Shown: positions 1 to 34,260 of the stretch, one piece after another
How positions within the stretch are numbered: the first letter of the stretch is position 1
Layout of the letters: each line of letters opens with the position of its first letter
Assembly (NCBI GenBank): GCA_900314495.1
Contig: OMVJ01000023.1
Coordinates: 1-34,260, forward strand
Origin: an uncultured Olsenella sp.
Lineage (GTDB): Bacteria; Actinomycetota; Coriobacteriia; Coriobacteriales; Atopobiaceae
Length of the DNA stretch: 34,260 nt
Reading direction: 5' to 3'
The notes under the pieces: generated by a model
Seen by the model: only the letters and a program-made list of their open reading frames with translations
Databases searched by the model: none
Told to the model about the DNA's origin: nothing
Translations under genes and position numbers: made by a program

Positions 1-1
1 C

Positions 2-253
2 ATAGCGGAGTTCGCGCGCACGGGCCTGGTGCCGCGCCTGCCCACGGCCGTGCTGGCCGCCGTGCTCATGGTGCTGGCGGCCCTCTTCCTGGCCTGCGGA
101 CTCGTGCTGGACACGGAGGTCAAGGCGTCCCGCCGCGCCTGGGAGCTGGAGGTCATGCGCGAGTACGAGGAGGAGCGCGCCCGTGCGGCCAGGAGGCGCG
201 CACGCGAGCGCCGTGCCCGGGAGTGCGCCGAATCCGCGGGCGAGGGAGCGTAG
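2..253 (+). CDS. C-terminal end of a membrane-linked glycosyltransferase (partial)
   Basis: The frame is open from the left edge of the window and stops at 253, so only the last 83 or so residues are visible. They start with IAEFARTGLVPRLPT, continue as one strongly hydrophobic membrane segment (about VLAAVLMVLAALFLACGLVL), then a short linker, and end in a very basic and acidic Arg/Glu-rich tail that is probably a cytoplasmic helix. This order is familiar from the C-terminus of GT2 glycosyltransferases that carry one or two transmembrane helices after the catalytic domain. The catalytic part lies outside the window, so the family call rests on the tail and on the GT2 gene that follows 48 bases later. 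An internal GTG at 29 should not be taken as the start. Confidence 0.55.
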   Translation: MAEFARTGLVPRLPTAVLAAVLMVLAALFLACGLVLDTEVKASRRAWELEVMREYEEERARAARRRARERRARECAESAGEGA

Positions 254-301
254 CCGCTACTTGTTCGGTTGTGTTTAAGCAGAAAGGTGAGCAGGAGGTC
301 T

Positions 302-1231
302 ATGTCGCTCATTGAGAGCACGTTTGTTGATAGCTGCCCTCGCGTTGCGGTGGCCATGTCCACCTACAACGGCGAAAAGTACGTGGCGGAGCAGCTGGAC
401 AGCATCCTTGCTCAGGACTATCCACAGGTGGACATCTTCGTGCGCGATGACGGCTCTCCCCACGAGGAGTGCCGTGCGGTGCTGCGCCAGTACGCGGACC
501 GCGGCGATGTCACTCTTCTCTGCGGGGAGAACATGGGTGTTGTCGCGTCCTTCCTTTCGGTCATCGCCGCGGTACCGGCTGAGTACGACTACATCTCAGT
601 CGCGGACCAGGATGACGTGTGGTATCCCAACAAAATTTCCCGTGCGGTCAGCGTGCTGCAACAGAAGGACAACACGCTTCCCCAGGCTTATGTGGCGGAG
701 TATCGCTACTGCGACGGGGACATGCACCCCGGCGAGCGCTCCCACCTCAACAAGCGGGGCGTGGGCTTCGCGGACATGCTGTACGAGAACGTGACCTCTG
801 GCAACACCATGGTCATCAACCGCGCGCTGGCCCAGCGCGTCAACGCTGCTGGTCCTACGGGCGTCTACACGCACGACTGGTGGCTGAGCCTGGCGGCATC
901 CGCGCTGGGGGAGCTCACTTTCGACGACTTCATCTGCTTGGACTACCGTCGCACCGGCAACAACGCGAGCGCCTCTGGCGCGGGCGCCAAGGCAATCATG
1001 GCCAACCGCATCAAGCGCTACGTGCAGGGCGACGAGCTGAGCAAGGTCACGGAGCAGCTGCTGCGCCTCCGCCAGCTGTGGGGTGACGAGCTTCCGCCAG
1101 ACAAGCGCGAGCTGCTGGATAAGTTCCTGGATGGCGGCCGCGCGGTCAAGGCGTTCGCCCACACGCGCCTGCGGCAGACCACTGGCGGAGAGCTCGCACT
1201 CAGGTTGCTGTTCCTGGCGGGGAAGCTGTAA
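302..1231 (+). CDS. GT2-family glycosyltransferase (rhamnosyltransferase-like)
   Basis: Cytoplasmic family 2 glycosyltransferase of 309 residues, expected to move a sugar from a nucleotide donor onto a growing glycan. The N-terminus holds the GT-A nucleotide-binding start (VAVAMSTYNGEKYVAEQLDS), then the first acidic motif VRDDGS, then the metal-binding ADQDDVWYPNK, which is typical of the rhamnosyltransferase-like subgroup (RfbF/WbbL type). A later HDWW motif matches the acceptor-side HDWW of the same subgroup. No membrane segment is seen. I chose ATG 302 because AGGAGG sits at 293-298, although the 3-base spacing is short; GTG 287 and TTG 269 are in-frame alternatives. It follows the truncated GT gene by 48 bases in the same direction, so both may belong to one transcript. 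It converges with the DUF2304 gene after 10 bases. Sugar and acceptor cannot be read from the sequence. Confidence 0.88.
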   Translation: MSLIESTFVDSCPRVAVAMSTYNGEKYVAEQLDSILAQDYPQVDIFVRDDGSPHEECRAVLRQYADRGDVTLLCGENMGVVASFLSVIAAVPAEYDYISVADQDDVWYPNKISRAVSVLQQKDNTLPQAYVAEYRYCDGDMHPGERSHLNKRGVGFADMLYENVTSGNTMVINRALAQRVNAAGPTGVYTHDWWLSLAASALGELTFDDFICLDYRRTGNNASASGAGAKAIMANRIKRYVQGDELSKVTEQLLRLRQLWGDELPPDKRELLDKFLDGGRAVKAFAHTRLRQTTGGELALRLLFLAGKL

Positions 1232-1241
1232 TGGCGCTTGC

Positions 1242-1649
1242 CTATTCCTGCTTCTCACCCGCGTCCTCGCGCTGGGCTGCCTTGCGCTGAGCATGCATAC
1301 GACGGCGGTCCGCGTCGTCGAGGCGCTTCTCGGTCAGGCCGTGCTCCTGTGAGAGCTCCTCAACCTTGTGGCGCAGAAGCGATACCTCGCAGGAGAGTGA
1401 GAACAGCTTGATGAGCAGCAAGCCGACGATGATCAGGAACACGAAGTTGCTGGCGCTCATGAAGCCGAGCGCATAGGCGAGTCTGATGATTCCGTGGGGG
1501 AAGACTGCTGCAAGAACGATCAGGATGCCAAGGATGAGCCAGTAGATGGCGTCCTGCATCAGGATCTTGTCCTTCTTCACGCGCTTGGCAATGGTGTAGA
1601 AGACGATCAGGGCTCCGATGATGAGAAGAACGCGAGTGATGGTAGGCAT
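1242..1649 (-). CDS. DUF2304 family small membrane protein
   Basis: A 135-residue protein with an N-terminal membrane segment (LLIIGALIVFYTIA), a basic loop, then two more hydrophobic helices (IYWLILGILIVLAAVFP and ASNFVFLIIVGLLLIKLF), and a charged C-terminal coiled-coil-like tail (residues about 88-135, rich in Glu, Arg and Lys). Size and layout fit DUF2304. Genes of this family commonly sit directly beside a dolichol-phosphate-mannose-synthase-like GT2, exactly as here: the GT2 stop lies 9 bases before this start. A role as membrane partner of that GT2, helping to make or flip a polyprenyl-phosphate sugar, is inference from this pairing. The end is 10 bases from the stop of the convergent GT2 gene, with no clear terminator between. 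Confidence 0.8.
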   Translation of the reverse strand: MPTITRVLLIIGALIVFYTIAKRVKKDKILMQDAIYWLILGILIVLAAVFPHGIIRLAYALGFMSASNFVFLIIVGLLLIKLFSLSCEVSLLRHKVEELSQEHGLTEKRLDDADRRRMHAQRKAAQREDAGEKQE

Positions 1650-1658
1650 GGTCTTCTC

Positions 1659-2342
1659 CTAACGAAGCCACTGGAAGAGCAGGATGGAGACGCAGGTACG
1701 CGCCATGTAGCGAATGGCGTTGCCGAGCTTGAGGTAGGACTCGCCGCCCTGGCGCTCGCGCATGGTGCAGGGAACCTCCACCACGGTGCCGCCCTTGCGG
1801 GCAACGTAGGCAACGGTGTCGGGCTCTGGTGCGACGTCGAAGCCCGTGGCAAAGAAGCGAATCATGCGGCGGTTGTACATGCGCATCCCGCTGGTGGGGT
1901 CCGTGATCTTGGTGCCCGTGGTGAGCTTGATGAGCCCGCTGATGAGATGCGATCCCACGCCGCGCGCTCCGCTTGGCTTGACGGTGCCGTCCAGGTAGCG
2001 AGAGGCTATCACGATGTCTGCATTCTGCTCCTGCATGGTGCGGGCCATGAGGGGGACGTATTCAGGCAGGTGCTGGCCGTCCGCGTCAATCTGCACGGCG
2101 GCGTCGTAGCCATGACGCAGTGCGTACTTCATGCCGGTGCGAACGCCCGAGGTCAAGCCGCAGTTGACGGGCAGGGTGACACCGTTTATGCGGTTCTTAC
2201 GCATGATGGCGGCAGTTCCATCGGAAGACCCATCGTTTACCACCAGGTAGTCGATATCTGGGCAGGTCTCTCGCAGGAGGGAAACCGTGCCCATGAGGGC
2301 TTCTTCCTCGTTGTACGCCGGAATGATGGCGAGGACCTTCAT
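1659..2342 (-). CDS. GT2 glycosyltransferase, dolichol-phosphate mannose synthase-like
   Basis: A 227-residue GT-A enzyme. MKVLAIIPAYNEEEAL opens the nucleotide-binding fold, LVVNDGSSDGTA is the first acidic loop, and AVQIDADGQHLPEY is the DXD metal site of the DPM1/DPG-synthase group. The GLTSGVRTGMKYAL segment is also typical. No C-terminal membrane helices are present, so it resembles the short DPM1 form that needs a separate membrane partner; the next gene (DUF2304) may be that partner. The expected reaction is transfer of a hexose from NDP-sugar to a polyprenyl phosphate on the inner membrane face. ATG 2342 is chosen because the family's MKVLAIIPAYNE start falls here and AAAGGG lies just upstream; the open frame extends to 2426 but those residues are atypical. 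Sugar specificity is not readable. Confidence 0.88.
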   Translation of the reverse strand: MKVLAIIPAYNEEEALMGTVSLLRETCPDIDYLVVNDGSSDGTAAIMRKNRINGVTLPVNCGLTSGVRTGMKYALRHGYDAAVQIDADGQHLPEYVPLMARTMQEQNADIVIASRYLDGTVKPSGARGVGSHLISGLIKLTTGTKITDPTSGMRMYNRRMIRFFATGFDVAPEPDTVAYVARKGGTVVEVPCTMRERQGGESYLKLGNAIRYMARTCVSILLFQWLR

Positions 2343-2367
2343 ATTGAACCCTTTTGTCGGAAGGCAG

Positions 2368-2391
2368 GCGAAGCCGTTGGGTGGGCTTCGC
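2368..2391 (-). other. Leader hairpin before the GT2-DUF2304 pair
   Basis: GCGAAGCC at 2368-2375 pairs perfectly with GGCTTCGC at 2384-2391 around an 8-base loop. It lies 25 bases before ATG 2342 and would form at the very 5' end of a transcript started from the candidate promoter at 2400-2426. It could stabilise the mRNA or attenuate it. There is no T-run, so it is not a standard terminator. Confidence 0.4.
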
Positions 2392-2399
2392 GTTTCAGT

Positions 2400-2426
2400 C
2401 TTGTACAGTCTAGCAGGTGCTGGCAA
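2400..2426 (-). promoter_or_regulatory. Candidate promoter for GT2-DUF2304
   Basis: On the minus strand TTGCCA (2421-2426) is followed after 15 bases by TACAAG (2400-2405). The first matches the -35 consensus at 4 of 6 bases and the second the -10 at 4 of 6, but the spacing is short. Position relative to the gene start is reasonable. Confidence 0.25.
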
Positions 2427-2563
2427 GTTTGCTTAAAGGTCCATGCGTTCTTGCGGATAGAACAAAGCCGGTCGCCAATGGGAATCCCGGCGGCCCGCTG
2501 GTCGGCATCTTTGGGATTGTGTCAGTTTGTAGCGACTCTTCAGACTCTGCAATTCTGGTGCCA

Positions 2564-2572
2564 TGCTATAGT
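2564..2572 (+). promoter_or_regulatory. Candidate extended -10 promoter for the first L,D-transpeptidase gene
   Basis: TGC TATAGT at 2564-2572 has the TGn extension plus a 5 of 6 match to TATAAT. No good -35 lies 16-18 bases upstream, which is tolerated by extended -10 promoters. It would give a leader of about 60 bases before ATG 2640. Confidence 0.4.
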
Positions 2573-2639
2573 TTCGTGTCATGTATCTTGCAGCAAGCTT
2601 GCCATATGAGTCTTGGCAGACCATTTGGAGGATAGAAAG

Positions 2640-4523
2640 ATGTTGAACATGAAGTTGGGCAGTACGGCGCTGGGGGCGCGCTTCGCAGGGCTTGGTGTGG
2701 CAACCGCCCTCGCCCTTTCTGTTTCCGTGGTGCCTGGTATCGCCCTTGCCGACGAGGCAGATGCCCCAGCGGTGACCGAGCCAGCACCAATCGAGCAGGT
2801 TGTTGCTGCCGACGTGACCCCTGAGGCAGTAGTCGCAGATGCCATGCTTCCCGCCACGGAAGAAGCCCCCGCATCGGAGGTAGCGCAGGCGACCGAGCAG
2901 GCCGAGCCTATGACCGAGCAACCCTTCCAGATGACCGAGTCAGCCTCTTCCGAAACGACTTCCGAGGGCAATGGAGAGACGACGAACCCTGAGAAGACCA
3001 CCACTGAGGTGACGGATGACCCCGCCACTAAGGGCGAGGAGGACGTCAAGCCTGCCGCAGAGGAGGACCCGAAGGGCTCTGAGGAGACTGGCGCCGACGC
3101 TCAGAAGGACTCTGCGGAGAAGCAGACTACGGAATCCGATGTTACGAAGGCAGAAGCGACTGAGGTGACTGGCGCCACGAAGACCGCCGAGGATGCTCCT
3201 GCTGCTACCGTCGAGGCAGCGCGCAAGCTGACGAACGTCTACCGAGTGTACAACCCAAACTCCGGCGAGCACTTCTTCACGGCGAGCGAGGGCGAGGCAC
3301 TGCACCTCTCTAGCATTGGCTGGCGTTGGGAGGGCATTGCCTACGAATGTGATGCTGCTAGTGGCGCTGCGGTGTACCGCGTTTACAACCCTAATGCCGG
3401 CGCTCACTTCTACACTACCAACAAAGGCGAGGCGAATCACCTTGTCTCCGTGGGGTGGAAGCGCGAGGGCATTGCCTGGTACTCCACGGGCAGCAACCAG
3501 CTCTACCGCTTGTACAATCCCAACTCGCCCATTGGCGAGCATCTGTATACCGTCAGCGCGGCAGAGCGTGACTCTGTGCGTGCTGCAGGTTGGCGCTACG
3601 AGGGTCTTGCCTGGTCCGTGGTTGCCGGCCACATCCCCATCGCGCCCAGGTGGACCATTTCCCCTGCGTGGGGCAGCCAGGAGCGTTATTGGATTCAGTC
3701 CAACGGTCAGTTCGCCAAGAACCGCTACATCGAGGCATCCGAGGGCTCTGGCTACCGTGCCTATGCTACGAGCAGTGGTGCCGTTGTGCGCAACAAGACC
3801 AAAGTTGGCGGTGGCGTCATGTTCGCCGACAACAATGGCCGCCTGAAGACGGTCAAGAAGGGTTGGTTGGTGACCAAGGACTTCGACGGCGCCCTGCAGC
3901 GCTACTACATCACTGACCTTGGTGGCGGTCGTATTGGCGCCAAAACGGGTTACTTTACGGTCAGTGGGACGCGCTACTATGGTTACTACAATGATGGCTA
4001 CGTTGCCCGTAATACTGTAATCGGCGATGGCAACAATGCCTACGAGGCCAACAATGACGGCGTGCTCACGGGTGCCAGCGGCTACAAGCTCGCCGGTTAT
4101 CGCTATGCAAGGAACGTCGGGTCCAGCACCGGTTGGATTGTCCTGACTGACACGGGGAATTTCCGCACCATGGTCTTCAGGAAGCGGTCTGGCAACGACC
4201 CGTGGAGCATGGAGATGGATGCTCTATGTGGCGTCGGCGCGGTTGGTATGGATACAAGCTATGGGTATCACCGCATTCTGCGCAAGCGTCCGTTTAAAGA
4301 CAACGGCTGGGAGATTGAATACTATCTCATCGACTACATCATTGTGCGCGACGAAGCGCAGAGCTATCATTCCATAATTTATCGTTCTGGTACGAACGAT
4401 AGGGTCGTAACTGGATCTGGGCTTGGTACGCGAGTCTCGCATGGCTGCATCCGCCTTCCCAAGGAGAACGTTAAGTTCATCTTTGATAACTGCCCGCTTT
4501 ACAGCTCCATCTACATTTACTAG
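2640..4523 (+). CDS. Secreted L,D-transpeptidase with DUF5648 wall-binding module
   Basis: A 627-residue exported protein. Residues 1-37 form a Sec signal peptide ending GIALA before DEAD. Residues 38-197 are an acidic, low-complexity E/T/A/P stretch, probably a wall-spanning stalk. Residues 199-328 hold three DUF5648-type repeats (YRVYNPNSGEHFFT, YRVYNPNAGAHFYT, YRLYNPNSPIGEHLYT, each ending in GW..EGIAW). Residues 340-480 resemble aromatic glucan/wall-binding repeats (YWIQSNGQFAKNRY). Residues about 497-627 are a YkuD catalytic domain with H577 and the canonical S600-H-G-C-I-R605; C603 is the expected nucleophile. The family forms 3-3 peptidoglycan crosslinks or attaches proteins to the wall. 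ATG 2640 follows GGAGG (2627-2631) at 8 bases. It is transcribed alone, divergent from the GT2-DUF2304 pair, and ends at a strong terminator. Confidence 0.88.
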   Translation: MLNMKLGSTALGARFAGLGVATALALSVSVVPGIALADEADAPAVTEPAPIEQVVAADVTPEAVVADAMLPATEEAPASEVAQATEQAEPMTEQPFQMTESASSETTSEGNGETTNPEKTTTEVTDDPATKGEEDVKPAAEEDPKGSEETGADAQKDSAEKQTTESDVTKAEATEVTGATKTAEDAPAATVEAARKLTNVYRVYNPNSGEHFFTASEGEALHLSSIGWRWEGIAYECDAASGAAVYRVYNPNAGAHFYTTNKGEANHLVSVGWKREGIAWYSTGSNQLYRLYNPNSPIGEHLYTVSAAERDSVRAAGWRYEGLAWSVVAGHIPIAPRWTISPAWGSQERYWIQSNGQFAKNRYIEASEGSGYRAYATSSGAVVRNKTKVGGGVMFADNNGRLKTVKKGWLVTKDFDGALQRYYITDLGGGRIGAKTGYFTVSGTRYYGYYNDGYVARNTVIGDGNNAYEANNDGVLTGASGYKLAGYRYARNVGSSTGWIVLTDTGNFRTMVFRKRSGNDPWSMEMDALCGVGAVGMDTSYGYHRILRKRPFKDNGWEIEYYLIDYIIVRDEAQSYHSIIYRSGTNDRVVTGSGLGTRVSHGCIRLPKENVKFIFDNCPLYSSIYIY

Positions 4524-4546
4524 GAAAAGAACTCTTGTCGCAAAAA

Positions 4547-4584
4547 GAGGGGCGCGCCGCGAAATGGTTCTCGGCGCGCCCTTT
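4547..4584. terminator. Bidirectional rho-independent terminator
   Basis: GGGCGCGCCG (4550-4559) pairs perfectly with CGGCGCGCCC (4572-4581) around a 12-base loop, with further G-U and A-T pairs outside. The plus strand continues TTTCTTCT; the minus strand continues CTTTTTG. It lies between the convergent L,D-transpeptidase and YfhO genes and can serve both. Confidence 0.88.
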
Positions 4585-4625
4585 CTTCTGACTGAAGCTG
4601 TTGGTGCGAGTATTGCTCTTAGTTG

Positions 4626-7142
4626 CTAATGGCTGAAGTGGCGGCCAGTCTTGAGCGTGTCTGCATCGCCTCCACTCTTGTGACGGAACGCGACGCAGCA
4701 CGCAATGCCCAGTGCAATTCCTGCGACGGAGAGTGCCCCGCCCATCTTCAGGCCAGCTGGCTTGTACTGTGCCGTCACTTGATGGGTGCCCGGGCTAATG
4801 GCGAAGCCAATGAATCCGTAGTTGGCACGGAAGGTGCGGACCGGTTGGCCGTCCACCGTTACGCTCCAGCCAGGGGTGTTGGGGATGGCAAGACAGGCCA
4901 CGGAATCCGCCAAGACATTGATGGTGCCCTCCACCCTGGAGCTCGACGTCTGATGGAACTCGCTGGGGGCGTCAAGCTGGGGCTCCGAGAATGATGGTGC
5001 TACCAGGTTAAGGCCTGCGGCAACATCATCAGGAATGATCACGCAGCCTGAGAGGAGCTGCCTGCGCTCGTCCACGGTGCTAGCCGCAGCCTCGCTCTCG
5101 GTTGCGTAGACGAAGGAGTCGGTGGCGATGTTTGCCGACCGGTTGTAGTACACATAAATATCGCCAAACTGCTTCTGCAGCTCAAGCCAGCCAAGGTCAT
5201 CCAGCGGTATCTTCGAGAGCACATAGCGCACACCCAGGAAGTTGTAGATGGGCAGCTGATCCGCGCCGAGTGTGGCATCCTGGTAGGCCGTGCCGCCCGA
5301 GATGACGTCTGGCCACACGTTGCGGTAGAAGTCGATGATGCCAGCGCTGGTTGTGGAGTTGTATGCGTTGACTCCGTTGTACCCCTGTACCATGGCATCG
5401 TTGAGGCGTGTCCAATCGCTGTACGTCTTAACCACTCGGTAGAGGTCATCGTCCATGCTACTGATGTAGTCGAGTGCAGCCCGGGTGTTGGCGTCGGCAT
5501 CGGTTGCGGCGGGGAAGTCGGAGACGTTCGAAATCCCGCGCGCGTTGGTGGCAAAGAAGCCGTCGGCGACGGGCATGCCAATGGTGACAAGGCACACGAG
5601 TGTCACAAGCGCATTGGCCATTCTGCCGCCGGAGTGCCTTGCGCCGAGAACCAGCAGCGTCAGCAGGAGTACGGTCCCAACCAGGAAAACCGCGCTCATC
5701 AGGCGGCCGTCCATCGCGACGGATGCAGACCAAAGGATGGCTGCAAGGGTGACGACCGCAGCGACAACGAGCTCAGGCCAGCAAATCATGCGCTCGGACA
5801 CGACCTTCTCCCAGCCGCAGGCGCAGCCGATGAGCAGCGGGAAGATGATGGCAAAGCTGCCGCGGAACTTCAGGTCGAAGGCGCTGGAAAGGGCGGGCAA
5901 GAAGAAGTTCACGCAGAACAGAACGGTCAGCAGCATCGTAATGCCGGCGAGCACGCGGTCCCGGCCAGTACCGTGGCGGAACACATGCCCCAACGCCTGG
6001 CTGCACAGGATGAGGGAGCCTCCGCCCACGCCTACAGTTACGAATTCGTAGCTGTTCATGAGGTAGGCGTAGGAGTCATCGTAGGGAACGATGAACTGCG
6101 GGAATATGCCGCCGGTCTCCACAAGGCTGCTGCCCAGGATGCGACTAAGGATTAGGGGAAGCCACTGCAGTGGCACAAAACCGGTAAGGTAACGCACGAA
6201 GCGTTGGGAGAAGCTCATACCGCCCGCGCCAGTCACGCGCGAGGAATCTCCAAGAATCAGGAGTGAGTAGGGTACGAGAAGAACGCACGAGGCCAGGAGG
6301 CCGCAGACCACGGGAAGGGCGACCCTGCCCACCATGCGAAGGTAGCCGGTGCTTGCCTCGTGCGAAACATGCCCCGCGCGGATAAGGGTGTATGCCACGC
6401 CAAAGAGCAGCACCATATAGCCGGAGTATACGCCCATGAGCACGCTTGCCGACGTGACGAGCATGACGCCCAGGAACTGCGCCGTGCCCTGGCGCTCCAT
6501 CAGGAGCTCGACGACAAGTGCCAGCAGTGCCGAGAGCACGTATACGGCACCGAGCCAGTAGTGCTGGCCCCACAGGACCAGCCAACCGCCAAACGCGAAG
6601 AGCGACCCGCCCAGCACGCGCGAGAGCGGAGCCCTGCAGTAGAAGGTGAGCAGATGGTCAAAGAGCAGGCCGGCAATCAGGAGTTTGAGTACTTGCCCCA
6701 GCGCGAGTACACGGCCCAGTCGCTGCGTGTCAAGCAACAGGGCCAGCGGAATGGTGACCAGATTGAAGGGGTCGTTCATCCAAGAACCATAGGCCACGAA
6801 GGCGCTGCCCAGGCCGTAGTGGAAGTCCCAGAGACCCCAGGTGCCAGACTGAATGCCGCGAATGTAGTCCAGGTAGAAGGGTACGTACTGCTCCAGCGTG
6901 TCGGAACCCACGTCCCAGTACCCAAAGCGAAAGCTGCCGAAGAGGCAATTCCAATAGATTGCGAGTGCGCCTAGCACTATGATGCCTGCCAGCAGCAGAA
7001 ACTCGCTTGCGGGTCGCTTGCGGGTGTCATGCTGCTGTGCAAGCGTGGGTACCAGGAGGGTTCCCACGAGGGCAAGAACCACAGCCGCAAGTGCGATACC
7101 GACTAAATATAGGTAGTTCGACCAGTCCATGATTGCTCGCAT
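4626..7142 (-). CDS. YfhO family multi-pass membrane protein (putative GT-C glycosyltransferase)
   Basis: An 838-residue protein with a dozen or so hydrophobic helices through the first ~540 residues, a large polar segment (about 540-800) and a final helix near the C-terminus. After the second helix comes the family signature region FGYWDVGSDTLEQYVPFYLD followed by GLGSAFVAYGSWMNDPFN, matching Pfam YfhO. Bacillus YfhO and relatives add sugars to lipoteichoic acid or other surface polymers from polyprenyl-phosphate sugars outside the membrane; the exact substrate here is unknown. The acidic residues of the first outer loop are candidates for the GT-C catalytic Asp. ATG 7142 gives the longest form; ATG 7130 is equally possible, and neither has a clear ribosome-binding site. 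The gene is divergent from wecE and ends at the shared terminator near 4565. Confidence 0.85.
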   Translation of the reverse strand: MRAIMDWSNYLYLVGIALAAVVLALVGTLLVPTLAQQHDTRKRPASEFLLLAGIIVLGALAIYWNCLFGSFRFGYWDVGSDTLEQYVPFYLDYIRGIQSGTWGLWDFHYGLGSAFVAYGSWMNDPFNLVTIPLALLLDTQRLGRVLALGQVLKLLIAGLLFDHLLTFYCRAPLSRVLGGSLFAFGGWLVLWGQHYWLGAVYVLSALLALVVELLMERQGTAQFLGVMLVTSASVLMGVYSGYMVLLFGVAYTLIRAGHVSHEASTGYLRMVGRVALPVVCGLLASCVLLVPYSLLILGDSSRVTGAGGMSFSQRFVRYLTGFVPLQWLPLILSRILGSSLVETGGIFPQFIVPYDDSYAYLMNSYEFVTVGVGGGSLILCSQALGHVFRHGTGRDRVLAGITMLLTVLFCVNFFLPALSSAFDLKFRGSFAIIFPLLIGCACGWEKVVSERMICWPELVVAAVVTLAAILWSASVAMDGRLMSAVFLVGTVLLLTLLVLGARHSGGRMANALVTLVCLVTIGMPVADGFFATNARGISNVSDFPAATDADANTRAALDYISSMDDDLYRVVKTYSDWTRLNDAMVQGYNGVNAYNSTTSAGIIDFYRNVWPDVISGGTAYQDATLGADQLPIYNFLGVRYVLSKIPLDDLGWLELQKQFGDIYVYYNRSANIATDSFVYATESEAAASTVDERRQLLSGCVIIPDDVAAGLNLVAPSFSEPQLDAPSEFHQTSSSRVEGTINVLADSVACLAIPNTPGWSVTVDGQPVRTFRANYGFIGFAISPGTHQVTAQYKPAGLKMGGALSVAGIALGIACCVAFRHKSGGDADTLKTGRHFSH

Positions 7143-7286
7143 TCGTTGTGTGAACGTTTGGGCGGCTGCTGGGAAGCGCCAGTCTTGGCACTATATTCTA
7201 GGTTATTCGTGTCTCATTACGTCGCTGTGCCAGTGGCGGGTGGGCTTGTCGTTCAGTGGCATTGTGCATGCGGATTCGGAGTCTTC

Positions 7287-8423
7287 ATGATCAACTTCAA
7301 CGTGCCGCCCTATTTGGGTACAGAGATGAACTATGTGCGTGAGGCTGCGGAGGTCAACCACAAGATCTGTGGTGACGGTCCCTTCTCTCGTAGGTGCCAC
7401 ACGTGGATGGAGAACCGCTTCAGGGCAGAGAAGGTGCTCCTTACCACCAGCGGAACCTCCGCGCTGGAGATGGCGGCCGTCCTGTGCGACCTCAAGCCGG
7501 GTGACGAGGTCATCCTTCCCAGCTTCACCTTCAGCAGCACGGCAACTGCCTTCCAGGCGGTGGGTGCCACTCTGGTCTTTGTGGACGTGCGGCCCGACAC
7601 CATGAACCTGGACGAGAAGAAGATCGAGGCGGCCATCACGGACCGCACGCGCGTGATCGTGCCCGTGCACTACGCTGGCGTCGCGTGCGAGATGGACACG
7701 ATCATCAACATTGCCCGCAAGCACAACTTGCTGGTGGTGGAGGATGCCGCACAAGGCGTCATGAGCACCTACGAGGGGCGCTACCTTGGCACCATCGGCA
7801 CCTTCGGCTGCTACTCCTTCCACGAGACCAAGAACTACTCCATGGGTGAGGGCGGTGCCATTGTCATCAACAACCCGGAGTACATAGACCGGGCGGAGAT
7901 CATTCGCGAGAAGGGCACCAACCGCCAGCGCTTCTTCCGCGGCCAGGTGGACAAGTACACGTGGGTGGATCGTGGTAGCTCCTACCTGCAGAGCGACCTC
8001 AACGCCGCGTACCTGTGGGCCCAGTTGGAGCAGGCGGACAAGATCAACGACAACCGTCTGGCCACGTGGCAGTTCTATTGGAACCACCTGAAGCCCCTGG
8101 CGGACGAGGGTCTCATCGAGCTGGCGCACATTCCCACGGAGTGCACCCACAACGCGCACATGTTCTGGCTCAAGTGTGCCGACCTGCAGGAGCGCACGGC
8201 ATTCATCAGGTTCCTGAAGGAGCGTGGCGTCCAGGCAACCTTCCACTACATTCCGCTGCACAGCTCGCCGGCGGGTCTGAAGTTTGGCCGCTTCAACGGC
8301 GAGGACGAGTACACCACCAAGGAGAGCGACCGTCTGGTGCGTCTGCCCATGTACTATGGCCTTTCCGCCGCGGACCGTCAGGCCGTGGTCGATGCCGTGC
8401 TCGCCTTCTTTGAGCAGGCCTAG
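7287..8423 (+). CDS. wecE: dTDP-4-amino-4,6-dideoxygalactose transaminase (WecE/RffA type)
   Basis: A 378-residue PLP enzyme of the DegT/DnrJ/EryC1 fold. It follows E. coli WecE (from memory) along its full length: GDGPFSRRC near the start, LLTTSGTSALEMAA, PGDEVILPSFTF, VDVRPDTMN, VPVHYAGVACEMD, VVEDAAQGVMSTY, SFHETKNY with the Schiff-base lysine K182, and FHYIPLHSSPAG near the end. The family converts dTDP-4-keto-6-deoxyglucose to dTDP-Fuc4N with glutamate as amino donor. Such a sugar carries a free 4-amino group that can be acylated. ATG 7287 is chosen because it matches the family start (MI.FN.PP) and CGGAG lies 5 bases upstream. It converges with an ATP-grasp gene whose stop is 30 bases away. 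No dTDP-glucose dehydratase gene is in the window, so the precursor must come from elsewhere. Confidence 0.9.
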   Translation: MINFNVPPYLGTEMNYVREAAEVNHKICGDGPFSRRCHTWMENRFRAEKVLLTTSGTSALEMAAVLCDLKPGDEVILPSFTFSSTATAFQAVGATLVFVDVRPDTMNLDEKKIEAAITDRTRVIVPVHYAGVACEMDTIINIARKHNLLVVEDAAQGVMSTYEGRYLGTIGTFGCYSFHETKNYSMGEGGAIVINNPEYIDRAEIIREKGTNRQRFFRGQVDKYTWVDRGSSYLQSDLNAAYLWAQLEQADKINDNRLATWQFYWNHLKPLADEGLIELAHIPTECTHNAHMFWLKCADLQERTAFIRFLKERGVQATFHYIPLHSSPAGLKFGRFNGEDEYTTKESDRLVRLPMYYGLSAADRQAVVDAVLAFFEQA

Positions 8424-8436
8424 CGCCGGTTGCCGT

Positions 8437-8453
8437 GGCGGTAGCCTGCCGCC
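8437..8453. other. Short hairpin between convergent wecE and ATP-grasp genes
   Basis: GGCGGTA (8437-8443) pairs with TGCCGCC (8447-8453), with one G-U pair and a 3-base loop. It sits just past the wecE stop and touches the stop codon of the opposing gene. With no T-run it is at best a weak or rho-assisted terminator. Confidence 0.3.
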
Positions 8454-9634
8454 TATGCCAAGTCAATGCAGGTTGCGACCTGCCTTAAGATGCTGTCGGT
8501 TTCACCGTCACGTGGGTTGCTGACGATGAGCTGGCCTATGCGGTCCGTGCCGTCGTGAGCCTCCTGCACGCGTGAGCCTACGGTCACATCCAAAGATATG
8601 CTCACGCGCTCGCTGCGGAGGGCAGCCAGCCGCTCAAGGTCAACGGCACGTATGGTGCCCGTCGCGCGCGAGAAGACCAACCGCGCCTCGCAGGCGTCTT
8701 GCTTGTTGGGATTGAAGTCGCATTTCTCGCCAAGGGCGCAACGGATGATCTGCTCGTAGTAGTCGATGCCCGTGTGCAGATGGATGAGCTCTGGTATGCA
8801 GGTGGCGCCGCAGCGGGCGCCGGCCTCAATGATGGAGACCTCGCCATCGGCCGTGATCATGGCATCGGAGTTGATGGCACAGTTGTCCATGCCGGCACAC
8901 TCCACGATGGCCTGCATCTCGTGCTCGATTGCGTTGATCGTAGCTTGCTCTGCCTTGAACGGGAACGAGTGCCCTGCGGGAATGGTCACGCCCTGGTTGC
9001 TCCAGACTGCTTTGTTGTGCGGCAGGCAAATCTGCAGCTTGCCGTCCCTCACAAAGGCGTCGATGCCAATCTCCGTCCCCAAGACGCAGCGCTCGACCAC
9101 GTAGTGGGTGGTGTGGCTTGCGCTGACGGAGGCATCGAAGGCCGCGGCTAGCTCCTCGGGGGAGTCTACGCGCGTCACGCCGCGCGAGCCAGAGACGTCA
9201 CAGGCCTTGACCATTACGGGGTAGCCAAGGTCCTCCGCTGCCCAGCGGGCCTCATCCTGGTCGTGTACGATACGGAAATCCGAGGTGTGCACGTGGCCTG
9301 CGAAGACCTGCTTCATGAGGGACTTGTCCGTGAGCGTGCGCGCCGCATGCTCGCTCACGCCGGAGAGGCCCAGCCGGTCGCACACATAGCCAACGGTGCG
9401 TACGGCCACGTCGGTACCTGTGGTCACGATGCCATCCACATGCTCGTCGCGTGCCAGGGCGAGCACTCCCTCGCAGTCGCGCGTGTTGAGGTAGGAGACC
9501 TGGTCTGCGTGGGAGAAACCCGGGTAGTTTCCAGGGATGCTCACCACGAGCGTCTGGCAGCCAAGGTCGCGGGCCTTGTCGATGAGGGGCACCTGGTACA
9601 CACCTGCGCCGAGCACGATGAGCTTCTTCTGCAT
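8453..9634 (-). CDS. ATP-grasp carboxylate-amine ligase-like protein
   Basis: A 393-residue soluble protein. Residues 1-95 form the N-terminal Rossmann-like pre-ATP-grasp domain (KLIVLGAGVYQVPLIDKARDLG). Residues about 105-310 form the ATP-grasp domain, with the lysine and glycine-rich loop VMVKACDVSGSRGVTRV at 140-156 and the metal-binding SIIEAGARCGA around E270. ATP-grasp enzymes of this shape activate a carboxylate as acyl phosphate and join it to an amine, or make a carboxylated product. It ends an operon with a PLP enzyme and a polyprenyl-type GT2 (39 bases behind the GT2 stop) and converges on wecE. I infer that it could ligate an amino acid or other acid to an amino sugar or to its precursor, but the substrate is not visible. 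The ATG at 9634 is the natural start, just before MQKKLIVLGAG. Confidence 0.82.
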   Translation of the reverse strand: MQKKLIVLGAGVYQVPLIDKARDLGCQTLVVSIPGNYPGFSHADQVSYLNTRDCEGVLALARDEHVDGIVTTGTDVAVRTVGYVCDRLGLSGVSEHAARTLTDKSLMKQVFAGHVHTSDFRIVHDQDEARWAAEDLGYPVMVKACDVSGSRGVTRVDSPEELAAAFDASVSASHTTHYVVERCVLGTEIGIDAFVRDGKLQICLPHNKAVWSNQGVTIPAGHSFPFKAEQATINAIEHEMQAIVECAGMDNCAINSDAMITADGEVSIIEAGARCGATCIPELIHLHTGIDYYEQIIRCALGEKCDFNPNKQDACEARLVFSRATGTIRAVDLERLAALRSERVSISLDVTVGSRVQEAHDGTDRIGQLIVSNPRDGETDSILRQVATCIDLA

Positions 9635-9672
9635 GGTTCAGTCCTCGCTGTGTCCTTGCCGTAGCCGTGCCG

Positions 9673-10593
9673 CTACAAGTTGACCTTGTCCCGAATGATG
9701 AACTGCGGTGTCCCGTTGATGGACATGACAATTTCGCCTAGGTACTCGCCTATGACACCCAAGACAATGAGGACGATGCCGAAGAAGATGAGCATGACGC
9801 TCATGGTGGAAGCCCAGCCCATGAGCATGGTGGGGTCCATCAGTTTTCGGATGATGGTCACGATGCCGGCTATGATGCCAATGAGTGCCGTGGCAAACCC
9901 GAGGAACGAAGCGATGCGTAACGGCAAGACGGAATAGTTGAAGTAGCTGAGCCAGAGCTTCATGAGCTTCTTCAGCGTGTAGCCGGAGTGGCCGTACTCT
10001 CGCTTGTGGTGTTCCACGTCTACGTTGCCAATGTTGTGTGATGTGCGGTAGAAGAGCCCATCCACGTAGGGATTGTAGGAGTCGGACTTGATGATTTCGT
10101 CCCTTACGTTGTGGGTGATGACCCAGAAGTTGCTGGACCGGATGTCCTTGGGACGACCGAGCAGAGTGCGGGACGAGACCTTGTTGAGCCAGCTGGTGAA
10201 GTTCTTGGCCCTGCTGTTCTTACTCTCTGGATAGACGCCGTACACAATGTCGTAGCCCTCAGAAATCTTGCCTAGCAGTTTGAAAATCTGCGAAGGGTGG
10301 GTCTGCAGGTCATCGTCCATGCCCAGAATGTAGTCGCCTGTGGTGAAGTGCATGGCACACATGAGACCATTGTGCTGGCCAAAGTTGCGCATGAGGTGAA
10401 TGCCGTGCACGCAGGGGTAGTCATCGGCAAGGCGGCGTATCTCTGCGAATGTACCGTCGGCAGAAGAGTCGTCCACAAGGACGAACTCGCACTCGTAGCC
10501 CTCGTGGTGCTCGAACTCATCCATGGTGAGTTCGACGACCTCGCGAATGGACTTCTCGGAGTTGTAGCAGGGGATTACAACGGAAACTAGCAT
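9673..10593 (-). CDS. GT2 glycosyltransferase with C-terminal membrane helices (ArnC/GtrB type)
   Basis: A 306-residue enzyme. MLVSVVIPCYNSEKSI starts the GT-A fold, FVLVDDSSADGT is the first acidic motif, and the DXD site is ILGMDDDLQTHP. MRNFGQHNGLMCAM is characteristic of the group that glycosylates undecaprenyl phosphate (ArnC, GtrB). The C-terminal third carries two long hydrophobic segments (about residues 228-249 and 263-287) that anchor it to the inner membrane face. It probably loads a sugar, perhaps the WecE product, onto a polyprenyl phosphate carrier; the donor is an inference. Its start overlaps the last 7 bases of the upstream PLP-enzyme gene, which implies translational coupling. 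Second gene of a three-gene minus-strand operon. Confidence 0.87.
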   Translation of the reverse strand: MLVSVVIPCYNSEKSIREVVELTMDEFEHHEGYECEFVLVDDSSADGTFAEIRRLADDYPCVHGIHLMRNFGQHNGLMCAMHFTTGDYILGMDDDLQTHPSQIFKLLGKISEGYDIVYGVYPESKNSRAKNFTSWLNKVSSRTLLGRPKDIRSSNFWVITHNVRDEIIKSDSYNPYVDGLFYRTSHNIGNVDVEHHKREYGHSGYTLKKLMKLWLSYFNYSVLPLRIASFLGFATALIGIIAGIVTIIRKLMDPTMLMGWASTMSVMLIFFGIVLIVLGVIGEYLGEIVMSINGTPQFIIRDKVNL

Positions 10594-11564
10594 GCGGATC
10601 TCTTTTCGGTGAGGTAGTCAAAGTAGAGGGGTAGTCCGCCCGTGTGCAGGAACAGAATGCGCTTGCCCGTGATGCCTTGATCGGCAAGGTAGCGCAGCAG
10701 GCCCGAGAAGGCCTTGGCGGAATAGATGGGGTCCATGGGGATGCCGTTCTCCTGCAGCATGCGGTCGCTGACGGCCGTGACGGACTCATCGTAGATACCA
10801 TATCCGCCCAGGTTGTAGCCGCACTGCAGGTTGATTGCCGCGTCCAGTACGTCGTCTGAGGGAAGCGGCTTGCCGACTTTGGTGAAGTAGCCGCTGACGG
10901 CGCCGCGCAAGATGCGGGAGGCACGCTCCCGCGTGCGGGAGGAAATGGAGATTCCCACAATGTCCCGCTGGTCGCCCGTGGCAAGGCTGCCAGCAATGAG
11001 TCCGCCCATAGAGGCGCCGGTGCCGTAGGGGAGCGCCAAGAGGTCGAAGGGCTGGTTTTGGTTCTCCCACGTGCGAATTTCCTGGTAGGCGGCTGCATAG
11101 GCTATGGCGCCCGTACCCTCGTTACCCTCGCCATAGCGGTTGCCAAAGATGTAGTAGGGGCTTAACCCCTGTGCCTGGAAGTAGGCGAAGGCGTCATCCA
11201 CGGCTTTGGCGATGGCGCCCTTCTCGCACGGCATGAGCTTCACGTCAAACTGCGACGTGATGGTCTGGTTGAAGGAGATGCCATCGTCAGTTACCGAAGT
11301 GACGACCATGGCGCAGGGAACCTGGTATACGTGGCAGAGGTTGGCGAGGACACGGCATAGGTTGGAGTGGCGGTCTCCGTACATGATGAGGGCGTTCTTG
11401 CCAGATGCGCGCATGTCGTCTAGGTAGGCCTTGGCAATGCGTACCTTGTTGCCGCCAAAGGAGAAAGGCAGTAGGTCGTCGCGCTTCATGAAGAGCTGGT
11501 TGCTCTGGGTGTCGAAGCCCCGGAGCTTCTGAATCGGAGTGTCGAAGATGATGCTCGGTGCCAT
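10587..11564 (-). CDS. ACC deaminase / D-cysteine desulfhydrase-like PLP enzyme
   Basis: A 325-residue fold-type II PLP protein. FMKRDDLLPFSFGGNKVR places the Schiff-base lysine at K40; the Ser/Asn-rich stretch YGDRHSNLCRVLA replaces the usual QSNH; PYGTGASMGGLIAG (179-192) is the PLP phosphate-binding loop; HTGGLPLYFDY lies close to the C-terminus as in ACC deaminases and D-cysteine desulfhydrases. Known members cleave small amino acids such as ACC, D-cysteine or D-serine. Its place as first gene of an operon with a GT2 and an ATP-grasp ligase argues for a role in making or modifying an amino-acid-like building block for a glycan rather than general catabolism; this is inference. ATG 11564 has AGAGG 8-9 bases upstream; the open frame reaches 11615, but the residues before 11564 do not look like the family. 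Confidence 0.8.
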   Translation of the reverse strand: MAPSIIFDTPIQKLRGFDTQSNQLFMKRDDLLPFSFGGNKVRIAKAYLDDMRASGKNALIMYGDRHSNLCRVLANLCHVYQVPCAMVVTSVTDDGISFNQTITSQFDVKLMPCEKGAIAKAVDDAFAYFQAQGLSPYYIFGNRYGEGNEGTGAIAYAAAYQEIRTWENQNQPFDLLALPYGTGASMGGLIAGSLATGDQRDIVGISISSRTRERASRILRGAVSGYFTKVGKPLPSDDVLDAAINLQCGYNLGGYGIYDESVTAVSDRMLQENGIPMDPIYSAKAFSGLLRYLADQGITGKRILFLHTGGLPLYFDYLTEKRSAC

Positions 11565-11666
11565 GGGCCTACACCTCTTGCCTGCGGTTGTTGCTCGTCC
11601 CGCCCGAAGCGTCATGCTTGGGCGGCAAACTCATTCTGTCAGCATAGCCGAAGTCTCAAGGATTGT

Positions 11667-11691
11667 GATGGGGCTGCGGAGCAACCCCATC
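11667..11691. other. Hairpin in the divergent intergenic region
   Basis: GATGGGG (11667-11673) pairs with CCCCATC (11685-11691), and GCT/AGC inside can extend the stem with a two-base bulge. It lies between the divergent PLP-enzyme operon and the repeat protein at 11802, about 100 bases from either start. There is no T-run. It may be regulatory or a leftover of an older gene end. Confidence 0.35.
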
Positions 11692-11751
11692 AAAGCTAGG
11701 GCTGGGGCCGTCACTGGGGCGTTCGTTGTGGCCGCAGGGGAACGCAAGCCA

Positions 11752-11757
11752 TATAAT
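11752..11757 (+). promoter_or_regulatory. Candidate -10 box upstream of the 11802 gene
   Basis: A perfect TATAAT occurs at 11752-11757, 44 bases before the start codon. No convincing -35 lies at 16-18 bases; TTGTGG at 11726-11731 is 20 bases away. The AT-rich stretch from 11751 to 11781 stands out from its GC-rich surroundings. Confidence 0.4.
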
Positions 11758-11801
11758 CGTAGAATCCACTTTTTCAATCTTGTTCAAGGTAGGTATGAAG
11801 C

Positions 11802-13835
11802 ATGCTTCAGAAGACCAATCGTGTACGCGTTTCTGCCCAGGCCAAGCTTGCCGGTCTCGGTGTGTCTGCGGCACTCGCCGTGGCCCTTACTATGGGCGGG
11901 GCGACGGTTGCCTTGGCGGAGACCACAACCGTACAAGACGATGCGCAGACCGCCGCAGTTGAGGCGCAGCCCGTAGAGGAGCTGGCGTCTGTTGCGGCTC
12001 CCATGGCGGAGACCCAGGCTGCACCCGCAAGCGTCACGGACGATGTGACGCCGGAGCCTAACTCGTCCGTCTCGGACGTTGCCACGGCCAGTGCCACGGA
12101 CATTGCTCCAGAGAACGCCGATGCTCCGGCTGCGGTCCCTACCGCCGGCGCGGAGGCAGCGGCCACGCACGGGGAAGGGGCAGGCCAGTCTGAGGCGCCC
12201 TCTGCGGAGGCAACCGAGTCGGACATTGCCGCGACCGCGGGCGCTGCGACCGCAAGGACGAGCGACCCCGCCCTCGCAGACTCTATAAACGCGCAGACTC
12301 AGGTGTCCAACAGCGAAGCGACCGCCTCCACGCAGGCCAAGGCTATTACCTACAAGAACATGTTCCGCCTGTACAACCCCAACTCGGGCGAGCACTTCTA
12401 CACGGCGAACCCAGACGAGGCCAAGAACGTGGTGGAGGCCGGCTGGCGGTGGGAGGGCATAGGCTGGGTAGCCCCCAGCGAGGGCGCCCCGGTCTACCGC
12501 CTGTACTCCGGCACGGATCACCACTACACAAAGAATGCGGGCGAGCGTGACTGGCTCATCACACAGGGCTGGAAGTACGAGGGCGTTGGCTGGTTCTCAG
12601 CCGACGAGTCCGATGGTCTGCCCCTCTACCGTCAGTTCAACCCCAACGTGGACCCCAGCGCCCCGCGCAACAACTCCGGCTCCCACAACTACACCCTGAA
12701 CAAGGGGGAGAACGACCAGCTGGTCTCGCTGGGCTGGCGTGCCGAGGGTATTGGCTGGTACGGCGCAAAAGTCGCGAACCAGCCCATGAAGGGCATGTGG
12801 GTCAACACTGCCGCCTGGACGGGCTCGCAGAAGGAGCTGTACTGGATAGGTGCGAACGGCGTGCTGGCAAAGTCCCGCGTGATCGATCCCTCCGCCAACG
12901 CGGCCGACGCCGGCGCCGGCAGGCGGGCCTACGCCACAGAGACGGGCGCCGTGGTGCGGGGCAAGCGCCTGGTGAGCAACGGCATGATGTTCGCAGACCA
13001 GAACGGCACGCTTGTGGACCTCAGCAAGCTGGGTGACGTGAGCCAGCATTGGATCGTCACGGGCAATCTGGACAACGGTGACACCCAGCGCTACTACATC
13101 ACGACCCTGAAGAACGGCCAGCTGGGCGCGCTCGTGGGCGACTTCACCGCTACGCTGACTGGCAAGAGTAGTTCCTTCCATGGCCGTGAGGACCAGGGGT
13201 ACATTGTCAGAGGTACGTGGAGCTACGGCGGCTGGATTTATACAGCGGACAACGACGGTCGCATCACCAGCAAGAGGTACGGTTGGAACGCGCCGGGCGT
13301 GGACTCCTGGTTCTACAACGACACCTCGTACGTCAACTCCATGCTGGATCGCGCCAAGCGCTACGGCAGCGACACGGACTGGTTTGTGACCATCGACACG
13401 TCGCGTTGCAGGGTGAGCATCTTCAACAGGACCAACGGAACGTGGAGCGCCGTGGGCGGCTGGAAGAGCGTGCAGGGCAAGCTGGTGAATGGCAGGTCCC
13501 TGACCAAGCGCGGCGTCTACAAGATCGTCGCCAAGGAGTACGAGGACAGCGGCACCCTGTACGAGGGCTCGGCTGCGGCTGGTGGCCCGCGGTCAGAGGG
13601 CAACTGGTGGGACATCTTCTATTGCAACCACCGGAACATCGACGACGGTGGCATGGTCATGGAGTACAACGGGCACTCCTTCCTCGTCAACCAGCCTTCC
13701 CCGTACTACTCGCATGGCGGCACGTGCATTTCCTTGGACGCGGTCAAGTTCATCAGCCAGCATGCGCCCGTCGGCAGTACGGTTTGCGTGCTGGACAACG
13801 TGAACAGCTGGCCCAGCTGGTATCAGTGGGACTAG
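11802..13835 (+). CDS. Secreted wall-binding protein with atypical L,D-transpeptidase-like domain
   Basis: A 677-residue exported protein. Residues 1-39 are a signal peptide ending VALA before ETTT. Residues 40-182 are an Ala/Glu/Thr/Pro-rich stalk. Residues 187-322 carry three DUF5648-type repeats (FRLYNPNSGEHFYT, YRLYSGTDHHYT, YRQFNPNVDPSAP...SHNYT). Residues 332-490 are aromatic/Gly wall-binding-like repeats (LYWIGANGVLAKSRVI). Residues about 525-666 look like a YkuD domain: WFVTIDTSRCRVSIFN opens it, then a GVYKIV segment, and SHGGTCIS at 637-644. The normal motif is SHGC; here two residues are inserted before the cysteine (C642), and the upstream histidine (H625) lies closer than usual. 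Activity is therefore uncertain. ATG 11802 follows AAGGTAGG by 8 bases. The next gene repeats residues 187-388 almost exactly. Confidence 0.82.
   Translation: MLQKTNRVRVSAQAKLAGLGVSAALAVALTMGGATVALAETTTVQDDAQTAAVEAQPVEELASVAAPMAETQAAPASVTDDVTPEPNSSVSDVATASATDIAPENADAPAAVPTAGAEAAATHGEGAGQSEAPSAEATESDIAATAGAATARTSDPALADSINAQTQVSNSEATASTQAKAITYKNMFRLYNPNSGEHFYTANPDEAKNVVEAGWRWEGIGWVAPSEGAPVYRLYSGTDHHYTKNAGERDWLITQGWKYEGVGWFSADESDGLPLYRQFNPNVDPSAPRNNSGSHNYTLNKGENDQLVSLGWRAEGIGWYGAKVANQPMKGMWVNTAAWTGSQKELYWIGANGVLAKSRVIDPSANAADAGAGRRAYATETGAVVRGKRLVSNGMMFADQNGTLVDLSKLGDVSQHWIVTGNLDNGDTQRYYITTLKNGQLGALVGDFTATLTGKSSSFHGREDQGYIVRGTWSYGGWIYTADNDGRITSKRYGWNAPGVDSWFYNDTSYVNSMLDRAKRYGSDTDWFVTIDTSRCRVSIFNRTNGTWSAVGGWKSVQGKLVNGRSLTKRGVYKIVAKEYEDSGTLYEGSAAAGGPRSEGNWWDIFYCNHRNIDDGGMVMEYNGHSFLVNQPSPYYSHGGTCISLDAVKFISQHAPVGSTVCVLDNVNSWPSWYQWD
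12360..12965 (+). repeat. Duplicated coding module, copy A
   Basis: This segment encodes 202 residues (three DUF5648-type repeats plus the start of the next wall-binding domain) and is matched by copy B at 14053-14664. By eye the proteins are about 85-90% identical, and the DNA is also similar over long stretches, which points to tandem gene duplication with new C-terminal domains. The sharpest difference is the linker around 12768-12795. Confidence 0.85.
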
Positions 13836-13932
13836 AGGGGTGTCCCGTTCCAGGCCGCATGCGGACAACAGACGCAACAACGCAGACGCAACGAAGCAAG
13901 ACAGACGAAGCACGACGGCAAGAGGTGGATGC

Positions 13933-15552
13933 ATGAACGAACACGGCAATCGCAGCGGCAAGAGAATCGTCCAACTAGTGATGGCATTGATGACGGGCAT
14001 GGTGCTCGCTTGCGTATTGCCGGCGACGGCCCAAGCCGCCTCCTGCCGCGCCATGTACCGCCTGTATAACCCCAACTCGGGTGAGCACTTCTATACTGCA
14101 AACAAGGACGAGGCAAAGAACGTGGTCGAGGCCGGCTGGCGTTGGGAGGGCATCGGCTGGGTGGCCCCGACGGAGGGTGCCCCTGTCTATCGTCTGTACT
14201 CTGGGACGGACCACCACTACACGGCAAATGTAGGCGAGAGGGACTGGCTCATCACCAAGGGATGGAGATACGAGGGCGTGGGCTGGCTGACCGCGGATGA
14301 GGAGGGCGGACTGCCACTCTACCGACAGTTCAACCCCAACGTTGATCCATCGGCGCCGCGCAACAACTCCGGCTCCCACAACTACACCCTGAGCAAGGAT
14401 GAGAACGACTACCTGGTCTCTGCGGGCTGGCGTGCCGAGGGCATAGGCTGGTATGGTGCTGATGCTCCCACGCCTGCAATGGAGGACGGCGGCATGTGGG
14501 TTAACACTGCTGCCTGGACGGGCTCGAACAAGGAACTTTACTGGATTGGTGCCGACGGCGTGCTGGCCACGTCCCGCGTCATCGACCCCTCTGTCAACGC
14601 GGCTGACGCTGGCGCTGGCAGGCGAGCCTACGCCACAGAGACAGGCGCCGTAGTCAGGGGGAAGTACGTGACCTCCGATGGTCACGTGATTCTCGCCGCC
14701 CAGGACGGCACGCTGGAGACCTCCACCGGCTGGAAGGAGACGAGCTCCTATGACAGCGATGGGTCTCACCTCTACTATCTCGAGGACTTCGGCAACGGCC
14801 TTGTGGGAGCCAAGACCGGTGACTTTACCGTCGACGGCAAGAAGTACCATGGCATTCCCGGTGAGGGCTACATCGTTCGCAACGGTACGTGGGTAGACGG
14901 CGGCACGGGTATTGCCTACACGGCGGATGCCAATGGCGTGATTACCAAGACCGAGCAGGTAGATTACGGCACGCAAATCGCGAACCTGGCCGCGGCCCTT
15001 GCTGGTACGGCAACGCCGGGTGACCGTAGCGCGGACATAACGGTTTCTAGCGTGTATGAGAAGAGCACACGCGCCGAGGTGCAAGACTACATCAAGGTAC
15101 ACGACATGACTCTTGGCGCGTGGGGCGGCAACATGGCATATGCCTCGTGCACGCAGGCCGCGGCTACCGTACTTGCCGCAACGGTTGATCCGGACATCGC
15201 ATCTGGCCAGACTCAGGGCAACTCTGGCCCGGGCGGCATGCTCTCCTACTTTGCCAATAACGGCCTGTACCAAGAGGTGACGAGCGGTCCGCTCAAGCCT
15301 GGAGACATCCTTGCAGACCCCACGCACGATGCCATCTATACGGGTACGGAGATTGCTCAGCGCTACTTCCCTGGCACTACAGCTTATATATATGAGGCTA
15401 GTTACTCTCGTCGTGCCTATCCGGCTCTTCATGCGTTCGGGGATCCGTCCAACGTGAAGTCGTACGGTAGCATGAAGGTGTACCGTGTGACGGGTAAGGC
15501 CACACCCAAGCTGGGTACCTCCTTCATCGACTACAGCTTCGCCCTCCGCTAG
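13933..15552 (+). CDS. Secreted wall-binding protein with NlpC/P60-like cysteine peptidase domain
   Basis: A 539-residue protein with a signal peptide (cleavage probably after ATAQA, residue 35; VLAC at 24-27 is a weaker lipobox alternative). Residues 41-176 are three DUF5648-type repeats and 187-340 the same wall-binding-like domain as the preceding gene. Residues about 350-539 differ completely: YASCTQAAATVLAA (C406) and KPGDILADPTHDAIYTG (H465) match the Cys helix and the GD..-His strand of papain-fold NlpC/P60 or CHAP peptidases. Such enzymes cut peptide stems of peptidoglycan. The call for this domain is from motif order only. ATG 13933 follows AGAGGTGG at 4 bases; the frame is open back to 13840 but the extra residues are charged and not signal-like. 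It lies 97 bases behind its paralogue, so the two may be cotranscribed. Confidence 0.78.
   Translation: MNEHGNRSGKRIVQLVMALMTGMVLACVLPATAQAASCRAMYRLYNPNSGEHFYTANKDEAKNVVEAGWRWEGIGWVAPTEGAPVYRLYSGTDHHYTANVGERDWLITKGWRYEGVGWLTADEEGGLPLYRQFNPNVDPSAPRNNSGSHNYTLSKDENDYLVSAGWRAEGIGWYGADAPTPAMEDGGMWVNTAAWTGSNKELYWIGADGVLATSRVIDPSVNAADAGAGRRAYATETGAVVRGKYVTSDGHVILAAQDGTLETSTGWKETSSYDSDGSHLYYLEDFGNGLVGAKTGDFTVDGKKYHGIPGEGYIVRNGTWVDGGTGIAYTADANGVITKTEQVDYGTQIANLAAALAGTATPGDRSADITVSSVYEKSTRAEVQDYIKVHDMTLGAWGGNMAYASCTQAAATVLAATVDPDIASGQTQGNSGPGGMLSYFANNGLYQEVTSGPLKPGDILADPTHDAIYTGTEIAQRYFPGTTAYIYEASYSRRAYPALHAFGDPSNVKSYGSMKVYRVTGKATPKLGTSFIDYSFALR
14053..14664 (+). repeat. Duplicated coding module, copy B
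   Basis: This segment encodes 204 residues matching copy A at 12360-12965. It differs at scattered residues and by a two-residue longer linker (around 14460-14492). Beyond 14664 similarity to the paralogue falls and the C-terminal domains are unrelated. Confidence 0.85.
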
Positions 15553-15589
15553 CGCCTGCCCCACACGAACTTTGCATTTGACTTGCAAC

Positions 15590-15620
15590 CGCCCGCCAAC
15601 TGGCCATCAGCTGGCGGGCG
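15590..15620. terminator. Strong hairpin after the NlpC/P60-like gene, without T-run
   Basis: CGCCCGCCA (15590-15598) pairs perfectly with TGGCGGGCG (15612-15620); CTG/CAG continues the stem inside after one mismatch, leaving a 5-base loop. It sits 38 bases past the stop at 15552 and 83 bases before ATG 15703. The bases after it are ACCGTGTAAC, so a classic U-tract is missing. It may act as a rho-assisted terminator or RNA-stabilising end. Confidence 0.55.
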
Positions 15621-15702
15621 ACCGTGTAACCTGCGGTATCATCGAGCCTTGTATAAGCGTTTCTCGTCCGCACCGCACGTGCGGCATCAAGAGGAGAACA
15701 TC

Positions 15703-16869
15703 ATGAACGTCACCAACACCATGGACGCGCTGCTCGCCCACGGCTATACCCGCAAGATGGCCAACGCCTACCTGGGCGTGGTCCAGCGCGAGGACGCCAA
15801 CACCATCTTCGACCCAGACTACCGCGCGTGGGCCCACTCCCACGGCTTCTATGCCATCGACGCCTACGCCTTCGGCCTCACCGAGGAGACGGTGGATGAC
15901 TATCTCAGCGACTACGAGTACCACCGCACCTGGCCGCTCAACAGTTGGAACCGTGCCTGGATCGACGACAAGATGACCATGAACTACATGCTCTTTGGCA
16001 CGGAGTGGGAGGACCTCATGCCCGAGGCCTACTTCTACGCCTCCACCAAGGGGCTCATCCCGCTGACGCATGCCCACGGCAAGGGCGGCTACCAGGCCTT
16101 CCTCGAGCTCCTGCGCGAGAAGGGTGAGTTTGCCTGCAAGCCCTGCAACGGCCAGCGCGCCGCCGGCTTCGACAAGCTGGGCTACGCGGACGGCCAGTAC
16201 CTGGTAGACAACCAGCCAGCCACGGAGGACGACGTCATCCACTTCCTGGACGAGCACCCCAACAACATCTACACGGAGTTCTTCCACCCTGGCATGGGCA
16301 TGGAGAAGGTCAGCCCCGTCATCCACACCCTGCGCGTGCTCACCTGCAACCCCACGGGCATGGAGGTGCACATGTGTGGCACCTACCTGCGCTTTGCCGG
16401 CGGCACCAACGGTGACGACTCCAAGGCCAACTATATCTACCCGGACAAGCACGACATCTACGACATCAACGTGGACTTCGATCTGCAAACCGGCGAGTTC
16501 GGCAAGGGTGCCCTCATCTACCCCAACCGCGTGGTCATGACGGACACCCACCCGGAGACGGGTGGCTCCTTCCAAGGCAAGATGGACTGCTGGCCGGAGC
16601 TGCGCGAGCGTCTCATGCGTCTCTCCGAGCACCTGGACCTCTTGGAGTGGATGGGCTACGACGTCTGCTTCACCGACCACGGCCCCAAGATCATCGAGAT
16701 CAACTCCCACTCCGGCGTCAAGTACCTGCAGTTCTACCACCCCTTCAAGAAGGACCCCTTCCTGCGCGACTACTTTGCGGCCAAGCAGGAGAAGATCGAC
16801 GCCCTGGTGAGGCGCGCCGAGGCCGACCCCAACCTGCTGGTCCGTCGCAACAATGGCGGTGCGTACTAA
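15703..16869 (+). CDS. Sugar-transfer-associated ATP-grasp protein (ATPgrasp_ST-like)
   Basis: A 388-residue soluble protein. The first 120 residues are helical and include the segment DDYLSDYEYHRTWPLN and WIDDKMTMNYMLF, followed by MPEAYFY, which is the familiar entry region of the sugar-transfer-associated ATP-grasp group (PF14397). EFACKPCNGQRAAGF (143-156) takes the place of the ATP-binding lysine and glycine loop. IYTEFFHP (189-196) fits the hinge, HTLRVLT (208-214) follows, and IIEINSHSG (330-338) holds the metal-binding E332 and N334. Enzymes of this group sit in polysaccharide loci; the substrate is mostly unknown. ATG 15703 has GAGGAG 6 bases upstream. The stop TAA is directly followed by the ATG of a second ATP-grasp gene, so the two products are probably made in equal amounts and act together. 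Confidence 0.8.
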   Translation: MNVTNTMDALLAHGYTRKMANAYLGVVQREDANTIFDPDYRAWAHSHGFYAIDAYAFGLTEETVDDYLSDYEYHRTWPLNSWNRAWIDDKMTMNYMLFGTEWEDLMPEAYFYASTKGLIPLTHAHGKGGYQAFLELLREKGEFACKPCNGQRAAGFDKLGYADGQYLVDNQPATEDDVIHFLDEHPNNIYTEFFHPGMGMEKVSPVIHTLRVLTCNPTGMEVHMCGTYLRFAGGTNGDDSKANYIYPDKHDIYDINVDFDLQTGEFGKGALIYPNRVVMTDTHPETGGSFQGKMDCWPELRERLMRLSEHLDLLEWMGYDVCFTDHGPKIIEINSHSGVKYLQFYHPFKKDPFLRDYFAAKQEKIDALVRRAEADPNLLVRRNNGGAY

Positions 16870-18111
16870 ATGGCGGATGAGCTGCAAGGCAAGCGCACCA
16901 TTCTGCTGCTGGGCGGCTCGCAGCAGCAGGTCGTTGCCATAGAGACCGCCAAGCGCCTGGGCTATCGCACCGTCCTGTGCGACTACCTGCCAGACAACCC
17001 CGGCCAGTACCACGCGGACGTCTTCTACCAGGAGTCCACCACGGACCGCGAGACCATGCTGCGCATCGCACGGGAGGAGCACGCCCAGGGCGTGCTTGCT
17101 TACGCGTCAGACCCGGCGGCGCTCACGGCGGCCTACGTGGCGGAGCAGCTGGGCCTGCCCACCAACCCGCTTGCCGGCGTGGAGAAGCTCTCCGTAAAGC
17201 ACCTCTTTCGCGCCCACCTGCACGAGGCCGGTCTGCCTTGCCCCCAGGCGACGCCCGTACCCGCGGACGCCACGCCTGAGCAGGCAATTGCCGCCAGCCA
17301 GGGCATGCGTCTTCCCGTGGTGCTCAAGCCCACGGACAGCTCCGGTTCCAAGGGCGTGACGGTGCTGGAAGAGCGCGACCCCCAGGCCTTTGCCGCGGCC
17401 ATCGAGCACGCGGCGGGCTTCTCTCGCAACCGCATCCTGGTGCTGGAGGAGTACATCCGCGCCAAGTTCCCCCGCGTCATAGGCGGGGACATCTTCATTG
17501 CGCATGGCAAGGTGGCCTTCTGGGGCCTCATGAGCTGCCTGCGCGACGAGTCCCTGGGTGGCCTGGTGCCCGTGGGCGAGCGCTTTCCCTCCGGTCTCTC
17601 GCCTGAGCAGACGGCCAAGGTGAAGAAGGTCATCCAAGACCTGGTGACCAGCCTGGACCTGCAGTTTGGCGAGATGAACGTGGAAGTCATTGTGGGCGAG
17701 GACGACGTGCCCTACTTCCTGGAGCTGGGCGCCCGCGCCGGCGGCAACATGATTCCCGTGCAGCTGAGCGACATAAGCGGCATAGACCTTGTTGAGGCCA
17801 ACGTGCGCTACGCCATGGGCGACGACTCTCTGAGCGTTGCCTTTGACGAGGCCGACGCACAGGGCCGCGCCAACTGCACCTACGTGCCCCACAGCAGCGT
17901 GGACGGAACCTTCCGCGGCCTGGACATTGCGCCCGAGCTCGCCCCGCACGTGTACCGCACGGTGCCCTACGTGCAGGAAGGCGCCCATGTGGAGCGCTTC
18001 GACGGCGCCAACAAGGCGCTGGGCATTCTGTTCCTGCGCTTCGATTCCGTGGAGCAGATGGAGCAGATGCTGCCGCGCATGAACGAGCTGGTACGAGCGC
18101 GGGTAGAGTAA
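16870..18111 (+). CDS. ATP-grasp carboxylate-amine ligase-like protein
   Basis: A 413-residue soluble protein of the biotin carboxylase/CPS-like ATP-grasp type. Residues 9-95 are the pre-ATP-grasp domain (TILLLGGSQQQVVAIETAKRLG). LPVVLKPTDSSGSKGVTVL (148-166) is the ATP-binding lysine and Gly-rich loop; VLEEYI (191-196) is the hinge; EMNVEVIV and YFLELGARAGGN (268-293) give the metal-binding acid and Asn. A C-terminal domain (about 325-413) completes the fold. It resembles the ATP-grasp at 8453-9634 in layout (both end the core with E.GAR.G) but differs in sequence. The start codon abuts the previous stop (TAAATG), and a DUF6020 membrane protein begins 28 bases downstream, so three genes form one operon. 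A role in adding an amino acid or other acid to a glycan building block is inference. Confidence 0.83.
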   Translation: MADELQGKRTILLLGGSQQQVVAIETAKRLGYRTVLCDYLPDNPGQYHADVFYQESTTDRETMLRIAREEHAQGVLAYASDPAALTAAYVAEQLGLPTNPLAGVEKLSVKHLFRAHLHEAGLPCPQATPVPADATPEQAIAASQGMRLPVVLKPTDSSGSKGVTVLEERDPQAFAAAIEHAAGFSRNRILVLEEYIRAKFPRVIGGDIFIAHGKVAFWGLMSCLRDESLGGLVPVGERFPSGLSPEQTAKVKKVIQDLVTSLDLQFGEMNVEVIVGEDDVPYFLELGARAGGNMIPVQLSDISGIDLVEANVRYAMGDDSLSVAFDEADAQGRANCTYVPHSSVDGTFRGLDIAPELAPHVYRTVPYVQEGAHVERFDGANKALGILFLRFDSVEQMEQMLPRMNELVRARVE

Positions 18112-18139
18112 GGCTATCGACCTGCTTTGGAGGTGTCGC

Positions 18140-19864
18140 GTGAGCGTAAGAAGGGAAGGGGGTCACGGCTTGTGTCGCTGGGTCGACGGACCCATGTGCG
18201 TATTTCTCGCGTTTATCCTCATGCTCTTCTTCTACGTTGGGATGGCCGTAACTCGGACGGGTACCTCATTCGGTTACCTAACGAGTCCGGTACGCATCGC
18301 GCTCTCTGCTGTGGCTTGCCTAGTGGTATGGATTGCACTGACTCTGCTGTGCTCACTGGCCTTCCGCGGACTGGATGTCCTAGCACGGCATCAGAGGGTA
18401 GGCTCTCATGCGCGGGCGGATGCCGCACGCGAACCTTCCCGTTGGCTGACCACGCTTGCCTTTGTCGCCATCCTTGTCTGCTGGGCCCCCTTCATAGCGC
18501 TGAGCTTTCCAGCTTCTATCAACTTCGATTACTTCAACCAGCTGAGCCAGTTCGTAGGGGACCGTCCCCTCAGCAACCACCATCCCGTGCTGACCACGTG
18601 GGTCTTCGGGCTGCTGTACCAGTCAGGGCACATCCTCGCTGGCGCGCGGGGCGGTCTCTTTCTCACTGTAGTTGTGCAGGCGCTGGGGCTGGATGCACTC
18701 TTCAGTTGCGCGCACCGGTGGATGTGCCGCATGGGAGCCAAGCGCGGTGCGCGCATTGCGCTGGTGGCCTTCGCAGCGCTTTGTCCTGTGCTTTCGCTGT
18801 ACTCGCACGTTCTGGCCAAGGACGTATTCTCCGCCGTGACGCTGGGATTCTTTGCCCTGCAGCTGGTTGTAAGAGCGTGGACGGATCAAGGCGGCGGTAC
18901 GCATGAGCTCGAGATGCCCAAGCTCGCCTCGCTTCCTGCCATCGGAGTGTTGGGCGTGCTCTGCTCCCTTACCCGTGGCAACTGCATCTATGTGGTGCTG
19001 GTTGGCCTGCTGGCGTATGCCTGTATCGCTCGCAAGGGGACGCACCTTAGGGTCATGTTGACGGCGGCGTTGGTTGCAGCGGCTTACTTCGGCTGGAACA
19101 ACTTGCTAGTACCCGCTGCTGGAGTGCAGCCGAGTGACTCCGCCTTGGTGCTGAGCATTCCTCTACAGCAAACGGCGGCCTATGCGCGGGACGCAGGCGA
19201 CGCAACGTCAGAAGAATGTGCCGCTATTCAAGGCATTCTGGATGTGGACTACGACCAGCTGGGCGACTTGTATGACCCAGCCATCGTGGATCCGGTGAAG
19301 ACGCACGTGAAGGGCTTGGACGATGCCAGCTTGAGGACGGCCTACCTTGCGGCGTGGCGCGACCAGGGCGTGCGCCACCCCGTAGTGTACTTGGATACCT
19401 TGCTGCGAGCTAACGTCGGTTACTGGTACCCATTCATGAGTGGTGCGAGCATCCAGGACCTTGATTACTTCCCGAACACTGCGGAGATGCACTACCAGTG
19501 GATGCAAGGCTTGGGGTACCCCTTCAGCGGAATGCTCTCTGATCTGGGGACGGCGGGCTCCATTCATGAGGTCGCGCGGGTGCAGCTGGAGGCCCGTGTT
19601 GTATGGCTTGCCGGCATACCCGTTGCTGGCTTCCTGTTCCAGCCCGCTTTCTATGCTTGGGCCTGCCTGATTCTTGGCACGTGGACGCTCTGCCGTCGTT
19701 CTCATGCGTGGCCGGTCTTTGCCATGAGCTTCGTGGTGTGGGCGGTGTGCTGCGTCTCTCCGCTCAACGCGTCCCTGCGTTACGCGTTGCCGCTGGTGGT
19801 TCTTCTGCCCATCATGTGGGCTGGCGTTGCTGGTGTGGGTGGCCGGCGGGGAGCCAACGAATAG
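18140..19864 (+). CDS. DUF6020 family multi-pass membrane protein
   Basis: A 574-residue protein with about ten hydrophobic segments. After the third comes a loop with FPASINFDYFNQLSQFVG and LSNHHPVLTTWVFG; the Asp followed by the HHP motif is the family hallmark and resembles the catalytic loop of GT-C glycosyltransferases. Between residues about 325 and 435 there is a large polar loop, followed by helices to the C-terminus. It is a paralogue of the protein at 29991-31721, which has the same order of helices and the matching YPGAYSYDTPTQVAQ and TQHPVVHT motifs. Likely function: sugar transfer or glycan handling outside the membrane; this is inferred from fold resemblance. The GTG at 18140 is preceded by GGAGG (18129-18133) at 6 bases. 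Third gene of the ATP-grasp operon. Confidence 0.75.
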   Translation: MSVRREGGHGLCRWVDGPMCVFLAFILMLFFYVGMAVTRTGTSFGYLTSPVRIALSAVACLVVWIALTLLCSLAFRGLDVLARHQRVGSHARADAAREPSRWLTTLAFVAILVCWAPFIALSFPASINFDYFNQLSQFVGDRPLSNHHPVLTTWVFGLLYQSGHILAGARGGLFLTVVVQALGLDALFSCAHRWMCRMGAKRGARIALVAFAALCPVLSLYSHVLAKDVFSAVTLGFFALQLVVRAWTDQGGGTHELEMPKLASLPAIGVLGVLCSLTRGNCIYVVLVGLLAYACIARKGTHLRVMLTAALVAAAYFGWNNLLVPAAGVQPSDSALVLSIPLQQTAAYARDAGDATSEECAAIQGILDVDYDQLGDLYDPAIVDPVKTHVKGLDDASLRTAYLAAWRDQGVRHPVVYLDTLLRANVGYWYPFMSGASIQDLDYFPNTAEMHYQWMQGLGYPFSGMLSDLGTAGSIHEVARVQLEARVVWLAGIPVAGFLFQPAFYAWACLILGTWTLCRRSHAWPVFAMSFVVWAVCCVSPLNASLRYALPLVVLLPIMWAGVAGVGGRRGANE

Positions 19865-19971
19865 CTGTGACGCTGCTGCAATCTGGCAACCTGCTCGCCG
19901 TGCACTAGCAGGTGGGGATACCTGATCGCCTTTGGCATGCTAGACTCAATCAGGAGGTCAGCCCGCTCATT

Positions 19972-19990
19972 GGCCGGAACCTAGCCGGCC
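19972..19990. other. Leader hairpin before the flavodiiron gene
   Basis: GGCCGG (19972-19977) pairs with CCGGCC (19985-19990) around 7 bases, ending 20 bases before ATG 20011 and just upstream of the ribosome-binding GAAGGG. It could influence access to the start. I see no clear promoter in the 146-base gap; an AGGAGG at 19952-19957 has no start codon at a useful distance. Confidence 0.3.
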
Positions 19991-20010
19991 CACTACGAAG
20001 GGATATCACC

Positions 20011-21216
20011 ATGCTTACTGCAGTTCAGGTCAAGCCGGACGTCTATTGGGTTGGCGGCGTGGACTGGAACGCCCGCAGCTTCCACGGCTACACCACGGAG
20101 GACGGCATCACCTACAACGCCTACCTCATCATGGACGAGAAGGTCACCCTCATCGACACCGCCAAGTCCACCTTCAAGGACGAGTTCCTGCAGCGCATCA
20201 GTGCGATCATCGACCCCAGCAAGATCGACGTGCTGGTCTGCAACCACGTGGAGATGGACCACTCCGGCAACATCCCCACCATCAAGGAGCTTGCGCCCAA
20301 CGCGCAGATCTATTGCTCCCCGCAGGCCGTGAAGGAGCTCACCGCCCACTACGGTGATTTGGGCTACACCCCCGTCAAGACGGGCGACACCCTGAGCATT
20401 GGCAAGCGTACCCTGGCCTTCGTGCAGACGCCCATGGTCCACTGGCCGGACAACATGGTCACCCTGGACGTTGAGGACAAGATCCTCTTCTCCAACGACG
20501 CCTTTGGCCAGCACTTTGCCAGCTCCGCCCGCTTTGACGACGAGAACGACTATCACGAGATCATGAAGCAGGCCCGCAAGTACTATGCCAACATCGTGCA
20601 GCCCTACCGCATGCAGGCCGCCAACGCGGTGAAGGCCGTGCGCAAGCTTGGCCCGGACGCCATCGAGATGATTGCCCCCGCCCACGGTGTCATCTGGCGC
20701 AGCCACGTGGCGGACATCCTGGATGCCTACGAGCAGGTCTTCGTCAGCGGCAAGCTGGCCAACAAGGCCGTGGTCATCTACGACAGCATGTGGCACTCCA
20801 CGGACAAGATCGCCCACTCCATCTGCGACGCCTTCCTGGCGGAGGGCGTGGCCGCCCACCTCATGGACCTGAAGGAGAACCACGTCTCTGACGCCATGGA
20901 CTTCTTCCTGGACGCCAAGTACGTGGCTGTTGGCTCGCCCACGCTCAACAGCAACATGATGCCCACCGTGGCCGAGTTCCTCACCTACATGCGCGGCCTC
21001 TCGCCCAAGCAGAACAACACCGATCGCATCGGCTTCGCCTTTGGCTCCTACGGCTGGGCGCCCCTTGGCCCCAAGAACGTGTACGCGGAGCTCGAGGCCG
21101 ACGGCTTCCAGCTGCCGGAACCCGCCTTCATGTACAACTGGATTCCCACCCAGGAGTACCTGGATGGCGTGCGCGAGAAGGTTCGCGCCGTGGTGAAGGC
21201 CAACCCGGTGGCGTAG
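20011..21216 (+). CDS. fprA: FprA-type flavodiiron protein
   Basis: A 401-residue cytoplasmic two-domain enzyme. Residues 1-245 are a metallo-beta-lactamase-like domain with a diiron site: H79, E81, D83 and H84 in NHVEMDHSGN, H144 in MVHWPDN, D163 in FSNDAFG, H225 in APAHGVIW. All ligands known from the family are present. Residues about 251-400 are a flavodoxin domain; IYDSMWHSTDKIA is the FMN phosphate loop and GSYGWAP a later FMN contact. No extra rubredoxin or flavin reductase domain is attached, so electrons must come from separate partners. The family reduces O2 to water or NO to N2O and protects anaerobes. ATG 20011 follows AAGGG by 8-9 bases. It is a lone gene with strong, very GC-rich codon use, different in role from the surrounding envelope genes. 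Confidence 0.95.
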   Translation: MLTAVQVKPDVYWVGGVDWNARSFHGYTTEDGITYNAYLIMDEKVTLIDTAKSTFKDEFLQRISAIIDPSKIDVLVCNHVEMDHSGNIPTIKELAPNAQIYCSPQAVKELTAHYGDLGYTPVKTGDTLSIGKRTLAFVQTPMVHWPDNMVTLDVEDKILFSNDAFGQHFASSARFDDENDYHEIMKQARKYYANIVQPYRMQAANAVKAVRKLGPDAIEMIAPAHGVIWRSHVADILDAYEQVFVSGKLANKAVVIYDSMWHSTDKIAHSICDAFLAEGVAAHLMDLKENHVSDAMDFFLDAKYVAVGSPTLNSNMMPTVAEFLTYMRGLSPKQNNTDRIGFAFGSYGWAPLGPKNVYAELEADGFQLPEPAFMYNWIPTQEYLDGVREKVRAVVKANPVA

Positions 21217-21231
21217 GGTCACATCGCCCCG

Positions 21232-21259
21232 TTGACGTATGAGTTAGGCGTGGCATATC
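21232..21259 (+). promoter_or_regulatory. Weak candidate promoter for the 21312 gene
   Basis: TTGACG at 21232-21237 is a good -35 match; after 16 bases comes CATATC (21254-21259), only a 3 of 6 match to the -10. A transcript from here would begin near the strong hairpin at 21258-21290. Confidence 0.25.
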
Positions 21260-21290
21260 GCCCTGCGTCGTAACACGCGGCGCAGGGCGA
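21258..21290. terminator. Strong hairpin between flavodiiron and DUF6541 genes
   Basis: CGCCCTGCG (21259-21267) pairs with CGCAGGGCG (21281-21289), with a further T-A pair outside and four inner pairs (two wobble), leaving the loop AACAC. It ends 21 bases before the downstream start. It is followed by CTGGAAG, so there is no T-run; it may end the fprA transcript with help from Rho or shape the downstream leader. Confidence 0.5.
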
Positions 21291-21311
21291 CTGGAAGAAA
21301 CGAGCAAAGTC

Positions 21312-23414
21312 GTGGGTCCGTTCAAGCTAGCGATGGTATTCCTCTTCCTGGAAGTCTTCGTCCCGGGGTACCTCATCCTGCGGTGCTTCCGGTTTCCACG
21401 TACCTGGTCTGTGTGCCTGGCCCCCGTTGTGACCGTTGGCGCGGTTGCCATCTGGTGCCAGGCCCTGGCGTTCCTTGGAATCTTCGCCTCGCCCCTCAGC
21501 GTCTTGCTTCCCCTGTGTGCCCTTGCCGCGGTGCTCTTTCTGGTGTTGGAGCGCAACCGCAGCGACCTGCAGCTGCCAGACCTTGGCTGGGGAGAAGTCC
21601 TGCTCTATGGCGTCATCGGCATTGTGCTTGGTTACACCCTGTACGTTCAGCTGCTGCCCACGGGCGAGTACATCTACGTCCTGTACGACGTTACCCAGCA
21701 CCTGAACCTGGTGAAGGCCTTCGCGGACTCGGGACACATGTCGTCCCTGGGTACCAGCGCCTACCTCACGGCGGCGGACGTTGCCATAGACCCCACGCCC
21801 AACCGCGTGTTCTACCCGGCCGCCTACCACACCATGTGTGCGCTGCTGGTGCAGGGCACCTCATGCTCCGTTCCCATGAGCCTGAACGTTGCCACCGTGG
21901 TCTTCTGCTTTGTCGCGTACCCGGTGTCCATGCTGGCGTTCCTCGCGGTGGCGTTCCCCAACAACAGGAAGGTGCGCCTGGCCGGGTCAGTCTCCTGCCT
22001 AGCACTCATTGCCTGCCCCTGGATAACCATTACCTGGGGCCCCGTCTACCCCAACCTGACGGCAATGAACCTGCTGCCAGGCGCCATGGCCATCTTCGTG
22101 CTGCTATTCTCTGCCGAGCGGAGGCGCAGGGAGTACGCGGACATGGCCCTGGCGCTGCTGGTGTCTGTGGTGGCCATAGGCCTGCTGCACCCCAACGGCG
22201 TGTTTGCGGCCATTGTGACCCTGACTCCCTTCTGCATTGGTCGGCTGTGGCGCCTGCCGCAGACCAAGGGCAAGGCCCTGTCGCGCCGCCTGCTGCCGCC
22301 CGTCGCGTTCGGCGTGCTCGTGCTGGTGTTCTGGACCCTGTGCTACAAGCTGCCGGCCTTCCAGGGGACGGTGTGGGAGAACTGGCCGGCCTATGCCCAC
22401 CCCGTGCAGGCGCTGGTGAACATACTCACGCTGAGCTTCAGCTTCGGCAGGTTGCACAACGAGTACGCCATCCAGTTGGTTCCGGGAATCATGGTCATCA
22501 TCGGTCTTGTCAAGCTGCTGCATAGGAGGGACGAGCGCTGGCTGGCAGTTGCCTATGTGGCGTGGTGCGTCTTCTGCTATGTGGGCATGACCTCAGAGGG
22601 TGAGCTGAAGCACTACCTCACGGGCTTCTGGTACACGGACCAGGTGCGCGTGGCGGCCTTTGCGGCCCTGTGCGCCGTGCCGCTGGTTGCGGCGGGCCTG
22701 GTCTGGGTGCTCGATGATGTGACTGCCCTGGTGACGCAGTACAACGCAGCCAGGAAGGCCAAGACCCACCCCGCCAAGATTGCGGTGGTCGTGCTCGCCC
22801 TGTTCGTGGCCGGTACCTTCGTTCCCAGCTTCGACCTGCCGGCGGAGCGGGACGCGACACCGCCGCAGGTAATAACGTATCTCTCGGACGGAGAAAACGC
22901 CCTCATACGCAATCAGTCCTACCCAGCGGTGAGGACCACGTTCGGTGACTGGCAGATGGCTGTCCAAGAGCAGTACGCCTTCGTCATCCCCTTCACCAAG
23001 CCCGAGAGGGCATTCGCAAACCGCGTGGCAAAGGTTACGGGCGACGAACTCGTGATCAACGACCCCATGGATGGCAGCTACTTTGCCTACTCCGCCTGTG
23101 ACGTGCGGTGCTACTATCGCAACTTCATTGGCGTGGGCGACACGAACGAGACGGAGGCGAGCAAGGCCATCCGCCTGCACCTGAGCGAGTACGCGACGAA
23201 TCCAGAGGTGCAGGAGGCCGTCAAACAGACGGGTGCCACGTACGTGATGAAGCTGAAGCTGGCGTGGTCGGACCTCTCGTCCATGAACCTGCGCGGCGAC
23301 TTCAACTTTGATGACTTTGCGGGCATCCAGGCAATTCAGGATGACACGCCCGGGTTCGAGAAGGTGCTCGAGTCTCCCGGCTGCACCTTGTACAGGATTG
23401 TGCCGACTGCGTGA
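21312..23414 (+). CDS. DUF6541 family multi-pass membrane protein
   Basis: A 700-residue protein with roughly 12-14 hydrophobic helices up to residue ~510 and a polar C-terminal domain of about 190 residues, probably outside the cell. The first large loop holds YVLYDVTQHLNLVKAFADSG and RVFYPAAYHTMCALL; a loop acid followed by a YPA/YHT motif is the mark of this family and recalls GT-C glycosyltransferases. The outer domain contains GDELVINDPMDGSYFAY. The protein at 25549-27618 has the same motifs in the same order (GDELVVNNPMDGSMFLY), so the two are clear paralogues on opposite strands around a subtilisin gene. Start: GTG 21312 is used; ATG 21333 is an alternative, and neither has a strong ribosome-binding site. 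Substrate unknown; surface glycan transfer is inference. Confidence 0.78.
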   Translation: MGPFKLAMVFLFLEVFVPGYLILRCFRFPRTWSVCLAPVVTVGAVAIWCQALAFLGIFASPLSVLLPLCALAAVLFLVLERNRSDLQLPDLGWGEVLLYGVIGIVLGYTLYVQLLPTGEYIYVLYDVTQHLNLVKAFADSGHMSSLGTSAYLTAADVAIDPTPNRVFYPAAYHTMCALLVQGTSCSVPMSLNVATVVFCFVAYPVSMLAFLAVAFPNNRKVRLAGSVSCLALIACPWITITWGPVYPNLTAMNLLPGAMAIFVLLFSAERRRREYADMALALLVSVVAIGLLHPNGVFAAIVTLTPFCIGRLWRLPQTKGKALSRRLLPPVAFGVLVLVFWTLCYKLPAFQGTVWENWPAYAHPVQALVNILTLSFSFGRLHNEYAIQLVPGIMVIIGLVKLLHRRDERWLAVAYVAWCVFCYVGMTSEGELKHYLTGFWYTDQVRVAAFAALCAVPLVAAGLVWVLDDVTALVTQYNAARKAKTHPAKIAVVVLALFVAGTFVPSFDLPAERDATPPQVITYLSDGENALIRNQSYPAVRTTFGDWQMAVQEQYAFVIPFTKPERAFANRVAKVTGDELVINDPMDGSYFAYSACDVRCYYRNFIGVGDTNETEASKAIRLHLSEYATNPEVQEAVKQTGATYVMKLKLAWSDLSSMNLRGDFNFDDFAGIQAIQDDTPGFEKVLESPGCTLYRIVPTA

Positions 23415-23499
23415 GTGGCGCACTAACATGCGTTGAGGCCGCCAACAGGCGAGGTTTGCGTTATGGTGGACGCCGTCTTGTTGGGCGGGAGGTCAACTG

Positions 23500-25479
23500 A
23501 TGCGTAAAGGGGACGGACGAATGACGCGGCGTGCTGGCGTATGGACGCGCTTCCTCGTGGTGCTGGCTTGCGCGGTCACGGTTGCCACCGCGGCACTTGC
23601 GGACGAGGGTGGCTCGCCCGCCGCGACGTTGGTCTCCACCCCGGCGCAGATGGCGGCTGCCGTTCCGGCGAGTACGGACCTGCCGGCCGAGATCACCATT
23701 GACCCCGAAAGCACGACGGCCTCTGAACTCAAGACGTTAGGCCTTACGGACGAGGAGGCCGTGGAAGCCAAGGGCGGTGACGTAGCGGCCGCCGCCCAGA
23801 CCATTGCCGACGCGCTGGAGGACAGCAAGACCGCAGACGCCACGGTGACCGATGACAACACCGTGCAGGTGACCTACCCCTTTGCCCTGCAGCGCATTGC
23901 CGTGGTCGGCGCGGGCGCAGACGTGGACACCACGGGTGCCAGCGCGGCGGCCTACGACCAGACAACGGACTCCTGCGTCATGACCTTCGATTCCATGGAT
24001 GCCGCCGCGCAGGCCTACGACCGGCTGGTTGCCCAGTACGGCGAGGGCCGCGTCTTCGTGGACACCATGGCCCAGGTTCAGGAAGCGGACGATACCGCGG
24101 TTGGCTATTGGGGCGTGGGTTCTGACTACATGAACCTGGACGCCGCCAAGGAGGGCATCAAGACCAGCAAAACCGTGAAGGTCGCCGTCATCGACTCTGG
24201 CTGCAACAAGGCGGATGCGGTCTTCAAGGGCGTGACCTTCGACTCTGCCTCCTGCAGCATCTTCAACGCCTACGACAAGTCCGGAAAGGTGACGGGGAAG
24301 GCCTCGGACGCAGGTGCGGACCCCTTCTCCGATCCCTTGGGGCATGGAACGAACGTCTCGGCCATCATTGCCGCGGGCACGCCGGCCAACGTGCAGCTGC
24401 TTGAGGTCAAGGTCGTGCGCAACAACGGCGAGGCAAGCTTCTGGGACATCTACTACGCCCTGAAGTACGCCCAGGCGCATGGTGCCAAGGTCTTCAACGT
24501 GAGCCTGGGCCAGGAGCTGAGTTCCGCCAGCAACGGTGTGCTGGACTCGCAGCATACCGGCCTGGTCCAGAGCTTCGAGGCGCTGTTCAAGAGCATCCAG
24601 AGCTCCGGAGGGCTCGTGGTTGCGGCTGCGGGCAACAGGCGTACGGGCCAGACCACCATGGACATGGGACTGCTGTACGCCTACCCCGCGGTCAGTGACC
24701 ACGTGACGGCCGTGGCAGCGCTTAAGCGCGTTGGCTCCACCCTGATGCGCGACGGAGACTACTCCTACTACGGTAAGGAGCTCGACCTGAGTGCCCCTGG
24801 CACGGGCATTGTGGTTGCCACCGGTGGCGGCAAGACCAGCAGTGGAACCTCCATGGCAACGCCCTTCATAAGTGCCCTGGCGGCGGACATGATGCTGCTG
24901 CAGCAGGACAAGACGGGCGCGCAGATTGCGTCTGACATGCAGACTGCGTACTGCCGGGACATCACGGCGGGCGAGGCGGGCGTGGGCTTTGACAAGTACA
25001 CCGGCTACGGCATGCCGCGGTTTGATTCCGCGCTGATGAGTGCGGCCAGCGTGACCCGCGTGCCGATGTACCGCTGCTACAACCCCAACTCCGGCGAGCA
25101 CTTCTACACGGCATCCACGGTAGAGCGTGACCATCTGGTGAAGGTCGGCTGGCGCTACGAGGGTGTGGGCTGGACGGCGCCCAAGACATCCAAAACGCCC
25201 GTGTACCGACTGTACTCGGGGACGGACCACCACTACACCACGTCCAAGGACGAACGCGACCACCTGGTCTCCGTCGGCTGGAAGTACGAGGGCGTGGGCT
25301 GGTACTCCGACGACGCCAAGGGCGTGCCGCTGTACCGCCAGTTCAACCCCAACGTGGACCCGTCCGCACCGCGCAACAACTCCGGCTCCCACAACTACAC
25401 CACGTCCAAGGCCGAGAACGACCATCTGGTCTCACTCGGCTGGCGCGCCGAGGGCATCGGGTGGTATGGGGTGAAGTAG
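23500..25479 (+). CDS. Secreted subtilisin-like serine protease with DUF5648 wall-binding module
   Basis: A 659-residue exported S8 protease. Residues 1-35 form a signal peptide (cleavage after AALA). Residues about 36-200 have no catalytic motif and probably form the propeptide. The catalytic triad is D232 in VAVIDSGC, H282 in LGHGTNVSAI and S451 in SSGTSMATPF; N379 in AAAGN is the oxyanion-hole Asn. Residues 522-657 are three DUF5648-type repeats (YRCYNPNSGEHFYT, YRLYSGTDHHYT, YRQFNPNVDPSAP...SHNYT) nearly the same as those in the two wall proteins at 11802-15552, but here without a further domain. I infer that the repeats hold the protease to the wall, where it could mature other surface proteins. 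GGGAGG at 23487-23492 lies 7 bases before ATG 23500; ATG 23521 is a weaker alternative. It stands between the two DUF6541 genes. Confidence 0.9.
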   Translation: MRKGDGRMTRRAGVWTRFLVVLACAVTVATAALADEGGSPAATLVSTPAQMAAAVPASTDLPAEITIDPESTTASELKTLGLTDEEAVEAKGGDVAAAAQTIADALEDSKTADATVTDDNTVQVTYPFALQRIAVVGAGADVDTTGASAAAYDQTTDSCVMTFDSMDAAAQAYDRLVAQYGEGRVFVDTMAQVQEADDTAVGYWGVGSDYMNLDAAKEGIKTSKTVKVAVIDSGCNKADAVFKGVTFDSASCSIFNAYDKSGKVTGKASDAGADPFSDPLGHGTNVSAIIAAGTPANVQLLEVKVVRNNGEASFWDIYYALKYAQAHGAKVFNVSLGQELSSASNGVLDSQHTGLVQSFEALFKSIQSSGGLVVAAAGNRRTGQTTMDMGLLYAYPAVSDHVTAVAALKRVGSTLMRDGDYSYYGKELDLSAPGTGIVVATGGGKTSSGTSMATPFISALAADMMLLQQDKTGAQIASDMQTAYCRDITAGEAGVGFDKYTGYGMPRFDSALMSAASVTRVPMYRCYNPNSGEHFYTASTVERDHLVKVGWRYEGVGWTAPKTSKTPVYRLYSGTDHHYTTSKDERDHLVSVGWKYEGVGWYSDDAKGVPLYRQFNPNVDPSAPRNNSGSHNYTTSKAENDHLVSLGWRAEGIGWYGVK

Positions 25480-25548
25480 TTCTAAGAACTTGGTACTGTT
25501 GCCAAGGCGGCTGGGCGGGGGACGCAAGGCTGTTGTCTAAGGTGATAC

Positions 25549-27618
25549 CTATTGCGCATCGATCCTGTAGAGGCGCATGTCGTCTTCTTCCAATACAAGC
25601 GTGAACCTTGGGGTCGTCTCATCAACTGAGGTGATGCCAGGGAAGGCGCCGTAGGGGAGAGGAATGGTGTCGAACTCGTGTACCTGCTCAAGCTGGTCCA
25701 GCGTGTCGGCGTGCAGCTGCAGTACGTATGCGGCGCCAACGGACTGAACGGCGTCGCCGACCTCTTGGTTGCCGGCAAGCTGGTTGAGCTCGGTGCGGAT
25801 TGCCAGGCTTGCGGCGCTTTCGTTCTGGTGAAGCTGGTAGTCCCGGTAGTAGGTCCTTATGCCGGACGTGCCGTAAAGGAACATGCTGCCGTCCATGGGA
25901 TTGTTGACAACAAGTTCATCCCCCACGATTTGCGAAACCTCGGACGCGAACGTCAGCTCTTCCTGGGAGAGCACGTGGTGGTCCACGTAGTGGTAGCGAA
26001 TCTTTGTATTGAGCGTCTCGAACGATGTCCAAAGGTAGTTGGTGGGAGTGGGCAGCAGCCAGCCGGATGCAAAGTTCAGGTACGAGAAGAGGCAGAGTGT
26101 AATGCATGCGGAGGCGACTCTCGTTAGGTCTGCGGCCTGCGGATCGCCCGCCATGTGTGCGGCCTTTGATCCCCTGTGGGAGATTAGCCAGAGGGCTCCC
26201 TCGCACAGCCAGTCGATTCCCAGCGCCGCAAGCGGCACGGCGAAGAGGGCGCATTGGGCTCCCATGCGGTAGGGGTCCGCATACCAAAAGCCGCCCAGGA
26301 GCTGGTGGACAGGGTTGTCGGTCACCAGGGTGATCACGAAGACGGCGCAGCACATGAGGTAGGAAAACACCAGCCAACGAGCCCGCCTCTGTTGAAAGGT
26401 ATGCACGGCGCCGGAGATAACGAAGACCGCCAGAACGTACTGCGGGGCGATGTCCCTGAAGCCGTCCGCATAGTTGAGCCTGATGGTGTTCTTGATCGCC
26501 TGAACCAGCGTGAGGTAGTGCGAGGGGTACGTGCCGCCGAGCGAGCCAGCGTGCAAGAGGACCTTGTAGCACGCGTACCATATGCCAGCCACGGCGGCGA
26601 GCCAGAGCGCCACAAAGGCTGCGCCCACGGGAATACTGCCGTGGAATCGCTCCTTGGACGCACGGAATACCGCCGCCGCGATACCGCAAACCGAGAAGAA
26701 CCCGACGGTGAAGATGGCGCCCGGATGCACGAAGAAGAGGCAAATGGCTGCCAGAACAAAGATCGTCAGCAGTGGAAAGGCGTTGTGGAGTCTGGGCAGG
26801 TGGCGCAGGGCGAGGAAGAGCACCGCCGTGACCGCGGGTACCAGGCAGAATGAGAAAAGGTTGGGGTAGAGCGTCCCATGGACGAGGAAACCCCATGGGA
26901 AGATGACAAAGCTCAGCGATGCCAGGCCAAATGCCACTTGAGTACGGGGGTTGTCAAAACCTGCCGCCGCGGCAAAGGCCACGAAGCTGAGTGGGTAGAC
27001 GAAGGCGATGCACACGACGCTCAACGCGTTGATGGTTATGAGAGGCGGCGAGCCGGTGGCCTCGGCAATGAGGGCGCAGACCAGATGCCACCCACTGGGG
27101 TACCAGCCGTGGTAGCGGAAGGGTGCCACGGCAAGGTCCCGCGTCGTGGCGTATTGGCCGTACGATCCCGCAACGAAGTCGCCCGAGTCCATGATGGCGC
27201 CGATGTGGCCAAGGTGGAAGACGGAGTCCCAGTCTTCGTTGATTGCCTCGGGGTATGGCAGGACCCGTACGAAGATAAGCCAGGTGATTGCAAGCCCGAT
27301 GCAAGCCACAAGGAAGAGCGTCGCGGGTTCCAGACGGGAAAGCTCGAGCTCGTTGATGCCTCTGTGGTGCCTGACCGCAAAGAGCAGCAGAAGAACAACA
27401 GTGGGCACGGCTGCGAGTGAGACCACGTTTGCCTGGACGTGGACCAAGCTGAAGGCAACAGCCAGCAGACAGTACTGGGTGATTGTGGCTAGAGGGGCTG
27501 TGACAATCGCCCATGTGCGGGGGAGTCGGAGCATGCGCGCACAAAGGTAGCCGGGTATCCAAAGAATTGCCACAGCAACAAGTATGTCAAGCCACAGCAT
27601 GGGCCAACCCAAGGTCAA
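25549..27618 (-). CDS. DUF6541 family multi-pass membrane protein (paralogue)
   Basis: A 689-residue protein with a run of hydrophobic helices to about residue 500, then a polar C-terminal domain. The first large loop holds NEDWDSVFHLGHIGAIMDSG and the YPSGWHLVCALI motif, equivalent to the loop of the 21312 protein. The outer domain shares GDELVVNNPMDGSMFLYG and AYVLQLHAD with its paralogue. Overall identity appears moderate, so the duplication is old. TTG 27618 is preceded by AGAAAGG at 5 bases and fits a promoter at 27652-27678; ATG 27600 is an in-frame alternative with no ribosome-binding site. It converges with the subtilisin gene across 69 bases, in which I see only a short palindrome (AGTTCT/AGAACT, 25478-25490) overlapping the protease stop, and no clear terminator. 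Confidence 0.78.
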   Translation of the reverse strand: MTLGWPMLWLDILVAVAILWIPGYLCARMLRLPRTWAIVTAPLATITQYCLLAVAFSLVHVQANVVSLAAVPTVVLLLLFAVRHHRGINELELSRLEPATLFLVACIGLAITWLIFVRVLPYPEAINEDWDSVFHLGHIGAIMDSGDFVAGSYGQYATTRDLAVAPFRYHGWYPSGWHLVCALIAEATGSPPLITINALSVVCIAFVYPLSFVAFAAAAGFDNPRTQVAFGLASLSFVIFPWGFLVHGTLYPNLFSFCLVPAVTAVLFLALRHLPRLHNAFPLLTIFVLAAICLFFVHPGAIFTVGFFSVCGIAAAVFRASKERFHGSIPVGAAFVALWLAAVAGIWYACYKVLLHAGSLGGTYPSHYLTLVQAIKNTIRLNYADGFRDIAPQYVLAVFVISGAVHTFQQRRARWLVFSYLMCCAVFVITLVTDNPVHQLLGGFWYADPYRMGAQCALFAVPLAALGIDWLCEGALWLISHRGSKAAHMAGDPQAADLTRVASACITLCLFSYLNFASGWLLPTPTNYLWTSFETLNTKIRYHYVDHHVLSQEELTFASEVSQIVGDELVVNNPMDGSMFLYGTSGIRTYYRDYQLHQNESAASLAIRTELNQLAGNQEVGDAVQSVGAAYVLQLHADTLDQLEQVHEFDTIPLPYGAFPGITSVDETTPRFTLVLEEDDMRLYRIDAQ

Positions 27619-27651
27619 TCAAGCCTTTCTTCTGGGGAACACTGGTCAAGA

Positions 27652-27678
27652 ATTATACAAGCCAGCTAGACTAGCCAA
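27652..27678 (-). promoter_or_regulatory. Candidate promoter for the minus-strand DUF6541 gene
   Basis: On the minus strand a perfect TATAAT (27652-27657) follows TTGGCT (27673-27678) after 15 bases. The spacing is short but the -10 is perfect and the predicted start, near 27645, gives a leader of about 27 bases to TTG 27618. The region is AT-rich compared with its surroundings. Confidence 0.45.
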
Positions 27679-27742
27679 AGCAGGCGAGGAAGGGCGCGGC
27701 AGTCTGCATTGCGCGCACATGTCACGCGGCCCTGCGGACCCG

Positions 27743-27760
27743 TGGGGGTTTCTGCCCCCA
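27743..27760. other. GC hairpin in the divergent region before the GT4 gene
   Basis: TGGGGG (27743-27748) pairs with CCCCCA (27755-27760) around TTTCTG. It lies 63 bases before GTG 27824 and could be in the leader of the GT4 operon. No T-run follows. I found no convincing promoter for that operon between here and 27823. Confidence 0.3.
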
Positions 27761-27823
27761 GAATGTCTGACTCTGATAAGGTTAGTGCGTACTCCCGCGA
27801 AAAGAGTAGAGGGGCGTCACAAG

Positions 27824-29020
27824 GTGTCGGGTAATGGCGCAGAGCATAGGACCATCTGCATCTTCTCGGCCTTCTTCTACCCATACTTGGGTGGAATCGA
27901 GGGCTGGACAGATTCCCTTATGCAGGCGCTTGCGGCCAAGGGGTACCGCGTGATCCTCGTGGTCAACAACCACGCGAACCTCTCTGCCTACGAAGAGTAT
28001 CTGCCTGGCATCGAGATATATCGCCTGCCTTGCCGCGTGTTTGCCAGCAATCGCTATCCGGTTCCGAAGAAGGATGACGAGTTCAAGCGGCTGTGGGGAG
28101 AGCTCCTCAACCGGGACATGTGGGGGCTCCTCATCAACACGCGCTTCTACGAGCACTCACTCATGGGCTGTGACATGGCGCGCGCGCATGGCCTGCGGCC
28201 CATTGTTGTTGACCACGGGTCGAGCTGGCTGGGCTTTGGGAACCCGCGCATCGACTGGGCGGTGCGGGCGTATGAGCGCGGCTTCACGCAGCTTGTTAAG
28301 GCCAAGCATCCCGACTTCTATGGCGTCTCGCACGCCAGCTCGCGATGGCTGGAACACTTTGGCATCAGCCCAAAGGGGGTCCTACATAATTCGATTGACG
28401 CGGAGGCGTACCGGGCCTCGGCTTCGGGGCGTGACTTCAGGGTGGAGCTCGGCCTTCCCGAGGATGCCTACGTCGTCGCTTGGACGGGGAGGTTGGTGCC
28501 GCAGAAGGGAACCAATTGCTTGCTTGGCATGGCCCCAATCCTTGCCGAGAAGAGCCCCAGGACGCATGTTCTTGTGGCTGGGGATGGCCCGGAGAGAGGG
28601 CACATGGAGTCGTATGCCTACTCCAACCTGCATCTGCTGGGCAGGCTTAGCCACGAGGACGTGTCGCAGCTGTTGAGTACGGCCCAGCTGTTCTGTTTTC
28701 CAAGTTTGTACCCAGAGGCAACGCCCTCCTCCATCATGGAGGCTGCTGCTTGGGCGCTGCCAGCGGTCTGCTCTGACACCGGCGGCGTGAAGGAGCTCAT
28801 ACCCGACGGGCAAGCTTGCGGCACGGTATTGCCGTCGCAAGACTCGGATCCCTTTGTGGAGCGGATACTCTGGTACCAGAACAACCCTGCGATTGCGCGC
28901 GAGCACGGAGCGAACTTGAGGCGTCGCATCGAGACGGAGTACACCTGGCCAGACACGGCGAGGCGCGTGATTGATGCCTTGGAACACTGCAGAACCGAAG
29001 AGGCAGGAATGATGCCATGA
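27824..29020 (+). CDS. GT4-family glycosyltransferase
   Basis: A 398-residue GT-B enzyme. The N-terminal domain opens with TICIFSAFFYPYLGGIEGW, the usual Gly-rich acceptor-side start of GT4. The C-terminal domain includes VVAWTGRLVPQKGTNCLL, then HVLVAGDGPERGHME, then the nucleotide-binding E-x7-E-like stretch YPEATPSSIMEAAAWALPAVCSDTGGVKELI. These enzymes add sugars from NDP-sugars to surface polysaccharide intermediates in the cytoplasm. The frame is open from 27584, but GTG 27824 has AGAGGGG at 9 bases and places the GT4 motif close to the N-terminus; upstream residues look non-coding. It is first in an operon; its TGA overlaps the ATG of the GT8 gene (ATGA at 29017-29020). Confidence 0.88.
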   Translation: MSGNGAEHRTICIFSAFFYPYLGGIEGWTDSLMQALAAKGYRVILVVNNHANLSAYEEYLPGIEIYRLPCRVFASNRYPVPKKDDEFKRLWGELLNRDMWGLLINTRFYEHSLMGCDMARAHGLRPIVVDHGSSWLGFGNPRIDWAVRAYERGFTQLVKAKHPDFYGVSHASSRWLEHFGISPKGVLHNSIDAEAYRASASGRDFRVELGLPEDAYVVAWTGRLVPQKGTNCLLGMAPILAEKSPRTHVLVAGDGPERGHMESYAYSNLHLLGRLSHEDVSQLLSTAQLFCFPSLYPEATPSSIMEAAAWALPAVCSDTGGVKELIPDGQACGTVLPSQDSDPFVERILWYQNNPAIAREHGANLRRRIETEYTWPDTARRVIDALEHCRTEEAGMMP

Positions 29021-29994
29021 ACGTCCTCTTTGCCATAGACGACAACTTTGCGCCGCAGCTCTCCACCACCATCATCTCCTTGTGCGAGAACAACCGCGAC
29101 GCGGAGGACATTCACCTGTATGTGCTGGGCATGGGGCTGGCCGAGCAGACCATTGCCAACCTGGCTGGCCTGGTCCAGCGCTATGGCCGCGAGCTTGATG
29201 TGATTGACGCGGGCAACTTCATGGAGTCCTTTGACGGGTTCGACACGGGCGGGTGGAACCAGGTGGTGCTGGCCCGCCTGCTCATGGGCAGCTATCTGCC
29301 AGAGAGCGTGCACCGCGTGATCTACCTGGATGCGGACATGATTGTGGTGGACACCCTTCGCCCCCTGTGGGAGACGGAGCTTGCTCCCGGCAAGGTTCTT
29401 GGTGCCGTGATAGAAGCGACCATTGATGACGGCCGCCTGCAGACGCTGAACCTGACGGACAGCTGGTACTTCAACGCCGGCATGCTGCTGGTGAACCTTG
29501 ACCGCTGGCGTGAGGAAGGCTGCGAGCGGCGCCTGGTGGAGTACTGCCGCGTAAACCGCGACCACCTGACGGCCAACGACCAAGACGCCATATCTGGCGA
29601 ACTCAAGGGACAGATCCAGCCCGTGCCCGTGAGCTACAACTGGGGCAACACGTACGAGTTCTACCCTTATCGCTTCCTCAAGGGGCTTATGGACCCCGTG
29701 CCCTACTATCCCGAGGATGAGTACGAATACGCCGTGGCCCACCCCGCCGTAGTGCACTTTTGGGGTGAGGACAAGCCTTGGCGCGAGGGCAGCACCCATA
29801 CGTTCGCAGCTGACTACGACCGCTACCTCTCCATGGGACCGTACGCTGGGACGCCCAAGGTGCAGGGTTGGACTGGCTACTTCAAGGCGTGGAAGGCCTT
29901 CAACGTGCTGACGTACCCCTTCCCGGGGCTTCGCTACCGCATCATCACCGCGCTGGTGCCCAAGATGCTTGCCAGGAGGGCGAAGAACAAGTGA
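29017..29994 (+). CDS. GT8-family glycosyltransferase
   Basis: A 325-residue GT-A enzyme of the LgtC/glycogenin type. MNVLFAIDDNFAPQLSTTIISL is the family start, VIYLDADMIVVD is the DXD metal site (about residues 105-109), FNAGMLLVNLDRWRE and ANDQDAI follow in the usual order, and HFWGEDKPW gives the late His/Gly motif. GT8 enzymes move glucose or galactose with retention of configuration, commonly onto lipooligosaccharide, wall glycans or glycoproteins. The last 40 residues are basic and aromatic, which could bring the enzyme to the membrane. The start overlaps the GT4 stop by 4 bases, and its stop overlaps the GTG of the next gene (GTGA at 29991-29994), so three proteins are translationally coupled. 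Confidence 0.92.
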   Translation: MNVLFAIDDNFAPQLSTTIISLCENNRDAEDIHLYVLGMGLAEQTIANLAGLVQRYGRELDVIDAGNFMESFDGFDTGGWNQVVLARLLMGSYLPESVHRVIYLDADMIVVDTLRPLWETELAPGKVLGAVIEATIDDGRLQTLNLTDSWYFNAGMLLVNLDRWREEGCERRLVEYCRVNRDHLTANDQDAISGELKGQIQPVPVSYNWGNTYEFYPYRFLKGLMDPVPYYPEDEYEYAVAHPAVVHFWGEDKPWREGSTHTFAADYDRYLSMGPYAGTPKVQGWTGYFKAWKAFNVLTYPFPGLRYRIITALVPKMLARRAKNK

Positions 29995-31721
29995 GCAAGC
30001 ATATGGGGGAAGCAGCGGTGCCCATAACCAGACTCAACGCTCAATGGCTTAACGCGCGTAGCGTGCCATGCGCCGTCGTGCCGGGCGTGCTGCTGGGGTT
30101 CGCACTCGTCGTGGGCGCAAACGTTATGGCCCATCACGCGGGTAATCTCTCGAACGCGGCTACGTGGGGTGCGATTCTCCTGACGGGCGCCGCCTGTTCT
30201 CTGCTCCTGCTGGGGCTCTTCTGGCTGCTCAGTCGCGTGCCGTCTCGCGGAGGTCGCCTGCGTTGGAACGAGCATCCCCTCGCAACTTTGCTGGCTGCTG
30301 GCATCATCTTTGCGTGCTGGCTACCCTACTTCCTTGCCCTTTACCCTGGCGCTTACAGCTACGATACGCCCACGCAGGTGGCTCAGGTCATGGGCGTCAT
30401 CCCCATGACCACGCAGCATCCCGTGGTCCACACGCTGCTCATTGGCTTCTTTGTGTGGCTTGGGAAGGACGTTCTGGGGTCGTACGTTACTGGTATGGCG
30501 CTGTGCACCATCTTGCAGATGGCTGTCACAGCGCTTGCGTTTGGTTACACCGCGACTGCGGTCGGCAGGGTTGTGCGATCGACTGTGGGCTATGTGGTGG
30601 CGCTAGTGTGGTTCGCGCTCTTCCCCGTCAATGGGCTCATGGCCGTGAGCTGCACCAAAGACGTGTACTTTACGGCAGCCTTCTGCTGGTTTTTGGCCTT
30701 GTTCGTGCAAGCTCTGCAAAGGGGAGAAAGACCCACCGTGAGCCGGCTTGTGCCCCTGGGCACTGCCGGCCTTGCTGCGCTGCTGTTGCGTAACAACATG
30801 ACATACGCATGGGCGGTCTTCTGCGTGGTGGTGACCGTTGTGGCTTTCGTGCGGGCGCTGCGGCATAGAGCGGCGCAACGCGGGCGTGGCCTTTCGCTGG
30901 TCGTGACGCTATGGGTGGCACTGGCACTCTCTTGGCTGGTGACGGGGCCGATTTATGCGGCAGGTGGCGTCTCGCATGACATCAATCTGCGCGAAAGCCT
31001 GTCGCTACCCTCGCAGCAGATGGCGCGTGTGGTGGCACGCAAGGGAGAAATTTCCGTACGGGACGAGCGGGCGCTGGAGAGGCTGATACCAGGCCTGACT
31101 GCGGAAACGTACCACCCCTACCTTGCGGACTATGCCAAGAGCGCGTTGGACATGGACTACTTACCAGACCACATGGACGAGTTTTGGAAGACGTACCGTT
31201 CCATAGGCAGCGAGAACGTGGACGACTACGTGGATGCCTTCTTGGAGCTGACGGTGACGGCGTGGTACCCGCTTGTGCCGGGCAACCTGGGCAAGCCGTA
31301 CCTGGAGCTTGAGGTCTCCAACTGGTACGACACGCTGGATGCGGCGGATTACTACATTCCGCACGAACCCGTGCTGCCGGAATTGGCCAGCGCCATCTAT
31401 GATGCCGTCGAGGTTCGGCCATGGGAGGGAGTCCCCATCCTGCGCCTGCTCATGAGCCAAGGCTTCCTTGTGTGGCCACCCGTGGTGGCATTCTTCTGGC
31501 TGCTGTCTAGTCGCAAGAATGCTGTACGCGCGCTGCCGCTGGTGCTCCCCCTCCTCTACTGGGGGACCCTCCTGCTTGGGCCCACCATCATCACGCGCTA
31601 CGTGTACCCGCTGTGTGCTCTGGAGCCGGTGGTGATTGCGCTTGTGGTGAGCGGGATGCAGGGCAGGGATAGAGCCGAAGTGCGCATGCCTAGGCCAAGG
31701 CGGACTGCGGCGCGGCCCTAG
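29991..31721 (+). CDS. DUF6020 family multi-pass membrane protein (paralogue)
   Basis: A 576-residue protein with about ten hydrophobic helices. The first main loop carries YPGAYSYDTPTQVAQVMG and TTQHPVVHTLLIG, matching the FDYFNQLSQ and NHHPVLTT loop of the protein at 18140-19864; LFPVNGLMAVSCTKDVYFTA parallels LCPVLSLYSHVLAKDVFSAV there. A polar loop (about residues 330-470) includes many acidic and aromatic residues. The C-terminus is very basic. It is the last gene of the GT4-GT8 operon, suggesting that it acts on the product of these transferases at the membrane. GTG 29991 is preceded by AGGAGG (29974-29979) at 11 bases; ATG 30003 is possible. Confidence 0.75.
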   Translation: MSKHMGEAAVPITRLNAQWLNARSVPCAVVPGVLLGFALVVGANVMAHHAGNLSNAATWGAILLTGAACSLLLLGLFWLLSRVPSRGGRLRWNEHPLATLLAAGIIFACWLPYFLALYPGAYSYDTPTQVAQVMGVIPMTTQHPVVHTLLIGFFVWLGKDVLGSYVTGMALCTILQMAVTALAFGYTATAVGRVVRSTVGYVVALVWFALFPVNGLMAVSCTKDVYFTAAFCWFLALFVQALQRGERPTVSRLVPLGTAGLAALLLRNNMTYAWAVFCVVVTVVAFVRALRHRAAQRGRGLSLVVTLWVALALSWLVTGPIYAAGGVSHDINLRESLSLPSQQMARVVARKGEISVRDERALERLIPGLTAETYHPYLADYAKSALDMDYLPDHMDEFWKTYRSIGSENVDDYVDAFLELTVTAWYPLVPGNLGKPYLELEVSNWYDTLDAADYYIPHEPVLPELASAIYDAVEVRPWEGVPILRLLMSQGFLVWPPVVAFFWLLSSRKNAVRALPLVLPLLYWGTLLLGPTIITRYVYPLCALEPVVIALVVSGMQGRDRAEVRMPRPRRTAARP

Positions 31722-31723
31722 GA

Positions 31724-31756
31724 AACTGGCCAGTTCGGAACAGGAGCTATCCTGTT
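31724..31756. other. Two adjacent palindromes after the GT operon
   Basis: AACTGGCCAGTT (31724-31735) is a perfect 12-base palindrome directly past the stop codon. AACAGGA (31739-31745) pairs with TCCTGTT (31750-31756) around GCTA. Together they can form two short hairpins and may stop transcription of the GT operon, but no T-run follows. Confidence 0.45.
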
Positions 31757-32169
31757 ACGTCTCAATCGTGTCCTGTCCCTGGGCCATTGAGAAGCCATGC
31801 ACGTACCGGCCTATGTCCCGCCGGACTCCGCCCCAGCGCATGAAATATGCGACTAGCCGCGGTTCTGCAGGCTCGGCTCAGACGGGATTTGCATAACCTG
31901 CTATAACCGCAGCTCAATAGCAGTGTCGAGGAATGCGGCATTTCCCTGGTGGCCAAAGGGCACCTCCGGAGGAGCGTCTACCCGAATATTTTCTGCATCG
32001 GCGAGCCCAGTCGTATGCGCGGCCCAGCGGATCCAACTTGTCGTCCACGCCAGGCATCTCAATCGCCCGTCCCGCCGTGAGTTTCCGCGGCACCGGCACA
32101 CCTTGCGCCAGCGGGACGAGACAGAGAGCTCAGCAGCCTCGCCCCCGCGCCACGCCTCGCCCGCGAGAG
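31757..32169. other. Gene-poor stretch with one repeat copy
   Basis: No supported gene is seen in these 413 bases. They hold repeat copy 1 (31837-31900). A minus-strand frame of about 60 residues (32099 down to 31914) begins with GTG and lies directly downstream of the nuclease-like gene; it has a weak AAGGTG only 3 bases before its start and no family I recognise, so I do not call it a gene. Confidence 0.4.
31837..31900 (+). repeat. ~60 bp interspersed repeat, copy 1 (short reading frame MK..SRGS)
   Basis: This stretch matches 33763-33822 at about 85% of positions by eye, with one extra base in copy 2 near its end. The core is CTAGCCGCGGTTCTGCAGGC. An ATG at 31840 opens an 18-codon frame, MKYATSRGSAGSAQTGFA, ending in TAA (31894-31896). 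GCCGCGGTT can also pair with AACCGCAGC further on (31904-31912) at 8 of 9 positions. Whether it is a DNA element, an RNA or a tiny gene is unclear. Confidence 0.6.
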
Positions 32170-33384
32170 TTACTCTTCCCCGGGCCTGGAATCGCTCCAC
32201 TTGCTGATGTGCGGCAGGACGAGCCTGCGCAGATTGTTGTGGCAGATGCGGAAGTTCGTGCTCACCGGGGTCCACCTAACGTCCAGCTCACGGCACAGCT
32301 GTCTAACCACCAGCTCCAGGCTCTCGACCCTGTTGACCTGCCACCATCTGACGACGAAGACGTGGTTGCCCATAACGGTGTAGGAGTTGGACTTTTCTGC
32401 GTCTCGCTTCATATCGTAGTCGCTGGAGTGGTCCGCCTTGCCGTTGTACTCGACGCCGACGCGTTTGTCTGGCCAATATAAGTCGCAAAGGTAGTAGTCG
32501 CGGTCGGTCACGCTGCGCTTGTTGCGCTCAGGGTCGATGCGGTAGTTCATGACCGGTCGCGAGAGGCCATAGCCGCCGTATTTGCGCGGCAGGCAAAGCA
32601 GCAGGTAGAGCGAGGTTTCCATCCATGAGGCCGACCCGTCCACCAGGTACTTGGCCGCGCGCAGGGCTAGCTTGACGCCGTACGCGCCCTTGCATCCCTC
32701 CAGAAAACTTCCTATGCGCTTGGCGGTGGTCAGCGGGCGCATCTTGTAGCGCGGTTCTCCGTTCGAGCCATGGCAGTAGGTGCCGCAGAGCTCCATCCCG
32801 TACGCGACCAGCCGCGCAACCCGTGTGTCGCGGGTGCGCGCCAACGCCCGTTCCCCGGGCGTCTTAGCGCAATCCTCTCGCAGACTGGCTGGATTCTCGG
32901 GTTTTCTCTGCGCGCCCGGGGTCTCCGTGCGTTTCCTCGGCGTCGACGGCTCCGGGAGGTCATTCCCCTCGCCCTGCTCTTCTGTGCGGATTGCGCCGGC
33001 AGCCAGCAGAAAGCAGAACTCGGGCGTGGCGACGCCGACGTCTGGGCAAATCCGGCGGATCGCGCGCCGCGGAAGTACTCCGCTCCAAATGTGGCGCACG
33101 ATCGATTGCCGCTCCTTCTGCGTTCGCGAGGCCGGAACCATCACATGAATCGGCCGATGAAGCATGGCGATGCGGTCGCCCACCTGGGTGTCCATAATCT
33201 TGAGCAGCCGGAGCTGGCTCGCGGTCGCAACGCACTTACTCGGCACGTGGGTGGCCCGGCTGTACTCGCACCCAGCCGCTACGCATGGCTTCAGCTTGTC
33301 CAAGGGCACGTACTCGCCCTCGTCGCCTGGGTCATCGAGCCTCCAGTACTCGGTCGCGGAATCGCCGCAAATAATCAGATTCAT
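32170..33384 (-). CDS. Lone PD-(D/E)XK (DUF559/Vsr-like) nuclease-domain protein
   Basis: A 404-residue protein of no named function. Residues 1-135 have a pattern recalling AbiEi-like proteins (SATEYWR near the start, HVMVPASR, then RHIWSGVLPRRAIRRI and VATPEFCFLLAAGA). Residues about 136-185 are a polar linker. From residue 250 on, E256 in WMETSLYLLL, D301 in YYLCDLYWPDKRVGVEYNG and E312 give the acid order of DUF559/Vsr-type endonuclease folds; ADHSSDYDMKRDAEKSNSY and VFVVRW complete it. It may be a toxin, a defence protein or a DNA-repair nuclease; no partner gene is adjacent. ATG 33384 has AGAGG at 8 bases; the frame is open to 33417. It is flanked by the two copies of a short repeat and preceded by tandem palindromes, all signs of an accessory gene. 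Confidence 0.6.
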   Translation of the reverse strand: MNLIICGDSATEYWRLDDPGDEGEYVPLDKLKPCVAAGCEYSRATHVPSKCVATASQLRLLKIMDTQVGDRIAMLHRPIHVMVPASRTQKERQSIVRHIWSGVLPRRAIRRICPDVGVATPEFCFLLAAGAIRTEEQGEGNDLPEPSTPRKRTETPGAQRKPENPASLREDCAKTPGERALARTRDTRVARLVAYGMELCGTYCHGSNGEPRYKMRPLTTAKRIGSFLEGCKGAYGVKLALRAAKYLVDGSASWMETSLYLLLCLPRKYGGYGLSRPVMNYRIDPERNKRSVTDRDYYLCDLYWPDKRVGVEYNGKADHSSDYDMKRDAEKSNSYTVMGNHVFVVRWWQVNRVESLELVVRQLCRELDVRWTPVSTNFRICHNNLRRLVLPHISKWSDSRPGEE

Positions 33385-33408
33385 GCTCCCCGCCTCTCGC
33401 TGTTTGGC

Positions 33409-33435
33409 CGTGGTCACGCCAGCGCGTGGTCACGC
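33409..33435. promoter_or_regulatory. Tandem palindromic boxes upstream of the nuclease-like gene
   Basis: CGTGGTCACGC occurs at 33409-33419 and again at 33425-33435, a 16-base period. Each is a near palindrome (GTG-GT-CAC core; the second is fully GCGTG-GT-CACGC). They lie 25-51 bases before ATG 33384, and a TAGAAT -10-like box is found just upstream on the minus strand (33451-33456). Placement fits a repressor operator, possibly self-regulation. Confidence 0.45.
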
Positions 33436-33456
33436 GTTTGGTAGGGGCGGATTCTA

Positions 33457-33762
33457 TGCCGCTGGCCTCAGTCCTCGCCCGCGAGACGCTTGCACGAATC
33501 TTGCTGATAAATCACAGCAAACTGGTACGTCTACCTGCTGCGTTATGGACGCGGCCGACACGAGCTGGGGGAGCATGCGGTGCGGACATCAAAGATTTTC
33601 GCGAGAAAGACATGGCGTGTCTTGAATGCGATGCCTGGGGAATCGCCGAACGGTAAGTGTGACGACCAGCGGCGTGCCCGCGTGGCTGGGGCAGCCGAGC
33701 GGCTGGTCGGGTTGGCTTGCCCCTTCGGCCTGGCAGGGTGTGCATGTGGCGCTCGACACCAG
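33457..33762. other. Gene-free stretch
   Basis: About 300 bases with no supported gene. Short frames exist on both strands, as is usual in GC-rich DNA, but none has a ribosome-binding site with a recognisable product. I see no strong terminator or tRNA. Confidence 0.4.
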
Positions 33763-33822
33763 TGCATGAAAAACGCGCCTAGCCGCGGTTCTTCAGGCTC
33801 CGATCAGACGGGGGTTTGCATC
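33763..33822 (+). repeat. ~60 bp interspersed repeat, copy 2
   Basis: Matches copy 1 at 31837-31900, with 7 or so substitutions in 54 bases and one extra base near the end. ATG 33766 opens MKNAPSRGSSGSDQTG, the same reading as copy 1, but the inserted base changes the frame so it runs on to a TGA at 33880-33882. It lies 60 bases before the inverted repeat that introduces the IS110 leader. Confidence 0.6.
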
Positions 33823-33828
33823 ACATGC

Positions 33829-33847
33829 ACTGATAATTGTTATCAGT
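33829..33847. promoter_or_regulatory. Fur-box-like palindrome
   Basis: ACTGATAA (33829-33836) and TTATCAGT (33840-33847) are perfect inverted arms around TTG. The central 15 bases differ from the 7-1-7 Fur-box core TGATAATnATTATCA at one position. It is AT-rich inside a GC-rich region. No promoter or target gene is obvious next to it, so the regulator is a guess. Confidence 0.35.
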
Positions 33848-33884
33848 CGCACGGGGACGCAGAAGTGCCCCTGATACGATGATT

Positions 33885-33966
33885 GGCACGCGGCGCGGTG
33901 GCCCCAGTACGTGCTGGCGTCCCGGAGGGGGCTGCCTTCTTATAGACATGCCCCGCGCCGCGTGCC
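33885..33966. repeat. 14-bp perfect inverted repeat at the start of the IS110 leader
   Basis: GGCACGCGGCGCGG (33885-33898) is the exact reverse complement of 33953-33966, with a 54-base loop; GGC can extend the stem after a one-base bulge. Inside the loop CCAG/CTGG makes a small hairpin. It lies upstream of the IS110 transposase start by about 140 bases. It may be part of the element's left end, a target-site palindrome, or an RNA fold. Confidence 0.6.
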
Positions 33967-34107
33967 GGACCAGGGGGCGCCCGATGACCTAATAGGAGCT
34001 TGGGCGCAAGGCCGTGGACCCAGACAACCCACATGCTAGCGCTCCCGTCAGTGCAACGTCTCGCACGCCCCCCGGCCGCACGGAAACCACGGACGGAGGG
34101 AGAGGGC
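33951..34107 (+). ncRNA. Candidate IS110 bridge RNA region
   Basis: IS110-group elements encode a structured bridge RNA of roughly 150-200 bases in the noncoding end before the transposase. Here a -10-like TATAGA lies at 33941-33946, and downstream are stems GCGCCC/GGGCGC (33977-33982 with 34002-34007, loop TGACCTAATAGGAGC after extra pairs), GTGC/GCAC (34051-34054 with 34063-34066) and the long-range CCGTGG/CCACGG (34012-34017 with 34087-34092). Two looped stems would fit target- and donor-binding loops. Exact ends, fold and guide bases are not determined. Confidence 0.35.
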
Positions 34108-34260
34108 ATGTCATCCGGAGTCAGGCTCACGGACGAGGAGCTCGAGGGGAAGGTCGTCGCGGGCGTCGACACGCACGCGGACACGCACTGGCTGTGCGTG
34201 CTGGACGGGAGGGGCAGGGTGGCGCTGTCGCGCGAGTTCGACGCCACGGCGGAGGGCTGC
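34108..34260 (+). CDS. IS110-family transposase, N-terminus (partial)
   Basis: Fifty-one codons are present before the window ends. The motif AGVDTHADTHWLCVLD is the start of the RuvC-like DEDD domain of IS110 transposases; its first Asp (residue 21) is the first of the four catalytic acids. DATAEGC after it also fits the family (normally ATAEGY). ATG 34108 has GGAGG (34095-34099) at 8 bases. The DEDD domain and the C-terminal serine-bearing domain lie beyond the window, so intactness cannot be judged. Confidence 0.9.
   Translation, partial: MSSGVRLTDEELEGKVVAGVDTHADTHWLCVLDGRGRVALSREFDATAEGC

Follow-up and report, generated by a model that had tools for sequence, protein, structure and literature searches.

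In the enterobacterial common antigen (ECA) pathway, to which the aminotransferase WecE belongs, the 4-amino sugar Fuc4N is acetylated by the GNAT protein WecD, and in the Ara4N pathway ArnT moves a 4-amino sugar. Relatives of both systems lie in the DNA analysed here, a 34,260-nucleotide stretch from an uncultured Olsenella sp. (assembly GCA_900314495.1, contig OMVJ01000023.1, positions 1 to 34,260; hereafter the window), together with two adjacent ATP-grasp genes, P1 and P2, and a membrane protein gene, P3. The likeness to ECA lies in a WecE-type dTDP-4-amino-4,6-dideoxygalactose transaminase (7146–8423, plus strand), which passes the NCBIfam WecE cut-offs (PRK11706, 627 versus 375; TIGR02379, 616 versus 434.85), would yield a 4-amino sugar and is the likely maker of the acceptor amine; the difference is that ATP-grasp genes adjoin it in the window. 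The likeness to Ara4N lies in the predicted GT-C fold of P3, with ArnT among its nearest structures, in an ArnC-like GT2 gene of the window and in a pair of EamA genes in a related locus (L058). DUF6020, the family of P3, is however a separate Pfam family, the resemblance of the GT2 and EamA genes to ArnC and ArnE falls below cut-off and lipid A is not expected in the bacterial group of the window.

For P2, the best PDB sequence matches are 4dim (E=3.5e-12) and the L-amino acid ligase BL00235 (3vot; E=4.9e-10), which align over most of its length but are distant from it; moreover, P2 scores below the LAL_C2 cut-off (22.6 versus 29.4 bits), and it lies in a sugar locus rather than a dipeptide locus. 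For P1, a precedent is the Campylobacter protein Cj1438C, which is reported (PMC11800379) to be likewise an ATP-grasp enzyme forming an amide in a surface polysaccharide but, unlike the role we propose for P1, acts on the carboxylate of the sugar.

Two abutting ATP-grasp genes

P1 (15703–16869, plus strand; 388 aa, ATG start), a sugar-transfer-associated (PF14397) ATP-grasp protein and predicted amide ligase, is followed on the same strand by P2 (16870–18111; 413 aa), a second ATP-grasp resembling amino-acid ligases, and by P3 (18140–19864; GTG start), a DUF6020 membrane protein. As originally described, the stop of P1 touches the start of P2 (TAA|ATG) and P3 begins 28 bases past the P2 stop. 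The list of open reading frames also holds a longer form of P1 starting at a TTG at 15583; the start at 15703 is favoured because the longest possible reading frame of the Olsenella porci relative has 386 aa. In a promoter scan sigma-70-type sites were absent, and terminator-like sites numbered two, below the count in shuffled sequence.

P1 passes the Pfam cut-off for ATPgrasp_ST (PF14397; 49.0 versus 31.4 bits), and the same model was matched by all 14 aligned homologues (best E=3.3e-17), the cut-off itself being applied to P1 only. Against the sequences of solved structures P1 gave a chance-level match alone (E=0.25). Its best AF2 model (pLDDT 85.2, pTM 0.84; five models spanned pLDDT 72.0–85.2) predicts an ATP-grasp fold, with similarity to RimK (5zct; VIA Z 11.0, 4.0 Å over 224 residues) and to the ATP-grasp peptide ligase 8ynq (Foldseek 2.1e-5, TM 0.37). 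The tied best structural matches were mostly peptide or amide ligases; carboxylases and an inositol-phosphate kinase also matched, which counts against reading P1 as an amide ligase. P2 passes the Pfam cut-off for CPSase_L_D2 (PF02786; 39.8 versus 19.8 bits). No housekeeping reaction is indicated for either protein, P1 having no match among the NCBIfam models and P2 passing no cut-off in the 25 of 27 NCBIfam matches listed. The view that the two are unrelated is fair on sequence, but both are ATP-grasps and P2 itself gives a sub-threshold match to PF14397 (19 versus 31.4 bits).

ATP-grasp enzymes hold ATP and metal through the Lys of a 'KP' strand and through Glu and Asn residues of later strands. 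Such residues are kept in both alignments of 14 rows. Those of P1 are K146, E192, E332 and N334, which do not vary in an alignment of 14 of the 15 sequences (that of L060 was left out); those of P2 are K153, E193, N270 and E285, equally invariant in 14 chosen rows of 22 P2-like sequences.

The adjacency of the two genes recurs. Of the 11 full-length relatives of P2 at 62% identity or more (the window's own included), 10 sit directly downstream of P1, so the adjacency is not due to chance. P1 itself does not need P2, which is missing beside it at 17 of the 27 sites counted; remote P1-like matches at 30% or below, such as that in G353, are not among the 27. G519, with a fragment of P2 at the edge of one contig and P1 on a second, was scored as not adjacent. 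The original prediction had named rare co-occurrence of the pair elsewhere as a refutation; this fails for P2 but partly holds for P1. P1 has in common with PF14397 its family match and a sugar gene setting. Relatives of P1 at 38% identity or more, part of which carry a P2 partner, were confined to the window's own order among the genomes searched, all from the same phylum, and two genomes that yielded no P1 hold remoter relatives of P2, at 53% (G491) and 47% (G492).

Sugar aminotransferases as partners of P1

We examined the neighbourhoods of 15 of the 27 P1 places, calling genes with a simple GC3 script that is unsuited to the low-GC locus L068. All but one (14 of 15) had a sugar aminotransferase gene, either WecE-type or DesI-like, no more than 10 kb from P1, and in the exception (L060) the contig ends 3.1 kb upstream. 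Across about 33.7 Mb, the 14 genomes that hold these places carry 29 PF01041 genes (E≤1e-30), so that about 2% would be expected per neighbourhood, a rate calculated by hand without shuffling and for loci that are related to one another. The sugar aminotransferase is the main partner of P1, stronger than P2, and was absent from the original prediction. This linkage suggests a 4-amino-4,6-dideoxy sugar as the likely acceptor, through its amino group. Of 30 loci with P2-like ATP-grasps, 17 have a WecE or DesI-like gene no further than 1.5 kb away.

The related loci differ in arrangement. Olsenella porci has the order DUF6020–P1–P2–DesI-like–GT2–DUF6020, with two genes between P2 and the nearest relative of P3 and the other DUF6020 gene 204 nt upstream of P1; TIGR04427 is the nearest model for its DesI-like gene (L054:10648–11889), which misses that cut-off (253 versus 650 bits). 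L058 carries, on one strand, P1, GT2, an ATP-grasp, two EamA genes, WecE, a second ATP-grasp, Wzx, a DesI-like gene and GT2. In L055, L056 and L057 a P2 paralogue beside WecE is followed by P1 and then P2, giving three ATP-grasps per locus; a GNAT gene comes after P2 in L055, and its cluster mate after P2 in L056. The window has a third ATP-grasp of its own beside WecE (8453–9634, minus strand), which was predicted earlier, is borne out by its Pfam match (ATP-grasp_4, 47.4 versus 27) and resembles L-amino acid ligases (LAL_C2, 30.1 versus 29.4 bits).

These neighbourhoods bear on what P1 and P2 act upon. BL00235 being among the nearest solved relatives of P2, the two enzymes might make a free dipeptide or other small metabolite with no link to sugar and merely be located in a surface-gene region. 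We think this unlikely, given the aminotransferase linkage, the sugar-transfer association in the name of PF14397 and the genes that surround P1 (Wzx, GT2 and GT-C-type). The cell-surface sugar setting first proposed is supported. Another division of labour, in which P2 and the paralogue beside WecE would acylate the amino sugar and P1 would act later, once the sugar is bound to lipid or polymer, or would act on a different part of the wall, would fit the places where P1 lacks an adjacent P2, as well as the YkuD wall protein that precedes P1 in L059 and has a cluster mate in L060. This reading strikes us as doubtful, since P1 is still linked to an aminotransferase in L058 and L062–L067, the seven places examined that have no P2 at 62% identity or more.

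A role for P1 modelled on the TupA-like Cj1438C, in which P1 would amidate the carboxylate of a uronic acid with an amine prepared by P2, is very unlikely in our judgement. P1 is likewise a sugar-associated ATP-grasp, and Cj1438C is reported to amidate GlcA at its C6 carboxylate in the Campylobacter capsule (PMC11800379). The linkage of P1, however, is to aminotransferases; the genome of the window has a single, partial UDP-glucose dehydrogenase match just at cut-off (27.3 versus 27 bits); and no TupA-named family was among the nine that any of 14 P1 homologues matched at E≤1, in a library expected to hold a TupA model. The same genome contains two strong full-length PF01041 matches, RmlB above cut-off and Wzx at 67%.

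Several observations count against N-acylation of an amino sugar by P1 and P2: WecE lies 7.3 kb from P1 in the window and has its own adjoining ATP-grasp, the DesI-like gene of this genome is on another contig (C20), and the DesI-like and GT2 genes score below their NCBIfam cut-offs. The occurrence of each gene in places that lack the other, the LAL_C2 score of P2 and the L060 locus also weigh on that side.

P3 and other genes of the window

P3 passes the DUF6020 cut-off (PF19484; 128.6 versus 28.3 bits), and its model (pLDDT 88) has the GT-C glycosyltransferase fold, as first suggested. Foldseek gave a single match at E≤0.001, to ArnT (E=9.4e-4), and VIA placed ALG12 (Z 18.1, 5.1 Å over 295 residues) and ArnT (Z 16.8, 4.5 Å over 297) among 36 top rows spanning Z 7.7–18.1, the next row standing at 5.4; except for one GPI transamidase chain, we take these 36 to be GT-C transferases or complexes containing one. 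The fold comparison argues for a transferase rather than an exporter, and the export role once assigned to P3 was dropped. The first outer loop of GT-C glycosyltransferases carries an acidic residue, for which D130 of P3, kept in at least 90% of 25 homologues (P3 and 24 of 30 reading frames), may be a candidate. The idea that P1, P2 and P3 are made in a fixed ratio was likewise abandoned, because only 3 of 15 places have a P3-like DUF6020 gene no more than 10 kb from P1, a count restricted to genes of at least 120 bits.

Further membrane proteins in the window are YfhO (4626–7142, minus strand; PF09586, 172.1 bits), probably a GT-C-type transferase and present no more than 10 kb from P1 at 10 of the 15 places, a DUF6541 protein (21312–23414, plus strand; PF20176, 479.7 bits) and a second DUF6020 protein (29868–31721, plus strand; PF19484, 98.4 bits). 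The GT2 gene (9673–10593, minus strand; Glycos_transf_2, 99.1 bits) has PgfS (162 bits) and the ArnC-type PRK10714 (132 bits) as its nearest NCBIfam models, both below cut-off, and its product probably moves sugar to undecaprenyl phosphate. A D-cysteine desulfhydrase-like PALP enzyme encoded beside it (10587–11615, minus strand; PF00291, 85.5 bits; below all eight NCBIfam cut-offs listed), in an order matched in L064, could possibly supply an amino acid.

A proposed route to aminoacyl sugars

We propose, with a probability of roughly 0.55, that P1 and P2 are ATP-dependent amide ligases that put amino acids on a 4-amino-4,6-dideoxyhexose destined for the cell surface. Computation shows the families, how P1 and P3 fold, that the pair recurs and that P1 is linked to an aminotransferase; the substrates, reaction order, final product and the GT-C protein that takes it are inferred. 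Acting as the sugar 4-aminotransferase, WecE of the window or the DesI-like protein on C20 would convert the RmlB product to dTDP-4-amino-4,6-dideoxyhexose. P1 and P2 would then activate carboxylates, those of amino acids most likely, for amide bonding to the 4-amino group of the nucleotide- or lipid-linked sugar, either on two different acceptors or one acting after the other. Once N-acylated, the sugar would pass to undecaprenyl phosphate through the PgfS/ArnC-like GT2 and be turned over on its lipid by a flippase. GT-C proteins, among them P3 and perhaps also YfhO and DUF6541, would place it on a surface polymer. More tentatively, the three ATP-grasps of loci of the L055–L057 type might build a short peptide stepwise on the sugar amine, free of ribosome and NRPS and sometimes capped by GNAT, before a GT-C protein places the sugar-peptide.

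An open-access literature search found no paper naming PF14397 or DUF6020 and, in the titles and abstract openings it covered, no ATP-grasp loading of 4-amino-4,6-dideoxy sugars; subscription papers lay outside it, and a precedent there could be missed. Because P1 is linked to an aminotransferase, the predicted substrate lends itself to a direct test in vitro. If the proposal is correct, members of PF14397 would have a defined job in the amino-acid loading of a 4-amino sugar, DUF6020 would gain a role as a GT-C transferase, and aminoacyl- or peptidyl-sugars would be predicted on the surface of Olsenella-type bacteria.

Gene layout and predicted folds

The sequence confirmed the positions originally predicted for three adjacent genes: P1 (15703–16869), whose TAA stop directly abuts the ATG of P2 (16870–18111), and P3, which starts with GTG at 18140, 28 bases past the end of P2, behind a purine-rich, ribosome-site-like stretch noted by eye. 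Pfam profile searches placed each product above its family cut-off (PF14397 for P1, CPSase_L_D2 ATP-grasp for P2 and DUF6020 for P3). P1 is the sole PF14397 match over cut-off in its 2.80-Mb genome, of which the window is one complete 34.3-kb contig, and its closest named relative is from Olsenella porci (79%). GC3 across 15703–19864 falls from 0.92 in P1 through 0.87 in P2 to 0.71 in P3, a hint that the genes may differ in history or expression. An inverted repeat seen by eye at about 15589–15618, in the gap separating P1 from the DUF5648 gene upstream, is absent from the terminator-scan listing. Four window proteins have DUF5648 matches in Pfam (2613–4523, 11802–13835, 13840–15552 and 23500–25479); of these, one also carries a YkuD L,D-transpeptidase domain and one a subtilase domain. 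The flavodiiron-type protein after P3 (ODP lactamase plus flavodoxin, 20011–21216) probably has no connection with P1–P3 and may serve in defence against oxygen or NO.

The best P1 model had a pLDDT of 85.2 (five models, 72.0 to 85.2; 14 aligned sequences), with weak stretches at residues 79–87 and 150–154, and matched ATP-grasps by Foldseek and then by a second structure comparison. The best Foldseek match was a Streptomyces ATP-grasp peptide ligase (2.1e-5, yet TM 0.37), followed by D-Ala-D-Ala ligases; pyruvate carboxylase and inositol-phosphate kinase were also present. In the second comparison the top rows were tied: RimK (5zct; Z 11.0, 4.0 Å over 224), tubulin tyrosine ligase (4i4t; Z 11.0, 4.8 Å over 254), D-Ala-D-Ala ligase (6u1k; Z 11.0, 4.9 Å over 232) and ArgX (3vpb; Z 10.9, 3.7 Å over 218), with pyruvate carboxylase at Z 10.3. 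For the most part these top rows are amide-forming enzymes. The closest solved sequences to P2 are 4dim and the L-amino acid ligase BL00235 (3vot), and key residues are invariant in both the P1 and the P2 alignment. The P3 model (pLDDT 88, 25 sequences) has a GT-C fold. ArnT was its best Foldseek match (9.4e-4) and the only one below 0.001; the second comparison gave ALG12 (Z 18.1, 5.1 Å over 295) and ArnT (Z 16.8, 4.5 Å over 297), followed by Pmt, PglB and OST entries before values drop to near Z 5. A shared fold in a predicted model is no proof of donor or acceptor.

Recurrence of the P1–P2 pair

Across 100 relatives, own genome included, P1 was located in full length at 15 places in 14 genomes, and two further matches were weak and partial. 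In 140 genomes searched at family level it had 24 places in 23 genomes (one, in G541, split in two pieces); G076, G095 and G098, from the order-level set, bring the total to 27. P2 relatives of at least 62% identity occupied 9 full-length places in 8 genomes of the family search and 11 places once G076 and G095 were added. The pairing holds elsewhere when read from P2, which lies directly downstream of P1 on the same strand at 10 of these 11 places, but less often when read from P1, which has no adjacent P2 at 17 of 27. The latter count takes in G056, the eleventh P2 place, where P2 is upstream of P1 with one GT2 gene in between, and G519, where a P2 piece ends the contig. Base-by-base reading of seven pairs gave gaps of −1 to 22 nt; in the remaining three the aligned ends are 16 to 40 nt apart. 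A tree of 21 P2-like proteins placed window P2 in a clade of 8 (support 99/98) made up solely of P2 genes of this kind. Distant P2 relatives also occur in two genomes without any P1 match (G491, 53%; G492, 47%).

Neighbourhoods of P1

We called and clustered genes at 15 of the 27 P1 places (the window and 14 stretches of 12–20 kb); two additional stretches (L068, L069) carry P2-like genes only. At 14 of the 15, P1 has a sugar aminotransferase gene no more than 10 kb away, the sole exception being L060, whose contig ends 3.1 kb upstream. The 14 genomes that carry these 15 places hold 29 PF01041 genes (E≤1e-30) in ~33.7 Mb, so about 2% of such windows would be expected to hold one by chance. The aminotransferase tree has two fully supported halves, WecE-type and DesI-like; the window WecE-type enzyme (7146–8423) passes both NCBIfam cut-offs, and for the other group DesI is only the nearest NCBIfam model. 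One or other type lies within 1.5 kb of a P2-like gene at 17 of 30 loci, the window's own included, and in L069 a DesI-like ORF overlaps the P2-like ORF (longest starts used). Among membrane proteins, YfhO occurs within 10 kb of P1 at 10 of 15 places, P3-like DUF6020 (at least 120 bits) at 3, and any of YfhO, DUF6020 or DUF6541 at 12.

In O. porci, DUF6020, P1, P2, a DesI-like gene, GT2 and a second DUF6020 follow on one strand; the first DUF6020 is 204 nt upstream of P1 and the last is the closest P3 relative found (50%). Own-genome relatives of the O. porci aminotransferase (82%) and GT2 (81%) instead sit on another contig, C20, next to genes for a Wzx flippase and an RmlC-type protein; the 28-base P2–P3 spacing may thus be a lineage-specific rearrangement. 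DUF6020 is a partner in these two genomes but not at most P1 places. At L055, L056 and L057 the order is a P2 paralogue beside WecE, one uncharacterised opposite-strand gene, then P1 and P2; a GNAT gene comes after P2 in L055, as does its cluster mate in L056. L058 has ten ORFs on one strand: P1, GT2, ATP-grasp, EamA, EamA, WecE, ATP-grasp, Wzx, DesI-like and GT2. Gene clustering also grouped a conserved protein of 327–360 aa near P1 (L055:8166–9248, L056:13686–14768, L057:4626–5609, L061:12512–13576), and its L055 copy had no match in Pfam or NCBIfam.

Several other neighbours were observed. A PALP enzyme resembling D-cysteine desulfhydrase/ACC deaminase (window 10587–11615, L064:13670–14650) and its GT2, ATP-grasp and WecE neighbours are arranged alike at both places, apart from the strand of WecE; the enzyme may supply an unusual amino acid. 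A YkuD wall protein precedes P1 at L059:7038–8903, where a choline-binding match falls slightly below cut-off, and, by similarity to the scanned L059 protein, at L060:1000–2913. Near the L055 pair, 13297–17418 encodes a 1373-aa protein with ricin-type lectin repeats and amidase and glucosaminidase domains.

A putative route to an aminoacylated surface sugar

ATP-grasp genes in surface-sugar clusters are of an already known kind, and PF14397 takes its name from this. N-aminoacylated 4-amino-4,6-dideoxy sugars occur in some O-antigens. A literature search found neither the name DUF6020 nor PF14397 in the papers searched and, among the matches listed, no report of ATP-grasp loading of 4-amino-4,6-dideoxy sugars. 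For a different ATP-grasp group, in animals, one study predicts amino-acid ligation of surface polymers (PMC2824669). A uronic-acid route, as set out in a Campylobacter study (PMC11800379), is less likely here because no TupA-named family appears among the P1 matches and UDP-glucose dehydrogenase has one partial match in the own genome, lying right at the cut-off.

For the ATP-grasps encoded beside aminotransferases, the best explanation is that they are ligases joining an amino acid to a sugar amine. The own genome encodes RmlB, which yields the dTDP-4-keto-6-deoxyglucose precursor. Protein families, the folds of P1 and P3 and the linkage come directly from the analysis; substrates, order and product are inferred as follows. 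A WecE-type or DesI-like enzyme would place a 4-amino group on the RmlB-derived sugar, and the neighbouring ATP-grasp ligases would acylate that group with an amino acid. P1 and P2, as co-produced ligases, would each contribute one group, either successively to a single acceptor or to two separate ones. The GT2, EamA/Wzx and GT-C genes fit a lipid-phosphate route that would carry the product to the surface.

Follow-up and report, generated by a model that had tools for sequence, protein, structure and literature searches.

A probable bridge RNA with target and donor guides in the left end of a Coriobacteriia IS110 element

The left end of an IS110 element at the edge of the window (the whole stretch of DNA analysed here, 34,260 bases, which is the complete contig G000:C32) almost certainly encodes a bridge RNA of about 234 nt, which would be transcribed from a promoter formed at the circle junction and would guide the recombinase to target and donor DNA. 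This guide RNA very probably steers where the element moves. The mechanism is already known from other bacteria, and the Coriobacteriia lineage is a well-supported new example of it. The RNA probably spans about 33846–34079 and is composed of a 5′ stem-loop, a target-binding loop and a donor-binding loop. The target-binding loop contains the left and right target guides (LTG and RTG) and the donor-binding loop contains the left and right donor guides (LDG and RDG). The features referred to below are as follows.

31834–31914, plus strand: uninterrupted paralog of the insertion site, reading ...TTTGCATAACCT-GC-TATAACC; its right half, TATAA, gives 5/5 pairing with the window RTG
33760–33828, no strand assigned: host DNA left of the element, containing the left target and target core, from the paralog comparison
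33820–33826, within the left host flank: left target ATCACAT, from comparison of the flank with the LTG
33827–33828, within the left host flank: target core GC
33829–33836, plus strand: left-end tip and right donor ACTGATAA, predicted to be bound by the RDG, to which it is exactly complementary; copies diverge leftward of it
33832–33837, plus strand: GATAAT, the −10 half of a promoter predicted to form where right end (RE) and left end (LE) meet in the circle; the −35 half TTGACA lies in the RE of relatives, 17–18 bp away
33846–33880, plus strand: predicted 5′ stem-loop, from the fold; its start (about 33844–33846) is approximate
33885–33966, plus strand: predicted target-binding loop (stem, two guide strands and apical stem-loop), from the consensus fold, the single fold and covariation; its stem is the 14-bp inverted repeat plus 33900–33902/33950–33952
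33906–33914, plus strand: putative LTG AGUACGUGC, with core guide GC
33940–33946, plus strand: putative RTG UUAUA plus core guide GA, containing TATAGA; the aligned RTG column fits the right flank in relatives
33947, plus strand: putative target-loop handshake base C, predicting G at donor position 7, from groups of relatives
33970–34076, plus strand: predicted donor-binding loop, from the consensus fold, the single fold and covariation
33992–33999, plus strand: putative LDG AUAGGAGC, identical to the right-end tip of relatives, ATAGGAGC
34048–34054, plus strand: putative RDG UCAGUGC, complementary to GC-ACTGA at 33827–33833 (7/7)
34055, plus strand: putative donor-loop handshake base A, pairing with T at target position 7 (33826)
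34108–34260, plus strand: N-terminus of the IS110 transposase (DEDD domain), its open reading frame cut by the contig end

The left boundary of the element was fixed at 33829 by a second copy in the same genome (G000:C64, L002), which is 96% identical from window position 33827 to the contig end and loses similarity leftward of that point. The two contigs terminate at the identical base, within the transposase gene. The tip GCAC[T/C]GATAA, or near variants of it, is common to relatives in other genomes. The element thus includes the region that a sequence-only reading had put forward as a bridge RNA, and because it starts at 33829 the noncoding left end before the transposase ATG at 34108 is 279 bases long (33829–34107) instead of the about 220 first counted; bases 33829–33884, which that reading had not included, contain the 5′ stem-loop as well as the left donor end and the −10 box. 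Host DNA at 33760–33828 is 84% identical to the uninterrupted repeat at 31834–31901 of the same contig, so the element sits within a repeated sequence. On the minus strand at 32170–33417, adjoining the element, there is a 415-aa open reading frame whose C-terminal part resembles, by eye, a DUF559-type nuclease domain.

The right end of the window copy was not found by a pattern search of its own genome, and no transposase C-terminus was found in the assembly except that of another element; the window RTG and LDG were therefore tested through relatives and the paralogous site only. Insertion is precise and without duplication, the left dinucleotide GC belonging to the target and the right dinucleotide TC being carried by the element. 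In Adlercreutzia (L035/L137), an IS3 transposase gene is split by the element, and joining GGCTGAAGG-TC with GAGTTC restores its reading frame. For one insertion in Collinsella, the two flanks put together align with 15 orthologous empty sites; these read CTACCTGC/GGTTTT (ACCTGC/GGTTTT) or near variants, and the occupied site reads CTACCTGC/ACTGATAA ... ATAGGAGCGTC/GGTTTT. The IS3-gene insertion and the 15 empty sites ruled out a duplicated target or a CT core. Two irregular left ends were seen elsewhere: in L144 (G316:C43) the left junction is imprecise, two extra bases (AC) separating the left tip from the target core GC, and in L148 (G312:C77) the left end is tandemly duplicated, the tip and about 40 bp recurring beside the element.

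The perfect 14-bp inverted repeat of the sequence-only reading is present at 33885–33898/33953–33966, and the longest inverted repeat in 200 dinucleotide shuffles of 33829–34107 was 12 bp. Folded alone, the window from 33846 to 34082 gives the 5′ stem-loop, the target loop and the donor loop. The folding energy is only mildly unusual compared with shuffles (z −1.75 and −2.0); the evidence for the RNA is comparative. An RNAalifold consensus of 13 Coriobacteriia left ends consists of a long stem enclosing a sizeable internal loop that is topped by an apical stem-loop, followed by a second similar unit, and this predicted fold is conserved with compensatory changes across relatives. In the 13-sequence alignment 92.9% of cells pair, compared with 37–43% in slid controls, both partners have changed in 23 of the 43 pairs, and covariation scores 0.419 (0.165 when shuffled, at most 0.105 when slid). 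The target-loop stem, the apical stem and the donor-loop stems fold again in a MAFFT alignment of 27 sequences, with double-sided changes in 20 of 28 pairs.

No relevant family of Rfam 15 matched the window, at either gathering or relaxed thresholds. A covariance model, R1, built from 13 Coriobacteriia copies, has a single match in the window and matches 52 of 75 IS110 loci at E<1e-3, upstream of the gene and on its strand. These loci, picked by protein similarity only (36–45% identity), come from Arthrobacter, Micromonospora, Pseudonocardia, Pseudoclavibacter, Acetobacter and others. R1 also has a match at E<=1e-4 in 45 of 396 Coriobacteriia genomes; no relative was present in the viral contigs searched. 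Another IS110 element of the same genome (G000:C11:47515-48363; L004, L008) encodes a 371-aa transposase and has no R1 match, its left end lying close to the contig end.

Across elements, the putative LTG matches the left target and the putative RTG complements the right target. Guide positions were read off fixed alignment columns; left tips were placed by hand from the tip motif and the RDG, and right junctions were located via AGGAGC. In 21 LTG groups, a mean of 5.12 of the 7 non-core bases match exactly the nine bases left of the tip, compared with 2.19 ± 0.31 when flanks were swapped between groups; none of 20,000 permutations was as high, although elements and groups are related and this and the later permutation counts are not exact probabilities. 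The flank match is complete in L162 (CAAGCGAAAGC, 11/11), in L153 (TTTTCCGTC, 9/9) and in L164 and L151 (TACACCAAC, 9/9). The RTG behaves similarly at the right junction (3.73/5, permuted 1.62 ± 0.39, 0/20,000 as high), with nine consecutive bases matched in L161. The window LTG AGUACGUGC fits its flank ATCACATGC imperfectly, with six exact matches, or 8/9 when G-U type pairs are included, and the window RTG UUAUA complements the TATAA that follows ACCTGC at the paralogous, uninterrupted site.

The two donor guides, in turn, match the joined ends of the element itself. Too conserved among relatives to covary, the LDG contrasts with the RDG, for which 9 of 20,000 permutations fitted the left tip as well and which covaries with the tip in relatives (for example, ACCGA with UCGGU and TTAGA with UCUAA). 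Next to the guides, pairing with donor position 7 is seen for the base that follows the RTG core in 10 of 11 RTG groups (10/20,000 permutations), and pairing with target position 7 for the base that follows the RDG core in 15 of 23 groups (4/20,000). Both putative handshake bases reproduce the handshake covariation published for IS110 elements (PMC11208158). The loops proposed in the sequence-only reading thus fit target and donor, the LTG and RTG fitting the insertion flanks and the LDG and RDG the element ends.

The core dinucleotides differ between donor and target. Nearly all elements have TC at the right junction, and most have GC or AC at the left one, giving a donor core of TC and target cores of GC, AC or TC, and the shared CT core of the IS621 type was not found. 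IS621 has CT in donor and target alike, but first bases other than its own are also usable (PMC11208158), and a shared CT was therefore not treated as defining for all IS110 elements. For the RDG, the core guide agrees with the target base, on the left, in 16 of 23 groups (2/20,000 permutations as high); for the RTG, it agrees with the donor base, on the right, in 10 of 11. Pseudoclavibacter copies show this pattern too. The guides may favour the exchanged state. A wider proposal, which we regard as possible but somewhat doubtful, is that a broad actinobacterial branch of IS110 recombines unequal cores (donor TC, target GC or AC, only C being shared), that the RTG and RDG core guides, being complementary to the incoming strand at its first core base, extend the published handshake by one base into the core and so favour products, and that an extra helix-turn-helix domain of the recombinase may sense or repress the junction promoter.

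Regarding expression, the joined RE–LE of relatives contains TTGAC[A/T/G]-17/18-GATAAT (or GAGAAT) in 18 of 19 junctions, the exception being L144, and the window contains the −10 half of this motif only. A junction promoter of this kind has been described for IS621 (PMC11208160, PMC11208158). No sigma-70-like promoter was found in 33750–34260, and a transcript starting near 33951, as previously suggested, is for that reason unlikely; the transcript would instead be expected from about 33844–33846, where the 5′ stem-loop begins. TATAGA, which had been taken for a promoter box, was ruled out as such, as it is part of the RTG, is not conserved and belongs to no promoter-like pair in the region. 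What stood of the earlier proposal was the bridge RNA itself, through the element boundaries, the covariation and the loop matches, whereas the exact RNA limits and the promoter did not. At 33829–33847, a palindrome at the left tip, ACTGATAA-TTG-TTATCAGT, overlaps the −10 box; it is complete in the two copies of this genome only, and is a possible operator for the helix-turn-helix domain.

The downstream gene is that of an IS110 transposase, as first read: the 51 aa from the ATG at 34108 match PF01548 (E=2e-4), and intact relatives carry PF01548 and PF02371. Searches of the PDB with phmmer and single proteins gave no match, whereas a profile of 25 relatives matched the transposases of IS621 (8wt6, E 7.8e-17) and ISCro4 (9t56, E 3.3e-16), and in the alignment of IS621 with relatives the catalytic D, E, D, D and S are aligned. 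A DEDD RuvC-like domain, a Tnp domain and the catalytic serine, which characterise IS110 recombinases, are found in the intact relatives, the window covering the N-terminal 51 aa only. At least 14 of the 25 relatives, including L012/L037, L034, L035 and those of the Arthrobacter type, have an extra C-terminal XRE-like helix-turn-helix (HTH_31).

These observations are consistent with the following sequence of events. Circularisation would join the right and left ends and create a sigma-70-like promoter (TTGACA, 17–18 bp, GATAAT), from which the bridge RNA, and probably the recombinase mRNA too, would be transcribed. The recombinase would then bind the bridge RNA, the donor loop (LDG at 33992–33999 and RDG at 34048–34054) would pair with the right and left ends now joined, and strands would be exchanged at the core by the recombinase. 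The window copy is presumably active in this way.

Strong hairpins lying directly upstream of a gene would also be expected of an ordinary structured 5′ leader with a regulatory role in transposase expression, through attenuation or translation control, with the guide matches as by-products, and a leader and a bridge RNA may overlap. A leader, however, would not fit the left and right host flanks of each particular element, nor the element's own ends, and the region before the transposase gene holds no terminator- or promoter-like site; we consider this explanation very unlikely. Inverted repeats bound by the transposase are frequent at IS ends, and the perfect 14-bp repeat could be read in that way, the conserved sequences being DNA-level sites for protein binding or recombination and the hairpins DNA cruciforms. 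Nevertheless, the pairs are maintained by compensatory changes that include G-U pairs, and it is the internal loops, not the stems, that match target and donor, which leaves this second explanation with an extremely small chance of being correct.

The RNA could also be a seekRNA of the IS1111 type (ISEc11 and others) instead of an IS110-type bridge RNA, given that IS1111 elements likewise have a DEDD transposase and choose their targets with a guide RNA (PMC11187229). In those elements, in contrast, the RNA usually lies downstream, the matches to the target strands are reversed and subterminal inverted repeats are present (PMC11187229), whereas the RNA described here lies upstream with the LTG before the RTG, and relatives have no subterminal inverted repeats in common between their left ends (ACTGATAA) and their right ends (ATAGGAGC). 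The probability of this assignment is negligible.

The IS110-type bridge RNA of IS621 from E. coli (PMC11208160, PMC11208158) is the closest in layout: both have the left-end location, the order of 5′ stem-loop, target loop and donor loop, the strand rules for LTG, RTG, LDG and RDG, handshake bases adjoining RTG and RDG, a circle-junction promoter and a homologous recombinase. It differs in length (177 nt, compared with about 234 nt here), in an RTG of four positions instead of seven (two core plus five; longer RTGs have been reported for other IS110 elements), in having a CT core on both sides instead of donor TC and target GC or AC, and with respect to the extra C-terminal helix-turn-helix domain frequent in the recombinases of the relatives. 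The seekRNA of ISEc21, also of the IS110 family, likewise comes from noncoding DNA upstream of the transposase gene, has segments matching the top and bottom target strands and uses a junction promoter, but has been described as a short RNA, about 74 nt long, in which the segments matching the target are contained (PMC11187229). In Collinsella (L171-L175, L182-L211), IS110 copies lie close to the apex of palindromic intergenic repeats that are roughly 170 bp long and have the conserved centre ACCTGCGGTTTT; when one such repeat was the query, 22 of 43 genomes had between 3 and 15 matches apiece (E<=1e-10). Repeated palindromic intergenic targets of these Collinsella copies, and probably of the window copy, resemble those of REP-inserting IS elements (PMC1525189), which involve other repeat families and were described before guide RNAs were known. 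The main texts of the literature found do not mention Coriobacteriia in the context of bridge RNAs; thousands of such RNAs were predicted by Durrant et al., possibly including these Coriobacteriia ones. An Eggerthella preprint that cites bridge recombinases (PMC13174815) was set aside, as it concerns different inverted repeats.

The comparative evidence widens the range of bridge RNAs with complete guide anatomy to include Coriobacteriia and other Actinomycetota, with a covariance model that recovers them where Rfam 15 does not and with natural pairs of insertions and empty sites. If the unequal-core rule holds, target and donor would need to share one base only, which suggests a simple source of direction. 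The lineage would also provide recombinases whose core preference is unlike that of IS621 and which are native to gut Collinsella, Adlercreutzia and Gordonibacter.
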